Shown here one piece after another: positions 1 through 64,000 of a stretch of 64,000 bases of DNA. Every line of letters starts with the position of its first letter. The stretch's first letter is position 1. A program made the position numbers and the translations under genes. Source of the DNA: Oscillospiraceae bacterium (GTDB lineage: Bacteria; Bacillota; Clostridia; Oscillospirales; Oscillospiraceae); contig CADAUZ010000004.1 of the NCBI GenBank assembly GCA_902791215.1, positions 1 through 64,000 on the forward strand. The letters run 5' to 3'. Below the pieces are notes generated by a model. The model did no database searches and was not told the DNA's origin. It saw only the letters and a program-made list of their open reading frames with translations.

Positions 1-104
1 GTTTTTCGCCGGGGATTTCTGCGCGTTTTCGAGTTGTTCCGCACGGGCCGCCGAGGGCGTCGGCCCCTACAATGTCAAGTGGTTTTTTTCACAACTCCTT
101 GTAT
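1..104. repeat. Dispersed repeat, copy cut by window edge
   Basis: Non-coding DNA downstream of the polysaccharide operon. Its reverse complement (TTGTGAAAAAAACC, then TTGACATTGTAGGGGCCGAC, then CCCCGGCGAAAA) matches the left part of the element at 43682-43953 almost step for step. The copy runs off the window at position 1, so its other end cannot be seen. It shows no coding potential. Confidence 0.6.
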
Positions 105-106
105 TT

Positions 107-1303
107 TCAGTCAAACTGGCCGGTGAAGAACTTCTCGTAGCCCTCCAGGAGGGCCTTGCTGGTCTTTTCCCAGCTCAGCTCGTTGAGGATGCGATTGCGC
201 CCGTACGCGCCCATGTGCGCGCGCTTTTCCGGGTCCTGGAGGAGCTCCTGGATTTTCTGCGCCATGTCGACAGCGTCGTTGCGCTTTGCGTAAAGTGATG
301 CCTCCTGCGCCGAGAAGCGGCCTTCGGTCAGATCAAACTGCACGATGGGCTTGCCCAGGGCCATGTATTCGAGCACCTTGTTCATGGTGCTCTTGTCGTT
401 CATGGCGTTGTAGGTGTCGCTGTTGACGCAGACATCAGCGGTGTTGAGGTAGCGCAGCATGGTCTCGTCGTCCACGCGGCCGGTAAACTCCACGCAGTCG
501 TCAAGGCCCATGTCGCTCGCCTGCTTTTTGAGCGCCTCCCAGTGGGGGCCGCCGCCCACGATGCCCCAGAAGACATTGTTCTCATGCTGCTTGGTATACT
601 GCGCCGCCTGCAGGATGTACTCGATGCCCTCCTGCTGGCCGATGACGCCCACGTAACCCACCATGTAGGGGTAGCCGCGGCGGATGGAGGGGTCCGGCGG
701 CAGGATGCGCATGCGCTCAAGCCTCGGGCCGCTGCGCAGGACGATGACCTTCTCGGGCGGCATCTTGTCGCGCTCGATGGCGATCTTCCGGTAACTCTCG
801 TTTGTGACGAAGGCGAAGGTGCAGTGGCGGTAGGTCTGGCGCTCCAGCCACACCTGACTCTTATACAGCGGGCTTTTGGTGTTGCCGAACTTGGCCTCGA
901 AGAGCTCGGGGCAGATGTCGTGATGGTCGAAGACATAGCGCACGCCGTACTTCTTGAAGAAGGAGGCCACAAGGTAGATGTCGTCCGGCGGGTTGCAGCC
1001 GTGGATCACGTCGAAGCCGATTTCCTTGTAAATCTTCTTTGCAAGGCGCAGCTCCGCCCTGAGGGCCGAGCCGTACTCCCGTGCGTAGCCGACGGCGCCG
1101 TTGCCCTCCGGCGGGAGCTTGTGGCGGAAGATATGCACGCCCTCCAGCGTCTCCTCCTCCTTGTCGTAGCCCTTGCCGGTCGGGCAGATGACGGACACGG
1201 TATAGCCGTTGGCAGCCAGGGTGGTGGCCTCCTGCCAGACGCGGGTATCGAAGGGAACGGGCAGGTTCTCTACGATGATCAGAATTTTTCTTTCCTTGTT
1301 CAT
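107..1303 (-). CDS. Glycosyltransferase family 4
   Basis: Cytoplasmic GT-B-fold sugar transferase, 398 aa, a usual length for GT4. The N-terminus has the typical acceptor-side pattern (ILIIVENLPVPFDTRVWQEA, then an ANGYTV stretch). The C-terminal half carries the nucleotide-sugar signature (VGYVGVIGQQEGIEYILQAA, GRVDDETMLRYLNTADVCVN, LEYMALGKPIVQFD). It is the last gene of the polysaccharide operon, 11 bp after asnB, and probably adds one sugar of the repeat unit to a lipid-linked intermediate. Donor and acceptor cannot be read from sequence. The family call is firm; the role in exopolysaccharide is inferred from the neighbours. Confidence 0.9.
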   Translation of the reverse strand: MNKERKILIIVENLPVPFDTRVWQEATTLAANGYTVSVICPTGKGYDKEEETLEGVHIFRHKLPPEGNGAVGYAREYGSALRAELRLAKKIYKEIGFDVIHGCNPPDDIYLVASFFKKYGVRYVFDHHDICPELFEAKFGNTKSPLYKSQVWLERQTYRHCTFAFVTNESYRKIAIERDKMPPEKVIVLRSGPRLERMRILPPDPSIRRGYPYMVGYVGVIGQQEGIEYILQAAQYTKQHENNVFWGIVGGGPHWEALKKQASDMGLDDCVEFTGRVDDETMLRYLNTADVCVNSDTYNAMNDKSTMNKVLEYMALGKPIVQFDLTEGRFSAQEASLYAKRNDAVDMAQKIQELLQDPEKRAHMGAYGRNRILNELSWEKTSKALLEGYEKFFTGQFD

Positions 1304-1314
1304 AGCTGTCTCCC

Positions 1315-3144
1315 TTATGCCGTCTTTACGTCAAAAATGCGCATCCACTTCTCAAGGCAGATGTAGCGGAACAGGCCGATATCGTCCTTGCCGCGGGTGA
1401 GGCTGTCCCAGTCGGCGGCGACTTTCTCCGGGTCGATGTATCTGCGGGCGCGAAAATCCGGGGCGGTGAACACGGCCCTGTACTCGTCGCTGTGGGCTGC
1501 CATCCAGGAATTTTCCGGGGTGTAAAAGCCGATCTTGTCCCGGCGTTTGCGGATCACCTCGGGCATGTCCAGGGCCTTGCGCATGATGGCCTTGGAATAG
1601 CCGTCGCTGATTTTGGCGTTGAGGGGCAGGCCCATGGCATACTCCACCAGGCGGTAGTCCAGGAAGGGCAGGCGGTCCTCAATGGAGAAGGCCATAGAGT
1701 TGCGGTCCACGTAGCGCAAAAGCGCTGGAAGGACGATGCGGTCGAAGTCGTTTAAGAGGAAGCGCTCGTTATCGGCGTAGCTGTTGGTAAGCGTGCGTTT
1801 TGCAAACACCGTCTCGAGGTAGCGGTGGCGGATATCCGAGCTGCTGGTCTTGCCGAGAAATTGGCGGATCATATTGAGGTCGGCGGCCAGCGACACGTTC
1901 TTGCCCTTGCGCATGTAGGGCAGATAATAGGCGATCTCCTTGGCGGCCCTGGCAAATTTCTTCGCCTTGATGAGGCGCTTGATGTAGTACACACGGGCCT
2001 TGCGGTAGCCGCACAGGATCTCGTCCGCCCCCTGGCCGTCGAGCAGCACCTTGGTGTTGTTCTCGTTTGCAAGCTTCATCACACAGTAGGAGGCGTACAT
2101 GCTGGTGGAGACAAAGGGCTCGTCCTGGGTGTAGATGAGGCTGTCCAGATCGGCAAAGAGCGTATCCCCGGTGGGATAGGCGTAATGGGCCTCCACGCCG
2201 GTCCGCGCGACCACGGCGTCGATATAGGTCCGCTCGTCGTTCGCGTCGCCCTGATAGCAGGAGGAGAAGGTCTTCTGCCGTTCCTTCCCGCCCTGCTCTT
2301 TGAGCTGGCGGCTGCTCTCGCAGACGATGGCGGAGGAGTCAAGCCCGCCGGAGAGGCACGAGCCAACCGGCACATCTGCGCGCAGGCGCAGCTTCACCGA
2401 TTGCTGAAACAGACGGCGAAATTCGTCGGCCTGCTTCCCTCCCGCCTCGCCGATGAGCGTCTCGCTGTAAGGTAAAGTATAGTAGCGGCGCAGGGTCTTT
2501 TTGCCGTCCGGCTCCAGGCGCAGGCAGCAGCCAGCCTCCAGGCGCGTGACGCCCTCGAAGAAGGTCTCCGCCGTGCAGTCGACAAAGCCGTTGACCAGGT
2601 AGTCGAAGATCACCTTGTCATTTGCCACGCGCGGGACATTATCGTCCTGCAAAAGCGCCTTGAGTTCGGAGGCAAAGAGCAGATAGCCCGGCGTCTCGGT
2701 GTAGTACAGGGGCTTGACGCCGTAGCGGTCACGGGAGAGGAAGAGGCTTTGGGTTTTGCTGTCATAGAGGGCGATGGCCCAGAAGCCGTTGAAGCGGGTC
2801 TGGCAGTCCTCCCCCCAGTGGTCGTAGGCCGTCAGCACCACCTCGGTATCGGTGGAGGTGGTGAAGGTGTAGCCGAACTGCTTAAGCTCCTCACGAAGCT
2901 CGATGTAGTTATATATTTCTCCGTTGAACACGAGCGTATAGCTGCCGCGCTGCATGGGCTGGTGCCCGGCGCTCGAGAGATCCAGGATCGAAAGGCGCAC
3001 ATGCCCGAGGCCCACCGGACCGTCGAGGAAGATGCCCTCGTCATCCGGGCCGCGGTGCTTCTGCGCCGCGTTCATTTTGTTCAGCAGGGCGCTGCCGTCC
3101 GGCTGTTTGTGTTCAAGGTCATAAAAACCGCAGATTCCGCACAT
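1315..3144 (-). CDS. asnB: Asparagine synthase-type glutamine amidotransferase
   Basis: 609 aa, full length for AsnB. The start is fixed by MCGICGFYD, whose Cys2 is the N-terminal nucleophile of the class II glutaminase domain (about residues 1-210, with RGPDDEG and NGEIYNY). The synthetase half has the PP-loop SCLSGGLDSSAI and a second conserved block, LDGQGADEILCGY. The enzyme takes ammonia from glutamine and adds it to an adenylated carboxylate. Its place between two glycosyltransferases, 12 bp from the upstream gene, suggests that the substrate may be a sugar acid or an aminoacyl group on the polysaccharide rather than free aspartate, as for other AsnB-like proteins in surface-glycan loci. 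That substrate is inferred; a housekeeping asparagine synthetase remains possible. Confidence 0.92.
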   Translation of the reverse strand: MCGICGFYDLEHKQPDGSALLNKMNAAQKHRGPDDEGIFLDGPVGLGHVRLSILDLSSAGHQPMQRGSYTLVFNGEIYNYIELREELKQFGYTFTTSTDTEVVLTAYDHWGEDCQTRFNGFWAIALYDSKTQSLFLSRDRYGVKPLYYTETPGYLLFASELKALLQDDNVPRVANDKVIFDYLVNGFVDCTAETFFEGVTRLEAGCCLRLEPDGKKTLRRYYTLPYSETLIGEAGGKQADEFRRLFQQSVKLRLRADVPVGSCLSGGLDSSAIVCESSRQLKEQGGKERQKTFSSCYQGDANDERTYIDAVVARTGVEAHYAYPTGDTLFADLDSLIYTQDEPFVSTSMYASYCVMKLANENNTKVLLDGQGADEILCGYRKARVYYIKRLIKAKKFARAAKEIAYYLPYMRKGKNVSLAADLNMIRQFLGKTSSSDIRHRYLETVFAKRTLTNSYADNERFLLNDFDRIVLPALLRYVDRNSMAFSIEDRLPFLDYRLVEYAMGLPLNAKISDGYSKAIMRKALDMPEVIRKRRDKIGFYTPENSWMAAHSDEYRAVFTAPDFRARRYIDPEKVAADWDSLTRGKDDIGLFRYICLEKWMRIFDVKTA

Positions 3145-3156
3145 ACCGCACTCTCC

Positions 3157-4284
3157 TTAACGGGTCCGCTGGGCTTCGATCTGTCCGATAAAGGCGCGGG
3201 CGCAGGGCTTCCAGGAGAAATCCTCCACCACCCTGTCCGCGCTCTCTGTAAGCGCTTCTTCGCTGGGGTAGTCCGACGTGAGCCAGGCCTCGATATCCGC
3301 GTCGGTATCGCACAGGCAGTGCCCGCGCATGTCCTTGAGCGTCAGGGACGGGCCGATCGCCCGGCGCGCCGCGACCGAGCAGTGGTAGTACACGGCCTCC
3401 ATGATGGCCATGCCGAAGATCTCCACCTCGCTCATGTTCACGTAGTAGTCCGACGCGGTGTAGATCTTCCACATGCTGTCGTAGGGCACGCGGTCGAGGA
3501 TCTTCACCTTGTCCTCCAGGCTGTATTCCCGGATCTTCTCATCCATCTGCGCGCGGAGCTGGCCCTTGCCCACGATCAGCAGACGGAACTTCTTTCTGTC
3601 CTGTACGCGCCGGAAAAGCTCCAGCAGCTCAAGCGGCCGCTTGTCGTCCTCGAGCCTTGCCACGCTGCAGAGGATCACGTCGTCGGCCTCGAAGCCCAGC
3701 TCTCTCTTGAGCGCCGCGCGGTCATAGCTTTGAAAATCGTGCTTGAGTACGCCCACATCCAGGCCCACCGGGGCGATGGAGATAAGCTCAGGCCGCACGC
3801 CGAGATTTATAAGCTCCTGCCTGGCGGCTTCGGTCTTGGCGAGGATCGGGGTGTGCTTATAGACGCGCAGGGTCGTGTTGGCGAAGACCTCATCCATGAT
3901 CTTCCCGCGCAGGGTGTTGACATAGAGGCTGTAGGTGGTGCCCACATAGGGAACGAAGACGATGCCGTGCCGCTTGCACCAGCCCGCCACATGGGGCAGG
4001 AAGACCTGCTGGTCGGAAAAGCAGAACAGGCCGTCCAGGTCCGGGTCGATCAGGTGATTCGGCATCCAGCCGTGGGCGACAAAATAGGGCATGGTCATGT
4101 ATTTGACGGTCAGGCGTTCGTTGATTTCGATCGTCTCCACCTGGGATTTGTCCTTGGTGCCCTTGTAGACGATGACCGTGTGGCCCATCTCCGACAGGGC
4201 GCGGCCCAGGCCGATCTCCTGGCTGTTGTAAAAGCCCTTGATGCCGAAGCGCTTCATCATGGTGCAGAGTATTCCAAGCTTCAT
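3157..4284 (-). CDS. Glycosyltransferase family 4
   Basis: 375 aa. It begins MKLGILCTMMKRFGIKGFYN and has the GT4 donor-site region: GFEADDVILCSVARLEDDKR, LLIVGKGQLRAQM, YTASDYYVNMSEVEIFGMAI (the EX7E-like part) and the following MEAVYY. The start codon overlaps the end of the upstream DUF6020/acyltransferase gene by 4 bp, so translation is likely coupled. It probably adds one sugar of the repeat unit on the cytoplasmic face of the membrane. Sugar specificity is not visible. Confidence 0.9.
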   Translation of the reverse strand: MKLGILCTMMKRFGIKGFYNSQEIGLGRALSEMGHTVIVYKGTKDKSQVETIEINERLTVKYMTMPYFVAHGWMPNHLIDPDLDGLFCFSDQQVFLPHVAGWCKRHGIVFVPYVGTTYSLYVNTLRGKIMDEVFANTTLRVYKHTPILAKTEAARQELINLGVRPELISIAPVGLDVGVLKHDFQSYDRAALKRELGFEADDVILCSVARLEDDKRPLELLELFRRVQDRKKFRLLIVGKGQLRAQMDEKIREYSLEDKVKILDRVPYDSMWKIYTASDYYVNMSEVEIFGMAIMEAVYYHCSVAARRAIGPSLTLKDMRGHCLCDTDADIEAWLTSDYPSEEALTESADRVVEDFSWKPCARAFIGQIEAQRTR

Positions 4285-7200
4285 TTTTGCCGATCCTTTC
4301 CTGCTTCCTCAGAGGCGTTGTGCACGAGCAGCGTTTCGATCTCCTCCAGATCGGAGATATCTTCCTCGGGGACGGTATACACGATCCTGTCCTTCTCGCC
4401 GCGGGCCTCCTTCTTCGTCTTGAACAGCGACTTGAACATGCCTGTGACCAGCTTGTATGCGAGAGTTGCCAGGATGCCCAGGGCCGTTGCGACGAGGATG
4501 TGGAAGAAGGAGCTTACAAAGGGACTGAGCTTCCGGTTGGCCAGCTCAAAGGCAAACCAGGCCGTATCGCGCCAGAAGCGCTCAAAGAGGTAGGTGCCGA
4601 AGGTGCCGACGGCAAGCAGCGACCACACGATCGCGGCGCGTCCGGTAACGGGGCGGCGCGTATGCAGGCATTTGGCGATATAGAACACCGTAATGGCCGG
4701 GATCGCGATAAAGGTATTGAAGAAGGTCTGGGACTGCGCCACTGTCCAGACTTCCGCCGAGGCCATCTTCCATTCGGTCAGCATATAGCTGCCGCCGACG
4801 GCAAGGGCGCTTGCAACGATGAGCAGGGTAACGGTCTCCAGATTCATGCGCTCCTTCTTCATGACCCGGTCGATATAGAAGCCGAAGAGGGTGTAGAGCA
4901 CATATTGCACGCTGGTAAAGAGGGTAAAGTTCCAGTTGTGCGTCTGCGCGCCGCGGAACCAGAAATAGTCCACCACGGCGATCAGCTCTGTCAGCAGGTA
5001 CAGCGCGAGCAGCCAGAAATAATCTCTCTCCCGCATGGTCCTTGCCAGCTTGCGCAGGAACGGCAGCGACAGCAGCAGCGCCAGATAGCTGTACAGATAC
5101 CACAGCGGCCCGGCAACCGTTCCGGTGTAAAGGCGCACCGCGAAGTCATACAGGGAGAAGTTTTTGTCCGCCGCGTAAAGGTAAATATAGTTGACAGCAG
5201 ACGCCGCAAGCAGGATGAGCGCGAAGTGCCGCACACGGCGGGTGAGGATCGTGTGTACGCTCTCTTCTCTCCCCAGCAGCAGCGCGCCGGAGGCCATGAA
5301 GAACAGCGGCACGGCGATCTTGTCAAACAGCGACACGAACAGGTAGATCATGTGCCGCGGCATGTCCAGGACCTCGTTATAAAGCTCGAAGCCGCTGCCG
5401 GTATGGTTCCAGAGCACCAGGTAAATGGCCAGGACCTTCAGGATGTCCAGATAGGTCTTCGTTTTTTTCGGTACGGGGATATAGCGCGTCACGAAGCGAA
5501 GAACCGGGCCCGGCTTCCACTTGGACGCATCGGCGGCGGTTTCCTCCGGGGGCAGCTCCGGCTGCTGCTTTTCGGGGTCAAAATCCTCCGGCAGCACCGT
5601 GACTGCGTCTCTGCTGCGGTGCTTGATGAAGTCAAGCTGTACCTTCTCCTCCTGCCGCAGGTATTTCCCGTGGTGCGGATTGTCCGGCGAGGTGCGGGAA
5701 ACCGCGTACAAAACCCACGCCATGTTCAGCGGAGCCGCGGCGATGAGCGGATAGCCGTATCGGAGCTCCCCGTTGACATGGCTCATCATCAGGCCGATCA
5801 TCAGTGCGAGTGAGGGCACAAGCCCCAGAAAGGCGAGCTGGGATTTTTTCCGTATGCTGTAGACCAGCACGACCAGCAGCACCCAGGCATACAGGCCCGT
5901 GCCGAGCAGCAGGCGCAGTACCGGCACGTGCAGGCACTTGTTCCACAGCTCCGCCACATTCTTGTGTAGCGGCGACACATAGTCCACGGTCAGGAAATCA
6001 TCCTGCCGTGCGATATAGACGCGGAAGTTGATCCCGTCAAACCAGGGGTTGAAGTGCTCGAAGGAGCCCATGATCGTCGCCTTGACGAAAAGCATGGGAT
6101 GGCGGCGGATCATCTTGCGGTAGAGCTGCCAGAAATCATCGTGCGGCTGGTCGACATCATGGAAGGTGCTCTTGACATCGTCGGAGATCATCGGCGTATA
6201 GGCTTCGATGATTTTCTCATAATCGAGCGTGCTGTCAACGATCGCCTTTTCTTCGACCGTCATCTCATCCTGATAGGTACGGCAGTACAGCGCGACCTGC
6301 TGGAACTGCAGGCTGTAGTTTTCGGATTTCCACTCCGGAGAGATGTTCAGCATGGGATACAGAATATTGTTGCTGAACCAGAACAGCCCCATGAAGACCG
6401 CCAGCATCGCCAGATACTGGGGCAGGAACGTCCGCCGGTGCCAGAGCGCCACCGTGAGGATGCAAATGACCGCGAGGTAAAACGTCGCCTTGCGGGTACA
6501 GGCCACAAGGATCGCCGTCAAAAAGAGCAGCAGTACATTGCGCCAGCTCTTTTTCCGCTCACGCAGGCATTTGAGATACGCGCACAGGAACAGCAGGAAG
6601 CAGCCGGTATGCAGCACGTCCTTCAGCAGGACCTGGGCCGCGCTCTGCCAGACGGGCAGCACGCCGAAGAAGGCCACCGTCACCCAGAACCACGCGCGGG
6701 ATTTGGTATAGCGGTATACACAGCTCGCCGTGAGTCCCATGGCTGCGGCTGTGATCAGCGCCTGGAACAGTACGCCCAGGAAGATCCCCTTCGCCTGTCC
6801 CTGCATGGCCGAGCCGATCTGGTACAGTATCCCGTAAAAAACGGTAGTGAGCACAGGATGCGATGCCGTGATCGGCTTGAGGCCGAGCCAGCCCATGATC
6901 TGGCAGCGGGTGTCGTTCATGACGCTGCCGGGATAGAAGATGAACAGGATCGGCAGCCACAGCAGCATGATGCAGACGTAGGCGCCCAAAAACAGCTCGC
7001 CGTTGGTGGAGGCGAACTGGTCGTCCGCCCAGATCCGATAGCGCGTCCTGCGGTCAAAGGCGAGGTAAATAAGCTCCACGAGGGTGCACAGCAGCACCGC
7101 AAAGCCCAGAAGCACCAGGACATTGCCCACGATGCCGGTCGGGAGGAAGATCTCCTTCAGGCCGCTGTGCTCCATGGAGAGGGACACCACCATGTTGAAC

Positions 7201-7511
7201 GCCAGCAGCAGCGATACCACCACGCTCCCGAGATGCGGCCTGCCGATGAGCTGGAAGGCAAGGCAGTAGAAAACCAGAAGCAGCGCCGCGCTCAGAAGCG
7301 TTGCCAGGCCCAGGCTGTCAAACAGCATCAGGCTCCTCTCGCCGGTGTAGTAGAGCTCCGCTTCGGGCGACGAGCGCATGAAGCAGAACACGCTCACGCT
7401 CAGCGCGCTCAGTGCCGTCGCCAGGATCGCCAGCGCCCAGCTGCCGGGCCGCAGCTCCAGATACAGGTCTTTGTTGATTTGTATTCTCTTGTGAGATCGC
7501 TGATTGGACAT
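4281..7511 (-). CDS. DUF6020-like membrane protein fused to acyltransferase 3
   Basis: 1076 aa, a two-part integral membrane protein. The N-terminal part (about residues 20-610) has roughly a dozen hydrophobic segments and the DUF6020-type region (YPGSVMNDTRCQIMGWLGLK, HPVLTTVFYGILYQIGSAMQ). This family resembles GT-C lipid-linked glycosyltransferases. After a short charged linker, residues about 690-1030 form an acyltransferase-3 domain beginning YLDILKVLAIYLVLWNHTGS, with the expected His at about 704 and around ten membrane segments. Acyltransferase-3 proteins O-acylate surface sugars. The fusion suggests a single machine that places and acylates a sugar on the exported glycan. The acylation role is inferred from family and operon context; activity of the N-terminal part is unknown. 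Confidence 0.8.
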   Translation of the reverse strand: MSNQRSHKRIQINKDLYLELRPGSWALAILATALSALSVSVFCFMRSSPEAELYYTGERSLMLFDSLGLATLLSAALLLVFYCLAFQLIGRPHLGSVVVSLLLAFNMVVSLSMEHSGLKEIFLPTGIVGNVLVLLGFAVLLCTLVELIYLAFDRRTRYRIWADDQFASTNGELFLGAYVCIMLLWLPILFIFYPGSVMNDTRCQIMGWLGLKPITASHPVLTTVFYGILYQIGSAMQGQAKGIFLGVLFQALITAAAMGLTASCVYRYTKSRAWFWVTVAFFGVLPVWQSAAQVLLKDVLHTGCFLLFLCAYLKCLRERKKSWRNVLLLFLTAILVACTRKATFYLAVICILTVALWHRRTFLPQYLAMLAVFMGLFWFSNNILYPMLNISPEWKSENYSLQFQQVALYCRTYQDEMTVEEKAIVDSTLDYEKIIEAYTPMISDDVKSTFHDVDQPHDDFWQLYRKMIRRHPMLFVKATIMGSFEHFNPWFDGINFRVYIARQDDFLTVDYVSPLHKNVAELWNKCLHVPVLRLLLGTGLYAWVLLVVLVYSIRKKSQLAFLGLVPSLALMIGLMMSHVNGELRYGYPLIAAAPLNMAWVLYAVSRTSPDNPHHGKYLRQEEKVQLDFIKHRSRDAVTVLPEDFDPEKQQPELPPEETAADASKWKPGPVLRFVTRYIPVPKKTKTYLDILKVLAIYLVLWNHTGSGFELYNEVLDMPRHMIYLFVSLFDKIAVPLFFMASGALLLGREESVHTILTRRVRHFALILLAASAVNYIYLYAADKNFSLYDFAVRLYTGTVAGPLWYLYSYLALLLSLPFLRKLARTMRERDYFWLLALYLLTELIAVVDYFWFRGAQTHNWNFTLFTSVQYVLYTLFGFYIDRVMKKERMNLETVTLLIVASALAVGGSYMLTEWKMASAEVWTVAQSQTFFNTFIAIPAITVFYIAKCLHTRRPVTGRAAIVWSLLAVGTFGTYLFERFWRDTAWFAFELANRKLSPFVSSFFHILVATALGILATLAYKLVTGMFKSLFKTKKEARGEKDRIVYTVPEEDISDLEEIETLLVHNASEEAGKDRQK

Positions 7512-7535
7512 CTCACGGTCCTCCGAATTGATTGA

Positions 7536-9824
7536 TTACCCGCGGCAGCGGTCGCAGTAGCAGACGAGCTCATAGAGCCTCGCCGTCAGTGTCGCGGGGT
7601 CGGCGTTATGGCGCTCCATGCAGCGGGTCTCCGGGTTGTAGCAGAGCTCCTTCTGCATTTCCAGAAGCGAGAGCACCTTCTCCTCCGCCGCGCTGCCGCT
7701 GAACATCAGGTCGATGAAGGGGGCCTCGAAGGCTGGAGAGTTGTAGCCGTAGGCGTATTTATTCATGGTCTCCGGGCTGTCCGTGCCGAGGCGGCGGTTG
7801 AGGGTGTCCGCGTCGCTGTCGTAGGCCAGGGCCTTCTGGAAATCCTTGCGGTCAAAGAGCTTGTACGCAGGCTTCAGCGCCTTGATGTGCGCGTAGCCGA
7901 AGAGCTCAAAGAGATGATAGCCCTCCTCCTGGATGAGGATGTCCACCTTCCGGGGGTTGAAGACCTTCAGGCGCAGGCCCGCGTATTTCACGTACTGCTT
8001 GGCATAGAGGTTCAAAAAGTCCCTGCGCGGGCGCTTCATGGCCCCGAAGTGGCGGATGAGGCCGCTGGAATGAATACCGAAGTACTCCTTCCGCAGGCGC
8101 TTGAGGTGCGTCTTTGTCTCGCGGCGGATTTGCTCATCCTCGCGGTGGCGCAGAAGCATCAGACCGCTCAGGGCAAACCACACCTGGTGGTTGAGGGTAT
8201 AGTCGTAGTCAAGCTCGGTGCCGTCCGGCTCCACGCGCTTCCAGAAGCCGCTCAGCTCGTCAAAGCGCTGGGAGCGGAATATGCGCGCGGCGCAGTCCAG
8301 ATACTCCTCACCGCCGAAGGTCTCGTAGGCATAGACCAGCGCCTCGATCACCCAGGCCTGACCGATCAGGCCGTTGAGATGGTCGGACGCGCCGCTCTCC
8401 ACGCAGGCGACGGCGCCGGAGCGGCTCTTTGCCTGCTCGCCCAGCAGATATTGAGCAAAGCGCAGGGCGAGCGTTTTGTACCTCTCTTCCCCCGTGGTTT
8501 TCCAGAGGTGGGCATAGGTGATCAGCCAGTGGGCGGTGTTGCGCACCGGGGTATCGGTGCAGCCGTAGGGGCCGTTCCGGCCCGGATCGGCATGGCCGTT
8601 TTGCGCAAAGGCATCATAGTTTGCCTCGGCGCATTCGGTCAGAAGTTGCTCGATGGCTTTGAGATCGGCGCGCTCGGATGCAGGGGCTCCGCCGAGCATT
8701 TCCCGGAAGGCGCCCACGGTGCTGCGGGCGGTGGTCTTCCAGTTGTGCCGCTCGTCAACGATCTTGCGGATGGCCGCGCGGTACGCCTCTCTCTGTTCGC
8801 TTGTCGTGTCCATGGCTTTCAGAAGTGCGTCCTTCATCGCCACTGGGTCTTCGGAGGCAAAGAGGATGCCCGCCTTGCCGTTGTCGGTGCCCTCCACGAA
8901 GGTGGGCACGTCGCTTGCCACCACGGGCACGCCGTAGGTGTAGGACATGAGCAGCACGCCGCTGCCGTAGATTTTCCGATAGGGGAAGAGCAGGAAGTCC
9001 GCGTTGCCGATGAGCTTCGGGATCTCCTCCTCGGGCACGCGGGTGTTGTCAAACTCCACACAGTCACCGATGCCGTACTCCCGGATGAGGGCTGCGTAGT
9101 CCGTCGGGTCGAGCTTCGGGTACTGCTCGCCACGGATCACGAAGCGGCAGCGGGCCCGGTCCTTCTCATCCATCAGGGAGATGGCCTTGAGCAGGATGTC
9201 CACGCCCTTGTAGGGGCGGATGCGCCCGAAGTTGAGAAAATGCACGCGCTCGTCGTTGTCCCTCGCGTTTTCGTCCACGCTGTAGGTGGTATAGAGGCCG
9301 CGGGGGATGACGCGGATCTTCTCGTCTGGGATGTTGAATTTGTCCTTGAGATCCTGTTTGGACGCGTCGTTGTGGACGATCAGCAGGTCGCAGGCGCGGT
9401 AAAAGCGTCCGTAGAGCTCGGCGTCGCCGGGGGCGGGCTCGTGGGGCAGGACGTTGTGCACCGTCATGACCAGCAGGCGGTAGTACTTTCTCGTCTGCTC
9501 GTAGAGCTTCATCTCCGCCGAGGCCTTCTTGAAGCTCTGGATGTGCAGTACGTCATAGTGCCCGGTGCGGATCTCGTGCTCCAGCTCCACGAGGGTGCGT
9601 CCGTAGTCCAGGATCGCCGCCGCCTTGCCCTTGCCGCCGTTGTAGAAGCGGCGCTTCCAGCAGATGCCGGGCTCCTGAAGATCATTGCGCATATCGCAGA
9701 AGATGGTCAGGTCGCACTCGTTCTTCATCTCCCGCGCAAGCTCCAGCACATAGCGGTTGCCGGGGGAATGATGCTCTACCATCAGCACCTTGAGGCGTTC
9801 GTTGTTATTCTGAAAATGCTTCAC
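7536..9824 (-). CDS. Glycosyltransferase 4 fused to an alpha-toroid domain
   Basis: 762 aa, about twice a normal GT4. Residues about 10-375 are a GT4 (VLMVEHHSPGNRYVLELARE, LNFGRIRPYKGVDILLKA, FLLFPYRKIYGSGVLLMSYT). Residues about 410-760 are rich in helices and Trp/Tyr (NTAHWLITYAHLWKTTGEER, NGLIGQAWVIEALVYAYETF, LNHQVWFALSGLMLLR), the look of an (alpha/alpha)6 toroid as in glycoside hydrolases, lyases and C5-epimerases. No catalytic residues can be assigned with certainty. It sits 25 bp upstream of the DUF6020 fusion gene in the direction of transcription. It could add a sugar and then modify, trim or bind the growing chain; the second activity is a guess. Confidence 0.75.
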   Translation of the reverse strand: MKHFQNNNERLKVLMVEHHSPGNRYVLELAREMKNECDLTIFCDMRNDLQEPGICWKRRFYNGGKGKAAAILDYGRTLVELEHEIRTGHYDVLHIQSFKKASAEMKLYEQTRKYYRLLVMTVHNVLPHEPAPGDAELYGRFYRACDLLIVHNDASKQDLKDKFNIPDEKIRVIPRGLYTTYSVDENARDNDERVHFLNFGRIRPYKGVDILLKAISLMDEKDRARCRFVIRGEQYPKLDPTDYAALIREYGIGDCVEFDNTRVPEEEIPKLIGNADFLLFPYRKIYGSGVLLMSYTYGVPVVASDVPTFVEGTDNGKAGILFASEDPVAMKDALLKAMDTTSEQREAYRAAIRKIVDERHNWKTTARSTVGAFREMLGGAPASERADLKAIEQLLTECAEANYDAFAQNGHADPGRNGPYGCTDTPVRNTAHWLITYAHLWKTTGEERYKTLALRFAQYLLGEQAKSRSGAVACVESGASDHLNGLIGQAWVIEALVYAYETFGGEEYLDCAARIFRSQRFDELSGFWKRVEPDGTELDYDYTLNHQVWFALSGLMLLRHREDEQIRRETKTHLKRLRKEYFGIHSSGLIRHFGAMKRPRRDFLNLYAKQYVKYAGLRLKVFNPRKVDILIQEEGYHLFELFGYAHIKALKPAYKLFDRKDFQKALAYDSDADTLNRRLGTDSPETMNKYAYGYNSPAFEAPFIDLMFSGSAAEEKVLSLLEMQKELCYNPETRCMERHNADPATLTARLYELVCYCDRCRG

Positions 9825-9854
9825 GATTTTTCCTCCACCCTGCGTGTTGTCGTT

Positions 9855-11393
9855 TTATCGTTTGATAAGCCGCAAAAGGGCCCGTCTCTGCTCGCCGGTG
9901 CAGGCAAGCACCGCATGCAGGACGCTGCCGATCACGCCGCACACCGCGGCGCACAGGATCAGCGCAAGCCAGCCCTGCGGCATATACAGCTTTGAAAGTC
10001 CCCACAAACATGCCGTGATCACGGCGCAGGAGAGCACATTGCGTGCAATGTCCGGATAAAAGGTGCCCGCCGGCAGTTCCAGCACGTGGGCCATGTACAG
10101 GGGATTTGAGACAAAATTGATAAAGCTCATGACCGCAACCGTCGTCCAGGCCACGGCATAGACTCCCATATGGGCGTATTTGATGAGCACATACATGCCG
10201 ACGACATTGAAAAGCCCCCCAAGCAGCGTGACATAGCAGGGGAACTTCTGCTTGAGCTTGAGGGTGTAGATATAGTACAGAGGATGCATCGCCCCGTTGG
10301 GGATGCACGTCAGGATCGTCACGACCGTAAGCCTGTAGATAAGCTCCGTATCTTCACCGGGTATCCAGAGCTTGTAGAAGCTCCGGCCCAGGGCCACAAA
10401 GCCCGCAAAGGTGACGTTGGCAAGCAGTCCGGAAACCTTCATGGAGATTCTGAGCTCCCGCAGCAGCTCCTCCTTCCCGCGCTCGGCATAGGTCTTGAGA
10501 AAGCGCGGGATAAAGGCCTGGTCCACCACGGTGTAGAGGCTCTGCACAATGGTGTCCACGGTCTTGGCGATGGCGAGCTGGCCCATGGCAAGCGACGAGA
10601 GCATCTGGTTGCACACCAGCAGGTCAAGCCCGCTGTTGAGGAGATTGCCCACCATGTTGAAGGAGGCCCAGAAGCCCTCCATCACCAGCTTTTTCACCGC
10701 GGCAAAAGAATAGTACATCCGGGAGGTTTTCAGCATGGGCAAAAGCTTCCTGCTCATCCAGAGATCCGAAAGCGCGATGACGAGCGCGGCGCTCAGCGTG
10801 CCGAGGCCCACCCACGCGACCTTCGCCGGGAAAAGCACATAGGCCGCGACGAGCACCGCCGCGTTTGCCAGATACGACAGGACCTTGAAATAGCCCTTCC
10901 AGTCCATGCGATCGCACACGTAGCCCGCGCAGCCGAACACGGAGAAGACCGTCGTCACCCAGAAGGCTGTGAACGAGAGGGCAAACAGAAGCTTGACATC
11001 CTGCGCGAGCGCCGGCGGGACGGAGATCACGCGGTCGAGAAACACCGTCAGCAGCAGGGCCAGCCCCAGCAGCGCAAAGCCCAGGTACACATCGCCCCAG
11101 AACACCGAGGCATAGTAGACATTGGCCTCACGGATATCCTTCCTGTGATAGCTCAGGCCGATATAGCGCGCCGCGTAGATGTTCAGCGCGGTGGTCACGA
11201 TGGTGGCATACTGAGTAAACTGCTTTGCGAGAGTCACAAAACCGTAGGCCTCGGTGCCGACGGTCCGGGTGATGTAGGGCGTCAGGACAAGCGTGATGCC
11301 GTAGCTGACCACATAGGCCATGCCGGTGACAAACATCGTGCGGGCCATGTGCAGGACCTTGTTCCGTTTTGCGGTGTTTTCTTCCGTTGCCAC
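9855..11393 (-). CDS. Polysaccharide repeat-unit flippase (Wzx-like)
   Basis: About 512 aa with 12-14 predicted membrane segments (MARTMFVTGMAYVVSYGITL, FVTLAKQFTQYATIVTTALN, LNSGLDLLVCNQMLSSLAMG and others), typical of the MOP/polysaccharide-transport superfamily that moves lipid-linked repeat units across the membrane. I prefer a GTG start at 11393: AAGGAG lies 9 nt before it, while an in-frame ATG at 11402 directly abuts that same AAGGAG with no spacing. The longer open frame beyond this overlaps the upstream polymerase gene and reads as antisense-like Arg/Gly-rich sequence. The polymerase gene ends 20 bp upstream. Confidence 0.87.
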   Translation of the reverse strand: MATEENTAKRNKVLHMARTMFVTGMAYVVSYGITLVLTPYITRTVGTEAYGFVTLAKQFTQYATIVTTALNIYAARYIGLSYHRKDIREANVYYASVFWGDVYLGFALLGLALLLTVFLDRVISVPPALAQDVKLLFALSFTAFWVTTVFSVFGCAGYVCDRMDWKGYFKVLSYLANAAVLVAAYVLFPAKVAWVGLGTLSAALVIALSDLWMSRKLLPMLKTSRMYYSFAAVKKLVMEGFWASFNMVGNLLNSGLDLLVCNQMLSSLAMGQLAIAKTVDTIVQSLYTVVDQAFIPRFLKTYAERGKEELLRELRISMKVSGLLANVTFAGFVALGRSFYKLWIPGEDTELIYRLTVVTILTCIPNGAMHPLYYIYTLKLKQKFPCYVTLLGGLFNVVGMYVLIKYAHMGVYAVAWTTVAVMSFINFVSNPLYMAHVLELPAGTFYPDIARNVLSCAVITACLWGLSKLYMPQGWLALILCAAVCGVIGSVLHAVLACTGEQRRALLRLIKR

Positions 11394-11413
11394 AGGCAGC
11401 ATCTCCTTGATCG

Positions 11414-12736
11414 TTAAAACGCGTTTTCGGCCTGCTTCTTCGGGGGACGCGCCGTGTTCCTGACGGTCACCAGGGTACGTCTGCGCGAGCCTGCGGCGTT
11501 GCAGCCCACGGCCATGGCCAGGAAGCACGACATGATCCTATAGTCGAAGTTGCCGCCGAGGCAGCGCTCCGTCAGGCCGTTAATGGTCAGGAAGGTCATG
11601 ATGCCGATGCACAGGCGGTACTGATCGTCCCGCAGACTGTTCATGTCACGGAAGGAAAAGATCGCCATGAAGAATAATGCGGCCAGGCCCAGCAGCCCCG
11701 AATTGAGCCAGGCTTCCATGATGACGTTGTGCGCGCCGGTGGTAAGCGTGGCCATGAAGGGGTCCTTGCGCATGCTGAAGCCTGTCTGGAATTTCAGCAG
11801 GGCGGTGGGATCACGCCAGAACATGCCGTAGCCGAAGCCGGTCATGGTCCGGTTCGCGGTCATGACCTCGATGACCCTGCGCCAGATCGGAATGCGTCCG
11901 GTGAGGGTGGCGTCCTTCCCCATCGCAACCAGCATATTCTCGAAGTAAGGCATCAGCGCCAGCATGCAGAACAGGAACACCACGTTCGCCGAAATGTAGA
12001 TAAGCCCCAGCGGCAGGCGTTGGTTCGGAAAAACAAAGATGGACAGGACCGCCAGGAGTGCTGTGATATTGGCGCCCATCGCCTGGCACATGAGCAGCAG
12101 CACGATCTGGATGAGCAGCAGGACCCACCAGTGAAGCTCCCTTCTCCGGGACCCCTGCTTTTCGCGCAGCAGCAGCACCGTCACCACGATGCCGAATACC
12201 AGTTCGGTCGCGCAGGCGTTTTTCGTCTCGAACAGGCCGATGAGGGCATGGTTCTGATCTTCCATGTTTGAGTAGGCCTGGGAGCGGAAGATCACCATAA
12301 AAAGAAGGGTGAACAGCACAAGGGCTCCCTGGGCGATGCAGAGCATCTCCAGCAGCTCCCGGATGCTGTAGCGCTCCTGCAGCCAGATCACGAACAGCAG
12401 CGTCACCACGAGGCGCACGCAGGTGATGGCCTGGGCCTTCATGTCATAAGTGACGAGCATGGAAATGCCGAAGCAGGAAAACACATACAGGTACATGGCC
12501 CAGTATTTCCTGTTCAGATGGATCAGCTCTATATCCTGCCAGGAGTCGCTGCTGGAAAACATCAGCAGCAGGAGCTCCAGGAAAAAGGCGCCGTATTCCA
12601 GCAGCTTTTCCATCGACTCGCCCATCACGTTCGTCAGGTTTCCGGGGAAGCCCAAGGACACCAGAAAGCTGAAAATGATGGCCAGCTCAAAAAATACCTC
12701 GGTCTCACGCTTTCTCTGGTTGCGCGGATCTGTCAT
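11414..12736 (-). CDS. O-antigen ligase/polymerase-like membrane protein (Wzy)
   Basis: 440 aa with about 11-12 hydrophobic segments and a larger loop before the last ones (GRIPIWRRVIEVMTANRTMT, GFGYGMFWRD, TGAHNVIMEAWLNSGLLGLA). The pattern R-x-x-x-W...G-x-G...H-N is the O-antigen ligase/Wzy signature loop. In a Wzx/Wzy pathway this protein joins repeat units on the outside of the membrane. It lies directly before the flippase, which supports the role. The start ATG at 12736 follows a GGGAGGGGGAAG-type ribosome site. Confidence 0.83.
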   Translation of the reverse strand: MTDPRNQRKRETEVFFELAIIFSFLVSLGFPGNLTNVMGESMEKLLEYGAFFLELLLLMFSSSDSWQDIELIHLNRKYWAMYLYVFSCFGISMLVTYDMKAQAITCVRLVVTLLFVIWLQERYSIRELLEMLCIAQGALVLFTLLFMVIFRSQAYSNMEDQNHALIGLFETKNACATELVFGIVVTVLLLREKQGSRRRELHWWVLLLIQIVLLLMCQAMGANITALLAVLSIFVFPNQRLPLGLIYISANVVFLFCMLALMPYFENMLVAMGKDATLTGRIPIWRRVIEVMTANRTMTGFGYGMFWRDPTALLKFQTGFSMRKDPFMATLTTGAHNVIMEAWLNSGLLGLAALFFMAIFSFRDMNSLRDDQYRLCIGIMTFLTINGLTERCLGGNFDYRIMSCFLAMAVGCNAAGSRRRTLVTVRNTARPPKKQAENAF

Positions 12737-12762
12737 GTCTTCCCCCTCCCTTCCGTTACAGT

Positions 12763-12801
12763 CGTTTCAAGGAAATGCCCTTATGGCATTTTTACGAAAC
12801 G
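12763..12801. repeat. Nested palindrome with AAATGCC/GGCATTT core
   Basis: CGTTTC, then AAATGCC, a 5-nt loop, GGCATTT, then GAAACG: two nested stems in the gap between the VanZ and Wzy genes. A second copy with the same core is at 59188-59226. It has no U-tract typical of a terminator. It may be a REP-like element or mRNA stabiliser inside the operon. Confidence 0.6.
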
Positions 12802-12844
12802 GCTCGTGTTGCTTTCGTTATGGGTCTTTACATTGCATCCGGGC

Positions 12845-13549
12845 TCATCCTTCGTAATTGTGTGAGGGCATCGCCCTGCGGATGAGTTTGTACAGCAGCA
12901 GTCCCACAAGGGCCCCCACGGTGTTGGCGACAAGGTCCTCGAGGTCGCACTGGCCGTTTCGCATGAGAAGCTGCGTTGTCTCGATGATGGTCGTCAGCAG
13001 CATGCCCAGCGGCAGCACGGTGCTGATTTTTGCAAGGCTCGGATGAATGGCGGCAAAGAGCGCCCCGATCGGCAAGAACATCACAATATTCAGCCACAGG
13101 TGCTGCAGCGGCGCGAGAGAACGGCGGTTGATGGCCTCCCGGATGGAATCAAAGCTCAGCAGGATGTCCGTCTGTACCTTCCCGCGGCGGGAGAAAATCG
13201 TGATATAGCTGACCATCAGCAGGTAGAGAAGGAACATCACCAGGGCGGTCTTATTGCAATCGCGGAAGTTTTTGACGACAAACGAGACAAAGGCATACAC
13301 GCCAAAAAAAGCCGCCAGGATCAGCAGCGACAGAAAGGCAAAGCTCATGCCTCCCATCTGACTGATGATCAGAACCAGCGGCAGTGAAATCAGAAGATAG
13401 ACTCCAAGCAGTACAACCGCCAGCAGCGGGATGGAGGCCCGGCTGGCAGCCCGCCTGGCGACCGCCTGGAAGAGATAAAAATACCCGCACATCAGCAGGA
13501 TCACAATCAGCAGCAGCTGCATGCTGTCAAAGTTTCCGGTTCGCCACAC
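12845..13549 (-). CDS. VanZ-family membrane protein
   Basis: 234 aa. The N-terminal half has three hydrophobic segments; the C-terminal half matches VanZ: LWLNIVMFLPIGALFAA, LGMLLTTIIETTQLLMRNGQ, CDLEDLVANTVGALVGLLLY, with the conserved Asn, Glu and Asp-Asn positions in membrane helices. The first codon appears to be GTG at 13549 with GGAG 11 nt upstream; an ATG nine codons in has a poorer ribosome site. VanZ proteins occur in glycopeptide-resistance and surface-polymer loci, but their biochemical role is unsettled. Here it is in the middle of the polysaccharide operon, 49 bp from a tiny membrane protein gene. Confidence 0.85.
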   Translation of the reverse strand: MWRTGNFDSMQLLLIVILLMCGYFYLFQAVARRAASRASIPLLAVVLLGVYLLISLPLVLIISQMGGMSFAFLSLLILAAFFGVYAFVSFVVKNFRDCNKTALVMFLLYLLMVSYITIFSRRGKVQTDILLSFDSIREAINRRSLAPLQHLWLNIVMFLPIGALFAAIHPSLAKISTVLPLGMLLTTIIETTQLLMRNGQCDLEDLVANTVGALVGLLLYKLIRRAMPSHNYEG

Positions 13550-13584
13550 TTTTTTGCAGGCTCCTTTCCGTCAGAATCAATGCC

Positions 13585-13618
13585 CGGCTGCCTCTCCTTC
13601 AGGAGAGAGAGGCAGCCG
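13585..13618 (-). promoter_or_regulatory. Perfect 12-bp stem-loop at a gene junction
   Basis: CGGCTGCCTCTC pairs exactly with GAGAGGCAGCCG across a 10-nt loop. The stop codon of the 67-aa gene lies in the loop. No U-tract follows, so it is more likely an mRNA-stability or processing element (or a weak attenuator) separating the chain-length kinase part from the VanZ/Wzy part of the operon. Confidence 0.5.
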
Positions 13619-13802
13619 CGGTCTGGGTATTCGGGAGAAGTTTCGGGAAATGGAGGCTTGTGTGCGCTTCCAGATCCTGCTGCATGGTCCTTGCGATCTC
13701 AACGGGATCGGCGCCGAGCACATAGCCCGCCACGACCCCTCCCGCGCTGAGAACAAGAGCCATCACAAGGATGATCAAAAGAGCGATTCGCAGCTTTTTC
13801 AT
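13599..13802 (-). CDS. Small single-span membrane protein
   Basis: 67 aa. KK at the N-terminus and a hydrophobic stretch at residues 5-29 (LRIALLIILVMALVLSAGGV) indicate one membrane helix or an uncleaved signal. The rest is a short polar tail. The ATG overlaps the stop of the Wzz/BY-kinase gene by 4 bp (ATGA), so it is translationally coupled and very likely real. I do not recognise a family. By position it could be a small accessory subunit of the chain-length regulator or polymerase; this is inference only. Confidence 0.7.
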   Translation of the reverse strand: MKKLRIALLIILVMALVLSAGGVVAGYVLGADPVEIARTMQQDLEAHTSLHFPKLLPNTQTAAASLS

Positions 13803-16120
13803 GTCTCCTCCTCCGTGTCACGTTTAAGAGAAACCTTACGGATAAAGCCCGGGACCATTTTCACCAGCATCCGTATCGCGAGCCAGAACAGCAGCAGGCC
13901 CAGGGAGATGGAGCCGAGGGAGATGCCGGCGGCGGTGAGTCTGTCCGCAAGCTCCGTAAAGCTGCGCAGCGCGGTCGTGGCGCCGCTCACGCCGAAGGCG
14001 AAGACGGCAGCGGCCTCGCAGCCGATCAGGATCGCAGCCGCAGCGAGGATGACCGCAACCGGCAGCGCGAGCAGCAGGCTGCCGAGGCTGAACGTGCCGC
14101 CCGATTTTTTTGCCTTCTTTGCGGCAGGGGCGGTCTTCGCCGGGGCCGTGTCCGGCACGGGCTCATATTTGCCCTCCTGGGGAACGTCCCAGTCCTCCTC
14201 GTCCCCCGTGTCCACGATCACGATCTGCTGGGGCTTTGCGGTCTGGACCACGGTGCGCACCGCGCCCGGCGCGGAGCTTACCGCTGCGGTGCTCTCCCGC
14301 TCCGCCGTATCCCCGGCGGACGGCGTCACCGTCTCAGCAGAGGTCTCGGGGGCGGCTTCGGCGGCGCCGGGCTCCGCTGCCTGCGCGTCCGTCTTTTCCG
14401 CGCCGAAATCATTGGTCAGGCCCATGCGCACCAGTTCGTTGATGGTCTCCTGGTCTGTGCGGACGGCCTGGGTCTGCTCTTCCTGCTTGATGGTGTCCTC
14501 ATAGACATTGCGCTTCGGACTCTCGACCGCAGGCTGAGCGGGTTCTTCCGCGACCTCTTCCTTCTTTCTGCCGAAGAGGCCCTTTTTCTTTTTCTCGGAC
14601 TTCTTTTTCCGGTCCTTGCTCTCAGGAGGCAGCGCAGAATATGTCTGGCTGTCGTCAAAGCCGTATTTTGCTTCCTCGGCCTTCTTCTGGGCGGCCTTTC
14701 TGCTGATGCTCTTCTTGTAGTCCTCCGCGGTCTGGTTCACACTCAGCGCCCTGCCGGAGGTGACGGCGTTGACCACGCAGCCGAGCACACGGGTGCCGGA
14801 TTTGTCGAGCTTCTCGAGAGAGCTCTGGATCTCCGGCAGTGAGGACTCGTCATAGCCGATGACGAACAGTACCGAGTCTGCCACCTGGTTGAGGCTCAGG
14901 GTGCCGGACACGATGCCCACCGGAGGCGCGTCCATGATGACGTACTCATAGCGCTTTTTGAGGTCCTCCACCAGCTCGATGAGCATGTTGTCCACGTTGA
15001 TGGCGTTATGCTCCAGCACGGAGGGCAGGATGTCCAGATAGCCGGAGAGGGTCGTGATGGCTTCGTCGGCGGTGACATCGCCGCGATAGAGTGCGTTGAG
15101 GGAGCGCTCGTAATCCACCTTGCTCAAAAAGAGCGCGCCGAGGTTGGGGTTGCGGGTGTCGAAGTCGATGAGCAGGACCTTGTGCTCCATGTCGGAAAGC
15201 TGGATGGCGAGGTTTGCCGCCACGGTCGTCTTGCCCTCGCCCGCGATGGCCGAGGTCACATAGAAGCACTGATGCCCATCCCTGGTGCCGAGGCGGTTGC
15301 GCAGGATGTAGGCCGCGGCCGAGAAGTTCTGCACGACAAGAGAGTTGCCCACATCGCTGCGGGTCATGATGGAATCCTTGCGCCTGTAGTAGGCGTTGTC
15401 GCGCGGGATGACGCCGATGGTCTCCAGGCCGAAGAGTGTCTCGACGTCGCGCACGTTGTTGAGCGTGGGGTGCATCAGCAGCTCCACGATCGCAAAGCCG
15501 ACGCCCGCCGCAAAGCCCAGCAGGGTCAGCACCACGACCTTGTTGTTGCCGCCGCCCACCACGCCGATGAGCTCCGCGGTCGGTTCGTTGATAATCTCCA
15601 GCGAGCCGAGCTGCAGGGTCTCGGGCAGGATGTCGCTTGCGTGGCTCAGAATGCTGCGCCAGACCGCAAGGCCCTCCTCGGCGTTTCGCCAGGTCAGGCG
15701 CATCTCCAGGATCTGCGTACTGTTATACTGCGTGACGGTGATGGCGTTGCGGATCTGGGCGGTGGTGTAGCCGAGAAGCTCGTTTTCGTTGACCACTTCC
15801 TTGAGCACGCGTTCACTGCGCAGTACGTAGCGCACCGCGTCAACCATGTCCTCGGCCAGATGGAAGTCGTTGACGTTCGGGGCGTTGTAGCCGCCCACGT
15901 ACTGGCCGTTCATGTTCTTGGACGTGATGGCAAAGGAGCCGTTGATATTGAAGGACTGGTAGGAGTTCTGCACGACCGTCATGGCCGACAGGATCAGGCC
16001 GAAGGTCAGGCCCACCAGAGACAGCGCCACGATGACCATCCATCGCTTCTGCAGCGCGAAGAGCAGGTCGCTCACCCGCACGCGGATCACGCCGTTTTGT
16101 GTCGATTCAGTGCCCTGCAA
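13799..16120 (-). CDS. Chain-length determinant fused to BY-kinase
   Basis: 773 aa. Residues 26-50 and 194-215 are the two membrane helices of a Wzz domain that flank an extracellular part. Residues about 265-470 form a bacterial tyrosine-kinase (BY-kinase/CpsD-type) domain with Walker A AGEGKTT (Lys297), Walker A' LLIDFDTRNP, and Walker B YVIMDAPPVG. In Firmicutes these two parts are usually separate proteins (CpsC/CpsD); the fusion is the Wzc layout. After the kinase comes a Lys/Glu/Pro-rich linker of about 200 residues and then two extra hydrophobic segments (about 680-765), which is unusual. The usual C-terminal Tyr cluster is not evident; only scattered Tyr (for example around 486-494) could be phosphorylated. 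It controls polymer length and export together with Wzy. Confidence 0.88.
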   Translation of the reverse strand: MQGTESTQNGVIRVRVSDLLFALQKRWMVIVALSLVGLTFGLILSAMTVVQNSYQSFNINGSFAITSKNMNGQYVGGYNAPNVNDFHLAEDMVDAVRYVLRSERVLKEVVNENELLGYTTAQIRNAITVTQYNSTQILEMRLTWRNAEEGLAVWRSILSHASDILPETLQLGSLEIINEPTAELIGVVGGGNNKVVVLTLLGFAAGVGFAIVELLMHPTLNNVRDVETLFGLETIGVIPRDNAYYRRKDSIMTRSDVGNSLVVQNFSAAAYILRNRLGTRDGHQCFYVTSAIAGEGKTTVAANLAIQLSDMEHKVLLIDFDTRNPNLGALFLSKVDYERSLNALYRGDVTADEAITTLSGYLDILPSVLEHNAINVDNMLIELVEDLKKRYEYVIMDAPPVGIVSGTLSLNQVADSVLFVIGYDESSLPEIQSSLEKLDKSGTRVLGCVVNAVTSGRALSVNQTAEDYKKSISRKAAQKKAEEAKYGFDDSQTYSALPPESKDRKKKSEKKKKGLFGRKKEEVAEEPAQPAVESPKRNVYEDTIKQEEQTQAVRTDQETINELVRMGLTNDFGAEKTDAQAAEPGAAEAAPETSAETVTPSAGDTAERESTAAVSSAPGAVRTVVQTAKPQQIVIVDTGDEEDWDVPQEGKYEPVPDTAPAKTAPAAKKAKKSGGTFSLGSLLLALPVAVILAAAAILIGCEAAAVFAFGVSGATTALRSFTELADRLTAAGISLGSISLGLLLFWLAIRMLVKMVPGFIRKVSLKRDTEEET

Positions 16121-16138
16121 GGGTAGTCACCTCTTTTT

Positions 16139-17842
16139 TCATGTCTGGTTCTGGATTATTTCCGCGTTCTGTTTTTTCCGTTTGCGTACCCTGCGGACGA
16201 TCAGCACGGTCAGGAGAACGATGCCCAGCAGGCACGCAGCCGCGTAGATGATGTAGTGCACGATGTAGGAGTCGCGCAGGTTGATCGTCTGAACCTCCGC
16301 GGTGTTGAGCACGCGCACATCGTAGCGGGTGTCCTTGTCGCCGCTCTTGATAAGGTAATAGGCGCCGGGATCGAGCGTCTCCATGCTCATGGCGCTGCCG
16401 GAGCTGGTCCAGGTGTAGATCAGACCGTCCCTGTCGGAGTAGAGCGCGAGGTTGATGCCGGGGATCTGCATGTCGCTGAACTCGTCGGTGATGCCGAACT
16501 GCACGCGAATGATGCGGTTGGTGGCCTCCACCATGGACTCGGCCTCGCCGGACATGTAGCCGTAGGCGTCCACCGGCACAAGCACCTCAGGCTCGGTGAT
16601 GCGGTAGTTGCCGACAGCCTCCGTCTGGCGGATGCGGTAGGTCGTCCCCTTCTCCACGGCGTCGAGGACAAATTTGCCGTTGGAGTTCGTGGTGATCTCG
16701 ATGGGCTCGCCGCGGCCGGACAGGACCTCAAACTTTGCGCCCGCAATGCCGCTTTCGGGGTAGAGCTCGTCGTTGAGGGAGAAGCGGATGCGCATGCGCT
16801 GGCTGGCGATGGTCGCGGGTGCCGGCGCAACAGTGGATTTCTTGACGACCTCCACCGCGGTATCCTCGAGGATGCCCGCGTAGTACTGGGGGATATCCCG
16901 CTCATGCAGCGTGTAGTTGCCGAGATACAGCTCTCCGCTTTCGCCGAAGCCGGTCTCGTCGCAGATGATCTCGTCCACAATCTGGCCGATGCGGTAGCGC
17001 AGGGTGCCGTCGGCGGTGATGATGTTCTCCGCCGCCACCACTTCAAAGCTGCCGCCGGAGATCTTGCTGCCGTTTTCGGCGTCGACCATCTGCACGCGGA
17101 TCACATTCTTCGAGGGCATGACCGGCACACGCACGACATATGGGTCGGGCCAGTCATAAGTGTCATTGAGGATGAACTCGATGTTCTCCGAGCTCTCGTA
17201 GCCCTCCGCCTCGGTCAGCTCATGCAGTTCATAGCCGCCGGCGGCCAGCTTCTCCGGGAAGTAGTAGGTGCCGGTGTCCGTGGTCTCGTAGAAGCGGAAG
17301 GACTGGCGCTCGGGATAATAGGTATTGAGGATCTGGAGGGCGTGGTTCTCGCCGTACAGCTCAAACTGGACGTTTGCCTCCTTGACGGTGCGGTCGGTCT
17401 CGGCGTCGACAAGCATGACATAGACCGCCGATTTTCTGCCGAGGTCCGGATCGTCGCCCGGGCCTTCGCCCTGGCCGTTGCCGCCGCCGTCGCCGCCGCC
17501 GCTGCCGCCGCCGCTGCCCGGCAGGTCGGGTGTCGGGGTAACGGTGGGAGTGGGCGTGGGTGTGGGTGTGGGCGAGGGCTCAATATCGAAGGTCGGGACC
17601 GGCGACCAGCCGCCGCCTCCGCCGCCGTCGTCGCCCTTCCAGGTCGCGGTAGGTGTGGGCGTGTTTCCGCCGTCGTCGTCACCGTACCAGGGGTCGATCT
17701 CATCGTTGTCGGGTATATGTACGAGATACAGACACAAGAGCAGAATGATGAGCATCAAAATCAGCATCAGCGCACTGAACATATCAGACGCAGGCTGCCA
17801 GTAGTTCATCTCGCTGTCGTTCTGCTTTTTGAACTTCTTCAT
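16139..17842 (-). CDS. MotB-like anchor with Cna-B-type stalk
   Basis: 567 aa. The short N-terminus MKKFKKQNDSEMNYWQPASD leads into a single helix (about 21-42). Asp20 at its mouth, in W-x-x-x-x-D-M-F-S-A-L, sits where MotB, ExbD and ZorB carry the proton-accepting Asp. A low-complexity linker rich in Gly, Asp and Pro-Thr repeats (about 43-135) follows, then about four beta-rich modules (about 140-525) with SpaA/Cna-B features such as YVMLVDAETDRTVKEANVQF and GYELHELTEAEGY. A second helix (about 526-549) and a basic tail end the protein. No OmpA-like peptidoglycan domain or LPXTG is present. The start overlaps the channel-EAL gene by 4 bp. It probably pairs with that channel and reaches into the wall or polymer layer. 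The domain calls are by eye. Confidence 0.72.
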   Translation of the reverse strand: MKKFKKQNDSEMNYWQPASDMFSALMLILMLIILLLCLYLVHIPDNDEIDPWYGDDDGGNTPTPTATWKGDDGGGGGGWSPVPTFDIEPSPTPTPTPTPTVTPTPDLPGSGGGSGGGDGGGNGQGEGPGDDPDLGRKSAVYVMLVDAETDRTVKEANVQFELYGENHALQILNTYYPERQSFRFYETTDTGTYYFPEKLAAGGYELHELTEAEGYESSENIEFILNDTYDWPDPYVVRVPVMPSKNVIRVQMVDAENGSKISGGSFEVVAAENIITADGTLRYRIGQIVDEIICDETGFGESGELYLGNYTLHERDIPQYYAGILEDTAVEVVKKSTVAPAPATIASQRMRIRFSLNDELYPESGIAGAKFEVLSGRGEPIEITTNSNGKFVLDAVEKGTTYRIRQTEAVGNYRITEPEVLVPVDAYGYMSGEAESMVEATNRIIRVQFGITDEFSDMQIPGINLALYSDRDGLIYTWTSSGSAMSMETLDPGAYYLIKSGDKDTRYDVRVLNTAEVQTINLRDSYIVHYIIYAAACLLGIVLLTVLIVRRVRKRKKQNAEIIQNQT

Positions 17843-19410
17843 TGCTTGCTTTCCCCTGAAATCTGCTTTTCAAACTCTTCCGCGGGGATGGGTCTTGAAA
17901 GGTAGAAGCCCTGGCCTTCCGAGCAGCCGCATCTGCGCAGCATGGTAAGCTGCTCCATGCTTTCGATGCCCTCCACCGCGACATTGATGTTGATCTTCCT
18001 GGCCTGCTCAAACACGGCGTTGAGCGCGCCCTGATTCTGTCTGCCGTCGAAGCGGCGCAGATCCAGCTTGAGCACGTCGACGGAGAGTCTGTCGATGGTG
18101 CTCAGGGAAATATAGTCGCCGTTGAAGCCGTCCATGATGACCCGGAAGCCCAGCTGACGCAGCTTTTCTTCGGTCTCGAGCACGGACTGCGGGGATTCGA
18201 GATAGGCGTTCTCCGCGATCTCCACCTCCAGATAGCGGGGCGGGATGCGGTACTTTTTGAGCATTTCTTCCATGAAGCCCGCAAGGTCCATGGCCAGGAT
18301 ATCGGTCTTGGTGGCGTTGATAGCCAGGGGCATGGGGCGCACGCCGTTGTCGATCCAGCGGCGGATGGTGGCGAAGACACTTTCCCAGATATACTGGTCG
18401 AGCTTGGTGATATAACCGTTTTTCTCAAGGATGGGGATGAACACCGCCGGGGACACGGTGCCGAGCTTGCCGTGGTTCCAGCGGACCAGGGCCTCGCCGC
18501 CGATGACCTTGCGGGTGTTGAGGTCGTGCTTGGTCTGCAGATAGAATACAAACTCGCCGCTGCGCATGCCCTCAAGGATCTGGGGCATAAGGATCTGCTC
18601 GTTGCTGTCGGCGGAGGCGGGAGCGCCCCTGCCGATCTGGCCGGAGGCGGAGAAGCCCGCGTTTTTGGGCAGGCGCTCGAGAAGCTCGGTGATCTGCTTG
18701 AGCTCCTTCTGCTCGCGATAGCGGACCTGGTCGCCCACGGGCGGGATGACGTTTTTATGGAACTCCTCCGTGAAAAGGCCGAGGTTGCGGCGCAGCATGT
18801 TCCAGGAGATGCGGTAGATGATGTTGAACATAAGCGACAGGATCATGCCGGCGATGGAGGTGTAGAATGCCACCTGAATACCGCTCAGCAGCGTCTGCAC
18901 GCTCGTCAGGGCGATGTCGATCGAGCTGAAGCCGATGCCGCGGATACCGATCAGCAGGCCGATGAAGGTGCCCAGAATGCCGAGACCGGTCAGGGTGCCG
19001 GGGATCTGGAGCACGACGTTCTGCCAGGAGCGCAGGGCGAGGATGTCCTCGTTGATATAGTCCTCGATATCCGTCAGGGCCTGGCCGGATTCGCGCTGTA
19101 CCTGGACCTTCTCCCGGTAGTCGCGGAACAGGCCGTCCAGCGTGCGCTGGTGGAAGAAGTCCTCGATCTGGGACATGACGGACCAGGTGGAGCTGGTCTG
19201 TACCTCCAGCGCCCTTTCTATATTGTTCAGGCCCGTTTCAAAGGCGTGGTAATATGACACCACCGGCAATATGCCGAGCACCACGCCCGCCAGCACGATG
19301 CACTCCATAATGACGATGAACACCGTGGAAATATTGTCCGGCGCGTATGAGGTCAGCACGATGCCGCCGATCAGGATAAAAATTACCAGCGTATAAATCA
19401 GTCTTCGCAT
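17839..19410 (-). CDS. MotA/TolQ/ExbB-type channel fused to EAL domain
   Basis: 523 aa. Membrane helices lie at about 4-23, 29-54, 133-158 and 174-200. The last two match the MotA/TolQ/ExbB/ZorA core (IPGTLTGLGILGTFIGLLIG, GIQVAFYTSIAGMILS). The loop at 55-130 and the C-terminal 300 residues should be cytoplasmic. Residues about 272-515 are an EAL c-di-GMP domain: Glu306-Ala-Leu, Asn366, Glu397, Asp427, Lys448, Glu480 and Gln500 are kept, but the DDFGTG loop reads DGFNGD, so the second metal-binding Asp is Gly428. It may therefore bind c-di-GMP rather than hydrolyse it. It is the first gene of the polysaccharide operon and overlaps the MotB-like gene by 4 bp. I infer a ligand-controlled, ion-powered membrane motor or force transducer. 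Confidence 0.8.
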   Translation of the reverse strand: MRRLIYTLVIFILIGGIVLTSYAPDNISTVFIVIMECIVLAGVVLGILPVVSYYHAFETGLNNIERALEVQTSSTWSVMSQIEDFFHQRTLDGLFRDYREKVQVQRESGQALTDIEDYINEDILALRSWQNVVLQIPGTLTGLGILGTFIGLLIGIRGIGFSSIDIALTSVQTLLSGIQVAFYTSIAGMILSLMFNIIYRISWNMLRRNLGLFTEEFHKNVIPPVGDQVRYREQKELKQITELLERLPKNAGFSASGQIGRGAPASADSNEQILMPQILEGMRSGEFVFYLQTKHDLNTRKVIGGEALVRWNHGKLGTVSPAVFIPILEKNGYITKLDQYIWESVFATIRRWIDNGVRPMPLAINATKTDILAMDLAGFMEEMLKKYRIPPRYLEVEIAENAYLESPQSVLETEEKLRQLGFRVIMDGFNGDYISLSTIDRLSVDVLKLDLRRFDGRQNQGALNAVFEQARKININVAVEGIESMEQLTMLRRCGCSEGQGFYLSRPIPAEEFEKQISGESKQ

Positions 19411-19502
19411 AATGATCTCCTACCTGTCCAATTCTCCGGGTTTTCTTTTTTCAGATTGCAACGGCGCCTGTGCCGGGTGATATCCGGTACATGCGGCCAA
19501 AT

Positions 19503-19529
19503 AAATATGATACCATAGATATCATATTT
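19503..19529 (-). promoter_or_regulatory. AT-rich palindrome in the operon leader
   Basis: AAATATGATA pairs perfectly with TATCATATTT over a 7-nt loop, about 95 bp before the first gene of the polysaccharide operon and about 80 bp after the predicted transcript start. It could be an operator or a leader hairpin. The rest of the leader does not resemble a GEMM c-di-GMP riboswitch. Confidence 0.45.
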
Positions 19530-19610
19530 TGTAATCGGTTTCAAGGGACTTTTGCGCGGCGCGCCGGGAAAACGACTCCGAGGCGCACTTCGACTTATAA
19601 CATTACATAT

Positions 19611-19639
19611 AGTATAGCACCTTTGAATAGCACTTTCAA
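19611..19639 (-). promoter_or_regulatory. Promoter of the polysaccharide operon
   Basis: On the minus strand: TTGAAA, 17-nt spacer, TATACT. This leaves a leader of about 190 nt before the ATG at 19410. It is the only strong promoter I see for the 19-kb operon. Confidence 0.75.
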
Positions 19640-19711
19640 TCAACTTTTTCAAAAAATTACAATTTAAAATCATTTCAGTTCTTTTATACCGATTTTTTTC
19701 TTCGTAAGAGC

Positions 19712-19747
19712 AAAAAAACAAGCTGCGGTTTTCAGGCCGCAGCTTGT
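19712..19747 (-). terminator. Terminator of the surface-protein operon
   Basis: An 11-bp perfect stem, ACAAGCTGCGG/CCGCAGCTTGT, with an 8-nt loop, followed on the minus strand by a run of seven T. It lies 17 bp after the stop of the leucine-rich protein gene and insulates it from the polysaccharide operon. Confidence 0.9.
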
Positions 19748-19763
19748 TATGGGTCCGCTCTCT

Positions 19764-20273
19764 TCAGTTCAGGGAAAGGAAGGGCAGGGTAGCGGGGGGC
19801 TGGACAGCTTCCTCGGACGGGAACTCCGCCGACAGCTTTACCGGGACAAAGGGGATGCCACTTGCGTCCGCAAAGAGCTTGGCTTCGCTGTTTGCCGCAC
19901 CGTAGATCGTGACGTTTTCACTCCCCTGGAAGGCGGTGTCGTCGATGCTCTCCACGCTTGCGGGGATGAGGATCGCGGTGAGGTTCAGGCAGTCGGCAAA
20001 GGCGCGCGGGCCGATGGCGCCGACGTTATCGGAGACCTCGATCCTCTCCGCGCCGACGCCCTCAAAGGCGCTGTCCCAAATGGCGACCAGTCCGGAGGGC
20101 AGGACGAAGTCGGCCCCGCCAAAGCCGGCGCTGATGCTCTCCAGAGGAGTCACGACCACAACGGTCTCCCCGTCCATCGTGATGACCTCCACCGTTACGC
20201 CCTCCTCAGCCCAAGCGGAAGCGCCCAGGCTCAGGAGAAAGGCGGCGATGAGAAGAATACAAAGTTTTTTCAT
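19764..20273 (-). CDS. Small secreted leucine-rich (BspA-type) protein
   Basis: About 169 aa from the ATG at 20273, chosen because GGAGGG lies about 8 nt upstream and a signal peptide starts there (MKKLCILLIAAFLLSLGASA, cleaved after AWA). The mature part has BspA/LRR_5-type repeats: LPSGLVAIWDSAFEGVGAER, NVGAIGPRAFADCLNLTAIL, IPASVESIDDTAFQGS. Such repeats mediate protein or host-surface contacts. There is no membrane anchor or sorting signal. The start overlaps the stop of the 43-aa peptide gene (ATGA), so the two are translated together. The family call is good; the ligand is unknown. Confidence 0.82.
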   Translation of the reverse strand: MKKLCILLIAAFLLSLGASAWAEEGVTVEVITMDGETVVVVTPLESISAGFGGADFVLPSGLVAIWDSAFEGVGAERIEVSDNVGAIGPRAFADCLNLTAILIPASVESIDDTAFQGSENVTIYGAANSEAKLFADASGIPFVPVKLSAEFPSEEAVQPPATLPFLSLN

Positions 20274-20401
20274 GATATGTTCCCTCCGGGTCCACTTACA
20301 GCAATGCAATTTGTTGTGCAGACAGCAGGGCAGCTTGTGATAATCACATCCTCGTTATCGAACTCAATAACTTCCATTTTCGGAGATTCATATTTTTCCA
20401 T
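20270..20401 (-). CDS. 43-aa three-cysteine peptide
   Basis: A short gene with start ATG at 20401, a GGAGG site 8 nt upstream and a TGA that overlaps the next ATG (ATGA). The peptide begins MEKYESPKMEVIEFDNED; after an acidic/hydrophobic N-terminal half it has Cys24, Cys28 and Cys32 (C-x3-C-x3-C) in a Thr/Ser/Pro context and a Gly-rich end (SGPGG). There is no signal peptide. It starts 17 bp after the 1875-aa protein gene. The tight spacing on both sides strongly supports expression. The layout (conserved acidic leader-like half, Cys/Ser/Thr-rich core) resembles a RiPP precursor, but no modifying enzyme is in the window; a metal-binding or anti-toxin role is equally open. Confidence 0.7.
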   Translation of the reverse strand: MEKYESPKMEVIEFDNEDVIITSCPAVCTTNCIAVSGPGGNIS

Positions 20402-20418
20402 GTTTGTTTCCTCCTTCA

Positions 20419-23400
20419 TCAGGGATTGCAGGACCTTGCCGCCATGCAGTAATCATACAGAGCGGTTAGGGCCAGGTTTTCATCCTCCGCGCGGTCGGCA
20501 ACGAGTACGGAGTCCACATAGGAAAGGGCAGAGGTAAACACGTCATAGACGACGTTTCCGTCGACCGTGACCTCAATGTGCCAGTTCTTGCCCAGGTTGT
20601 TGGCCGCGATGTCGGGGATCTCAATCATGTAGTAATAATTGCCTATGTCAGTGACGGGGTACTCGGCACCGTCCACGGTTACGGAGATGGAAGCCGGGGT
20701 ATTCTTGAGCACCACATAGGTCCTCATTCCCGTATTGTCAAGGTGGTTCAGGTTATACAGCACCTTCTCCACCACATCCGCGTCGCAGCCCTTGGGTCCC
20801 CACTGGCGGCGGAATTCCGGCAGCTCCTTGAGCGCGGTGATCTGGGTCGCGGCGGGCATTTCCTCATAGTCGCCGTCGGGTCCGAAGGTGTAGCCGTGGA
20901 GGCGGCCCAGGTAGGGCTGGACATAGTGGCCGTAGTTTGCGATGGCGTCAAGGATGCTCACGTCCATGAGACCCGCGTTGCGCATATCCTCGAGGTACTG
21001 CCTGATGGAGATGAACTTGCGGGCCACGCCCGTGTCGCCGTAGTGGAAGACGGCGGAGATAGGCTCGGCCATCTCGAGAGAGTACACCGGGCAGGTGAAG
21101 ACGTGGCAGCCGTCGATGTAATCCGCCTCGGACAGCGGGATCTCATAGTGCCGGTCGTGGATGCTCAATTCCATCCAGGCCGGGTCGTTTACGAAGCTCT
21201 CGGACAATACCACGTAGAAGCGCATGCCGATGGTGCCGTCAAGCCGCAGGTCGCAGCCGATGATGGCGGACTGGGCAAAGAGGGCGGAGACATACACGTC
21301 GGTGCTCGGCATGGTGAAGGAGAAGGTGCTGTCGGCGTTGCGGGTGAAGGGAACGCTCATGTCGCCCCGGCGCACGACGAGGGTCTTGAGGGCATATTCG
21401 GTGTCAGGCGTCGCGGTGATGGTGACGGTCTCGCCCGGCAAGGCGCTCATCTTATCCACGGAGAGCTTGCCGAACTCGGCGGGCATGAGGTAGACCGGAT
21501 GCTCGCCGATGATCTCGGCGGTAACGGGGCCGGACCACTCCGTAAGCTCGACGTAGTTGGGGTCGCCCGCGACCTTGTACCAGATATCATACTCGCCCGC
21601 GTCCCGCTTCTTGGGCGTACCGGCAAGGGTGTTCTTCCGGTCGAAGCTGAACCAGATGCGCAGGGAGCTGTCGGGGCGCACGGTGGGCGTGACGAGGTTC
21701 TGGTATTCGCCGTCGCAGATCGTGCCCTCAATGGGCCGGATGTCGTAATCGTCGCCCATGACGGGGTACTTCTGATAGACGGTAAAGTCGGCGGTGACGG
21801 TCTTCGTGTTGTCATAGAGGTCCGAGCCCGCCACGGCGCGCACCACGTATTCGCCCGCGTCCACGGGGAGGCTGGCGGCGTAGTCGGAGTCGTCCGCGTC
21901 GCGCCGCTTGTAGGAGAGGGTGACGGGGATGCGGTCGGGATTGCCGGTGATCTCGGGCGTCTTCGGCTCATCGTCGTAGGTCCAGTTTTCGATGCTGACA
22001 GCCAGATCCGGGGCCATCTTCTCGACATCGCCGACGATGCGGATTTCCGCGCCGTGGCCGTAGAAGATAGTTGCAACGTTGGGATTCGTGCTGTCCACAC
22101 GGTAGTAGATCCGGTAGATGCCGATATCGTCCCCCTCGGGAACGCCGAGCACATCGTTGAAGCCGTCCGTGCTGTAATACACGGTCAGGCCGTCCACCTT
22201 GGGGAACACAACGGGATCGATGACCAGGGGCTGGAGCTCACCGGTGGCCGGGAGCCTGTCGTTGGGGAAGCTGAGCTTGGGGATCGCCTTGGCAATGGGG
22301 ATCACCAGCTCGCCGGGCTCGCCCACCATACTGCCGTTTGCCTTGTCAAAGACCGCAAACAGGATGGAATAGTCTCCCGCGTCCGTGCCGGTGGGAATGG
22401 CGCTTGTATAAGTCGGCGCGTCGGACTTCACCGCGTAGCGGTACTCGTAGCCCTCCTCGTCGGTCACGCCGCCCTCCAGCAGCGCCTGGGACTCCATATT
22501 GTACATGAGGCCGGCCTTGGGGATGGGGTCCTGGGTCTTCGCGGTCCTGACAGTCAGGCCGTCGCCGATCGGTGTTTGCGGGAAGACAGATGTTTCCTTG
22601 TAATACGCATAGAAGGTATATTCCGTGTCCGGGAGGAGGTCTTCAAAGTCGGGGACCTCCCTCCAGTCCCATGCGGTGGACTGGGATTGATGATCGTCAT
22701 AGGCGAACATCACGTTTTCCATAGCCTCGAGGACCACGCGGTGAGCCGTGACGGTCTTCGCAACGGGCGTGGGGCCTTTGATCGGCTTGATCCATGAGGT
22801 CAGGCAGTGGTAGGAATAGTATTCATCCGTATACCACACATAATAGGCGCCCATTTCCGTGCCCGTCGGGACATTGGAGCTGAAGGCCTCCTTCGGGGGC
22901 TGCGTCGTGCTGTCGGTTCCGAGGGCGTAATAATAATCCCTGTGGTGATCGAGGCTCGGCTGGCCTCTTACAACAAGCTCCTGCGGCTGTCCGGTATAGT
23001 CGAGAACCCTTGCGTAGGGCGGATGAGTCGTTAAGCTTTCCATGTTGCCCGTGGCAAGAACGACCTTTTCGCTGGCGGGGCTGATGGTATAGTTGCCGTC
23101 TTCCTTATAACGCTGCTGGAAGTTGTAGCCCGAACGATACTGCAGGCCATCGAAGACGGGGCTGTCCTGCCAGGGGTTGCTGCCGATGCGGTACTCACCG
23201 TTTTCGATCTCATTGAGCGTGATGGAATTGGGCGTGATATAGGCCACCGTGGGGGCTTCGGGCGCGGGGCGCTCGGCCTTTGCGATCTCCACGGGGATGG
23301 GGCCGTAGACCGCGGAATCCGGGAAGCCGCCGGTGTGATCGGCCGCCTTGTACCATACATAGTACATACCCGCGTACATGGCCTGCGGCAGAGCGGCCGA

Positions 23401-26046
23401 GTACAGGGTCCGGTCAGGCTCCCTGCCGTCGGAATTGCCGCAGGCATAGAGCATGACGTCGTTTGCCTTGCCGGGGTTAACCAGATTCTGCTCCTCGCCG
23501 GTGTAGGTGAGGCTCCTGGCGACAGGCGGGTTGATCACATAAGAGCCCTGGATGATGTAGGACACCTGGGCCCGCACACCGCCGAGGGTGAAGCTTGCCA
23601 TGTACTCGCCGGGCTCGGTGGGGGCCTCGGGGAGCTCAGTATTTCTCCAGCTGTAGACGATGTCGATATCGGGGGTGTCAAGCCCGGGGACAGAGCCGGT
23701 GACAGTCGCCTCGGGGCTGGACATGTCGTTATAGGCGGTCTTGGCCGGGGCGTGGATCGTGAGGGTGCCGGTCACGCCGTCGCCCTCAACGCATTCGGCC
23801 TTGACGGTGTCCGCCGTGTCGCCGTGGCCGAAGGTGTATTCGTGGACATGGATCTCAACCCAGTCCGAGGACGCGTCCAGCTCGCCGCAGACGGCGCGGA
23901 CATGGAAGGTGCCGGGTCTCGTGAAATAGAACTGGTTGTTCTCGTCCACCAGGATGCCGCGGTTGTCCAGCTCCTGCTTCTCCCAAACGACGGGATAGCT
24001 GACCTCTCTGCCGGTCAGATCCAGAAGCTGCACGGCAAGCGCGCCGTCCTTGTCCAGCGAATCGGGCTTGTTACCGACAGCGCCGACATAGCTGCCGCTC
24101 ACGTTCACCGTACCCTGAGGTTCGGTGTATTCCTTGTGGCCTTCGACGGTGATCTCGAGAGCGGCGGTACGCTGCAGCATCCAGGTCGAGGTAAAGACCG
24201 CGTTTTCCTCGTCCTTGCCTACGTTATCGACCGTGCCGTAGATGCCCTCGTCGATCACGTACTTGAGATAGCACTTGCCGGGTCTGACCGCCGTATAACG
24301 CGTCAGGCCGGAGGCGGGGTCGTATTCAAGGACCACAGGCGCGTCGGGGCCGGTCCACGCCAGAAGATCGGTGTCATCCGGGCGCGTGACGATCCAGTGG
24401 CCTTTGAGCGAATTGAAGCCGTAATACGGCGCGTTGTTCTGGTTCAGGCCCTCCAGCTTGATATAGTTCGTGTAGGAGGATTCGCCCGCCTTCATGGTCG
24501 CACTCAGGTAGTTGAGATTCTGATAGCTCTGCATCTCGTCGCTGATAAAGCTCACGTCCGGGGCTTTCAGCCTGATGAACGAAAGCGGCAGGATCGGCGC
24601 GATCTCCTTCACCTCGGTGTAGGAGGTGTTCAGGACCTGATGGAAGGAAGCGCCCCTGTCAGACATGGGAACTCTGCTGGACACAAGCTCCGCAATATTC
24701 TTGGCCTGATAGCGCTTGAACACGTCGTTCCAGTTTACGGGAAGGTTGTTGACACCATCGCCGATCTCCACGTCGAGCGGTCCGTACTGGATGGCGCGCC
24801 TTAACAGGTCGGCTCTGGCGTCACCGCCGTCAAATCTGACGCAGAAGGCACCGGCCGAATTGTTCTTGCACCAGGAAACAGCAATGATAACGTTATACTT
24901 CAAGCCGATGGGGCAGTTGTAGTTGATGTCAACATCCGTATTGGCATGGCCCTGAGACAGGACCACGTTGGTGTAGGGCGGCAGAACGACGGCGATGGAT
25001 TCATCCACACTGCCGCTTTTCGAGGTGCTCTTTCCTTCCTTCCAGTTGTTCTCAAAGGCCTGCGTTGCCGAGATGGTGGATTCCATCTTGGCCTTGGACT
25101 CGGCGCCGAAGACGTTAAAACCGATCTCCACGCCGGCTGTGATGGATTCGGAGAAGGAATAGCTGTTTGAACCGCCCACCTCGCTGCTGATGGTATTGGA
25201 CCAGCCCGTGGACACATTCTGGGAAGCCGTCACCTCTTCGCCGGAAAGATTCTTGACGTTGGAGACGTATTGTCTCTCCTCCTCGTGATTGCCGTTTTGC
25301 CCGTTGTTTACATGCGTAACATAGTTGTTTTCCACACTGGCGTCCGGCAGGAGCGCGACAGCCGAGAAATCCGTGAAGTAAACCGCGACCTCAAGAAAAT
25401 CATTGGAGTTTGTCTTCTGAACTCTCATGTGCTTTGTCACAACATCCTGCTGCTTGTTAGCCTCCTCGGGCGTAACGTACGGCTTGGGCTTATGGCCGCC
25501 GTTCTTGTCCCTGCCCTGACTGAGACTTGCAGCATAATGGGACACCCAATAGCCGCATTGGAAATCGTCTATCGTTTTGCCGCGTCCTTCCAGAGCCATG
25601 CGGTCCCAATCATCGGAAAAGCCCAGTTTGTCGGCGGCAATCACAAAGCCGAGCTGCATCCACCTGTCAGCCATGGACCAGCCGCCGAGCGCCTTGGTTT
25701 TTATATCCAGAAGATCCTTGAGATAATAGCCGGGAATGTCGAATTTGTCGGAATGCACGTTGTAATACGTGACCCCGTCGATCTCATAGGTGTTATCGGC
25801 GGGATTGGGCTTCTTTTCGTCCCCGTCCTGAAGCGGGGGCTCCGTATTCTCGGACGGCATGACCGGCGCGTCATCGGGATCAATTTCGTCCTCGCTTTCC
25901 GGAACGAAGGTCAGTTCCTCCTGCTGACCCTCTTCCTCCTCGGCCCAGGCCGGGGCGGCGAGACTCAGCATCATCACCAGTGCCAGAAGCAGCGCCAGGA
26001 TGCGCCGGGACGCGAGGGCTCCCCCGGGTCTTGTGTCTTTTGCCAT
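20419..26046 (-). CDS. Giant secreted protein with aerolysin/ETX-like region
   Basis: 1875 aa with a signal peptide (LALLLALVMMLSLAAPAWA). Residues about 235-400 look like the pore-forming beta region of aerolysin/ETX-MTX2 toxins: long Ser/Thr-rich strands (SNSYSFSESITAGVEIGFNV, STISATQAFENNWKEGKSTS) followed by VVLPPYTNVVL, the counterpart of the V-P-P-G-T-x-V motif. Residues about 640-1530 contain about six to eight Ig-like/MBG-like modules with the recurring ending DAGEYxVxY or AGxYYVWY. The last 330 residues are a separate domain (LDGTIGMRFYVVLSESFVND) with Cys near the end. No LPXTG, SLH or dockerin is seen. It heads an operon with the 43-aa peptide and the leucine-rich protein. It may be a lytic, adhesive or glycan-binding factor; the pore-forming reading is by pattern only. 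Confidence 0.68.
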   Translation of the reverse strand: MAKDTRPGGALASRRILALLLALVMMLSLAAPAWAEEEEGQQEELTFVPESEDEIDPDDAPVMPSENTEPPLQDGDEKKPNPADNTYEIDGVTYYNVHSDKFDIPGYYLKDLLDIKTKALGGWSMADRWMQLGFVIAADKLGFSDDWDRMALEGRGKTIDDFQCGYWVSHYAASLSQGRDKNGGHKPKPYVTPEEANKQQDVVTKHMRVQKTNSNDFLEVAVYFTDFSAVALLPDASVENNYVTHVNNGQNGNHEEERQYVSNVKNLSGEEVTASQNVSTGWSNTISSEVGGSNSYSFSESITAGVEIGFNVFGAESKAKMESTISATQAFENNWKEGKSTSKSGSVDESIAVVLPPYTNVVLSQGHANTDVDINYNCPIGLKYNVIIAVSWCKNNSAGAFCVRFDGGDARADLLRRAIQYGPLDVEIGDGVNNLPVNWNDVFKRYQAKNIAELVSSRVPMSDRGASFHQVLNTSYTEVKEIAPILPLSFIRLKAPDVSFISDEMQSYQNLNYLSATMKAGESSYTNYIKLEGLNQNNAPYYGFNSLKGHWIVTRPDDTDLLAWTGPDAPVVLEYDPASGLTRYTAVRPGKCYLKYVIDEGIYGTVDNVGKDEENAVFTSTWMLQRTAALEITVEGHKEYTEPQGTVNVSGSYVGAVGNKPDSLDKDGALAVQLLDLTGREVSYPVVWEKQELDNRGILVDENNQFYFTRPGTFHVRAVCGELDASSDWVEIHVHEYTFGHGDTADTVKAECVEGDGVTGTLTIHAPAKTAYNDMSSPEATVTGSVPGLDTPDIDIVYSWRNTELPEAPTEPGEYMASFTLGGVRAQVSYIIQGSYVINPPVARSLTYTGEEQNLVNPGKANDVMLYACGNSDGREPDRTLYSAALPQAMYAGMYYVWYKAADHTGGFPDSAVYGPIPVEIAKAERPAPEAPTVAYITPNSITLNEIENGEYRIGSNPWQDSPVFDGLQYRSGYNFQQRYKEDGNYTISPASEKVVLATGNMESLTTHPPYARVLDYTGQPQELVVRGQPSLDHHRDYYYALGTDSTTQPPKEAFSSNVPTGTEMGAYYVWYTDEYYSYHCLTSWIKPIKGPTPVAKTVTAHRVVLEAMENVMFAYDDHQSQSTAWDWREVPDFEDLLPDTEYTFYAYYKETSVFPQTPIGDGLTVRTAKTQDPIPKAGLMYNMESQALLEGGVTDEEGYEYRYAVKSDAPTYTSAIPTGTDAGDYSILFAVFDKANGSMVGEPGELVIPIAKAIPKLSFPNDRLPATGELQPLVIDPVVFPKVDGLTVYYSTDGFNDVLGVPEGDDIGIYRIYYRVDSTNPNVATIFYGHGAEIRIVGDVEKMAPDLAVSIENWTYDDEPKTPEITGNPDRIPVTLSYKRRDADDSDYAASLPVDAGEYVVRAVAGSDLYDNTKTVTADFTVYQKYPVMGDDYDIRPIEGTICDGEYQNLVTPTVRPDSSLRIWFSFDRKNTLAGTPKKRDAGEYDIWYKVAGDPNYVELTEWSGPVTAEIIGEHPVYLMPAEFGKLSVDKMSALPGETVTITATPDTEYALKTLVVRRGDMSVPFTRNADSTFSFTMPSTDVYVSALFAQSAIIGCDLRLDGTIGMRFYVVLSESFVNDPAWMELSIHDRHYEIPLSEADYIDGCHVFTCPVYSLEMAEPISAVFHYGDTGVARKFISIRQYLEDMRNAGLMDVSILDAIANYGHYVQPYLGRLHGYTFGPDGDYEEMPAATQITALKELPEFRRQWGPKGCDADVVEKVLYNLNHLDNTGMRTYVVLKNTPASISVTVDGAEYPVTDIGNYYYMIEIPDIAANNLGKNWHIEVTVDGNVVYDVFTSALSYVDSVLVADRAEDENLALTALYDYCMAARSCNP

Positions 26047-26180
26047 GTGTTTTCCTCCTTCAAGCTGTTTACTCCGCGCGGCGTATGCACACCGCGAATG
26101 CTTCCTTTTGTCTGAAATCGGTCCCGGCCTCCTTCGTGTCGCGCCGACCGGCCCTTTTTCCCGATAATAGTAATATTGTT

Positions 26181-26209
26181 ATTATAATCCAGGGTTTCCA
26201 TAACTGCAA
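26181..26209 (-). promoter_or_regulatory. Promoter of the surface-protein operon
   Basis: Minus strand: TTGCAG, 17-nt spacer, perfect TATAAT. The predicted leader before the ATG at 26046 is about 130 nt. It is divergent from the oppA promoter about 70 bp away. Confidence 0.75.
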
Positions 26210-26280
26210 TAAAATCAAACTGAATTTTTATACTTTTCTTTGTTTTCCATCGTTTCCAGACAATCCATGCCGCAAACGGA

Positions 26281-26309
26281 TTGCAATTTGGTGAACGATC
26301 CTGTATAAT
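26281..26309 (+). promoter_or_regulatory. Promoter of the oligopeptide transporter
   Basis: TTGCAA, 17-nt spacer, perfect TATAAT. The transcript would start near 26316 and carry a leader of about 300 nt that includes the long inverted repeat at 26364-26525. Confidence 0.8.
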
Positions 26310-26363
26310 GCTTTAATGTATATATGAGGCCTTAAGGCTCATCACTTGCGGGGTATCCCGCTG

Positions 26364-26525
26364 GGGCAACACCGCACAATACATCTGCGGCATCTTCCGG
26401 AAAATTTGTGCCCTGATTTCGTCACTTTTTCTTGAAGTACACAAAGTACATCTTCAAAAAAAGTGCCATCATCAGAACCCAAATTTTCTCGGAATCTGCT
26501 CTTGCCGCATTGTGCGGTATTGCCC
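26364..26525. repeat. 162-nt imperfect inverted repeat in oppA leader
   Basis: The arms run outside-in as GGGCAA, CCGCACAAT, TTCCG, AAAATTTG, CTGAT, CACTTTTT, TTGAAG on the left, and their complements in reverse order on the right, meeting around 26444. The two 80-nt arms agree at about three quarters of positions. It has no coding capacity. It could be a MITE-like insertion, a structured leader RNA, or both. The gap between it and the oppA AGGAGG (26601-26606) holds nothing else I recognise. Confidence 0.75.
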
Positions 26526-26617
26526 AAGTGCTTTTCCCCGCGGGGAAAAGCGTGCCCCTTCGCTTATTAACCGCCTCCGGGCGTTTAATAAAAATTCTTT
26601 AGGAGGAATCCAGAACA

Positions 26618-28579
26618 ATGAGCAAAGCAAGCAAACAGCTCCTGTCCCTCGCGCTGGCACTGGTCATGGTGCTCACGCTCGGCTGCACCGGCGCCTTCGC
26701 CGCCGGGACCGACACCTACTCCATGATCGACAACTTCGATATCACCACGCTGGACTATCTATACAACAGCAAGTCCTCCAACGGCGATTACACCTCGAAC
26801 TTCATCGAAGGCCTGCTGACCCAGGACCCCCACGGCAAGCTGGTCCCCGGCATGGCCAAGGAATGGTCCTGCAATGAGGACGCCTCCGAGTGGACCTTCA
26901 TCATCCGCGACGACGCTGTCTGGTCCACCAGCAGCGGCGAAGAGTACGACGCCGTCACCGCCGAGGACTTCGTCACCGGCCTCAAGCACGCCGCCGATGT
27001 CAAGTCCGAGACCCTCGGCCTGGTCGCCGACCTGATCGTCGGTCTGCGCGCCTACTCCGAAGGCACCGGCACCTGGGAAGACGTCGGCGTCAAGGCCGAC
27101 GGCGACACCCTCACCTACACCCTCACCGGCCCTGTCGGCTACTTTGACGGCATGACCACCTACTCCATCCTCTTCCCCGCAAACGCCGAGTTCCTGGAAT
27201 CCAAGGGCGCGGACTTCGGCGCCGTCACCCCCGACTCCATCCTCTACAACGGCTGCTACATCCTCTCCTCCCTGGTTCCTTCCCAGGAAGTCCGCTTTGA
27301 CGCAAACCCCAACTACTATGACGCGGACAACGTCAAGGTCCAGCATGTGGTCGTGACCTACACCAACAGAGAGGACCCCGCCCAGGAGTTCAACATGTTC
27401 GTCAACGGGGAAGTCTCCACCGCCATAATCAACGCCTCCCTGCCCGACGTGGTCGCCAAGGCCAACGAGCTCTACCCCGACAACCAGTTCAAGAGCCTGA
27501 CCACCGCCACTTCCTACTGGGGCGCCTTCAACTGGGACCGCCGCCTGTACGCCCTGTACAACGATCCCTCCGTCTCCACCACCTCCAAGACCACCGAGGA
27601 GCAGAAAAACGACACCCGCACCGCCATCCTCAACGCAAACTTCCGCCGCGCGGTCTACGCCGCCTACTCGGCCCACGCCGTCCAGGCCATCACCAACGGT
27701 GAGGAGAACGCCGACGATACCCTGCGCAACACCCTCGTCCCCTACACCTTCGCCACCACCTCCGACGGCCGCTCCTACGGCGCCATCGTGACCAAGTATG
27801 TGGAAGAGCTCGTGCCCGAGTACGCCGGCATCGACCTCAACGACGGCCATGACGCATGGTACAATCCGGAGCTTGCCAAGGTCTTCGCCGAGAAGGCCAA
27901 GGAAGAGCTGGGCGACTCCATCAGCGCCTGGCCCGTGCACCTGGACGTGCCCGTGTACGCCTCCAACGAGAACCAGAAGAACATGCAGCTGGCCATGCAG
28001 AAGTCCATTGACGACGCCATCGGCGACTACGTCAAGGTCGACCTGCAGTTCCTCGAGGGCGACTCCTCCGTCTACTACTCCGCCTTCTACAACCAGCCCG
28101 ACGGCGTTTCCAACTCCATCGACCTGGTCTTCGGCGCAGGCTGGGGCCCCGACTACGGCGACCCGCTGACCTACATCCACTGCTTTGACATCCACGACGG
28201 CGACATGCTCAACTACTCCGGCATCAACTACGAGAGCCAGGGGCAGGACGACGAGCAGAAGGCCGTTCTGAAGGCCATCGGTCTGGAGGACATCCAGGCT
28301 GTGGTCGACGAGGCCACCGCCGCCACCGGCGATGAGCGCATCGAGCTCTTTGCCAGGGCCGAGGCCATGCTGCTGACCGAAGGCATCCTGCGTCCCTACT
28401 CCACCAGAGGCGCGACCCTCGGCGTGAGCAAGGTCGTCCCCTTCTCCGCCGCCTACGGTCTCTACGGTCAGGCCGCCTACAATGCCGTTCCTTACTTCAA
28501 GTACATGGAGCTGCAGGACACGCCCGTCCTTGCCGCCGACTACTACGCTGCCAAGGAAGCCTGGCTTCAGGGCGAATGA
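26618..28579 (+). CDS. oppA: Oligopeptide ABC transporter substrate-binding protein
   Basis: 653 aa, slightly longer than typical cluster C binding proteins. It has a signal sequence (LLSLALALVMVLTLGCTGAF); Cys after LTLG suggests a lipoprotein, although the -3 residue is not ideal and cleavage after AFA is possible. SBP family 5 features follow: LTQDPHGKLVPGMAKEWSCN, WTFIIRDDAVWS, YDAVTAEDFVTGLKHAADV, then TNREDPAQEFNMFVNGEVST. It captures peptides outside the cell for the permease encoded downstream. AGGAGG lies 11 nt before the ATG. Codon use is very biased to C-ending codons, compatible with high expression. A 457-bp gap with a strong hairpin separates it from the permease genes. Confidence 0.92.
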   Translation: MSKASKQLLSLALALVMVLTLGCTGAFAAGTDTYSMIDNFDITTLDYLYNSKSSNGDYTSNFIEGLLTQDPHGKLVPGMAKEWSCNEDASEWTFIIRDDAVWSTSSGEEYDAVTAEDFVTGLKHAADVKSETLGLVADLIVGLRAYSEGTGTWEDVGVKADGDTLTYTLTGPVGYFDGMTTYSILFPANAEFLESKGADFGAVTPDSILYNGCYILSSLVPSQEVRFDANPNYYDADNVKVQHVVVTYTNREDPAQEFNMFVNGEVSTAIINASLPDVVAKANELYPDNQFKSLTTATSYWGAFNWDRRLYALYNDPSVSTTSKTTEEQKNDTRTAILNANFRRAVYAAYSAHAVQAITNGEENADDTLRNTLVPYTFATTSDGRSYGAIVTKYVEELVPEYAGIDLNDGHDAWYNPELAKVFAEKAKEELGDSISAWPVHLDVPVYASNENQKNMQLAMQKSIDDAIGDYVKVDLQFLEGDSSVYYSAFYNQPDGVSNSIDLVFGAGWGPDYGDPLTYIHCFDIHDGDMLNYSGINYESQGQDDEQKAVLKAIGLEDIQAVVDEATAATGDERIELFARAEAMLLTEGILRPYSTRGATLGVSKVVPFSAAYGLYGQAAYNAVPYFKYMELQDTPVLAADYYAAKEAWLQGE

Positions 28580-28628
28580 TTAAGATATCTTGGTCTGTTT
28601 GACGCTCAAAGTCCGTTAGCTGCGTGAT

Positions 28629-28712
28629 GCGCCCCCCATTCTTTTCTTTTCGGTCTTGCCCGAAAAGAAAAGAACGCGCCGCGCCCGGTGTAAGAAAAGA
28701 AAAGGGCGCTCG
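28629..28712. repeat. Strong palindrome cluster between oppA and oppB
   Basis: TTCTTTTCTTTTCGG (28639-28653) pairs perfectly with CCGAAAAGAAAAGAA (28660-28674), and a third AAGAAAAGAAAAGGGCGC copy follows, able to pair with the GCGCCCC before the first arm. There is no T-run on the plus strand. It probably protects the oppA mRNA 3' end and lowers readthrough into the permease genes. Confidence 0.65.
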
Positions 28713-28913
28713 CAAGTGGTATACGGTCCTGCGCCACGCCGACCGCGGAGGGCTTCGCTTACGCTCGCGCCGCTGTCTGGTCGTACGACCAACCGTGCGT
28801 GACATTGGCTATACGCATCAAAACGCATTGACCCATCCACAGGGGGAGCCGGATTGCTCTCTGGCTCCCCCGCTTTTTCAAAGCATTTCATGGCATTCTT
28901 TTACAGCATCCCC

Positions 28914-28991
28914 TGTCATTCTGAGCGAAGCGAAGAATCTCCCGGTTTTTGCAAGCCCGCGGAGAGATCCTTCGCTTCGCTCAGGATGACA
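28914..28991. repeat. REP-like inverted repeat, copy 1
   Basis: TGTCATTCTGAGCGAAGCGA and its near-complement TCGCTTCGCTCAGGATGACA flank a short spacer containing GAATCT and AGATCC. Related copies are at 33516-33574 and 56192-56261. The remaining sequence of the 28580-29036 gap has short palindromes but no gene. Confidence 0.8.
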
Positions 28992-29036
28992 ATATAAACG
29001 TGATGACAATACAAACGTTAGGAGGCGACGCTTTCA

Positions 29037-30536
29037 GTGGGAAAGGGATACATATGGAGCCGATTGCTACGGTCGGTCCTTTCCATTCTGATCATCATGC
29101 TGATCGTGTTCACCATGATCTATACCATGGTGCCGCGCGAGAATATCTTCTTTGAAGACAGCACCTACCGCAAGCTCAGCAGCAAGTCCGACGACAAGAC
29201 GGAGTATGTCTACTCCACCTGGCAGAAGCTGGGCTACCTTGACTATGTGCGCATCAACGACTACTGCCTCACGCTCTACGAGGCGGGCAGCCCTGAGATG
29301 AGCGAGGCGGTCAAGCCCGACTCGAAGGAGAGCGAGGACTTTGTCCGCATCTATACCGAAAAGGGCTACACCGTCGAGAAGTTTCTGGGCAACGGGCGCT
29401 ACTACGCCTACAAGGATGTGCCGATGATCCGGCGCATGGCCTCGTGGCTTTCCAAGCTCATCGTCATCGACACGCCCCTGTCCGTCAAGGATGAGAATAA
29501 CCCCGATCTGCCGCGCTCGCTCTCCCTGGGGCGGACGCCGACCGGCGGCGCCGCGCTCATCGGCAGCGGCAGCGTCCACAAATACCTGCTCTATACCGAC
29601 AGTCACTTCCCGTGGCTGCACCAGAACATCATCAAGCTCAACTTCGGCACCTCCTATCCCTCCTACCAGGGCCTGGACGTGATGCGCGTGCTGTTCCAGT
29701 CCCAGGGCACGGAGGTCAAGCGGCACGTCACCTTTGACACCGGCTACGAGACCGACTCCGGCATCAACTTCGGCACGCTCAAGTACAAGAGCGTGCTCGA
29801 CCGCATGGACAGGAAGAAGTTCAACGACAATTACGCCGACTACGAGGTCTTCCGCAACCAGCCCTCCATGATCGGCACCTCCTTCATCATGGGGCTTCTG
29901 GCCATGGGGCTTGCCTATCTTCTGGGCCTGCCCATCGGTGTGCTGATGGCAAGGCGCAAGGACAAGCTTGCGGACAAGCTCGGCATGATCTACATCATCT
30001 TCATCATCGCCGTGCCGTCGCTTGCGTATATCTACCTCTTCCGCTACATCGGCACCACACTCTTTAACCTGCCCTCCGTCTTCACCACCTACGGGCCGGG
30101 GGATGTGCGCTCGTGGATTCTGCCGGTCATCTCCCTGGCCCTGCCGTCGATCGCCAACCTCATGCTCTGGACAAGGCGCTACGTGGTGGACCAGATGAGC
30201 GCGGACTACGTGAAGTTTGCCAAGGCCAAGGGCCTCAACCAGCGGGAGATCTTCAACGGCCATATCTTTAAAAACGCCGTCATCCCCATCGCCCAGGGCA
30301 TCCCCACCTCGCTTGCCGGGTGCATCACCGGCGCCATCATCACCGAGGCCATCTACTCCGTCGGCGGCATGGGCAAGATGCTCCCCAGCGCCATCAAGCA
30401 GTACAACAACGTCATGATCGTGGCGCTGGCCTTCCTGTTCTCCACGGTATCGGTGCTGTCCGTTCTGGCGGGCGATATCGTGCTGACCAAGGTCGACCCG
30501 CGCATTTCCCTCAGTGAGAAGGCAGGGAGGTCGTAA
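29037..30536 (+). CDS. oppB: Oligopeptide ABC permease, OppB type, enlarged
   Basis: 499 aa, against about 310 for usual OppB/DppB. The likely start is GTG at 29037 with AGGAGG 11 nt upstream; the nearby ATG at 29053 is in another frame. Helix 1 is at about 10-32 (SVLSILIIMLIVFTMIYTMV). A polar extracytoplasmic region of about 240 residues follows, then the permease core from about 276 with five helices (FIMGLLAMGLAYLLGLPIGV, YIIFIIAVPSLAYIYLF) and the EAA-type loop YVKFAKAKGLNQREIFNGHI. The large outside insert is the odd feature and may contact the binding protein or shape the entrance. The stop and the next start share one base (TAATG). Confidence 0.88.
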   Translation: MGKGYIWSRLLRSVLSILIIMLIVFTMIYTMVPRENIFFEDSTYRKLSSKSDDKTEYVYSTWQKLGYLDYVRINDYCLTLYEAGSPEMSEAVKPDSKESEDFVRIYTEKGYTVEKFLGNGRYYAYKDVPMIRRMASWLSKLIVIDTPLSVKDENNPDLPRSLSLGRTPTGGAALIGSGSVHKYLLYTDSHFPWLHQNIIKLNFGTSYPSYQGLDVMRVLFQSQGTEVKRHVTFDTGYETDSGINFGTLKYKSVLDRMDRKKFNDNYADYEVFRNQPSMIGTSFIMGLLAMGLAYLLGLPIGVLMARRKDKLADKLGMIYIIFIIAVPSLAYIYLFRYIGTTLFNLPSVFTTYGPGDVRSWILPVISLALPSIANLMLWTRRYVVDQMSADYVKFAKAKGLNQREIFNGHIFKNAVIPIAQGIPTSLAGCITGAIITEAIYSVGGMGKMLPSAIKQYNNVMIVALAFLFSTVSVLSVLAGDIVLTKVDPRISLSEKAGRS

Positions 30537-31459
30537 TGGAAGCTGACAACAATCTGTTTGAATTTGCGGACTTTGACGAGCTTGAGTCCGAACATATCGT
30601 GGCCCCGCGCTACTCCTACTGGAAAAGCGTCTGGCGCACCTTCTTCAAAAACAAGTTTACGGTGGGTGTGGCGGTCCTGCTGATCTTCATTATCTGCTTT
30701 GCCCTCATCCAGCCCATGCTCTCGGGCTACAGCCCCATCATCACGCCCAACATCAATAACGCCGACATGAAGTTCCTCAAGCCCAGCGCCGAGCATATCT
30801 TCGGCACCGACCATGTGGGCAACGAGGTCTTCGACGCCGTGTGGGCGGGCGCGCGCAACTCCATCATCATCAGCTTTGTCTGCACGTTTATCAACATGCT
30901 CGTCGGCATCCCCATCGGGGCGCTGTGGGGCTTTTCCAAGAAAATGGACCGCTGGATGATCGAGGTGTACAACATCATCTCCAACATCCCCTTCCTGCTG
31001 CTGGCGATGATCCTGTCCTACGTGCTGGGCGCGGGCATGCGCTCGCTCATCATCACGATGACCTGTACCGAGTGGATCTTCGTTGCCTACTTCATCCGCA
31101 CTCAGGTCATGATCATCCGCGACCGCGAGTACAACATGGCCTCCAAGTGTCTCGGCACGAGCACCTGGACCATGATCCTGCGCAATATCCTGCCCTACCT
31201 CATCTCCGTCATCATGACCTATGTGTCCCGGCAGATCCCCTCGCTCATCTCCTACGAGGTGTTCCTGTCCTTCATGGGTCTCGGTCTCGGCACCACCAAC
31301 GCCTCCCTGGGCCAGTCCATCTCCATGTACACCTCCTACATGAACGGCTATCCGCACCTGTTCTGGATTCCCGTGGGCGTGCTGGCCATCATCTCCATCT
31401 CGCTGTACATCGTGGGACAGAGGCTGGCGGACGCGGCCGATCCGCGCACACATATGTAA
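30536..31459 (+). CDS. oppC: Oligopeptide ABC permease, OppC type
   Basis: 307 aa, normal length. It has an N-terminal OppC-like cytoplasmic lead (about 1-40), helix 1 (VGVAVLLIFIICFALIQPML), the segment HIFGTDHVGNEVFDAVWAGA typical of OppC/DppC, five further helices, and the EAA loop YNMASKCLGTSTWTMILRNI that docks to the ATPases. It pairs with the preceding permease to form the membrane channel for peptides. It overlaps the oppB stop by one base, so translation is coupled. Confidence 0.92.
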   Translation: MEADNNLFEFADFDELESEHIVAPRYSYWKSVWRTFFKNKFTVGVAVLLIFIICFALIQPMLSGYSPIITPNINNADMKFLKPSAEHIFGTDHVGNEVFDAVWAGARNSIIISFVCTFINMLVGIPIGALWGFSKKMDRWMIEVYNIISNIPFLLLAMILSYVLGAGMRSLIITMTCTEWIFVAYFIRTQVMIIRDREYNMASKCLGTSTWTMILRNILPYLISVIMTYVSRQIPSLISYEVFLSFMGLGLGTTNASLGQSISMYTSYMNGYPHLFWIPVGVLAIISISLYIVGQRLADAADPRTHM

Positions 31460-31469
31460 GGGGGACGCC

Positions 31470-32540
31470 ATGGAAGAGAGAAAAATCGTTCTGTCCGCAA
31501 AGGACGTGGAAGTCAAGTTCAGAGTCCGCGACCGCTACCTCACCGCCATCCGCGGGGTGTCCCTCGACCTCTACGAGGGGGAGACCTTCGCCATCGTGGG
31601 CGAGAGCGGCTCGGGCAAATCCGTTTTCACCAAGACCTTCACCGGCATGCTGGAGTCAAACGGTTCCGTAACACGCGGCTCCGTCATGTTCCACGGGAAG
31701 GATCTGACCAAGCTCAAGACCGACAAGGACTGGGAGGGCATACGCGGCGCGAAGATCGCCACGATCTTCCAGGACCCCATGACGAGCCTCAACCCCATCC
31801 GCACCATCGGCTCCCAGATCACCGAGGTCATTGAAAAGCACCAGGGCGTTTCCAAGTCCGACGCCAAGGCCCAGGCCATCGAGATGATGGAGCGCGTGGG
31901 CATCAAGGACGCGGCCAGCCGCTTTGACGAGTACCCCTTCCAGTATTCCGGCGGCATGCGCCAGAGGATTGTCATCGCCATCGCCCTGTCCTGCCATCCG
32001 GAGATCCTGATCTGCGACGAGCCCACCACCGCCCTCGACGTGACCATCCAGGCGCAGATCATCTCGCTCATCCGCGACTTGCAGCACGAGCTCGGGTTCA
32101 CTACCCTCTACATCACGCACGACCTCGGCGTGGTAGCGAATGTGGCCGACCGCGTGGGCGTCATGTACGGCGGGCAGATCATCGAGTACGGAAATGTGGA
32201 GGAGATCTTCTTCGATCCCCGCCACCCCTACACCTGGGCGCTGCTGTCGAGCCTGCCGCAGCTCGGCGAAAAGGGCAAGGAGCTCTACTACATCACCGGC
32301 ACGCCGCCCTCCCTGTATAATGAGATCAAGGGCGACGCCTTTGCCCCGCGCAACGAGCATGCCCTCAAGATCGACTTTGTGCAGGAGCCGCCCTTCTTCA
32401 AGGTGACCGACACCCACTACGCCAAGACCTGGCTGCTGGACCCCAGGGCCCCGAAGCTTGAAAAGCCGGAGGTCATCCGCAACCTGCACGAGAAGATCCA
32501 GAAGATGACCGATAAGGGAGGCGCGTTCCATGTCGAATGA
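31470..32540 (+). CDS. oppD: Oligopeptide ABC ATPase, OppD type
   Basis: 356 aa. Walker A is GESGSGKSV (about 50-58), Q-loop [15 protein letters not shown], signature [20 protein letters not shown], Walker [15 protein letters not shown], then the switch His in [12 protein letters not shown]. The C-terminal oligopeptide-family extension ([20 protein letters not shown]) is present but lacks a clear four-Cys iron-sulfur motif found in some homologues. It hydrolyses ATP to drive peptide uptake as a heterodimer with the next gene product. It starts 10 bp after oppC. Confidence 0.93.
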
Positions 32541-33504
32541 AAAAAACGGCCGCGAAGTGATCCTGTCCGTCAAACATGTGGACATCTCCTTCGAGGTCGG
32601 GCATAAAAAGAGATTCGACGCCGTGAAGGACGCGAATTTCGACATCTATAAAGGCGAGACCTTTGCCCTGGTGGGTGAGTCCGGCTCCGGCAAGACCACC
32701 CTGGGCCGCGCGATTCTGCGCATCAATCCGTGCAGCGCGGGCGAGATTCTCTTCGAGGGCAAACGTATTTCGGGAAAGATCTCCCACGAGGAGGACCGGA
32801 ACGTGGTGCGCAACATCCAGATGATCTTCCAGGACCCCGCCGCCTCCCTCAACGAGCGCGCCACCATCGAATACTGCGTGTCCGAGGGCCTGTACAACTT
32901 CCACCTGTACAAGGACGAGGCAGACCGCATCGCCAAGGTGGACAGGGCGCTCGAGAGCGTGGGCCTGCTGCCCGAGCACAAGTCCCGCTATCCGCACGAG
33001 TTTTCCGGCGGGCAGCGCCAGCGCGTGGGCATCGCGAGGGCCATGATCATGGACCCCAAGTTCATCGTCGCCGACGAGCCTATCTCCGCGCTCGATGTGT
33101 CCATCCGTGCGCAGGTTCTGAACCTCATGAACAAGCTCAAGGTCGAGAAGAACCTCACGTATTTGTTTATCGCCCACGACCTTTCCGTCGTGCGCTTTAT
33201 CGCCGACCGCATCGCCGTCATCCATCGCGGCGAGATCGTGGAGATCGCGGAATCCGAGACCCTGTTCGAGTACCCCATCCACCCCTACACGGTGTCGCTG
33301 CTCTCGACGGTCCCGATGCCCGACCCCATTGTGGAAAAGAGCAGAAAGCACATCGTGTACGATCCCTCGCAGCTTGACCAGTCGGGCGAGAAGCGCGAGC
33401 TCAAGGAGCTGCGGCCCGGCCACTTCGTCCTGGCAAACTCCAAGGAGTTTGCCGCCTATGAGGAAAAGATCACGAGGCTTGAGAAGGAGCGCGCCGGCAG
33501 ATAA
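32530..33504 (+). CDS. oppF: Oligopeptide ABC ATPase, OppF type
   Basis: 324 aa. Walker [19 protein letters not shown]-loop [16 protein letters not shown], signature [19 protein letters not shown], Walker [19 protein letters not shown], and switch [15 protein letters not shown] are all intact, followed by the [16 protein letters not shown] extension. It overlaps oppD by 11 bp and completes the five-gene transporter. A REP-like palindrome, rather than a classic terminator, follows the stop. Confidence 0.93.
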
Positions 33505-33515
33505 GCCCACAAAAA

Positions 33516-33574
33516 GCTGCCATCCCGAGCATCAGCGAAGAATCTAAATGCCTTCGGCTCAGAATGACAGCAGC
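33516..33574. repeat. REP-like inverted repeat, copy 2 (degenerate)
   Basis: GCTGCCATCCCGAGC...GAAGAATCT then CTTCGGCTCAGAATGACAGC, a shortened relative of the repeats at 28914 and 56192. It lies between the convergent oppF and DUF3899-like genes and may work as a bidirectional 3'-end element. Confidence 0.65.
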
Positions 33575-33578
33575 ATTG

Positions 33579-33944
33579 TCAGTATATCCCCCAGGCGATG
33601 ACCGCCGAGACAATCAGATACACGATTCCGAGAAAGAGAGGATAGTTGAAAGCTTCCTCTCTTTCTTCCTTTTTGTCGGCCTTCCACGCCTCAAAGCTCT
33701 TCCCGCCCCGGGCAAGGCCGCGGCTGAAAATGTATTCGGAGATATCCAGATCGCCCCGGAGGATCAGCGCGTACACGACCCCGCACACCAGCAGCACCAA
33801 GGCTATGACGGTGAGGGTATCGGTAAAGACCAGAAGCCTGCTCCCCTCCGGCGCTCTGAGGGCTCTGGCCGCGGGATAGGCAAGCGTCACCAGAAGGTGC
33901 GCGAGAAGTGTTCCCGGCTTCGGCTTTTTCCCGGATCTGAACAT
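33579..33944 (-). CDS. Small membrane protein, DUF3899-like
   Basis: 121 aa with a basic N-terminus and two clear helices: about 44-66 (LTVIALVLLVCGVVYALILR) and about 100-119 (YPLFLGIVYLIVSAVIAWGI), with a charged Lys/Glu segment between them (KSFEAWKADKKEEREEAF). The spacing and the short final helix resemble DUF3899 proteins, whose function is unknown. It stands alone, convergent with the opp operon and upstream of the M13 peptidase gene on the same strand. Confidence 0.65.
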   Translation of the reverse strand: MFRSGKKPKPGTLLAHLLVTLAYPAARALRAPEGSRLLVFTDTLTVIALVLLVCGVVYALILRGDLDISEYIFSRGLARGGKSFEAWKADKKEEREEAFNYPLFLGIVYLIVSAVIAWGIY

Positions 33945-34006
33945 TGGCTCTCTCCCCTTTCACGGGTATCATACCAGTTCCCTCCGGTCACGTCAACCGG
34001 ACGCAC

Positions 34007-34043
34007 TAAAACAGCAGGGGCCGATGCCATGATCGACCCCTGC
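34007..34043 (-). terminator. Terminator of the M13 peptidase gene
   Basis: GCAGGGG and CCCCTGC pair around an inner GAT/ATC; on the minus strand the sequence TGTTTTAG follows. It is 26 bp after the stop of the peptidase gene. Confidence 0.7.
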
Positions 34044-34068
34044 GCCTGCGTTATGAATTGTGTCCGGC

Positions 34069-36111
34069 TTACCAGATGATCACGCGGTCCGCCGGGGCGA
34101 GGTACATGCCGTCGCCCTCGGTGATGCCGTAGCAGTCCAGGAACTCGTCGAACTGCTGGAGCGTGCAGTTGACGCGCAAATACCCCATCGGGTGTACATC
34201 GTTGATGCGGCGATAGACCATCTGCAGCGTGTCCTTGTCGAGCCAGAGCCCGGCATAGGCGCGGAAGAAGGCGTCATAGTCGAAGTTCTCCTTCTCGGCT
34301 GCAATGCGCAGCGCGACCTTGATGCCCGCCATATCGGCCCCGGCCTCGCCGGTCACGATGCTGCCGTAGAGATCCTGGCCCTCCCAGGGGTGGATGGCGT
34401 TGTAGTAATCCTCCATCTTCTTGTTGCGCCGGAGGAACTCCGCGTAATCCTCCTCTGTCCACCAGGTGGCCAGATTGCCTTCTTTATCGTACTGCGCGCC
34501 GGTGGAGTCAAAGCCGTGGGAGATCTCATGGCCGATCACGGCGCCGAGCGTGCCGAGCAGCTCCTCGTCGCTCATGTCGCTGTTGTAGGCGCCGCCTTGC
34601 GCAAAGGCGCCGAGGATGGTGATGGTGTTGTTCGACCAGTCATAGAAGCAGTTGACAGTCGTCGGCGGAGAGCTCCACTTCTCCTTGTCCACAGGCTCGG
34701 CGTATTCCTTTACGCTCTTGGCGATATTGTAGGCCGTGATGCTTCTGTTGGCCTCCCAGAGGGTGCCGCCGTCCTCGGGTCCCTTAAAGTTCAGCTCCTC
34801 ACAGCTGTATTTGTCCCAGCTGTCGGGATAGAGGCTGCGGGGCTCGATGCTTTCCAGTTTCTCGATGGCTTTTTCGCGGGTCGCGTCGGAGAGAAAGTCG
34901 GCCTCTTCAATGATCCCGTGGTAGACGTCCAGGATCTCCTTCATCATGGCGAGGATGCGATCCTTGTCTTCCTGCCGGAGATAGGTCTGGGTGTAGAGCT
35001 GCGCCACGGGCCACGCCAGTGTGTCGGCGACCGCATCGGAGAAGACCGTCTCATCGTCGAGCATGCCAGTTGCGCCGGAGATGGCGTTGTTGCAGGCATA
35101 GTTCCACTCATAGCATTCGCGGTCCAGACTGCCTGACGCGCCGATGACGCCGTGCACGATGATATAGTCCTTCATGAGGGGCAGGTTTTCATCGGTGTAC
35201 AGCTCCACAAGCTTTTTAAGTCCCGCCGGGTTCATGACCATATACTGCTCCGCCTCGGGAAAGCCCGTGGCTGCCAGCTCCTCCAGGATCGGGAGCTTGC
35301 CCTGGGCCGCCTTCAGCTCGTCAAAGCTGTAGTAGTTGAGGATCTTTTCCCTGAAGTCCGGCTTCTGCTGATCTTCGCTGGTATACAGGGCGGGGGCCAG
35401 CATGGTCTCAAAGGCCAGGCAGTTGTCGATCTTCTGCTGCGCCTCTTCCTCTGTATAGCCGAGCTTAATGAGCATCTTATCCGCAAGCTCCGTCAGCGCT
35501 TCCTTCTTGATGGCGCCGTAGTCGGTCAGCTTCTCATACTCGGCGGAATCCCCGAGCAGAAGGCCGGCATCCATCACGGTGAGCACATATTTGGTGGAGT
35601 CCTTGGAATCCGGATAGGACCCGGCGTAAAAGAGCGGGGCAAGCTCGTCCTCATCGCGGGTATTCACAAAGAAAGCGCTCAGCTCGTCGATGGAGCTGAC
35701 AGCCTCCAGAGGCGTGATTGCCTCCTTGAGCGGTGTGACGCCCAGTGCATTGCGGCTGTCCCAGTCCATCATCAGCTTGAACAGGTCGTAGGCCAGGCGC
35801 TCGTCGTGTCCCTCCGGCGCGTCGCCGAGGAACATGTTTTTGATATCCTCCGCCTTCTTCAGACTCAGGTCCATCAGGGTGCCGCCGAAGGGATAGCCCT
35901 CCGGGATCTCAAGGGCGAGGATCTTGTCCTTGTTGACGGCAAGGGCAAAGTTGTCCTTTAATTCGGCAGTCGTTTCCTCGGTCACGACGCCGTCAAGGTC
36001 GATGCAGGGCCAGGGGGTGCCGGTGGTATAGTCCGGCTCATCGGCAAAGGCGGGAACTGTAAGCGACGCAAGCAGCGCCAGCGCCAGCAGGATGCTGAGG
36101 AATTTTTTCAT
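34069..36111 (-). CDS. Secreted M13-family zinc metallopeptidase
   Basis: 680 aa, full length for the neprilysin/PepO family. A signal peptide is visible (MKKFLSILLALALLASLTVP, cleaved after AFA), so it acts outside the cell, probably on small peptides. Residues about 510-680 hold the catalytic core: NAYYDWSNN-type substrate strand (FYDWSNNTITILGAFAQGGA), zinc motif VIGHEISHGFD (HExxH), and GEAGADMAG, which keeps the third zinc-ligand Glu and the Asp of the usual GENxAD motif. Near the C-terminus, RVNCTLQQFDEFLDCYGI is the expected R-x-N block. The downstream neighbour is a terminator; its own promoter is at 36154-36182. Together with the opp transporter next door it could feed peptide uptake. 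Confidence 0.93.
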   Translation of the reverse strand: MKKFLSILLALALLASLTVPAFADEPDYTTGTPWPCIDLDGVVTEETTAELKDNFALAVNKDKILALEIPEGYPFGGTLMDLSLKKAEDIKNMFLGDAPEGHDERLAYDLFKLMMDWDSRNALGVTPLKEAITPLEAVSSIDELSAFFVNTRDEDELAPLFYAGSYPDSKDSTKYVLTVMDAGLLLGDSAEYEKLTDYGAIKKEALTELADKMLIKLGYTEEEAQQKIDNCLAFETMLAPALYTSEDQQKPDFREKILNYYSFDELKAAQGKLPILEELAATGFPEAEQYMVMNPAGLKKLVELYTDENLPLMKDYIIVHGVIGASGSLDRECYEWNYACNNAISGATGMLDDETVFSDAVADTLAWPVAQLYTQTYLRQEDKDRILAMMKEILDVYHGIIEEADFLSDATREKAIEKLESIEPRSLYPDSWDKYSCEELNFKGPEDGGTLWEANRSITAYNIAKSVKEYAEPVDKEKWSSPPTTVNCFYDWSNNTITILGAFAQGGAYNSDMSDEELLGTLGAVIGHEISHGFDSTGAQYDKEGNLATWWTEEDYAEFLRRNKKMEDYYNAIHPWEGQDLYGSIVTGEAGADMAGIKVALRIAAEKENFDYDAFFRAYAGLWLDKDTLQMVYRRINDVHPMGYLRVNCTLQQFDEFLDCYGITEGDGMYLAPADRVIIW

Positions 36112-36153
36112 GTTGCGGTCTCCTTTTATTAATATTATGCCTTTGTTCTTCTT

Positions 36154-36182
36154 ATTATATAAACAATCCTATAAAAATTCAA
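36154..36182 (-). promoter_or_regulatory. Promoter of the M13 peptidase gene
   Basis: Minus strand: TTGAAT, 17-nt spacer, perfect TATAAT, about 40 nt before the ATG at 36111, which also has an AAAGGAG site. Confidence 0.78.
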
Positions 36183-36264
36183 GAGAACCGGGTTGAAAAC
36201 AAATCTTTAGCAATTTATCACAAAAAAGAATCTTTGCATTAGGTGATATTGTACAGGGAGTGAG

Positions 36265-36304
36265 AAATGCACAAACCCGCTTGGCAAATCGGACTTGTGC
36301 ATTT
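36265..36304. repeat. 10-bp inverted repeat in an AT-rich gap
   Basis: AAATGCACAA and TTGTGCATTT are perfect complements separated by 20 nt. It lies in the gene-free stretch 36183-36479, in which I recognise no coding sequence. It could be a leftover operator or hairpin. Confidence 0.5.
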
Positions 36305-36479
36305 ATATTCATAGCCAAGATAGAGGCGCGGCGTTCAAGAGTACACCCCCGCACGGAAGCAGCTTTCGCGGGAACGGAAAGGGAACATCGCCGAAGTAAA
36401 GAAGTGCAGCTGCGTGTTTCTTTACTGGGCCGTCGGAAAAGATCCGCCGGACTGTCACGCGAGTGGAGTGCTATCGAGT

Positions 36480-36689
36480 ACAGGATTCACCGCCGGGGCC
36501 ACCGACGCCCACCAGTATGAGCGCATCTGCGACACCTGCCTGCGCTGCAGCCCCTTCATGGTCGAAAAGTCCCTGGCGCGAAGCGGCGTGCACGGCACGG
36601 ACGAGCACATCCCCGTGCGTTCCTACCTGCAGGGCATCCGCGTACTCATGCGGATCATGGAGCTGGGCAATATCGACGCCCAGGTGTGA
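36480..36689 (+). pseudogene. C-terminal remnant of an M20-family peptidase
   Basis: About 69 codons in one frame, ending in TGA. They read TGFTAGATDAHQYERICDTC and later SGVHGTDEHIPVRSYLQGIR, matching the end of M20 dipeptidases: G-[GA]-T-D-A followed by the HGxxExI metal-site segment (here HGTDEHIPV). No start codon, ribosome site or upstream catalytic part is present; the sequence before about 36480 no longer matches. A deletion has removed roughly 85 % of the gene. No function is expected. Confidence 0.7.
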
Positions 36690-36770
36690 CAGTTCTGTGA
36701 CGGTTCCTGTGATATCATATACCTGTAAAGCGAAGGTACAACAAACATGAACAAAAAGGAGGATATCACA

Positions 36771-37103
36771 ATGAGTGAAGTCAATAAGAATCTGGAGAAT
36801 CTGGCCGACGAGCAGCTCGGCACTGTGGCGGGCGGCATGTCCGCGGAATACCTCGCGGCGCTGGACGTGATGGACGGCAAGTACGGCAACGGTGAGGACC
36901 GCAGAAGAAGACTCACCGCGGCAGGCTTCAACTACGACGCCGTGCAGCACCTGGTCAACGGCCTTGCAAAGGGCTACGGCCCCGTCGCTGCCGATGTCAT
37001 CAACGGTCGCTACGGCAACAACCAGCAGCGTATCAACGCCCTGCGCGCCGCGGGCTACGACCCCTTCCTGGTGCAGGATCTCGTCAACGCGATGCTGAAG
37101 TAA
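36771..37103 (+). CDS. Double-glycine-leader peptide with two CW_7 repeats
   Basis: 110 aa from the ATG at 36771, chosen over an ATG 24 nt upstream because AAGGAGG lies 8 nt before it. Residues 1-22 form a bacteriocin-type leader, with LENLADEQLGTVAGG as the conserved L-x3-L-x2-V-x-GG pattern cut by C39 peptidase exporters. Residues 29-66 and 72-110 are two Cpl-7/CW_7 repeats: GKYGNGEDRRRRLTAAGFNY then VQHLVN, and GRYGNNQQRINALRAAGY then VQDLVN. CW_7 modules in phage lysins and bacterial amidases bind peptidoglycan muropeptides. The mature 88-aa product would be wall-binding modules alone, with no catalytic domain. No exporter or immunity gene is nearby. It could be a bacteriocin, a wall-coating peptide or a decoy. 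Confidence 0.83.
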   Translation: MSEVNKNLENLADEQLGTVAGGMSAEYLAALDVMDGKYGNGEDRRRRLTAAGFNYDAVQHLVNGLAKGYGPVAADVINGRYGNNQQRINALRAAGYDPFLVQDLVNAMLK

Positions 37104-37117
37104 ACCGACAGTCAAAC

Positions 37118-37220
37118 GGGCGCGTTGCAAAATACCAGTTTTCACAAAACACAGCCTTATGAGCGTAGGGAAGTATCACATTTACAGGTACAACCCCATT
37201 TTGAAACGCGCCCTTTTTTT
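37118..37220 (+). terminator. Long-loop hairpin with T-run (MITE-like terminator)
   Basis: GGGCGCGTTGCAAAAT at 37118-37133 pairs (15 of 16) with ATTTTGAAACGCGCCC at 37198-37213, followed by seven T. It ends transcription of the CW_7 peptide gene. The 64-nt spacer and the terminal inverted repeats also fit a small mobile element that has supplied a terminator. Confidence 0.75.
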
Positions 37221-37230
37221 GTCTCTCCTG

Positions 37231-37259
37231 TAGATTTTTTATGTCAACTGTGATATAAT
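37231..37259 (+). promoter_or_regulatory. Extended -10 promoter for the phosphatase gene
   Basis: Perfect TATAAT at 37254-37259 preceded by TG one base upstream (extended -10); the -35 TAGATT is poor. It is about 48 nt before the ATG at 37307. Confidence 0.6.
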
Positions 37260-37306
37260 GCGCATCGACAGAAAATTGATTTCGATCACACGGGAGAGCA
37301 TGCTGT

Positions 37307-37777
37307 ATGTGGCCTTTTGGAAAGAAAAAAGTGGAAGTCACCGTCATGAGCCGCGAAAACGCGGTTCAATACTGCCGTGAAAAGCACAGACAGCCTTCGG
37401 TGATCATCTCCATCTCCGACCCCAACCGCACATATGAGAAGGCTCCCTTCTCCTCCAAGGAAAACGGCGTGGCCGCCATCCTCCCCCTCTCCTTCTGCGA
37501 CGCCGACAGCCCGGGCAAGGACGTATACGGGCGCGACGTGGATGAGAGCGATCTGATGCAGGATGAGGACGCCGCGAAGATCGCGCGCTTTGTGCGGGAA
37601 AACCGCGACAAGCTCATCATCGTCCACTGTGACGCCGGGATTTCCCGCTCGGCGGGCGTAGGGGCGGCGATCGCCAAATACTTCACCGGCGACGCAAAGC
37701 GCTACTTCGGCGGCGTCGATTACGAGCCGAACATGTGGTGCTATTCCAAAACCATGATGGCGCTGCTGGAGGATTGA
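37307..37777 (+). CDS. Dual-specificity/tyrosine phosphatase-like protein
   Basis: 156 aa, cytoplasmic. The active-site loop is IIVHCDAGISRSAGVGAAIA at about residues 103-122, a perfect H-C-x5-R-S cysteine-phosphatase signature; a candidate general-acid Asp lies upstream in the acidic stretch DESDLMQDEDAA. The end (FGGVDYEPNMWCYSKTMMAL) resembles small DSP-like proteins common in Firmicutes. Possible targets include phosphoproteins made by the BY-kinase encoded in the polysaccharide operon, but nothing here links them directly. It is monocistronic, with its own promoter and a terminator at 37796-37821. Confidence 0.85.
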   Translation: MWPFGKKKVEVTVMSRENAVQYCREKHRQPSVIISISDPNRTYEKAPFSSKENGVAAILPLSFCDADSPGKDVYGRDVDESDLMQDEDAAKIARFVRENRDKLIIVHCDAGISRSAGVGAAIAKYFTGDAKRYFGGVDYEPNMWCYSKTMMALLED

Positions 37778-37795
37778 AGTTCATTACACGCGAAA

Positions 37796-37821
37796 ACCGG
37801 CGGGCCTTGCGGCCTGCCGGT
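37796..37821. terminator. Bidirectional terminator
   Basis: ACCGGCGGGCC, 4-nt loop, GGCCTGCCGGT, with TCTGTTTTTC on the plus side and TTTTCGCG on the minus side. It serves the convergent phosphatase and BlaI-type genes. Confidence 0.88.
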
Positions 37822-37840
37822 CTGTTTTTCCGTATGCGGT

Positions 37841-38212
37841 TTACAGCGACGCCTTTTTCGCTTCGAGCTTTGCCTGGAATTTGTCGATCAGCTCCGCGTT
37901 CACAGAGGGGTTTTCAAGCATGGCGTCAAAGAGCATTTCCAAGCGCTCCGCCCCGCCGTTGAAGACGTTGCGGGCATAGTACTCGGTACCCGTGAGCGTG
38001 GCCTCGTACAGTCGGCCGTAGGACTTGCCGCTGCGGGCAAAGCCGCCCTCGGTCAGCGCGCCCTTGGCCAGCAGCCGGTTGAGAAGGATGTGTATGGAAT
38101 TGTCCTTCCAGTTTTTGTCCACCGACAGCTCCAGGATCTCACCGCGGGTCAGCGGCTTCCCGGCATCCCAGATCACGTTCATAATTTCAAGCTCGCTTTT
38201 GGTTAATTCCAT
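37841..38212 (-). CDS. BlaI/MecI/CopY-family repressor
   Basis: 123 aa, normal for the family. Residues about 1-70 form the winged helix-turn-helix: LTKSELEIMNVIWDAGKPLT, RGEILELSVDKNWKDNSIHI, LLNRLLAKGALTEGGFARSG. The C-terminal dimer helix region (AERLEMLFDAMLENPSVNAE) follows. BlaI-type proteins repress beta-lactamase, copper or stress genes until cleaved. No BlaR1 sensor protease and no target gene lie next to it, so the signal is unknown. A perfect 14-bp palindrome between its promoter and start suggests that it represses itself. Confidence 0.9.
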   Translation of the reverse strand: MELTKSELEIMNVIWDAGKPLTRGEILELSVDKNWKDNSIHILLNRLLAKGALTEGGFARSGKSYGRLYEATLTGTEYYARNVFNGGAERLEMLFDAMLENPSVNAELIDKFQAKLEAKKASL

Positions 38213-38248
38213 CGTTACCCCTCTCTCTGTTCGTACACCCTATAACGG

Positions 38249-38262
38249 TATTATGCATAATA
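38249..38262. promoter_or_regulatory. Candidate operator for the BlaI-type repressor
   Basis: TATTATGCATAATA, a perfect 14-bp palindrome just downstream of the -10 box of the repressor gene, where a bound dimer would block transcription. Confidence 0.6.
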
Positions 38263-38271
38263 TACGTATTA

Positions 38272-38300
38272 ATTGTATGTCGATTGAGGTGAATTGTCAA
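38272..38300 (-). promoter_or_regulatory. Near-consensus promoter of the repressor gene
   Basis: Minus strand: perfect TTGACA, 17-nt spacer, TACAAT. One of the strongest promoters in the window, about 60 nt before the ATG at 38212. Confidence 0.85.
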
Positions 38301-38339
38301 GTATCCAAATGCGTCTAAAATATGAACAATACGGGCATA

Positions 38340-38774
38340 TCAAGCCAATAAACTTGAGTAATTGTCAAAAATAGTCAAGTTTTTATTCTTCAGATATTCA
38401 GCCGTGACTCCGTCGCCCGGTGTGAGCGTGCCGGTGAAGCTGCCGTCATACACCGTGCCGCTGCCGCAGGAGGGGCTGTTGCTTTTGAGAAGCGCCAGGC
38501 GCGCGCCATAGCGTTCGGCGAGCTTCCCGGCGATCTCGGCGCCGCGCCGGAAGGCCGCCGTCACGTCCCGTCCGTCGCGGGTGACGACGCTGCCGCCCCG
38601 GCGCTCGCTGGGTACGCGCGGCGTGGGCCGGCCGCCCGCCGCCTCCGGGCACACCGGGATGAGGCGATAGCGCTCCCGCAGGGCGGAGAGTACCTCTGGC
38701 GGCAGAGCGTTGTTCCCGCCGTTATACTTGCAGTTATACCCCATGAGGCAGGCGCTGATGAGAAGCGTCTCCAT
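38340..38774 (-). CDS. DUF523 family protein
   Basis: 144 aa from the ATG at 38774, which has GGAGG 8 nt upstream; the longer frame overlaps the rhomboid gene. It opens METLLISACLMGYNCKYNGG, the conserved DUF523 start with Cys and the YNGG loop. RYRLIPVCPEAAGGRPTPR and LALLKSNSPSCGSGTVYDGS hold the other conserved Cys and Ser-Pro-Ser-Cys-Gly positions. Such Cys spacing suggests metal or cofactor binding, but the function of the family is not established. Last gene of a four-gene operon, 5 bp after the rhomboid gene. Confidence 0.9.
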   Translation of the reverse strand: METLLISACLMGYNCKYNGGNNALPPEVLSALRERYRLIPVCPEAAGGRPTPRVPSERRGGSVVTRDGRDVTAAFRRGAEIAGKLAERYGARLALLKSNSPSCGSGTVYDGSFTGTLTPGDGVTAEYLKNKNLTIFDNYSSLLA

Positions 38775-38779
38775 GTGCG

Positions 38780-39346
38780 TCACCTCCGCATGTTCATGCC
38801 GAGAAACGCCCCGCACAGGCCGCCGATGATGTGCGTAAGCTGCGAGACATTGTCTGCGAGAGTCACGCCGTTTACGACCTCGCCGCCGATGTACAGGACC
38901 ATCACCAAAATGAGCGTCAGGGGGATGCAGCCGTCGCGCATGCCCGCGAGGGACGACATGACGATCATCATGAACACGATGCCCGACGCGCCGAGCAGTG
39001 CCGAGCCCGGGAAGAACAGCCAGTGTACCATGCCCGACACCAGCGCCGTGATGAACATGGCCCAGAAGAGCGGACGGCTGCCGTAGCGCTCCTCGAGCGG
39101 CGGGCCGACCACCAGGATCATCATCATGTTGCCGATATAGTGGGAATAATTCTTGTGCCCCAGCACGTGCAGCACAAAGCGCGGATAGGTGCCGAGATCC
39201 CGGAAGGAGGAGCGGTAGACGCTGAAAAGCATGTGGGTGCTGCGCCCGCCCGTGAAGCGGTCGAGCAGCAGCACGCCGAAGCTCAGGATCGCAAAGCTCA
39301 GCACCACGGGCGAATTATACTGGATGCGGATGCCGCCGCGCCTCAT
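38780..39346 (-). CDS. Rhomboid intramembrane serine protease
   Basis: 188 aa with about six helices, the minimal rhomboid core. Catalytic Ser is in [11 protein letters not shown] (G-A-S-G), catalytic His in [29 protein letters not shown] carries the conserved His/Asn pair of helix 2. It cleaves membrane-spanning helices of other proteins. An N-terminal amphipathic start ([13 protein letters not shown]) and no extra domains are seen. It overlaps the macro-domain gene by 4 bp and precedes the DUF523 gene, forming a compact mixed-function operon. Confidence 0.9.
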
Positions 39347-39867
39347 GCCTCCGCCTCCAGGGACTTGAGCGCCGCGTCATAGGCCGCCTTTGTGTGCTCG
39401 TCAAAGCAGACCATGCGCGAAAGCTCGATCTCCGGGTGCGCCTCGAGGTAGACCGCGATGGTGCCGACGGCGATCTGTGCCGCTCTGTCCAGCGGGAAAT
39501 GGTACACACCTGTACTGATGGAGGGGAAGGCCACGGTCTTGCAGCCGTACTCGCTTGCGAGCTGGAGGCAGCTTAAATAGCAGGAGGCCAGCAGCTCATC
39601 CTCGCAGCTTTTCCCGCCGCGCCAGACGGGGCCGGGGGTGTGCAGGACGTACTTTGCGGGCAGGCGGTAGCCCTTCGTGAGCTTCGCCATGCCGGTCTCG
39701 CAGCCGCCCAGGGTGCGGCACTCTTTCAGGAGCTCGGGGCCCGCCGCGCGGTGGATGGCACCGTCCACCCCTCCCCCGCCGAGAAGCGAGGTGTTGGCGG
39801 CGTTGGCAATGGCGTCCACCGCCTGTTTGGTGATGTCACCCTGTACGATCTCGATGCGTGTTTTCAT
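39343..39867 (-). CDS. Macro-domain protein (ADP-ribose deacylase type)
   Basis: 174 aa, a single macro domain. The ligand-binding parts are clear: [40 protein letters not shown] and [17 protein letters not shown]. This matches MacroD/YmdB-type enzymes that hydrolyse O-acetyl-ADP-ribose or remove ADP-ribose from Asp/Glu. Cytoplasmic. It follows the flavodoxin gene by 12 bp. No ADP-ribosyl transferase or sirtuin gene is next to it. Confidence 0.93.
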
Positions 39868-39879
39868 GCCGCTGTCCTT

Positions 39880-40344
39880 TCAGAGGATCTCTTCGGCCCA
39901 GGCCGTAAGCTCCGCGCCGCTGTGCACGAGCTTTGCGCCCAGCAGATCGCCGCCGCCCAGATACGGGCGCAGCCGCTCCTCCGTCTTGCCGATGCCGCTG
40001 CCGCCGGAGGTGGCGAAGGCCGCGATCTTCTTGCCGAACCAGTTATAGCCGCGGCAGAAGGTGCCGACCACGTTGGGCGCGCCGCCGTACCAGATGGGAA
40101 AACCGATGAGCACCGTGTCGTAGTCGTCAAAGTTTTCGATCCTGCCGGCGACGGGCACGTCCTTTTTGCTGAACCACTCCTTGTTGCAGCGGGCCAGGGG
40201 ATTGGTGTAGCGCAGGTCGGCGGCGGTATAGGGCTGCTCGGGTGTGATCTCGAAGAGCTCACAGCCCAAGGTCTCAGCCGCGTCCTTCGCGACGCGGGCG
40301 GTGGTGCCGTTTTCGGCGCTGAAATAGCAGATCAAAGTTTTCAT
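39880..40344 (-). CDS. Flavodoxin
   Basis: 154 aa from the ATG at 40344, which has GGAGG 8 nt upstream; the open frame extends further without a ribosome site. The start MKTLICYFSAENGTTARVAK is the FMN phosphate loop (S-x-x-N-x-T), followed by FDDYDTVLIGFPIWYGGAPN and KKIAAFATSGGSGIGKTEE for the isoalloxazine contacts. It carries electrons at low potential in place of ferredoxin or serves as an NAD(P)H quinone-type flavoprotein. First gene of the flavodoxin-macro-rhomboid-DUF523 operon; a TG-extended TATAAT (40381-40386 on the plus strand as ATTATA) lies about 37 bp upstream. Confidence 0.9.
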   Translation of the reverse strand: MKTLICYFSAENGTTARVAKDAAETLGCELFEITPEQPYTAADLRYTNPLARCNKEWFSKKDVPVAGRIENFDDYDTVLIGFPIWYGGAPNVVGTFCRGYNWFGKKIAAFATSGGSGIGKTEERLRPYLGGGDLLGAKLVHSGAELTAWAEEIL

Positions 40345-40430
40345 ATAAGAGACCTCCATGATGAATTTATGTAACGATGCATTATACCACACCCGCGGCG
40401 GGCAGGATAGCACTTTTTTATGAACAAGGA

Positions 40431-40469
40431 ACAGGGCTGTGAGTTTGGATTATCTTCTCACAGCCCTGT
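40431..40469 (-). terminator. Terminator of the P1 peptidase gene
   Basis: ACAGGGCTGTGAG and CTCACAGCCCTGT form a perfect 13-bp stem with a 13-nt loop, 18 bp after the stop. The U-tract is only moderate (TTCCTTGTTC). Confidence 0.72.
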
Positions 40470-40487
40470 ATTTTTGTTTTCTTCCGA

Positions 40488-41459
40488 TCAGAATTTGAGG
40501 TCCCGCACTGCCGGGAAGCCGTAAGCGCTTTCGGCGCTGTATACGGCACGGAGGATGGCTTCGCTCATGACCCCGGCGGCGAGGGTGCCGACAAGGTCCT
40601 GATCCGCCTGGACATCCCCGACAGAGAGGGCGTAGATGCTGTCGCCGTCCACCGAGGTGTGCACGGGCCGGATCGACCTTGCGTAGCCGTCATGGGCCAT
40701 GCCCGCGATCTTGCAAAGCTGCGCCTTATGAAAGGCGGCGTTTGTCATCACGACGCCGAGGGTGGTGTTGCCGACAAACTTGTTGTCGTTGGGCACCATC
40801 CGCTCCGTCATCAGCTCCGTGGTGCTGCGAAAGCCGGTCCTGTCCTCCGTCAGAAGGCCCGCGACCTTGCGGCCTGTCCTCCAGTCGAAGATGTCGCCGA
40901 AGGCGTTCACCGCCACGACCGCGCCGATTTTCAGCGCGCCGAGCTCCACGGCATAACTCCCGATGCCGCTTTTCATGCAGCATTCCATACCCGCGCATTT
41001 GCCGACCGTCGCGCCGCAGCCCGCGCCGAAGTTGCCGTCTTTATAGTTCGGCGCTTCCATGGCGCGCCGGGCTGCCTCATAGCCCATGGCGCTGTCCGGG
41101 CGGGCAGAGGCGTCGCCGACGGTCAGGTCAAAGAGATCCGACTGTACCACCAGCGGCACCTTCGTCACGCCCACATCCAGGCCGATCCCGTGCTGCTCCA
41201 GATACGCCATGACGCCGTTTGCGGTCCCGAGGCCGAAGGCGCTGCCGCCCGCGAGGACCACCGCGTGGATCATCTGCGCGTTTGCAAGCGGCTTTAATAA
41301 TTCGCTCTCCCGCGAGGCGGGGCCGCCGCCCCGGACATCCAGGCCCGCGCGCATGCCCTGTTCGCGGATGAATACGGTGCAGCCCGTCGCGCCCGCCGTG
41401 TCCTCGACCTGGCCGATTCTGACGCCGAGCTCCGTGATCGGGATCTCCCGCATGTCCAT
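40488..41459 (-). CDS. P1-family (DmpA-like) aminopeptidase
   Basis: About 323 aa from the ATG at 41459, preferred because AGGAAGG lies about 5 nt upstream; an ATG 8 codons earlier overlaps the PPK2 gene. P1 enzymes are Ntn-type hydrolases that cut themselves before a Ser/Thr nucleophile: here the site is FVGNTTLGVVMTNAAF. Other family blocks are GGSAFGLGTANGVMAYLEQH and GAGCGATVGKCAG. They release N-terminal amino acids or hydrolyse D-amino-acid esters and beta-peptides. Located 16 bp downstream of the polyphosphate kinase gene and probably co-transcribed with it. Confidence 0.9.
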   Translation of the reverse strand: MDMREIPITELGVRIGQVEDTAGATGCTVFIREQGMRAGLDVRGGGPASRESELLKPLANAQMIHAVVLAGGSAFGLGTANGVMAYLEQHGIGLDVGVTKVPLVVQSDLFDLTVGDASARPDSAMGYEAARRAMEAPNYKDGNFGAGCGATVGKCAGMECCMKSGIGSYAVELGALKIGAVVAVNAFGDIFDWRTGRKVAGLLTEDRTGFRSTTELMTERMVPNDNKFVGNTTLGVVMTNAAFHKAQLCKIAGMAHDGYARSIRPVHTSVDGDSIYALSVGDVQADQDLVGTLAAGVMSEAILRAVYSAESAYGFPAVRDLKF

Positions 41460-41475
41460 AGCTTCCTTCCTGTAA

Positions 41476-43440
41476 TTACGCAAGCCGCTCCTCGCAGGCC
41501 TTCTCCAGCGCCTTGATCACGATGCGCAGGGCCTTGATGCGGGCGTACTTCTTGTCGTTGGATTCGATGATGTACCAGGGGGCGTTCTTGGTGCTGGTCT
41601 TCTGCAGCATCTCGTCGATGGCCTGCTCGTATTCGGGCCACTTCTCGCGGTTGCGCCAGTCCTCCTCCGTCAGCTTCCAGGCCTTCTCCGGGGTGTTCTG
41701 GCGGGCGGTGAAGCGCTCGAGCTGGGTGTCCTGGTCAATGTGAATCCAGAACTTGAGCACCACCGCGCCCCAGTCGGTGAGCTGGCGCTCAAACTCGTTG
41801 ATCTCGTTATAGGCGCGCTTCCAGTCGTCCTCCTCGCAGAAGCCCTCCAGGCGCTCCACCATCACGCGGCCGTACCAGGTGCGGTCAAAGATGCAGACAT
41901 GGCCGCTGCGGGGCAGACGCGTCCAGAAGCGCCAGAGGTACTGGCGGTTCTTCTCGTGAGGCTCGGGGGAGGCGATGGGCATCACGTCGCAGCCGCGCGG
42001 GTCCAGGGGCTTTGCCACGCGGCGGATGTTGCCGCCCTTGCCTGCGGCGTCCCAGCCCTCGTAGCAGAGAATGACCGGGATCTTCTTGAGGTAGATGATA
42101 TTGTGCAGCTCCTTGAGGCGCTTTTGCAGCTTCTTGAGCTCCTTCTGGTACTCCTCGTCCGTCAGGGCGGGAGAGAGGTCCACCTCGCTGAGCTTGGGCA
42201 TATCCAGCAGCGGGAACTTCTCCTTGAAGGGCTTGCCCACATAGCGCTCCTTCCCGAGGGCCTTGTCCAGCAGTCCCAGCAGCAGCGTCAGCGCCTTGTG
42301 GGTCGCCTGGGTGTGGTTGCTGCCGTCAAGCTGGTGCCAGGGGATGGGATTGCAGGTCTCCTCCATGAAGGCCTTGTAGTGCTTCTCGAAGTTCTTGTAT
42401 TCCTTGAGCTGCCAGATATCGTCGTCGGTCACGCGCCAGGCGGTCTCGAAGCTGTCGCGCAGGGCCGCGATGCGCTTGTGCTGCTCGCGCTCGCTGATGT
42501 GTACGAAGATCTTGAGGATCACGTAGCCGCCGTCGCGCAGCTGACGCTCAAACTCCGTCACGGCGCGCACACGGTTTTTGTATTCGTCCTTCGTGATCTC
42601 ACGGCGCAGGGCCTTGCGAACGCAGTCCTCCATCCAGCCGGAATCATAGAACATGATCTTCCCGTTTTCGGGGATGGCCTTGGCGTAGGGGTAGAGGAAG
42701 GGATAGCGGCTCTCGGCTTCGGGGGTGATGACCGGGGAGACGACGTTATAGTTGCGCGGGTCGATCTCGCTGATGAGCTCGTTGATGAGGCTGCCCTTGC
42801 CCGCGGCGGCCCAGCCCTCCACCAGCACGATGACGGGCAGGCCCTTCTCGCGCAGGGTCTGCTGGAGACCGGCAAGGCGCTCGCGCATCTGCTTGATCTC
42901 AGCCTTGAGGGGGTCGGACTTTCCGGGCTTGGCGGCTTCCTTTTCTGCCGCTGCCGCGGCCTCGGCCAGGGCGATCTGAGCGGCGTGTTTGGCGGCCTTC
43001 TTCTCCGCCTTCTTCGCGGCTTTCTTTGCGGCCTTTCTGTCCGCTGCCGCCGCCGCGCTCATGATAACGGCGTCCATCGCCGCTTCCTTCGCGGCTTTCT
43101 TTGCGGCCTTCTTCGCCGCCTTCAGCTCGTAGTAGGTCTCCGCCTGCTGTGCAGCCTCCGCCCAGGCCTCGTTCTCGGCCCGCGCATCAGCCTCCAGGGC
43201 CGCCTCCAGACGGGCTGTCCGCTCGGCCTGCGCGGCCGCCTCCTCCTGGGCTGCCTGCGCTTCCAGCGCCGCCGGGCTTTCGGGCTCCGGGGCTGCCTCG
43301 GCTGCGGGCTCTGCCACGGCCTCGGGGGCTGCCGCCGTTTCGGCCTCAGGCGCTGCTTCCGCCGCGCTCACGGCGGTGGTTTCCTCTGCGGGCGTTGTTT
43401 CTGCTTCGGGGGTACTCGCGGGTTTTTCCTCGTTACTCAT
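41476..43440 (-). CDS. Tandem PPK2 polyphosphate phosphotransferase
   Basis: 654 aa. Residues about 1-170 are a low-complexity Ala/Glu then Ala/Lys-rich tail (for example AKKAAKKAAKEAAMDAVIMS) that is not part of the enzyme family. Two PPK2 domains follow, as in polyphosphate:AMP phosphotransferases. Domain 1 has VEGWAAAGKGSLINELISEI with Ala in place of the usual Asp of the Walker A motif and is probably less active; domain 2 has YEGWDAAGKGGNIRRVAKPL and FDRTWYGRVMVERLEGFCEE, the complete active site. It uses polyphosphate to phosphorylate AMP or ADP. The long charged tail resembles histone-like or polyphosphate-binding extensions. A P1 peptidase gene follows at 16 bp. Confidence 0.9.
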   Translation of the reverse strand: MSNEEKPASTPEAETTPAEETTAVSAAEAAPEAETAAAPEAVAEPAAEAAPEPESPAALEAQAAQEEAAAQAERTARLEAALEADARAENEAWAEAAQQAETYYELKAAKKAAKKAAKEAAMDAVIMSAAAAADRKAAKKAAKKAEKKAAKHAAQIALAEAAAAAEKEAAKPGKSDPLKAEIKQMRERLAGLQQTLREKGLPVIVLVEGWAAAGKGSLINELISEIDPRNYNVVSPVITPEAESRYPFLYPYAKAIPENGKIMFYDSGWMEDCVRKALRREITKDEYKNRVRAVTEFERQLRDGGYVILKIFVHISEREQHKRIAALRDSFETAWRVTDDDIWQLKEYKNFEKHYKAFMEETCNPIPWHQLDGSNHTQATHKALTLLLGLLDKALGKERYVGKPFKEKFPLLDMPKLSEVDLSPALTDEEYQKELKKLQKRLKELHNIIYLKKIPVILCYEGWDAAGKGGNIRRVAKPLDPRGCDVMPIASPEPHEKNRQYLWRFWTRLPRSGHVCIFDRTWYGRVMVERLEGFCEEDDWKRAYNEINEFERQLTDWGAVVLKFWIHIDQDTQLERFTARQNTPEKAWKLTEEDWRNREKWPEYEQAIDEMLQKTSTKNAPWYIIESNDKKYARIKALRIVIKALEKACEERLA

Positions 43441-43681
43441 GTTTGCTCCATCCCTTTTTATAATTTTGTATGGTGATCGGCCTCACGCAGCACCGCGCCG
43501 CAGGGATTCATACCCGCAGGGCAGGCTTTGTCTGCCCTTTTCCGGGCGGGCCGGTCCGGTGAAAGGGCCCGCGTCCATGCTGTGAGTCTGCGGAAAAGCC
43601 GATACTGTCCTATCGTTATTTTCCTACCGTTTTGGATTTTCGTCAAGGGGATTTTGCAATTTTCCGGGAAGCAAAAGGGGG
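43441..43681. other. Gap with no recognised gene
   Basis: Between the PPK2 gene start and the inverted-repeat element. It should contain the PPK2 promoter on the minus strand but I could not pick one with confidence. No coding sequence is evident. Confidence 0.5.
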
Positions 43682-43953
43682 GGGGCTGTGAAAAAAGTCA
43701 ATTGACAGTGTAGGGGCCGACGCCCGGCGGCCCGAGCGGTACAGTCCAAAAATAAAGCAGAACGCCCCGGCGAAAACGTACAGTGTTACGGATTCGCCGG
43801 GGGGCAATGTGTTATTCAGGATTCTCTCTGCCGGGCCGCCGGGGGGAAGGTGAATTGCCCCAAAGGGGCAAGAGAGGCCGGCCTGGGCCGCGTCGGCCCC
43901 TACGGTGTTGATATTACTGTGTTCTTGATGAAGGGGACTTTTTTCACAGCCCC
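43682..43953. mobile_element. 272-bp element with 18-bp perfect terminal inverted repeats
   Basis: GGGGCTGTGAAAAAAGTC at 43682-43699 is exactly complementary to 43936-43953. Inside, each end carries a GTAGGGGCCGACGC block in inverted orientation, and the middle has GC-rich hairpins. There is no open reading frame for a transposase, so it would need one in trans. A related copy is at the left edge of the window (1-104). No target duplication is obvious at the flanks. Confidence 0.7.
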
Positions 43954-43961
43954 TCTTGATT

Positions 43962-44243
43962 TTACTTTCTGCGCTTTGTCCTGCAGGACGGGCAGTATTT
44001 CGGCCAGTGCTGCAGCGGTGTGGAAAAGGTGAAGCTTCGCCCGCAGCTGCGGCAGGTCCGTGTGACCGTCTCCGGGGACAGGCGCTTTGCCCTGCACTGC
44101 AGACAATAGTCCGGCCAGTGCTGGACATTCTCCGGGAGCGTGAAGGTCCGCCCGCAGCTGCGGCAGGTCCGTGTGATCATCCCCACCGCCGGGCGCCGCG
44201 CTTTCCCGCTGCGGCCGGCAATGAATCTGCTGAAAATACTCAT
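43962..44243 (-). CDS. Small protein with two zinc-ribbon repeats
   Basis: 93 aa. After a basic N-terminus there are two near-identical modules: RTCRSCGRTFTLPENVQHWP then YCLQCRAKR, and RTCRSCGRSFTFSTPLQHWP then YCPSCRTKRRK. Each has C-x2-C...C-x2-C, so two zinc ions are expected. The duplication is clear, the ending is strongly basic and nucleic-acid or ribosome contact is plausible. It begins 19 bp after the rqcP-like gene on the same strand. No specific function is known to me for this family. Confidence 0.75.
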   Translation of the reverse strand: MSIFSRFIAGRSGKARRPAVGMITRTCRSCGRTFTLPENVQHWPDYCLQCRAKRLSPETVTRTCRSCGRSFTFSTPLQHWPKYCPSCRTKRRK

Positions 44244-44262
44244 GCGCTTCCCTGCCCTTCAC

Positions 44263-44505
44263 TTATACGATTTCTCTGTACATGGCCGGGGCGTCGGACT
44301 TGGAGACATTGTCCGCCACCTGGGTGACCTCCACCTTCAGCGTGCGCTGGCCGAAGGCGATCTCGAGGATGTCGCCCTCCTTGACCTGATAGCTGGCCTT
44401 GGCCTGACGGCCGTTGACGAGGATACGGTCGGCGTCACAGGCGTCGTTTGCCACGCTGCGCCGCTTGATGAGGCGCGAGACCTTTAAGTATTTGTCCAAA
44501 CGCAT
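44263..44505 (-). CDS. rqcP: S4-domain RNA-binding protein (RqcP-like)
   Basis: 80 aa, nearly all S4 domain: MRLDKYLKVSRLIKRRSVAN, then NGRQAKASYQVKEGDILEIA. Size and sequence fit RqcP (YabO), which joins RqcH on stalled 50S subunits during alanine tailing of blocked nascent chains; the heat-shock protein Hsp15 is a more distant relative. It lies between the HU gene and a zinc-ribbon gene. Partial readthrough from HU past the hairpin at 44527-44555 is likely. Confidence 0.87.
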   Translation of the reverse strand: MRLDKYLKVSRLIKRRSVANDACDADRILVNGRQAKASYQVKEGDILEIAFGQRTLKVEVTQVADNVSKSDAPAMYREIV

Positions 44506-44526
44506 AGATCCACCTCGATAAAACGT

Positions 44527-44555
44527 GACCGCCTCTCCGAAAAGGACAGGCGGTC
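44527..44555 (-). terminator. Hairpin after the HU gene
   Basis: GACCGCCT and AGGCGGTC pair around an inner TCC/GGA; on the minus strand ACGTTTTATC follows. It probably reduces readthrough from HU into rqcP. Confidence 0.65.
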
Positions 44556-44574
44556 TTCACACGCTGGTAATGAA

Positions 44575-44850
44575 TTACTTGGCGACGGCGTCCTTGAGCG
44601 CCTTGCCGACTTTGAAGACAGGAACGCGGCTGGCCGGGATCTGGATCTCTTCCTTGGTTCTGGGGTTGCGGCCGATGCGGGCGTTGCGGGTCTTGGTCTC
44701 GAAGGAGCCGAAGCCGACAAGCTGAACCTTGCCGCCCTTGGTGAGCTCTGCGGAGATGGCCTCAAACGCGGCGTTGACGGCCTTCTCGCTGTCCTTCTTG
44801 GAAAGACCGCTCTTCTCTGCGACTGCAGCGACTAATTCTGCCTTATTCAT
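44575..44850 (-). CDS. hup: HU-family DNA-binding protein
   Basis: 91 aa, standard HU size. [20 protein letters not shown], then [20 protein letters not shown] (the beta-arm with the conserved RxGRNPxT) and [19 protein letters not shown] are diagnostic. It bends and compacts DNA as a homodimer. It is driven by a good promoter at 44975-45003 with a leader of about 120 nt. Confidence 0.97.
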
Positions 44851-44974
44851 TATCTGTTTCCTCCTGAATATGATATGGCACTGATGCCATGATATGGTGA
44901 GTTTTCCCGCATTTGGGGCGGATTACTCATGCTCCCGTCCGTCTGTTCAACATACACAGGCGGCGAGCAAATAG

Positions 44975-45003
44975 ACTGTACCATACTTCCCCGTATTTCG
45001 CAA
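44975..45003 (-). promoter_or_regulatory. Promoter of the HU gene
   Basis: Minus strand: TTGCGA, 17-nt spacer, TACAGT, about 120 nt before the HU start. Confidence 0.7.
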
Positions 45004-45040
45004 GTACTATTTACAGTTTTTTAAGGATTTATGCCGATTT

Positions 45041-46693
45041 TTAACGCATATGGAGGATTCGCGCGATTTTTTCTCCGCCGGGGATGAGCTTCATGTCCTC
45101 CCTGGTGACCGCCCGGAACACGATCGCGGTGACCAGGTACACGATCACCGCCGCGCCGATGGCGGCGCACATGGCGAGGAGCGTGCCGATCCTCCCCTGC
45201 CCCAGAAGCCGGGTGCCGAGGCCGTAGACGCCCCAGGCGGTCAGGCCCATGAGGGCGCTTGCGGCGAGGGGGCCGGAGAACACGCGCAGCAGACGCGGAC
45301 GGCTTGAGAGCGTGCGGCACATGAAGACATAGTCCATCGCCGCCATGGCACAGTAGCTGCACAGGGTTCCCACCGGGGCGCCGTAGATGTTGATGTCGCG
45401 CCGCGCGACCAGAAACCAGTTGATGATGATCTTGATAATGCCGCCGGTGATGAGCGTGACCATGGTGAGCTTTTCGCGGCCCGAGGCCTGGAGGATGGCG
45501 TTTTCCATGAGCACGAGGCACACGAAGAAGGACGCAACGCCCATCACCTGCAAAAGTCCCGCGCCCGCCAGATGGCTGCCGGGATAGAGCACATCCATGA
45601 TGGGCTTTGCCAGCACCGCAAGACCCACGCCCATGGGGATGGCGAGGAAGGCCGAGATGCGCAGCGAATCCTCGGACACGGTGCCGGCGGTCTTTTTATC
45701 GCCCTTGGCAAGCGCCCCGGAGATGGCGGGGACGATGGAGATGGTCAGCGGCGTAATGAAGGCGGCAGGGAGATTGAAGAGCGTCTGCGCCTTGCCGTAC
45801 ACGCCGTAGAGCACCTTGGCCTCGCGGTAGGAAAAGCCCGCCGCGCTCTGGAGGCGGTTCATGCAGAGCTTGGAGTCCACGCTGTTGAGAAGCGCCATGA
45901 TGCAGGCGCCGGTCGCGATGGGGATGCCGATGGACAGGATGTCTTTGACGATCTTCATGGCGGGGTCCACAAGCTCGTCGTCATCCGGGATGTCGTTGGG
46001 GTCGATGCCGCCGGTATAGGGGGCAGAGAGGACGGAATAGTGGCGGTGCTTATAGACGATCATATACGCAAGCGACACCGCCGAGCCGATGGACACGCCG
46101 AAGATCGCGCCCGCCGAACCCATGGGCAGCGCCATGGGGCTGCCCTTGTAGGCGCGCAGCACCAGCACCGCGATCACAAGGCCGGAGACCACTTTGAAGA
46201 AGACCTCCAGAACCTCGTCGACGGTGGTGGGGAGCATGTTGCCGTTGCCCTGGCAGTAGCCGCGGTAGGCCGACACAATGCACACCAGCAAAATCGCCGG
46301 GGCCATGGCCCGCACGCTGGGCGCGGCGTCGGGGTTTTCGAGATACGAAGCCGCAAGCCACTGGGGAAAACAGAACATGATGAGCGCGAAGACAAGGCCG
46401 ATCACCGTAAACGTGACGAGCGCCACGCGGAAGGTCTTCTCCTCCTGCTTTGCCCGGCCGTTGGCGTCCGCCTCGGCAACCAGGCGCGACAGCGCTACCG
46501 GCAGGCCCGCGGTCGCCAGCGTGAAGAAGATGTAATAAATGCTGTAGGCGCCCATGAACATGGAGTAACCCTCGTCCCCGAGGATATTGCCCAGGGGGAT
46601 CTTGTAGAAGAAGCCGAGGATCTTCATGATGATCACGCCGACCGTCAGGATCGCCGCACCGTGCATGTAGTTTTGACCTTTGGTTTTAGCCAT
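45041..46693 (-). CDS. MOP-superfamily flippase (SpoVB/MurJ-like)
   Basis: 550 aa with about 14 helices. It begins GQNYMHGAAILTVGVIIMKI and YKIPLGNILGDEGYSMFMGA, close to the SpoVB/YtgP group, and keeps TLATAGLPVALSRLVAEADA. These proteins flip lipid-linked wall precursors; SpoVB acts in spore-cortex formation, other members in vegetative wall growth. The sequence alone does not decide between these. A four-hairpin repeat separates it from the FAD oxidoreductase gene upstream, so it may be transcribed with it. Confidence 0.88.
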   Translation of the reverse strand: MAKTKGQNYMHGAAILTVGVIIMKILGFFYKIPLGNILGDEGYSMFMGAYSIYYIFFTLATAGLPVALSRLVAEADANGRAKQEEKTFRVALVTFTVIGLVFALIMFCFPQWLAASYLENPDAAPSVRAMAPAILLVCIVSAYRGYCQGNGNMLPTTVDEVLEVFFKVVSGLVIAVLVLRAYKGSPMALPMGSAGAIFGVSIGSAVSLAYMIVYKHRHYSVLSAPYTGGIDPNDIPDDDELVDPAMKIVKDILSIGIPIATGACIMALLNSVDSKLCMNRLQSAAGFSYREAKVLYGVYGKAQTLFNLPAAFITPLTISIVPAISGALAKGDKKTAGTVSEDSLRISAFLAIPMGVGLAVLAKPIMDVLYPGSHLAGAGLLQVMGVASFFVCLVLMENAILQASGREKLTMVTLITGGIIKIIINWFLVARRDINIYGAPVGTLCSYCAMAAMDYVFMCRTLSSRPRLLRVFSGPLAASALMGLTAWGVYGLGTRLLGQGRIGTLLAMCAAIGAAVIVYLVTAIVFRAVTREDMKLIPGGEKIARILHMR

Positions 46694-46708
46694 AGTTCCT
46701 CCAAAAAG

Positions 46709-46819
46709 CCCTCTCAGTCACCGCCGCAAACGGCGGTGACAGCTCCCCCAAAGGGGGAGCCAAGACTTGCCTCCCCCTTTGGGGGAGGTGCCCCGGTGCG
46801 CACACCGGGGCGGAGAGGG
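46709..46819. repeat. Four-hairpin cassette bounded by CCCTCTC/GAGAGGG
   Basis: In order: CCGCCG/CGGCGG, AGCTCCCCC/GGGGGAGC, CTCCCCC/GGGGGAG and CCCCGGTG/CACCGGGG, all within 111 bp and framed by outer CCCTCTC and GAGAGGG. It fills the gap between the flippase and oxidoreductase genes. It looks like a mosaic REP-type repeat. Confidence 0.75.
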
Positions 46820-46827
46820 TACGAAAT

Positions 46828-48198
46828 TCAAATTTCCTCCAGCAAGCACCGCGCGGCGTGGACGCCGCTGGCGGATGCGTGGGAGAGGGAGTGGGTCACG
46901 CCGGAGCAGTCGCCGATGACGTAGAGGCCGGGGCAGCAGGTCTGGAGCCTCTCGTCGATCTCGACCTCCATGTTGTAGAACTTGACCTCCACGCCGTAGA
47001 GGAGGGTGTCGTCGTTGGCGGTGCCGGGAGCGATCTTGTCAAGGGCGTAGATCATCTCGATGATGCCGTCGAGAATGCGCTTGGGGATGACCAGGCTCAG
47101 GTCGCCCGGGGTAGCGGCCAGGGTCGGGGTGACGAAGCTTTCGCGGATGCGGCTCTCGGTACTGCGCCGCCCGCGCACGAGGTCGCCGAAGCGCTGCACG
47201 ATGACGCCGCCGCCGAGCATGTTGGAAAGGCGCGCGATGCTCTCGCCGTAGCCGTTGGAGTCCTTGAAGGGGATGGAGAAGTGCTTGGAGACCAGCAGGG
47301 CAAAGTTGGTGTTCTCGGTGTGCTTCGAGGGGTCCTCGTAGCTGTGGCCGTTGACGGTGACGATGCCGTTGGTGTTCTCGTTGACCACCACGCCGTGGGG
47401 GTTCATGCAGAAGGTGCGCACCATGTCCTCAAACTTCTGCGTGCGGTAGATGATCTTGCTCTCGTAGAGCTCGTCGGTCAGGTGGGCGAAGATCTCCGCC
47501 GGAAGCTCCACGCGCACGCCGATGTCGACGCGGTTGGACATGGTGGGGATGCCGAGGGAGTCGCAGACCTTCTCCATCCACTTGCTGCCGCTGCGCCCGA
47601 CGGACACCACGCACCTGCGGCAGGTGAAGCTGCCCTTGGAGGTCACGGCCTCAAAGCCGCCCTCGATCTTCTTGAGATCGGTGACGGCGGTCTCGAATCG
47701 AAAGACCACTCGATCCCTGAGCTCGTTGTAGATGTTCTCCAGCACCACGTAGTTGATGTCCGTGCCGAGGTGCCTTACCTGAGCGTCGAGCAGGTGCAGA
47801 CCGTTTTCCAGGCACATGCGCTTGATTTTGGTGTTGGCGGTGGAATAGAGCTTTGTCCCCTCGCCGCCGTGGCGGAGGTTGATCTTATCCACGTACTGCA
47901 TCAGTTCTATGGCCTGGGTCTTGCCGATATGCTCATAAAGCGTGCCGCCGAACTGGTTTGTGATGTTGTACTTGCCGTCGGAAAACGCGCCCGCGCCGCC
48001 GAAGCCGCTCATGATGCTGCAGGTCTTGCAGCGGATGCAGGACTTGACCTTCTTGCCGTCGATGGGGCAGTGCCGCTTGTCCAGGGGCTTGCCCAGCTCC
48101 AGCACGCCGATCTTCAGGCCGCGCTGCGCCCTTGCCAACTCGTATGCGGTAAAGATGCCGCCGGGGCCCGCGCCCACGATAATGACATCGTAATCCAT
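46828..48198 (-). CDS. FAD-dependent oxidoreductase (COG2509-like)
   Basis: 456 aa. The N-terminal Rossmann motif is VIIVGAGPGGIFTAYELARA (G-x-G-x2-G), with the acidic end of strand 2 in GVLELG. A Cys cluster, CIRCKTCSIMSGFGGAGAFS at about residues 55-75, is typical of a group of uncharacterised FAD dehydrogenases and may be redox-active or bind metal. The C-terminal FAD block is GLYVIGDCSGVTHSLSHASA. Substrate unknown. A strong terminator-like hairpin stands only 20-30 bp before the start, so expression probably depends on readthrough or antitermination. Confidence 0.88.
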   Translation of the reverse strand: MDYDVIIVGAGPGGIFTAYELARAQRGLKIGVLELGKPLDKRHCPIDGKKVKSCIRCKTCSIMSGFGGAGAFSDGKYNITNQFGGTLYEHIGKTQAIELMQYVDKINLRHGGEGTKLYSTANTKIKRMCLENGLHLLDAQVRHLGTDINYVVLENIYNELRDRVVFRFETAVTDLKKIEGGFEAVTSKGSFTCRRCVVSVGRSGSKWMEKVCDSLGIPTMSNRVDIGVRVELPAEIFAHLTDELYESKIIYRTQKFEDMVRTFCMNPHGVVVNENTNGIVTVNGHSYEDPSKHTENTNFALLVSKHFSIPFKDSNGYGESIARLSNMLGGGVIVQRFGDLVRGRRSTESRIRESFVTPTLAATPGDLSLVIPKRILDGIIEMIYALDKIAPGTANDDTLLYGVEVKFYNMEVEIDERLQTCCPGLYVIGDCSGVTHSLSHASASGVHAARCLLEEI

Positions 48199-48217
48199 GA
48201 TAAACTCTCCTTACTGT

Positions 48218-48260
48218 CAAAAAAAGAACCCTCATTTTCCCGGAAAAAGGGAAAATGAGG
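48218..48260 (-). terminator. Leader terminator upstream of the FAD gene
   Basis: Minus strand: CCTCATTTTCCC, 7-nt loop, GGGAAAATGAGG (12 bp perfect), then GTTCTTTTTTT. It lies between the promoter at 48286-48315 and the ATG at 48198, with only the ribosome site after it. It either ends AEC-transporter transcripts or acts as an attenuator. Confidence 0.85.
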
Positions 48261-48285
48261 CGATATGTCACATAGTTCCTCGGTG

Positions 48286-48315
48286 ATAATACCACGATGA
48301 AGGAAGCGCTGTCAA
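48286..48315 (-). promoter_or_regulatory. Promoter upstream of the leader terminator
   Basis: Minus strand: perfect TTGACA, 18-nt spacer, TATTAT. It lies right after the AEC gene stop and reads into the leader hairpin. Confidence 0.72.
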
Positions 48316-48337
48316 GTAAAGGATGTATGAATAAAGA

Positions 48338-49258
48338 TCACAGCACCCTTGTACCGATGTAAACGATCAGCGGCAGAGTGGCGGCGAAGAACATCGTCGA
48401 CATTAGCACGCTGTGGGCGGCAAGCTCCGGCTCGCAGTCGCACTGGATGGCATAGATGGTGGTGAGGGTCGCGCAGGGGCAGGCCAGGTACACAAGCAGG
48501 CACAGCCGGGAGGCGGACTCCAGCGGCAGGACCGTCAGCACCAGCATGAAGGCAAGGGGGATAAGCAGGTTTCTTATCAGTGTGATGAGATAGGCGCGGC
48601 GTTCCTTCAAGATGCTGGTGAGCTTGTTTTCCGACATCATGACGCCCACGATGATGAGCGACAGCGGGGAGATCATCGCGCCTGTGTTGGCGATCACCGT
48701 CTGTACCGGCGCCGGGAAATGAAGCCCCAGGGCCAGCATGACGGTCAGCAGAAGCGTGGAGACCGTCGGCGGGGTGACGAGGCTTTTGAAGGCGAACTTT
48801 TTGCGGGTAAACATGGTGTACTGCCAGGTGAAAAACAGGATGTTGAACGCCAGCAGATACACCGCGTTATACAAAATCGCCATCTCGCCGAACAGCGCCC
48901 GGCACAGCGGCAGGCCGAGAAAGGTGCAGTTGGGGTAGGTCAGGAGCGAGGCGGTGGTGACCTTCACGGCATAGGGCGTGCCGCGCAGCTTCTGGACATA
49001 GAGGGAAGCGGCAGTAGTCAAAATGAATGTTCCCAGGATCAAAAGTACAAGAAGCCCCAGGGAGCCGAGCTCCCGGCGGCTGACGCTCTGGCTCGCGGCC
49101 GAGAGCACCGTAAAGGGCAGGATCAGGTCGCTGCAGATGCGCGAGAGGTATTTGCGCTGCGGCGCGGTGACAAGCCCGGTCTTCCCGGCGACAAAGCCGA
49201 TGAGGACATAGAGCAGGATGACCAGGATCTGGCCGAAAACAATATCCATGGATGGCAT
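48338..49258 (-). CDS. AEC-family transporter
   Basis: 306 aa with about ten helices in two five-helix halves, as usual for the auxin-efflux-carrier family (GQILVILLYVLIGFVAGKTG, LTYPNCTFLGLPLCRALFGE, MISPLSLIIVGVMMSENKLT). The T-Y-P-N-C-T-F-L-G-L-P segment is the conserved unwound helix region. Bacterial members move malate, malonate or other organic anions; the substrate here is unknown. I chose the first ATG (GGAGG 5 nt upstream); a second ATG three codons in is possible. Confidence 0.9.
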   Translation of the reverse strand: MPSMDIVFGQILVILLYVLIGFVAGKTGLVTAPQRKYLSRICSDLILPFTVLSAASQSVSRRELGSLGLLVLLILGTFILTTAASLYVQKLRGTPYAVKVTTASLLTYPNCTFLGLPLCRALFGEMAILYNAVYLLAFNILFFTWQYTMFTRKKFAFKSLVTPPTVSTLLLTVMLALGLHFPAPVQTVIANTGAMISPLSLIIVGVMMSENKLTSILKERRAYLITLIRNLLIPLAFMLVLTVLPLESASRLCLLVYLACPCATLTTIYAIQCDCEPELAAHSVLMSTMFFAATLPLIVYIGTRVL

Positions 49259-49297
49259 GGGAAACCTCCGCGGGCAGCGCTTTGCTGCCGCTGTTTA

Positions 49298-51028
49298 TTA
49301 TTCCTCCGCGTCGGGGGCGTAGACGGGGCCGTTTTTGTAGAGCACCGTTACGGTGGTGGTGGCGCCGGGGGTGAGGAAGGTGGCGCGCTTTAAAAGACCG
49401 TCGTCGTCATACTCAAAGCTCACGCGGCTGATCATGCTGCCCTCGTCGCTGTAGCGCTCCTGCTTTGCCAGCTTCTCTCCGTTATACTCGTTGAGCAGCG
49501 TGTAGCCCGAGCCGTCCTGGTTCTGCACGGCGATGAGGTTGCCGTGCTCGTCGTAGGCCGCGGAGCTGAGGTATTCGCCGGTGCGCGCGTCGCTCTCGAT
49601 GCTGTAGTGGACGCTGCCGTCGGGGTAGAAGTCGTATTCGTAGCTGTTCGTGACGATGTCGCCCTGGCCGATATAGCCGCCGTAGGCGTCGTAGCGTTTG
49701 GTCACCTGGTTCTCCGTGACGGTGTAGCTGCCGTCCGTCTCATAGTCGTAGACGGACACCCGGTCGCTCATGCCGGGATAGGCGGAAAACTGCTCCGTCT
49801 TCTCCTCGACGCGGCCGCAGCTGTCGTAGCGGTAGCTGGTGGTCAGGGGGCCGCTGCACTCGAGGTTGAGGCTTGCCTCCTCGGACAGGCAGCGGTTGAA
49901 GAAGTGGGCGGCGATCGTGGCCGCGTCCCGGTAGCCGCCGAGGCCGCGGAAGACCTCCCGCGCGTCGGCAAAGGCCTCGTCCTTCAGGAGCTTCATGCCC
50001 TTTTGGTACAGGGCCTCCTGGGCCTGCTCGGCACTGTCCTGAAAGCTCCCGAGCTCCTTGTAGGCCTCGTAGGCATCGTCCCAGCGCTCGTTTTGAAAAA
50101 GCCTCGCCGCCCGGTTGTAGGAGGCGATCTCGGCGTCGGCCTTTTTGGCCTTCGCGCTCATGGTGTTTGCATCCTTGTAGTGGCCCACCTTGTCGAAGAG
50201 CACCGCCGCCATGGCGTAGTCGCCCTCGTTATACAGGCGGTTTGCCTCGAGGTAGATTTCGCTGCGCCGCTGCATGATCTCATGTACCCCGAAGACGATG
50301 CCCGCAATGAGCACCAGCGGGACGATCACCATGGCCGCGCGGCGCAGGAGCTTTCCGCGGGACTGGCGCTTCGCCTCGTCCAGGGCCGCCTGCACGGCCT
50401 CGCCGTTGAGGCGCAGGTTCTTGTTCTCGCGCAGCAGGTCCACGTTCAGGTACTTGGTGCAGTGCTCGAAGCTGTGGTCGCAGCGGTGGCAGCTCTCGCC
50501 CCGGTGATTGATCTCCCCGCAGGCGCACAGCCACAGGTCCTGGGTCTCCAGCGGGACAAAGCGGCTCATATTGCTGGTCTCGAGCCGGTACTGCCGTATC
50601 AGCTCCGTGTCGAACAGGCGCTGGTTCAGATCCGCCTGGTCCGGCAGGGGCTTCCAGGTCTGGGCCTCGCCGATATAGCGGCTGCCGTCATGGAAGGCGA
50701 CCGAAAGAAGCTGCACCGAGAAGACGCGCACGTTCGCGTCCGGCAGCGGCACGGCCTCCCTGGCGCCGAAGAAGCTGTCGCGCGCGGCGTTGACGCCCTC
50801 GTACACATGCTCCTCTTTGCAAAGGACATCGCCCGCGCGGTTCGTGCCGACGACAAGCAGCTTTACACTGCTGATGACCTTGTCCGAGATGCTGCGCAGC
50901 TTGAGCTGTGCCAGCACCTTGCCGGTCTGGTTGTCCATGAGCAGCGCGCCCGCCGCGATCACCAGCGGCGCGCCTGCGGTATAGAGATCCTCCGGCAGGG
51001 AAAAGAGCCGGGAATATCGTTCCGCCAT
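49298..51028 (-). CDS. Zinc-ribbon/TPR membrane protein with YD-like repeats
   Basis: 576 aa, mosaic. Residues about 1-160 are a beta-rich cytoplasmic part. LWLCACGEINHRGESCHRCD at about 167-186 is a four-Cys zinc ribbon. One helix is at about 232-250 (AAMVIVPLVLIAGIVFGVHE). About 255-385 hold TPR-like repeats (YNEGDYAMAAVLFDKVGHYK and FQDSAEQAQEALYQKGMKLL type). The last 180 residues have YD/RHS-like strands: TTSYRYDSCGRVEEKTEQFS, YEYDFYPDGSVHYSIESDAR, SAAYDEHGNLIAVQNQDGSG. The YD-like end should be outside the cell. It may sense or bind something at the surface; no function can be given. Promoter at 51077-51105. Confidence 0.75.
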   Translation of the reverse strand: MAERYSRLFSLPEDLYTAGAPLVIAAGALLMDNQTGKVLAQLKLRSISDKVISSVKLLVVGTNRAGDVLCKEEHVYEGVNAARDSFFGAREAVPLPDANVRVFSVQLLSVAFHDGSRYIGEAQTWKPLPDQADLNQRLFDTELIRQYRLETSNMSRFVPLETQDLWLCACGEINHRGESCHRCDHSFEHCTKYLNVDLLRENKNLRLNGEAVQAALDEAKRQSRGKLLRRAAMVIVPLVLIAGIVFGVHEIMQRRSEIYLEANRLYNEGDYAMAAVLFDKVGHYKDANTMSAKAKKADAEIASYNRAARLFQNERWDDAYEAYKELGSFQDSAEQAQEALYQKGMKLLKDEAFADAREVFRGLGGYRDAATIAAHFFNRCLSEEASLNLECSGPLTTSYRYDSCGRVEEKTEQFSAYPGMSDRVSVYDYETDGSYTVTENQVTKRYDAYGGYIGQGDIVTNSYEYDFYPDGSVHYSIESDARTGEYLSSAAYDEHGNLIAVQNQDGSGYTLLNEYNGEKLAKQERYSDEGSMISRVSFEYDDDGLLKRATFLTPGATTTVTVLYKNGPVYAPDAEE

Positions 51029-51076
51029 CGTTTGTGACCCCCTTTGTCAAACGCATTGGGTTACATAACTCTGATG

Positions 51077-51105
51077 ATTATACCATCTTATCATACCCAA
51101 TTCAA
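51077..51105 (-). promoter_or_regulatory. Promoter of the zinc-ribbon/YD protein gene
   Basis: Minus strand: TTGAAT, 17-nt spacer, perfect TATAAT, about 50 nt before the ATG at 51028. Confidence 0.75.
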
Positions 51106-51232
51106 GCCGGAGTTTCTGCAAAAATGTGAATAATTCGGGAATAAATTCATCGTGCGGCCCTAAATCGCCCCGCATGTCCCGCTCCCCTGCCGCATAGACT
51201 GTACGGAATACGGCAACGCGGGAGGAAACGGA

Positions 51233-52249
51233 ATGAAGAGACTGGCAAGGCGGCTTGCGCTACTGCTGACCCTGGCGGGGATCTGCCTGATGACGGGCGG
51301 GGCCGACGGCAGGCTCGGCGCTTACTTGGTCGCAAGGCCGCAGGAGGAGCGCATGAAAAACGTCACCGTCCTCGACGCCGCCCCGGCCTTTGCCCCCGAC
51401 GTGCCAAGGCGGCTCATGCAGGCGGTGGGCCTTGCCCCGCCGAAGGAGAGTTTCTCCCCGCCGCCCCCGCCGACGCCGGAGCCGGACACGATCCTTGAGA
51501 CGACCATCGAGGGCGGTATGCGCATCAAAAACGAGACCGGCTACTGGGTGGACGCGGCCGAACTCCTGGCCGAAGGGCCGGGACTTACGCTTCCCCCGGA
51601 CGAGCCGCAGATCCTCATCATCCACACCCACGCAAGCGAAGCCTACACCCAGTCGGGCGCGGACCGCTACACTCCCAGCGACACGAACCGCACCGAGGAC
51701 ACCCAGTTCAATGTCGTGCGCATCGGCGACGAGCTGACCGAGATCCTCACGGAAGCGGGACTCGGTGTCATCCACGACCGGGGCATCTACGACTACCCCA
51801 GCTACACCGGCTCCTACAGCCGGGCGGGCGCGGCCATTGAGCAGTATCTGGAAAGCTGCCCCGGCATCCGGATCGTGCTGGACATCCATCGGGACGCCCT
51901 CGGCGCAAACGGGGTGGTGTACAAGACCATGGCGGAGGAGGACGGCTCCACGGCAAGCCAGGTGATGCTGCTCGTCGGCACGGACGAGAGCGGCCTTGAG
52001 CACCCCTATTGGCGCGGGAACCTGGCCTTCGCGCTCTATCTCCAGAACGCCGCCAACAGCGCCTATCCCACCCTCATGCGCCCGGTGGAGCTGGTGCCCC
52101 AGCGCTATAACCAGCAGCTCACGCCGGGCTCGCTCATCGTGGAGGTCGGCAGCAGCGGCAACACCCTGCGCGAGGCCCTCGCCGCCATCCGGCTTTTCGG
52201 CCGCGCGATCGCCCCGGCGCTTTCCGAGCTGGTACTTTATGAGGAGTGA
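51233..52249 (+). CDS. spoIIP: Stage II sporulation protein P
   Basis: 338 aa. An N-terminal membrane anchor (LARRLALLLTLAGICLMTGG) is followed by a Pro-rich linker and the SpoIIP catalytic domain from about 120: ILIIHTHASEAYTQSGADRY, HDRGIYDYPSYTGSYSRAGA, and RIVLDIHRDAL, containing the zinc-ligand His and Glu residues. SpoIIP is the amidase/endopeptidase that, with SpoIID and SpoIIM, thins septal peptidoglycan and drives engulfment. The upstream CATAGACT at about 51194-51201 resembles a mother-cell sigma-E -10 box (CATAnnnT) but no good -35 was found. This is the best sign that the organism forms spores. Confidence 0.93.
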   Translation: MKRLARRLALLLTLAGICLMTGGADGRLGAYLVARPQEERMKNVTVLDAAPAFAPDVPRRLMQAVGLAPPKESFSPPPPPTPEPDTILETTIEGGMRIKNETGYWVDAAELLAEGPGLTLPPDEPQILIIHTHASEAYTQSGADRYTPSDTNRTEDTQFNVVRIGDELTEILTEAGLGVIHDRGIYDYPSYTGSYSRAGAAIEQYLESCPGIRIVLDIHRDALGANGVVYKTMAEEDGSTASQVMLLVGTDESGLEHPYWRGNLAFALYLQNAANSAYPTLMRPVELVPQRYNQQLTPGSLIVEVGSSGNTLREALAAIRLFGRAIAPALSELVLYEE

Positions 52250-52255
52250 ATTTGC

Positions 52256-52285
52256 TTTACAAAGTATCAAAGCCTATGGTATACT
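52256..52285 (+). promoter_or_regulatory. Promoter of the reverse rubrerythrin operon
   Basis: TTTACA, 18-nt spacer, TATACT, about 57 nt before the ATG at 52349, which has AGGAGG. Confidence 0.7.
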
Positions 52286-52348
52286 GAAACCCCGCAAGGT
52301 AAGCAGTATAAAACATGACTTACATATTTACAACAGGAGGAATTTTCC

Positions 52349-52915
52349 ATGAAGAAATGGGTATGTTCTGTATGCGGTTACGTCCACGAGGGTGACACGC
52401 CCCCCGAGTTCTGCCCCATCTGCAAGGTCCCCGGCTCCAAGTTCGTCGAGCAGGCCGGTGAGATGAGCTGGGCCGCCGAGCACGTGGTCGGTGTCGGCAA
52501 GGTCTTCGGCGCCGATGTCCCCGAGGACGTCAAGGAAGAGATCATCAAGGGCCTGCGCTCCAACTTTGAGGGCGAGTGCTCCGAGGTCGGCATGTACCTC
52601 GCGATGGCGCGCGTTGCCTATCGTGAAGGCTATCCCGAGATCGGCATGTACTGGGAGAAGGCCGGTCTGGAGGAGGCCGAGCACGCCGCCAAGTTTGCCG
52701 AGCTTCTGGGCGAGGTCGTCACCGACAGCACCAGGAAGAACCTGCAGATGCGCGTCGACGCCGAGAACGGCGCCACCGCCGGCAAGACGGATCTTGCCAA
52801 GCTCTGCAAGAAGTACAACCTCGACGCCCTGCACGACACCATCCATGAGATGGCGCGCGACGAGGCCCGCCACGGCAAAGCCTTCAAGGGCCTGCTGGAG
52901 CGCTACTTCAAGTGA
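52349..52915 (+). CDS. Reverse rubrerythrin
   Basis: 188 aa. A rubredoxin-like Fe(Cys)4 domain comes first ([20 protein letters not shown], Cys6, Cys9, Cys22, Cys25), then a ferritin-like diiron domain with [39 protein letters not shown] and [20 protein letters not shown]. This order is opposite to classic rubrerythrin and defines the reverse type, an NADH-linked peroxide and oxygen reductase in clostridia. It protects an anaerobe from oxygen. Codon use is strongly biased, fitting high expression. A rubredoxin gene lies two genes downstream and may pass electrons to it. Confidence 0.95.
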
Positions 52916-53334
52916 GCAGGAAAAAGCGCAGACACTATAACGGGCCGCCGAAGGGTGCGGTTGTGATCTATAAGAATTCACCGCAGGCCAGCTTCGCCCA
53001 TCAATGGTTCCCGCCCAAGGGTTCTGCCGCTTATTTCCACATGGAGTCCGACGCCGATTTTCAGCGGCGGCACCCCGTCGGCTATGTCTTCGCTGTGCTG
53101 CTGGGGATTTTCGCCCTGCTGCCGGCAATTGCGTTTTGCACTTATATAACATGGCATTATCAGAACGCAACTTCCCACATTTTGCTCGGTATGGCGGGCG
53201 GATTCATTTTCGGAATCGGACTTTTCAATTTCGTTGCGATCATCCTGCACCAGTATCTGGGGCATCTTGTCTCTATCCTGTGCTTTCTCACTGGCGGAAT
53301 CATGATGGCTGCAAGCCTTTCGCTGCTGAGATAA
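52912..53334 (+). CDS. Small three-helix membrane protein
   Basis: 140 aa, starting at a GTG that overlaps the rubrerythrin stop (GTGA), so it is translationally coupled. A basic first 12 residues and a soluble part up to about 52 precede three helices: [40 protein letters not shown] and [21 protein letters not shown] recognise no family. Its position between two oxygen-defence iron proteins suggests a link to redox stress, but nothing in the sequence proves it. Confidence 0.7.
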
Positions 53335-53373
53335 CGGGAGAGAGCATCACTTTCACGAAAGGAGAAAACACCA

Positions 53374-53508
53374 ATGAAATACGTTTGCAATGTATGCGGC
53401 TGGGTCTATGATGAGGACGAGCAGGGCACCAAGTGGGAAGACCTGCCCGACGATTTCACCTGCGAGCTGTGCGGCGTCGGCAAAGACGAGTTCACCGCCG
53501 AGGAGTAA
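53374..53508 (+). CDS. Short rubredoxin
   Basis: 44 aa, too short for usual ORF cut-offs. [20 protein letters not shown] then [17 protein letters not shown] shows both C-x2-C knuckles (Cys5, Cys8, Cys30, Cys33) of an Fe(Cys)4 rubredoxin. Compared with standard 52-54-aa rubredoxins it lacks the loop around the usual P-x-x-G-D-x-x-x-G-I-x-P-G-T segment, and the Pro of the second C-P-x-C is Glu. AAGGAG lies 9-10 nt upstream. It is a small electron carrier, probably for the rubrerythrin encoded 460 bp upstream. A terminator follows. Confidence 0.88.
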
Positions 53509-53523
53509 GACAACATAAGCACG

Positions 53524-53553
53524 AACGGGTCAGCTGCGGCTGGCCCGTTTTTT
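53524..53553 (+). terminator. Terminator of the rubrerythrin-rubredoxin operon
   Basis: AACGGGTCAGC, 4-nt loop, GCTGGCCCGTT (one G-T pair), followed by six T. Confidence 0.92.
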
Positions 53554-53588
53554 GTCGAAAAAAGTTGTTGTTAGCAGCCGCTAATCGC

Positions 53589-53616
53589 TTTACAAGGAAC
53601 TTTTTGCTGATATAAT
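53589..53616 (+). promoter_or_regulatory. Promoter of the feo operon
   Basis: TTTACA, 16-nt spacer, TG-extended perfect TATAAT. The predicted transcript start falls only about 13 nt before the first ATG (53636), so the AAAGGAG at 53617-53623 may be partly outside the mRNA. No clear Fur box was recognised. Confidence 0.7.
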
Positions 53617-53635
53617 AAAGGAGCTATCCTATTAT

Positions 53636-55990
53636 ATGAGAAAAGAGAACGATATGCAGCTGAACGAATTGAAGGCCGGACAGAGCGCCCGCGTTGTCAG
53701 CATCGGCGGCGAAGGGGCTTTGCGCCAGCATTTTCTTGACATGGGGCTGATCCCCGGCGTTGAGGTGACGATGGTCAAGCTCGCCCCCATGGGGGATCCG
53801 ATGGAGCTGCGCCTGCACGGATACGAGCTGACGCTGCGCCTTGCGGACGCGAAGAAGATCGGCATTGAGAGGATCGAGGCCGTCCCCGAAAAAGAGAGCG
53901 CGCAGGAAGGGCGCAGACCGTCCGCGCACCCCGGTCTCGGCGAGGAGGGCAGGTTCCACCCCAAGGGCTCCGGCGATCCCCTCCCGGAGGGGACCACGCT
54001 CACCTTCGCCCTGGTGGGCAACCAGAACAGCGGCAAGACCACGCTCTTCAACCAGCTCACCGGCTCCAACCAGCATGTGGGCAACTTCCCCGGCGTCACG
54101 GTCGACCGCAAGGACGGCGTCATCCGGGGTCACGCCGACACCTCCATCACCGACCTGCCGGGCATCTATTCCATGTCCCCCTACTCGAGCGAGGAACTGG
54201 TGTCCCGCGACTTTGTGATCCAGAGCAAGCCCAGGGCCATCATCAACATCGTCGACGCGACCAACATTGAGCGCAATCTCTACCTCACCATGCAGCTTCT
54301 GGAGATGAACGTGCCGACGGTGGTGGCCCTCAACATGATGGACGAGCTGACCGGCAACGGCGGCACCGTGGACGTAAACCGCATGGAGTCCATGCTGGGC
54401 GTGCCGGTGGTGCCCATCTCGGCGGCAAAGAACCACGGCGTGGACGAGCTGGTGCGTCACGCGATCCATGTGGCAAAGTACCAGGAGCGGCCCTTGCGCC
54501 AGGACTTTTGCAGCTCCTCCGACCACGGCGGCGCGGTACACCGGGCGCTGCACGCGGTCAGCCACCTCATCGAGGACCACGCCGAGCGCGCGGGACTGCC
54601 GGTACGCTTTGCCGCCTCCAAGCTCATCGAGGGGGACGAGAGCATCCTCCGGCAGCTGGAGCTTGACCAGAACGAGAAGGAGATGCTGGAGCACATCGTT
54701 TTGCAGATGGAAGCTGAGCGCGGCCTTGACCGCAGCGCCGCCATCGCGGACATGCGCTTTGAGTACATCGGCAAGGTCTGTGACGCCTGCGTCATCAAGC
54801 CCCGCGAGAGCCGCGAACACAGGCGCAGCCGGGAGCTGGACCGGGTGCTGACCGGCAAGTACACCGCCATCCCCTTCTTCATCGGCATTATGGGTCTGGT
54901 CTTCTTCCTGACCTTCTTCCTCATCGGGCCCTACTTCCAGGATCTGCTGGCCTCGGGCATCGAGGCCCTCGCCGGACTTGCCGGGCGGGCCATGGAGGCG
55001 GGACACGTGAACCCCGCCATTCAGAGTCTGGTGCTCGACGGCATCTTCGAGGGCGTCGGCAGCGTGGTGAGCTTCCTGCCGCTCATTGTGATCCTGTTCT
55101 TCTTCCTGTCCCTGCTTGAGGACAGCGGCTACATCGCCCGCGTGGCCTTCGTGATGGACAAGCTCCTGCGCCGCATCGGCCTTTCGGGGCGGAGCATCGT
55201 GCCCATGCTCATCGGCTTCGGCTGTACGGTGCCGGCGGTCATGTCCACCCGCACCCTGCCCTCCGACCGCGACCGGCACATGACCATCCTGCTGACCCCC
55301 TTCATGTCCTGCACGGCGAAGCTGCCGATCTACAGCTTCTTTGTCAGCGCTTTCTTCCCGCGCAGAAGCTGGCTCATCATCACGGGCCTGTATCTGCTGG
55401 GCATCCTGGTCGGCATTCTGGTGGCGAAGCTTTATAAAACGACCCTCTTCAAGGGCGAGGCCGTCCCCTTCGTGATGGAGCTGCCCAACTACCGCCTGCC
55501 GAGCCCGAAAAACGTCATGCTTCTTTTGTGGGAGAAGGCCAAGGACTTTCTGCAGCGCGCCTTCTCGGTGATCCTCATTGCCACGATCGTGGTGTGGTTC
55601 CTCCAGCGCTTCGACTTCCGCTTCAATCTCGTGGCAAACTCCCAGGACAGCATCCTCGCGGCGGTGGCGGGGCTGCTGGCGCCGCTGTTTAAACCTGTGG
55701 GACTCGGCGACTGGCGCATCGTCACCTCGCTCATCAGCGGCTTTATGGCCAAGGAGAGCGTGGTTTCCGTCATGCGCATTCTCTTTGTCCAGGGCGTGGA
55801 GAACGCGCTGGCCCCCGTGGCAGCGGCGTCGCTTTTGGTGTTCAGCCTGCTGTATACCCCGTGCGTGGCCGCCATCGCCTCCATCAAGCGGGAGCTCGGC
55901 GGCAAGTGGGCGGTGTATGTGGTACTGTGGCAGTGCGCGGTCGCGTGGTGTGCTGCTCTCATCGTGCGGCTCGTCGGCACGCTGCTTTGA
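53636..55990 (+). CDS. feoB: FeoA-FeoB fusion, ferrous iron transporter
   Basis: 784 aa. Residues about 7-80 are a FeoA/SH3-like domain (MQLNELKAGQSARVVSIGGE, HFLDMGLIPGVEVTMVKLAP). The G domain follows a short linker: G1 GNQNSGKTTLFNQLTG (Gln for the usual Pro), G3 DLPGIYSMSPYSSEE and G4 NMMDE. The membrane part has two Gate regions with about eight helices (GFGCTVPAVMSTRTLPSDRD, TPFMSCTAKLPIYSFFVSAF), including the conserved Cys residues of the pore. It imports Fe(II), driven or gated by nucleotide hydrolysis. Either the ATG at 53636 or the one at 53654, which fits the family start better, could be used. Confidence 0.93.
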   Translation: MRKENDMQLNELKAGQSARVVSIGGEGALRQHFLDMGLIPGVEVTMVKLAPMGDPMELRLHGYELTLRLADAKKIGIERIEAVPEKESAQEGRRPSAHPGLGEEGRFHPKGSGDPLPEGTTLTFALVGNQNSGKTTLFNQLTGSNQHVGNFPGVTVDRKDGVIRGHADTSITDLPGIYSMSPYSSEELVSRDFVIQSKPRAIINIVDATNIERNLYLTMQLLEMNVPTVVALNMMDELTGNGGTVDVNRMESMLGVPVVPISAAKNHGVDELVRHAIHVAKYQERPLRQDFCSSSDHGGAVHRALHAVSHLIEDHAERAGLPVRFAASKLIEGDESILRQLELDQNEKEMLEHIVLQMEAERGLDRSAAIADMRFEYIGKVCDACVIKPRESREHRRSRELDRVLTGKYTAIPFFIGIMGLVFFLTFFLIGPYFQDLLASGIEALAGLAGRAMEAGHVNPAIQSLVLDGIFEGVGSVVSFLPLIVILFFFLSLLEDSGYIARVAFVMDKLLRRIGLSGRSIVPMLIGFGCTVPAVMSTRTLPSDRDRHMTILLTPFMSCTAKLPIYSFFVSAFFPRRSWLIITGLYLLGILVGILVAKLYKTTLFKGEAVPFVMELPNYRLPSPKNVMLLLWEKAKDFLQRAFSVILIATIVVWFLQRFDFRFNLVANSQDSILAAVAGLLAPLFKPVGLGDWRIVTSLISGFMAKESVVSVMRILFVQGVENALAPVAAASLLVFSLLYTPCVAAIASIKRELGGKWAVYVVLWQCAVAWCAALIVRLVGTLL

Positions 55991-55999
55991 GGGAATGCC

Positions 56000-56173
56000 A
56001 TGAATATCTGGGATATCCTGATCCTGCTTGCGTTGGGGACGCTTATATACTTCGCCGTCCGCGCCATCCGAAGCGGCAGAGCGGGAAGCTGTCACGAGTG
56101 CATGAGCTGCCGTCACGACTGCGCCGCCTGCGCCCACCCGTGCCCGACATATAAGAAAAATGACCACCCTTGA
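56000..56173 (+). CDS. FeoB-associated Cys-rich membrane protein
   Basis: 57 aa, too short for usual ORF cut-offs. A single helix (about 4-21, DILILLALGTLIYFAVRA) is followed by a basic hinge and a Cys-rich end: SCHECMSCRHDCAACAHPCP, with seven Cys in 18 residues, then KKNDHP. This layout matches the small Cys-rich proteins encoded after feoB in many Firmicutes, thought to help deliver or hold iron at the transporter, the counterpart of FeoC. It begins 9 bp after the feoAB stop. Its stop lies within the following hairpin. Confidence 0.87.
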   Translation: MNIWDILILLALGTLIYFAVRAIRSGRAGSCHECMSCRHDCAACAHPCPTYKKNDHP

Positions 56174-56182
56174 GGGCGGTCA
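56161..56182. terminator. Hairpin at the end of the feo operon
   Basis: TGACCACCCT, 2-nt loop, AGGGCGGTCA (one G-T pair), with A-rich sequence on both sides. Together with the REP-like copy that ends in GACATGTTTTTT (56254-56265) it should close the feo transcript. Confidence 0.7.
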
Positions 56183-56191
56183 TGAAAAATG

Positions 56192-56261
56192 ACATGTCAT
56201 TCTGAGGAGCTTTGCGACGAAGAATCTTTCAGATCCTTCGCTTGCGCTCAGGATGACATGT
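56192..56261. repeat. REP-like inverted repeat, copy 3
   Basis: ACATGTCATTCTGAG...GAAGAATCT and AGATCCTTCGCTTGCGCTCA then GGATGACATGT form a long imperfect stem, the same family as 28914-28991. On the plus strand it is followed by TTTTTT, so here it doubles as a terminator between convergent genes. Confidence 0.8.
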
Positions 56262-56281
56262 TTTTTGTCTATGCAGGGCGG

Positions 56282-57166
56282 TCATTTTTCGTCCGGGTTT
56301 ACGTGGACCATGATGTGCTTGACGCTGGGGAACTCCCGCTCGATGCGGTCGTGCACCCGCTCGGCGATGTCATGGGCCTCCACCAGGCGCAGTTCCCCGT
56401 CCAGGCGGATTTCCAGATCCACATAGATGCGGCTGCCGAACTCCCGGGTCTGGAGGCGGTCGATGCCGAGGACCTCCGGCTCCTCCAGCACGCAGTCTGC
56501 AAGGCGCCGCTCCGTTTCACTGTCGCAGGCGTGGTCCACCATTTTGGCGGTAGCGTCATGAAAGATGTCGTAGGCCGCCTTGAGGATGAACAGACAGATG
56601 ACAAGGCTTGCGATCGGCTCCATGACGGGATAGCCCAGCCGCGCCCCCGCGATGCCGATGAGCGCGCCGACGGACGAAAGCGCGTCCGAGCGGTGGTGCC
56701 AGGCGTTTGCCATGAGGGCCGGGGAGTTGAGGCGCTTTGCGTAAAAGCGGGTATACCAGTACATGGCCTCCTTGACCGCAATGGAGACAACGGCGGCGAC
56801 AAGGGCCAGAAGGCCCGGTGTGGGCTGTGCCTCAGCGCCCGCGCGGATAGTCTCGACGGCACGCCAGCCGATCAGAAGGCCCGTCACGGCCAGCACCACG
56901 GACAGGACGATCGCCGCCACGCACTCGAAGCGCTCATGCCCGTAGGGGTGTTCCCTGTCGGCGGCCTTGACGGAGAGCTTGACGCCGATGATGACGATGA
57001 AGCTGCTGAGCACATCGGACGCCGAGTGCACCGCGTCGCTGATCATGGCGCCGGAATGGGCCAGGATGCCCGCCAGCAGTTTCAGTAAGGACAATATCGT
57101 GTTGCCCGCCACGCTCACCAGGGAGACTTTTGTGGCGGTCTTTTCAAAATTGTTCGTCTGTTCCAT
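56282..57166 (-). CDS. Cation diffusion facilitator
   Basis: About 294 aa from the ATG at 57166 with AGGAGG 8 nt upstream. Six helices; metal-site residues sit in SGAMISDAVHSASDVLSSFI (helix 2, D-x3-H-S-x2-D) and NAWHHRSDALSSVGALIGIA (helix 5). The signature ADREHPYGHERFE follows helix 2. The C-terminal cytoplasmic dimer domain has VDHACDSETERRLADCVLEE and ends KHIMVHVNPDEK. It exports divalent metal (Mn, Zn or Fe) in exchange for protons. Being convergent with the Feo iron importer it may help balance metals; the metal is not fixed by sequence. Confidence 0.92.
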   Translation of the reverse strand: MEQTNNFEKTATKVSLVSVAGNTILSLLKLLAGILAHSGAMISDAVHSASDVLSSFIVIIGVKLSVKAADREHPYGHERFECVAAIVLSVVLAVTGLLIGWRAVETIRAGAEAQPTPGLLALVAAVVSIAVKEAMYWYTRFYAKRLNSPALMANAWHHRSDALSSVGALIGIAGARLGYPVMEPIASLVICLFILKAAYDIFHDATAKMVDHACDSETERRLADCVLEEPEVLGIDRLQTREFGSRIYVDLEIRLDGELRLVEAHDIAERVHDRIEREFPSVKHIMVHVNPDEK

Positions 57167-57249
57167 GGCAGTTACCTCCTGCAAACACGGATAAAATGCG
57201 GAAAGGATGCGGCGCAGAGCGTCACATCCTTAATATTCTATGCGGGGTA

Positions 57250-57933
57250 TTATGCGATCTTGCCGCTGAATCTCGGGGACCAGTAGTCTTTTCCGTAGAC
57301 CATCAGCTCGGCAAAGACGCACACCGGCAGGGCGGCCAGCACGTCGAGGGCCGAGTGCTGCTTGACAAAGCAGACGGCAAGGCACACCATCACCACGAAA
57401 ACCGAGAGGGCAAACTTCCAGCCGGGGGCAAGGTCCGGATCCTTGAGGCCCACGGACAGAATGCCCAGGGAGTAGGCCGCGTGCAGCGAGGGGCAGACGC
57501 CGGTGTTGGTGTCGAAGGAGTAGATGAAGGCAACCACATCGGTCAGGAAATTCTGGCGTGGAAACACCGCGGGCCGCAGGTCCTGGCGGCTGGGCCAGAG
57601 GATATAGCAGAGCATGGCCACGGCCTGGGTGATCATGATGAAGGTCTGGAGCTTCTTGAAGCGCGGCACGTCGTAAAAGAAGGTGTAGGCCAGCGACCCG
57701 AAGCAGAGGAAATACCAGCCCACATAGAAGATCACAAACAGCTCGTTGAAGGGGATCATGTCGTCCAGAGCGCAGTGGATGGGGTGACAGCGCGAGGCCG
57801 GGATCAGGTTCTCCGTGATGAAGTACATGCAGAAATAGGCGATCCAGCCGCCGAGCAGCTTTACATGGGCAAAGCGCGGTTCGTTGAGCCGCAGGAGGGA
57901 AAAGCCGCTGTAATCATACGGCTGTTTTTTCAT
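57250..57933 (-). CDS. PAP2-family phosphatase-like membrane protein
   Basis: 227 aa with about six helices. PAP2 motifs are partly changed: NTGVCPSLHAAYSLGILSVG (S-L-H for SGH) and KQHSALDVLAALPVCVFAEL (the H-x3-D of motif 3, with Lys-Gln before it); PSRQDLRPAVFPRQNF covers the motif 1 region. The form is close to bacterial inositol-phosphoryl/phosphatidic-acid phosphatase-like proteins. It probably removes phosphate from a lipid or polyprenyl phosphate. It overlaps the acyltransferase gene by 20 bp, which points to a joint role in phospholipid metabolism. Confidence 0.85.
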   Translation of the reverse strand: MKKQPYDYSGFSLLRLNEPRFAHVKLLGGWIAYFCMYFITENLIPASRCHPIHCALDDMIPFNELFVIFYVGWYFLCFGSLAYTFFYDVPRFKKLQTFIMITQAVAMLCYILWPSRQDLRPAVFPRQNFLTDVVAFIYSFDTNTGVCPSLHAAYSLGILSVGLKDPDLAPGWKFALSVFVVMVCLAVCFVKQHSALDVLAALPVCVFAELMVYGKDYWSPRFSGKIA

Positions 57934-58690
57934 CGGTATAGACCTCCAGGGGGATGTTTTTCGGGTACTGGGACTTGGGGATGTTCGGGTACGGGACCAC
58001 GGTGTGCTCGGGCTGGGCGACGGCGATTTCGGTGATGGCGTCCATCAGGGCGCCGCAGATACGGCGGCGCTCGTCGGCGATGGGGGCGTCGTGCCGAAAG
58101 CGGATCGGGTCGCCGTAGAACATGGTCTTGAGCCGCGGCGCGACATACAGGGGCACGAAGCTCAGCTCCACACCGGTCTTTTTATAGTAAAAGCGGGCAA
58201 GGTCGATGAATTTGTCCTGGAAGTCGTGGACGATGTTGTTGTGCTCGTCGTAGTGCTCCGGGAAGATGACCATGCTGTTGCCCTGCTTTAACAGTTCGAT
58301 GGACTGGCGGTAGGTGGTAATGAGGCGGGTGTCGTGGTAGACGGGCACCGTGTGGGCGTTGTTGAAGATCAGCAGCGCGAGCGGCTTGATGAGATGGCTC
58401 AGCATCTTATAAAACCAGCGCACCGCCTTGGGCTTTTGCGACCAGAAGTCCCTGTAAGCGTAGGCCGAGACCTCGTCGGCGTTCATCATCTCTCCCGCGC
58501 ACCAGACATAGTGCCTGCCGGGGGTATAGATTTCCCCCGCGATGGGGCCGTACATCTGGCTGTGGTTGCCCGCGATGACGCAGGGTTCGGCCGGCAGCTT
58601 CTCCGCGCCGACGATTTTGTACTTTGGGGAGAAGAGCTTTACGAGAAAATAGACGACCTTATAGGTCCAGGGTGTTTTTTTGTCTTCCAT
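57914..58690 (-). CDS. PlsC-type acyltransferase-like protein
   Basis: 258 aa from the ATG at 58690 with GGAAGG 7 nt upstream; the longer frame is repeat-derived. Features of the glycerol-phosphate acyltransferase fold are PCVIAGNHSQMYGPIAG (N-H-S in place of the usual N-H-x4-D block), NNAHTVPVYHDTR, and GNSMVIFPEHYDEHNNIVHD (F-P-E motif). The altered first motif leaves activity uncertain. Likely membrane-peripheral, acting on lysophospholipid or another acyl acceptor. The PAP2 gene follows with a 20-bp overlap. Confidence 0.82.
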   Translation of the reverse strand: MEDKKTPWTYKVVYFLVKLFSPKYKIVGAEKLPAEPCVIAGNHSQMYGPIAGEIYTPGRHYVWCAGEMMNADEVSAYAYRDFWSQKPKAVRWFYKMLSHLIKPLALLIFNNAHTVPVYHDTRLITTYRQSIELLKQGNSMVIFPEHYDEHNNIVHDFQDKFIDLARFYYKKTGVELSFVPLYVAPRLKTMFYGDPIRFRHDAPIADERRRICGALMDAITEIAVAQPEHTVVPYPNIPKSQYPKNIPLEVYTDEKTAV

Positions 58691-59229
58691 GCCGCATCCT
58701 TCCTTCGAGGCGCTATGATACCACGCAATTATAAACAAAGCATGAATTTCCAAAAGAATTTCAGGAATTTGCATTATATCACAAGCAATAGGAAAAATGC
58801 AAAGGGTTTTGGGGACACTGCACTGCACCATACAAACCCCTTCCACCGCTGAAGCGGTCCCCCCTCCCCCAAATCGCCGCTTGCGCGGCTGGTGGAGGCA
58901 GGGGCAGCAAAACACCGGGAGGCTTGCGCCTCCCGGTGGGATATGCAATTGCGGTTTCTCCCGGTTCACAAGGGGAGTTCAGAGGGGCTTACCTCCCCCC
59001 TTTTGTCCGCTACGCGGACATTTCCCCCGCTGGGGGAATCTTCCCTCTGATTTTTCGCCTCGCAAGGCGAAAAACAGTTTCAAATCCGTTTTTTCCGGGG
59101 GCGCGTACCTCGGAAAAAACTCTTCTCAGCCTGCAAGTGTGCGAGCGTCCCCCGCAAGCGAGTGCGCGCAGCAGGCTGCATCCCCCTCGTTTTGTTGAAA
59201 TGCCGTAAGGGCATTTCAATAAAACGAAT
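58691..59229. repeat. Mosaic of short palindromes, no gene
   Basis: A gene-free stretch between the acyltransferase start and the glgA stop. It holds at least six perfect or near-perfect hairpins: ACCGGGAGG/CCTCCCGGT, GTCCGC/GCGGAC, CCCCC/GGGGG, TTTTCGCCT/AAGGCGAAAA, CCGTTTTTTCCG/CTCGGAAAAAAC, and the nested AAATGCC/GGCATTT palindrome at 59188-59226, a relative of 12763-12801. It resembles stacked REP elements. Confidence 0.7.
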
Positions 59230-61062
59230 TTACGGCTTGAGCTGGAGGTACGCGTCGCGGTACTGCTTGGCGGAGTTTTCCCAGGAGACATCCTTGGCCA
59301 TGTCGCGCTCGACCATCTCATCCCAGCGCTCACGCTCGGTGAAGTACAGGGTCTTGGCGCGGTTGACGGCATCAAGCAGCAAGCCCGCCTCGTAGCGGTC
59401 GAAGGTGAAGCCGTTGCCCTCGTTGGTGAAGGCGTTGTAGGGCTGGACGGTGTCCTTGAGGCCGCCGGTCTCGCGCACGATGGGGACCGTGCCGTAGCGC
59501 ATGGCGATCAGCTGGGTCAGGCCGCAGGGCTCGAAGAGGCTCGGCACCAGCAGGGCGTCGGCGCCCGCGTAGATCTGGTGGGCCAGGCCCTCGTTATAGG
59601 AGATGTAGGAGCAGACGGTGCCGCGGTGAGCGTTTTCGTACCAGCGGAAGGCGTCCTCATAGCGGCCGTCGCCGGTGCCGAGGACCACGATCTGCGTGTT
59701 GCCGTCCACCATCTGCTGGAAGATGGCGTTGACCAGGTCCAGACCCTTCTGGTCGGTCAGGCGGGAGATGAGGCCGATGACCATTTTGCCGTCGTCCTGC
59801 TCAAGGCCCAGAGCCTCCTGCAGGGCGCGCTTGTTGGCCTTCTTCTTTTCGATCACATCGTTGATGTCGTAGGGCGCGGCCAGGAGCTTGTCGGTGGCGC
59901 TGTTCCAGATGTCCACGTCGATACCGTTGACGATGCCGCGCAGCTTGCCGGAGTGGTGGCGCAGGTGGGCGTCCAGGTTCTCGCCGTAGAAGGGGGTCTG
60001 GATCTCCCATGCGTAGGTGTTGGAAACGGTGGTGATCATGTCGGCGTAGGCAAGGCCGCCCTTGAGCATGTTGGCGTCCTCGTAGCCCTGCTTCATGAAG
60101 CCGTAGCCGAACACATAGCCGGGCAGACCCGTCCAGTACTGGAGGGTGGGGATGTTGTAAATGCCCTGGAAGCGCAGGTTATGAATCGTGATCATGCTCT
60201 TGGCGCCGCCGATGGGGGTGTTTGCAAAGAGCGTGCGCAGATACACGGGCACCAGCGCCGCCTGCCAGTCGTGGCAGTGGATGATGTCGGGAATCCAGTT
60301 CATGTAGTTGAGGGCAGCCAGCGCCGCCTTGGCAAAATAGCAGTACTTGGGGATATCGCGCACAAGGTCGGTGTAGGGGTTGCCCCAGCTGAAAAAGTCG
60401 TTGTTGTCGATGAAGTCATAGACAACGCCGTCCCACACGTATTCCATGATGCCCACATAGAAGCTGCGGCCGTCGGAGCACAGGTCCATCATGAACTCGC
60501 CCCGGTAGACCATCTTCTCCTGGTACTTCTGCGGGATGCAGGCGTAGCGGGGCAGGATGACCTTGACGTCACAGTTCTGCTTGGTGAGGGCCTTGGGCAG
60601 GGCGTACATCACGTCGCCGAGGCCGCCGGTCTTGATAAAGGGATAGCACTCCGAGCCGATAAAAGCCACGCTGCGGCGCGGCTGCGGCAAGTCCACAACA
60701 GGTTCGTCCACTTTCGTTTCCTCCGTAGTTTTTTCTTCGATCTTCGGCTCCTCTTCGACGGGAGCCGCTTCCGCGACAGGCGCGGCCTCTGCGGCGGGGG
60801 CCTCCTCCATGGCGGGCGCGGCCTCTGCCTTCTTTACGTTCTTCCTGCGGGCGGGGGCCTTCTTCTCCGTCTTGGCGGATTCGGTCCCCTCCGCCTTCTT
60901 CGCGGGCTTCTTCGCCGGTGACTTTTTCGCGGGCGCCTTCTTGGCGGGCGCTTCCTTTACAGGCTCGGCGGCAGGGGCGGCCTCTGCTTTATTCTCGGCG
61001 GCGGTCAGCTCGGCAGCCGCGCTCTTTTCGGGCTTATCGGCAGCAGTCTTTTTACCAGGCAT
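59230..61062 (-). CDS. glgA: Glycogen synthase with disordered N-terminal tail
   Basis: About 610 aa from the ATG at 61062 (AAAGGAG 7 nt upstream). Residues about 1-130 are Ala/Lys/Pro then Ala/Glu-rich (KKAPAKKSPAKKPAKKAEGT). The enzyme follows: RRSVAFIGSECYPFIKTGGL (KTGGL donor loop), HCHDWQAALVPVYLRTLF, TVSNTYAWEIQTPFYGENLD, and VPSLFEPCGLTQLIAMRYGT (GT5 E-P-C-G). It extends alpha-1,4-glucan from ADP-glucose. The enzyme part is normal GT5 length; the charged tail is an addition, similar in style to that of the PPK2 protein here. No other glg gene is adjacent. Confidence 0.93.
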   Translation of the reverse strand: MPGKKTAADKPEKSAAAELTAAENKAEAAPAAEPVKEAPAKKAPAKKSPAKKPAKKAEGTESAKTEKKAPARRKNVKKAEAAPAMEEAPAAEAAPVAEAAPVEEEPKIEEKTTEETKVDEPVVDLPQPRRSVAFIGSECYPFIKTGGLGDVMYALPKALTKQNCDVKVILPRYACIPQKYQEKMVYRGEFMMDLCSDGRSFYVGIMEYVWDGVVYDFIDNNDFFSWGNPYTDLVRDIPKYCYFAKAALAALNYMNWIPDIIHCHDWQAALVPVYLRTLFANTPIGGAKSMITIHNLRFQGIYNIPTLQYWTGLPGYVFGYGFMKQGYEDANMLKGGLAYADMITTVSNTYAWEIQTPFYGENLDAHLRHHSGKLRGIVNGIDVDIWNSATDKLLAAPYDINDVIEKKKANKRALQEALGLEQDDGKMVIGLISRLTDQKGLDLVNAIFQQMVDGNTQIVVLGTGDGRYEDAFRWYENAHRGTVCSYISYNEGLAHQIYAGADALLVPSLFEPCGLTQLIAMRYGTVPIVRETGGLKDTVQPYNAFTNEGNGFTFDRYEAGLLLDAVNRAKTLYFTERERWDEMVERDMAKDVSWENSAKQYRDAYLQLKP

Positions 61063-61121
61063 TTCTATTCTCCTTTGTTCCGTATTCAACCGCAGGCAAT
61101 CTTGCCTGAAACACTGTATTC

Positions 61122-61150
61122 AAGATACCATAACGGTACAAAGATGTCCA
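61122..61150 (-). promoter_or_regulatory. Promoter of glgA
   Basis: Minus strand: TGGACA, 17-nt spacer, TATCTT, about 60 nt before the ATG at 61062. Confidence 0.62.
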
Positions 61151-61210
61151 GCGCCAGATTTAATTTTTTGGATGAAGCGTGAAAAAAGTTCGTGCTCATG
61201 CTACGCAAGG

Positions 61211-61234
61211 CGGCAGGCCCGGACGGGCCTGCCG
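61211..61234 (-). terminator. Hairpin after hypB
   Basis: CGGCAGGCCC, 4-nt loop, GGGCCTGCCG, 6 bp after the stop. It is a strong stem but without a direct U-tract. Confidence 0.6.
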
Positions 61235-61239
61235 TGCGT

Positions 61240-61911
61240 TTACTGTTCGTTCCAGGCTTTGATCTCGGCGCGGAGCCAATCGGCAAACTCGCCGATGCCC
61301 TCGCCGGTGCGGGCGCAGACGGGGATGATCTTCATCTTCGGGTTGAGCCGCCAGACATACTCCTTGCATTTGTCGATGTCAAAGTCGAAGTAGGGCAGCA
61401 CGTCGATCTTGTTGATGAGCAGCACATCGCAGATGGAGAACATCAGCGGGTACTTGAGGGGCTTGTCGTCCCCCTCGGGGACGGAGAGGATCATCGCGTT
61501 TTTCACCGAGCCCGTGTCAAACTCAGCGGGACACACGAGGTTTCCGATGTTCTCCAGAATGGCGAAATCCACGTCGTCCACGCCCAGGCCCTCGAGGCCC
61601 TGTCTGGTCATGCCCGCGTCCAGGTGGCACATGCCGCCGGTATGCAGCTGGATGACCTTGACGCCGGTCTTCTCGATGGTCGCGGCGTCCACGTCGGAGT
61701 CAATGTCGGCCTCCATGACGCCGATGCGGAACTCATCCTTCAGCGCGGCGATGGTCTTGCCAAGCGTCGTGGTCTTGCCCGAGCCGGGGGAGCTCATGAG
61801 ATTGAGCAGGAACACCCTGTTCTTCTTCAGCTCCTCGCGCAGCTTGTCCGCCTCGCGGTCGTTGTTTTCAAATACGCTCTGCTTTATCTCAAGAATCCTG
61901 TATCCTTCCAT
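61240..61911 (-). CDS. hypB: HypB hydrogenase nickel-insertion GTPase
   Basis: 223 aa from the ATG at 61911 (AGAGGTG upstream). G motifs: LLNLMSSPGSGKTTTLGKTI (P-loop), EADIDSDVDAATIEKTGVKV, IENIGNLVCPAEFDT-type switch (ILENIGNLVCPAEFDTGSVK) and LINKIDVLPYFDFD (N-K-x-D). The metal-site Cys and His of the G domain are in LHTGGMCHLDAGM. It lacks the N-terminal His-rich or C-x2-C-G-C nickel-store regions. It loads nickel into [NiFe]-hydrogenase or urease together with HypA, which is not in this window. Its promoter lies inside the end of the neighbouring binding-protein gene. Confidence 0.95.
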   Translation of the reverse strand: MEGYRILEIKQSVFENNDREADKLREELKKNRVFLLNLMSSPGSGKTTTLGKTIAALKDEFRIGVMEADIDSDVDAATIEKTGVKVIQLHTGGMCHLDAGMTRQGLEGLGVDDVDFAILENIGNLVCPAEFDTGSVKNAMILSVPEGDDKPLKYPLMFSICDVLLINKIDVLPYFDFDIDKCKEYVWRLNPKMKIIPVCARTGEGIGEFADWLRAEIKAWNEQ

Positions 61912-61944
61912 TTTGCACCTCTGATTTATAACGAATGTAGTATC

Positions 61945-61974
61945 AGTATAGCACAGCTTATGCGAGCAAATCAA
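61945..61974 (-). promoter_or_regulatory. Promoter of hypB
   Basis: Minus strand: TTGATT, 18-nt spacer, TATACT, about 28 nt before the hypB ribosome site. Confidence 0.68.
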
Positions 61975-63043
61975 GTGCCTCGCGCAGCCACTTGTCCAGC
62001 GCCGCGCGGTTTTGTACCCAGGGCTCGTCGGGGTCCAGGGGATAGATCGCCGCGTTTCGGGCCGCAGCGTCCAGCCGTTTTACAAGCACGCCGCCCTTGG
62101 CGTCGATCTGCTGGAAGGGCGCCATGCCCGCCGCCAGGGCGGTCTCCGCGCCGCTGCCGGTCCAGAGCCATTGGAAGAAGCGCTCCGAAACCTCCGTATC
62201 GGCACCGTCCAGCAGGGCAAAGCCCATCAGCTCCACGGGGTAACGGGCGTCCGTTTCCGTCGGCAGGGGCAGAAGGCGCACATCCAGATCTTTACTCGCA
62301 AGGCCCGCAAGCGTCGTGGACATGGTGACGGCGCAGGCAAGCTGCCCTGTGCGCACATAGTCCGCCGCCCTCTCCCGCAGGATAAACCCGCCGTGAAAGG
62401 CAGCCTTGGCAAGCGCATTATAGAGCGCCGACACCTGTCCGTCCTTCATGTCGAAAGCGGCATCTCCGGTCAGTCTGATTCCCTTTGCCGCAGCCTCGGC
62501 ATACAAAAGCGAGGCCGCGCAGTCACAGCCGAGGAAGGGGGCCTCCCCCGCCGCCGCGAGCAGCGCCTCAAAGTTTTCATAGCTCCCGTCCGTGAGCGCG
62601 GTGTTCACCAGCAGCACCGGCAGGCGCGAGCCGATGGGAAAAAACGATCTGCCCGCCGCCGGGAACGAATCCGAAAGCGTCTCCGGCACCGGCAGCGGCG
62701 AGGCAGCCTCAGCAAGGCCCCCGCTCTCCTCAAAGCGGGCCGCGCGGACATGGCTGCAAAAGAGCAGATCGGGCGCTTCAAACGCTCTGCCGGTCAGGCC
62801 CTCAAACGCCGCACCGAGCTTCTCTTCATCGGCAAAGGCCGTAGCCCGGAGCTGAATATTCGTCTCCTTCCGGCAGCGGGTGATCAGGCTCTCCATCGCA
62901 GCGCTGTCGCAGTCGCTCTCCGCGTACCAGAGCCTGAGCATCTCCGTCTTCGGCAGGGGCGTCTCGCGGGTATAGAAGAACATCCCGGCGCAAAGGCCGA
63001 CCGCGATCAAAAGGATCGCCAGCCGCAGCCATCCGTGTTTCAT
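61958..63043 (-). CDS. Extracellular solute-binding-like protein
   Basis: 361 aa from the ATG at 63043 (GGGGAGGGG site upstream); the frame continues further only as antisense of the HAD gene. One N-terminal helix (WLRLAILLIAVGLCAGMFFY) contains a Cys but no convincing lipobox. The body resembles family 1 binding proteins: MLRLWYAESDCDSAAMESLI, RSFFPIGSRLPVLLVNTALT, ACAVTMSTTLAGLASKDLDV, MGFALLDGADTEVSERFFQW. No permease is next to it, so it may serve a distant sugar transporter or be a stand-alone sensor. Ligand unknown. Confidence 0.78.
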   Translation of the reverse strand: MKHGWLRLAILLIAVGLCAGMFFYTRETPLPKTEMLRLWYAESDCDSAAMESLITRCRKETNIQLRATAFADEEKLGAAFEGLTGRAFEAPDLLFCSHVRAARFEESGGLAEAASPLPVPETLSDSFPAAGRSFFPIGSRLPVLLVNTALTDGSYENFEALLAAAGEAPFLGCDCAASLLYAEAAAKGIRLTGDAAFDMKDGQVSALYNALAKAAFHGGFILRERAADYVRTGQLACAVTMSTTLAGLASKDLDVRLLPLPTETDARYPVELMGFALLDGADTEVSERFFQWLWTGSGAETALAAGMAPFQQIDAKGGVLVKRLDAAARNAAIYPLDPDEPWVQNRAALDKWLREALDLLA

Positions 63044-63092
63044 ATCCGCTCCCCTCCCCCATCGTCGGCACAAGCGCTCTATTGATTGTTGT

Positions 63093-63122
63093 ATTATACC
63101 ACGGTCCCGGCACGAAGTACAA
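63093..63122 (-). promoter_or_regulatory. Promoter of the binding-protein gene
   Basis: Minus strand: TTGTAC, 18-nt spacer, TG-extended perfect TATAAT, about 50 nt before the ATG at 63043. Divergent from the HAD promoter just beside it. Confidence 0.7.
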
Positions 63123-63127
63123 GCAGT

Positions 63128-63156
63128 TTGCACTTTATTATGCTTTATGGTAAAAT
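63128..63156 (+). promoter_or_regulatory. Promoter of the HAD phosphatase gene
   Basis: TTGCAC, 17-nt spacer, TAAAAT, about 28 nt before the ATG at 63185. Confidence 0.65.
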
Positions 63157-63184
63157 CGGTGCAAACAACGATGGAGGTACTGCA

Positions 63185-63835
63185 ATGCGCTACAAGGCGG
63201 TTTTGTTCGACATGGACGGCACGGTGCTCGACACCCTCGCCGATCTCACAAACGCGATCAACCACACGCTCTCGGACTACGGGATGCCTCTGCTGGATAA
63301 GCGTCAGGTTGCGCAGTATCTCGGCAACGGCGCGGCCTGGCTCATGTCCAGGGCCGTCCCCGAGGGCACGCCCGACGCGCTGCGCGAGGAGATGCTGCGG
63401 GCCTATCAGCCCTGGTACGACAGCCACTGCGCCATCCTCACCGCACCCTATCCCGGCATCGTGCCGCTGATGCAGGCCCTGCGGGAGGCAGGCGTGAAGC
63501 AGGCAGTCATCTCCAACAAGCAGGACACGGCGGTCAAGCAGTTGGCAGCACAGCACTTCCCCGGCCTGCTGGAGACCGCCGTGGGCGAGAGCGAGACCGT
63601 GCGCCGCAAGCCGAACCCGGACGCGGTGCTGGCCGCTCTGCGGGAGATGGGCGTTGAGAAGCGGGACGCGGTCTACGTGGGCGACACGGAAGTCGACCTG
63701 CGCACCGCCGAGAACGCGGGCCTTGCCTGCGCGGTGGTGGGCTGGGGCTTTCGCACGGTGGAGCAGCTTTATGAGGCGGGCGCGGAACATATTTTTCAAA
63801 GCGCCGAGGAACTGCGCGGCTGGCTGCTGGAATAA
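63185..63835 (+). CDS. HAD-family phosphatase (Gph/PgmB-like)
   Basis: 216 aa from the ATG at 63185 (GGAGG 8 nt upstream). HAD motif I is VLFDMDGTVLDT (nucleophile Asp and acid Asp), motif II VISNKQD, motif III Lys in VRRKPNPDAV, motif IV VYVGDTEVDLRTAENAGL. A helical cap (about 18-85) places it in subfamily I with phosphoglycolate phosphatases. It hydrolyses small phosphate esters in the cytoplasm, for example 2-phosphoglycolate; the exact substrate is unknown. Confidence 0.92.
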   Translation: MRYKAVLFDMDGTVLDTLADLTNAINHTLSDYGMPLLDKRQVAQYLGNGAAWLMSRAVPEGTPDALREEMLRAYQPWYDSHCAILTAPYPGIVPLMQALREAGVKQAVISNKQDTAVKQLAAQHFPGLLETAVGESETVRRKPNPDAVLAALREMGVEKRDAVYVGDTEVDLRTAENAGLACAVVGWGFRTVEQLYEAGAEHIFQSAEELRGWLLE

Positions 63836-63841
63836 AAGAAC

Positions 63842-63868
63842 GATGGCGAAGGAGATCCCTTCGCCATC
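63842..63868. terminator. Bidirectional terminator
   Basis: GATGGCGAAGG, 5-nt loop, CCTTCGCCATC: 11-bp perfect stem between the convergent HAD and PHP genes. On the minus strand TTCTTTTATT follows. The PHP stop codon overlaps its edge. Confidence 0.85.
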
Positions 63869-64000
63869 ATGTATTATGCAGCTTTTCCGCTTCCTCACGC
63901 AGGCGCTCCAGCCACGCGTAAGGCACGTCCAGCTCGCCCGCGATGCCGGTGCCGAGGCTGATGTGGGGCTTGTTGCCGCCGTGGAAGTCGCTGCCGCCGG
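63867..64000 (-). CDS. PHP-domain phosphoesterase, C-terminal end only
   Basis: Partial gene, cut by the window edge; 44 codons are visible. GGSDFHGGNKPHISLGTGIA carries the G-S-D-x-H metal motif of PHP phosphoesterases (TrpH/YciV type, which act on 3',5'-nucleotide bisphosphates or RNA 5' ends). It ends ELDVPYAWLERLREEAEKLH. The rest is beyond position 64000. Confidence 0.8.
   Translation of the reverse strand, partial: GGSDFHGGNKPHISLGTGIAGELDVPYAWLERLREEAEKLHNT

Follow-up and report, generated by a model that had tools for sequence, protein, structure and literature searches.

A stator-type protein pair with a fused EAL domain is linked to Wzx/Wzy polysaccharide genes in uncultured Clostridia

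To our knowledge, descriptions of Wzx/Wzy polysaccharide assembly do not usually include a dedicated stator-type force generator, and the c-di-GMP effectors that are encoded in exopolysaccharide operons, such as BcsA, PelD, Alg44 and YdaK, employ receptors of the PilZ or GGDEF type. LapD is a degenerate EAL receptor in which binding occurs without clear turnover. GldLM, which serves gliding and type 9 secretion in the diderm Bacteroidota, is a stator-type pair whose B subunit bears several stacked beta domains on the outside, GldM ending outside the inner membrane. In ZorAB, the critical Asp of ZorB (residue 21 of 8VVI, 24 of 8VVN) packs against a Ser/Thr ring, as set out in sections of PMC11890865. 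Non-flagellar members of the stator family carry extra domains, according to sections of a survey (PMC12505986) whose main text contains no occurrence of ‘EAL', ‘c-di-GMP' or ‘polysaccharide'.

The window (the whole stretch of 64,000 nucleotides that was analysed) encodes a protein pair, here termed A and B (Table 1), that resembles each of these systems in part. As in MotAB, ExbBD, TolQR, AglRS and the generic ion transporters covered in sections of PMC12505986, a PF01618 protein lies beside a partner with a single Asp-bearing helix. The likeness extends further to ZorAB (8VVN, 8VVI, 8QYD), as the core of A and the first helix of B match ZorA and ZorB profiles and chains, and the critical Asp and polar residues align. 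Unlike ZorAB, however, A carries an EAL domain from residue 279 in place of the elongated cytoplasmic tail, B has four prealbumin modules and a second transmembrane (TM) helix in place of the peptidoglycan-binding domain, and the neighbouring genes are those of a polysaccharide system. Action of c-di-GMP on a stator-type motor, which is predicted here, has a parallel in the YcgR flagellar brake, although YcgR acts on the stator units as a protein in its own right (sections of PMC13432727), whereas here the EAL domain is part of A itself. The EAL fold with a weakened metal site recalls FimX, which binds without clear turnover (sections of PMC7148300); FimX and LapD are both among the fold matches of A, but their EAL domains reside in GGDEF-EAL proteins and not on an ion-channel-type subunit. 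With the BcsA, PelD, Alg44 and YdaK systems the locus shares a putative c-di-GMP effector inside a polysaccharide operon, and it differs from them in that the EAL domain is on a stator-type protein and the operon is of the Wzx/Wzy type. Unlike GldM, B is predicted to re-enter the membrane. Among open-access PMC papers we found none that joins ZorA, an EAL domain and c-di-GMP, and none that joins MotA, ExbB, TolQ and an EAL domain; the A-B-EAL-stalk layout is apparently undescribed.

Table 1. Positions in the window of the genes, domains and sites of the A-B locus.
Feature	Position	Strand	Basis or remark
Protein A, 523 aa, first gene of operon	17839-19410	minus	stator-type (ZorA/MotA-like) membrane core fused to EAL domain
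PF01618 MotA/TolQ/ExbB region of A, residues 107-202	18805-19092	minus	with TM3/TM4 and conserved T141, T148, T184, S185
EAL domain of A, residues 279-507	17890-18576	minus	profile and fold match
Gly428 codon of A	18127-18129	minus	place of second Asp of DDFGTG in active EAL domains
Protein B, 567 aa	16139-17842	minus	TM helix of ZorB/MotB type, then linker, four prealbumin-like modules, another TM helix and a basic tail
First TM helix of B, residues 15-41, contains Asp20	17720-17800	minus	AlphaFold and alignment
Asp20 codon of B	17783-17785	minus	aligned with ZorB D21 (8VVI) and D24 (8VVN)
Low-complexity Pro/Thr/Gly linker of B, residues 42-136	17435-17719	minus	predicted disordered
Four SpaA/Cna-B-type beta modules of B, about residues 138-524	16271-17431	minus	profile and fold match
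C-terminal TM helix and basic tail of B, residues 527-566	16145-16264	minus	prediction
Wzz-type polysaccharide co-polymerase with BY-kinase-like ATPase domain, 773 aa	13799-16120	minus	Pfam/NCBIfam profiles
VanZ-like membrane protein	12845-13549	minus	Pfam
Wzy-type polymerase/O-antigen ligase family	11414-12736	minus	PF04932, 37.6 bits (cut-off 31.7)
Wzx-type flippase	9855-11528	minus	PF01943, 51 bits (cut-off 28.2)
GT4 glycosyltransferase, 762 aa	7536-9824	minus	Pfam
DUF6020 and acyltransferase-3 membrane protein, 1076 aa	4281-7511	minus	Pfam
Glycosyltransferase	3157-4284	minus	Pfam
Asparagine synthase-like amidotransferase	1315-3144	minus	Pfam
Glycosyltransferase, last complete gene before contig end	107-1303	minus	Pfam
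Promoter-like site TTGAAA-17-TATACT, TG before -10, upstream of A	19611-19639	minus	consensus match only
Terminator-like hairpin, 12-bp stem and T run, between upstream LRR gene and A	19717-19748	minus	consensus match only

The initial annotation had described A as a protein of four helices with a MotA/ExbB-type core around residues 130-200 and a cytoplasmic EAL domain, and each element was recovered. Protein A contains four hydrophobic stretches, residues 107-202, with TM3/TM4, match PF01618 at 29.4 bits against a Pfam cut-off of 22.9 (31.9 bits in a genome-wide profile search), and residues 279-507 match the Pfam EAL profile at 3.4e-52. The best score of the core against NCBIfam ZorA models, that of NF033915 (5.6e-16), lies at 58.6 bits below the curated cut-off of 100, while the PADLOC ZorA1 profile matched at 4.6e-18. 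When a profile of 10 A cores was compared with the PDB, six distinct sequences were returned at E up to 1, all of them ZorA (8VVN, 5.9e-16; four 8QY entries, 5e-13 to 3e-12; 8VVI, 3.7e-6); the fold search of A, with solely EAL domains among the 50 matches listed, bears on the EAL part and not on the core. T148 and S185 are kept in 20 of 20 clade A proteins (16 alignment rows and four added, L009, L074, L075 and L128), and by counting positions in the printed alignment they correspond to T147 and S184 of EcZorA, which we take to be polar TM residues around the ion-site Asp. Among stator types the motor core of A is thus nearest to ZorAB, and the best ZorA scores are evidence of kinship of the core.

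Protein B couples a conserved first helix to an unusual exterior. Asp20, which falls on D21 of 8VVI and D24 of 8VVN, is present in all 20 clade B proteins, even where the identity of residues 1-45 drops to 33% (L016) and 21% (L017). A profile of B matched the ZorB chains of 8VVI (6.5e-5), 8VVN (0.0035) and 8QYD (0.007), while the match of the single sequence to ZorB was weak (E 0.013 and 0.56). Neither OmpA nor MotB_plug was matched in B by Pfam at E up to 1, whereas OmpA, as a control, scored above its cut-off in five of five partner proteins scanned (other relatives and a paralogue). The claims that Asp20 is placed as in ZorB, and that a Pro/Thr/Gly linker and a second helix (residues 527-566) stand where an OmpA-like domain would be expected, therefore hold; that of four Cna-B-like modules stands in number, as AlphaFold predicts four beta modules at about residues 138-524, mostly with pLDDT >90, but not in name, as Pfam files them as the prealbumin-like SpaA (7.1e-22, three stretches) and not as Cna_B. 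In a sequence alignment module 2 has ‘QMVD' where 3kpt has ‘TKID', the strand-A isopeptide Lys site, and the other first strands, judged by eye from sequence, contain no Lys at this site. With its second helix, B would be membrane-embedded at both ends, in place of a peptidoglycan anchor.

In the EAL domain of A the catalytic set (EAL, N, ExxE, DD of DDFGTG, K, E, Q) is complete except for the second D, which is G428; the GTG loop is also missing. DDFGTG supplies two metal-coordinating aspartates and is needed for EAL activity (sections of PMC7148300). In each of the 19 EAL-bearing loci the motif has become DGF, with Gly at position 428 and one of the two metal-binding Asp gone, and in 17 of them the following loop is N/D-G-D/N and not GTG. 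The remaining 12 EAL domains of the same genome all keep both Asp and the whole catalytic set, with variation in the middle loop residue. Because a metal-binding Asp has been lost, we read the domain, in which most site residues and the EAL fold are kept, as a probable c-di-GMP receptor rather than a strong enzyme. EAL and motor core are about equally conserved (68-72% versus 60-78% identity in L008 and L010-L013; 62.0 versus 57.6 in L015). Individual loci show further changes: the first E of ExxE is D in L015, L075 and L128, Ser replaces E480 in L074, nearly all site residues are gone from the ruined domain of L016, and the A protein of L017 contains no EAL domain. Since one relative is without the domain and another has a ruined one, c-di-GMP control of A-B units is not universal in the clade. 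It could be argued that such decay tracks a loss of c-di-GMP signalling. Profile searches, which found 29 GGDEF and 13 EAL matches in the genome studied here, covered 18 clade genomes (all but those of L009 and L128) and detected GGDEF in 17. The genomes of L016 (G564; seven GGDEF, three EAL) and L017 (G871; 24 GGDEF, seven EAL) are among these, whereas the genome of L012, the completeness of which is not stated, gave no GGDEF match yet has a conserved EAL domain on A. The proposal was therefore rejected. These three loci, L016, L017 and L012, also count against the reading of the domain as a c-di-GMP receptor that tunes the unit.

The A and B genes, both on the minus strand, overlap by 4 bp and head an exopolysaccharide operon, as initially annotated; Wzx and Wzy genes lie within it. 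The operon was put at 12 genes, but we count 11 complete ones, as the contig itself ends where the window begins. The 773-aa neighbour scores below the curated cut-offs of the co-polymerase profiles (PF02706, 19.8 bits versus 25.5; TIGR01006, 1.1e-11; eps_fam, 3.8e-24), its ATPase part scores 54.3 against a cut-off of 27 for AAA_31, and on the combined layout we still call it a likely Wzz. The order A-B-Wzz is found in all 19 of the loci with room for it, among 20 clade loci in uncultured gut and rumen Clostridia, and persists down to 37-42% identity in A while the upstream genes vary. This linkage, which had been predicted to hold across genomes, is more than chance; it shows a shared process, not energy transfer. 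In a tree of 52 rows the layout group forms one side of a single branch (18 rows, support 100/99); L009, L022 and L026, the sequences of which are incomplete, and L128 lie outside the tree. Wider surveys, own genome included, gave matches in 5/200 genomes of the family, 4/394 of the order, 30/391 of the class and 17/398 of the phylum. Besides the own genome, G470 and G511 (order) and G564 and G871 (class) were placed in the clade. The other matches score lower, and wider neighbourhoods were read for G163, G095, G451, G880, G748, G109 and G815 only. The record MT835828.1 (‘Bacteriophage sp.', unverified and unannotated) contains A, B, Wzz, Wzy, VanZ, Wzx and glycosyltransferases; we rejected a phage origin, read it as a bacterial contig and counted it as L128. 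A mobile origin was likewise rejected, as no plasmid was matched.

Homology, conserved residues, domain fusion and linkage, all observed here, lead us to propose tentatively that A-B may be a stator-like unit, driven by ions and tuned by c-di-GMP, that works on Wzx/Wzy polysaccharide assembly. Several A subunits would encircle the first helix of each of two B subunits, the ratio of 5:2 being taken over from ZorAB, and ions moving past Asp20 in B and the Thr/Ser ring in A, residues that fit ion flow, would drive movement of A against B; it is on these residues that we infer an ion-powered device. The EAL domains under A would form a cytoplasmic ring that, as a metal ligand is lost, would most likely bind c-di-GMP without hydrolysing it efficiently; this ring may gate or tune the unit. 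Here the word ‘sensing' is also an interpretation, of a domain that keeps most catalytic-site residues and not the DDFGTG loop. On the outside, the linker of B and the four stiff beta modules would make a stalk, and the second helix, in the predicted topology, would lead back to the membrane, so that B would be held by the membrane or the Wzz/Wzy complex and not by peptidoglycan. The unit would then act on the Wzz-Wzx-Wzy machine encoded next to it, providing ion-powered force with which to control chain length, release the polymer or pass it through the wall. The c-di-GMP-sensing, ion-powered polymer device of the initial annotation is thus partly supported: its architecture and its link to polysaccharide stand well, and none of the three refuting conditions set out with it applied, but c-di-GMP control would not extend to L016 and L017.

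A different view of the same proteins is that the EAL domain acts as a functional phosphodiesterase: the B stalk, or the flow of ions, would report on the envelope or polymer, and A would lower local c-di-GMP at the polysaccharide machine, making the unit a sensor and not an engine. We consider this unlikely in view of Gly428 in every EAL-bearing locus, the GTG loop replaced in most of them, the requirement of DDFGTG for activity (sections of PMC7148300), and the additional site changes in L015, L075, L128, L074 and L016. Slightly less probable again is a non-energised scaffold that retains the stator fold solely for assembly and brings Wzz, Wzy and c-di-GMP together at a single site. The usual stator-family output modules have indeed been replaced (B without OmpA, EAL on A), and the presence of two TM helices in B might impede rotation; Asp20 and T148/S185, however, would be needless for a mere scaffold, and they are kept even in L016 and L017, where B has diverged most in residues 1-45.

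The kinship with Zorya raises the question of whether the pair is a phage defence system that happens to precede a polysaccharide operon, since the best stator-type profile matches are ZorA for A and ZorB for the first helix of B. The layout largely refutes this, and we regard it as scarcely credible: EAL replaces the ZorA tail, B is without the peptidoglycan-binding OmpA domain, the ZorA score is under its cut-off and the polysaccharide neighbours are constant. Of 10 neighbouring window proteins scanned (those at 107-1303 and 1315-3144 were left out), none matched a PADLOC defence model at E up to 0.001, there was no ZorC/ZorD or ZorE among them, and Pfam assigns polysaccharide functions. Membership of flagellar MotAB was likewise rejected, on the missing MotB_plug and OmpA matches in B, and Pfam found no flagellar, Ton or Tol partner among the operon genes of the window. 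It is also very improbable that shared descent alone has kept pair and operon side by side, without any function in common. Synteny is cheap among close relatives, and in alignment A1 identity to A is 65-98% for 12 of the 15 relatives; the order is nevertheless kept in L016, L017, L074, L075 and L128, at 37-55% identity in A and with different upstream genes, and A and B overlap in 14 of 20 loci.

Our tentative proposal of a stator-like unit could be taken further, to a doubtful but more explicit form. Here A-B would be a c-di-GMP-gated rotary or stroke motor that feeds ion-gradient energy into the building or export of a surface polysaccharide in single-membrane bacteria, the peptidoglycan anchor being replaced by B as an adhesin-like stalk that loops back to the membrane beside Wzz/Wzy, and the movement of the EAL-bearing ring being coupled directly to the polymerase or chain-length regulator. 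A stator-type unit beside Wzz, with a c-di-GMP-type domain on its channel subunit, would allow tests of whether energy is supplied to polymer export across a thick wall and of whether a motor can respond to c-di-GMP with no separate brake protein. To the motility, uptake, division and defence roles of the MotA/ExbB/ZorA superfamily such a unit would add another, and it suggests an unrecognised powered step in the making of the bacterial surface-sugar coat.

Upstream of A, the promoter-like and terminator-like sites of Table 1 come from scans in which such sites were about as frequent as in shuffled sequence (three promoter-like sites versus 2.2 expected, nine terminator-like versus 7.1). No c-di-GMP riboswitch ahead of the operon was matched at the Rfam gathering threshold; the sole Rfam match in the window, at 36313-36481, is a lysine riboswitch.

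At the head of a minus-strand run of polysaccharide genes lie A and B, the two genes of a stator-type pair, whose 4 bp overlap is as the initial annotation had stated. The proposed MotA/ExbB-type core fused to an EAL domain was borne out, as A contains four hydrophobic stretches, a PF01618 match above cut-off (residues 107-202) and an EAL domain (residues 279-507; both Pfam). In B the expected elements were likewise found: a transmembrane helix holding Asp20 (residues 15-41), a Pro/Thr/Gly linker predicted to be disordered, four modelled Cna-B-like beta modules (~138-524) and, towards the C terminus, a second transmembrane helix and a basic tail. B is followed by genes for a Wzz-type co-polymerase with a BY-kinase-like domain, VanZ, Wzy_C, Wzx, GT4, a DUF6020-acyltransferase, a glycosyltransferase, an asparagine synthase-like protein and a further glycosyltransferase. 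The polysaccharide operon is thus as claimed but its count of 12 genes is not, as only 11 genes are complete before the contig ends, the window being G000:C4:1-64000 of its own genome.

Features of the window discussed in this section
Feature	Position	Strand	Remarks
A	17839-19410	-	523 aa
B	16139-17842	-	567 aa
Promoter-like site	19639-19611	-	between A and terminator-like hairpin; consensus match, count near shuffled mean
Terminator-like hairpin	19748-19717	-	consensus match, count near shuffled mean
Small LRR_5 protein	19764-20309	-
Secreted-looking protein	20419-26046	-	1875 aa; weak match to the aerolysin family (E 0.008, under its cut-off)
Lysine riboswitch	36313-36481	+	RF00168, 89 bits

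A scan of genome contigs returned 48 relatives, 16 of which (L002-L017) form one group sharing the A-B layout of the window. Together with the window, L074 (genome G470), L075 (G511) and the unverified faecal record L128 they constitute the 20-locus clade. L128 is deposited publicly as 'Bacteriophage sp.' (MT835828.1, from human faeces) but carries an A-B-Wzz-Wzy-VanZ-Wzx operon and is probably a bacterial contig. The clade is rare in wide surveys; the window's own genome apart, 2 of 394 genomes of the order and 2 of 391 of the class could be placed in it. The wider set (L018-L049) is mostly from Lachnospiraceae and includes Acetatifactor muris DSM 23669. Its A proteins matched PF01618 in all ten scanned (nine over cut-off), with no EAL domain in ten scanned at E up to 0.01, and the partner, where found, starts with a W..SYSDMM-type helix. 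Its neighbourhoods are varied, without a Wzz cluster of the kind common to L016 and L017. These two-gene pairs, present in many Clostridia, look like an uncharacterised stator-type unit. An OmpA domain was evident in 5/5 scanned partners, four from this set and one from the own-genome paralogue. In an unrooted tree of 52 cores, which leaves out L009 and does not include L128, the clade (18 rows) occupies one side of a single branch with support 100/99. This branch and the OmpA-bearing, EAL-less state of the scanned L018-L049 proteins suggest, therefore, that OmpA with a non-EAL tail may be older, and EAL and SpaA modules derived.

The linkage of the pair to Wzz, a check proposed in the initial annotation, extends across genomes, with the order A-B-Wzz in all 19 loci that have room for it (the L009 contig ends inside B). 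The A and B genes overlap in 14/20 loci (by 4 bp; in L012 the start codon chosen makes it 4 or 1 bp), while 17-28 bp separate them in the other six; a VanZ-like gene occurs later in the cluster in 14/20, and the genes upstream of A vary from locus to locus. A Walker A pattern was not found in the Wzz-type proteins of L008, L013, L016 and L017, although the gene is kept, and thus it seems to be the Wzz part, not the kinase, that is the constant partner of A-B; in L010 the sole Walker A match sits in the tail. In divergent rows, conservation within B is mostly higher for modules 1 and 2 than for modules 3 and 4 and the second transmembrane helix.

We place very high confidence in the homology of the A core to the stator family, and the closest likeness is to ZorAB. 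The closest stator-type profile is ZorA (NF033915, 5.6e-16, below its cut-off; PADLOC ZorA1, 4.6e-18), and a profile built from 10 A cores retrieved six different PDB entries by sequence with E no higher than 1, every one a ZorA. The first helix of B matched PADLOC ZorB (1.3e-4 to 6.7e-4), while a B profile matched the ZorB chains 8VVI (6.5e-5), 8VVN (0.0035) and 8QYD (0.007). Single-sequence alignments pair Asp20 with residue 21 of 8VVI (E 0.013) and residue 24 of 8VVN (E 0.56). According to the sections of PMC11890865 used here, D21 of the Sulfuricurvum kujiense type II ZorAB (8VVI) and D24 of the Shewanella type I complex (8VVN) are critical aspartates that pack against a Ser/Thr ring, and bound sodium is seen in type I. 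Asp20, whose conservation among homologues had been set as a check in advance, is retained in 20/20 B proteins (16 alignment rows plus L009, L074, L075 and L128). T148 and S185 of A, kept in 20/20 A proteins (the same rows and loci), align with EcZorA T147 and S184 (positions counted in the profile alignment), which we take to be residues with a role in ZorA.

The EAL domain of A keeps E306, R310, N365, E397, E400, D427, K448, D450, E480 and Q500. Where active domains have D and GTG, however, it carries G428 and an NGD loop. Glycine occupies position 428 in 19/19 EAL-bearing loci (15 rows plus L009, L074, L075 and L128); both aspartates are present in all 12 other EAL domains of the own genome found by Pfam search (DDFG[S/T]G in 11, DDYGVG in one). 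This loss, seen in every EAL-bearing locus of the clade, therefore favours c-di-GMP binding over turnover with moderate confidence, as judged from sequence. The genome is rich in c-di-GMP signalling (29 GGDEF and 13 EAL matches). In some lineages the domain may instead, or in addition to binding the nucleotide, serve in structure or in protein binding, because almost none of the site residues remain in L016 and the A of L017 has no EAL, although these genomes hold 7 and 24 GGDEF matches, respectively, whereas the L012 genome has none and retains the EAL domain on A. Other departures are Asp for the first Glu of ExxE in L015, L075 and L128, and Ser for E480 in L074.

The pair thus unites a stator-type core and conserved ion-site residues with an EAL fusion, a stalk and a lock to Wzz. 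The motor family itself is a known one, but among the papers listed by literature searches there was no description of an EAL domain on A together with a Cna-B-type stalk, a return of B to the membrane and linkage to Wzz, in keeping with the initial annotation. The parts consulted of a survey that retained 379 homologues (PMC12505986) report extra domains on non-flagellar members, and the survey's main text lacks the terms 'EAL', 'c-di-GMP' and 'polysaccharide'; in the parts consulted of a review on how c-di-GMP controls exopolysaccharides (PMC8461298) neither MotA nor stator occurs. Our confidence that A-B has a polysaccharide role is high, and that it performs powered work moderate. A and B would assemble as A5B2, ions would flow through the unit under gating by c-di-GMP, and the unit would work on Wzz/Wzy; A could move against a fixed point provided by the second helix of B, which would lie outside the A ring and may be attached to Wzz or Wzy. 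This chain taken whole is put forward tentatively, as slightly short of an even prospect.

In the own genome PF01618 exceeds cut-off in the A-B pair of the window only. A second stator-like pair (G000:C5; L108 4091-6153) has a PF01618 match just below cut-off, OmpA on B and no EAL match on A at E up to 0.01. L004 encodes a further A-like core (1903-3072, minus strand; 25% over 225 aa) ~7 kb from its A-B pair. L003 lacks the secreted-looking and LRR_5 proteins of the window in the interval from A to the SBP5 gene, and their genes therefore look like a lineage-specific insertion.
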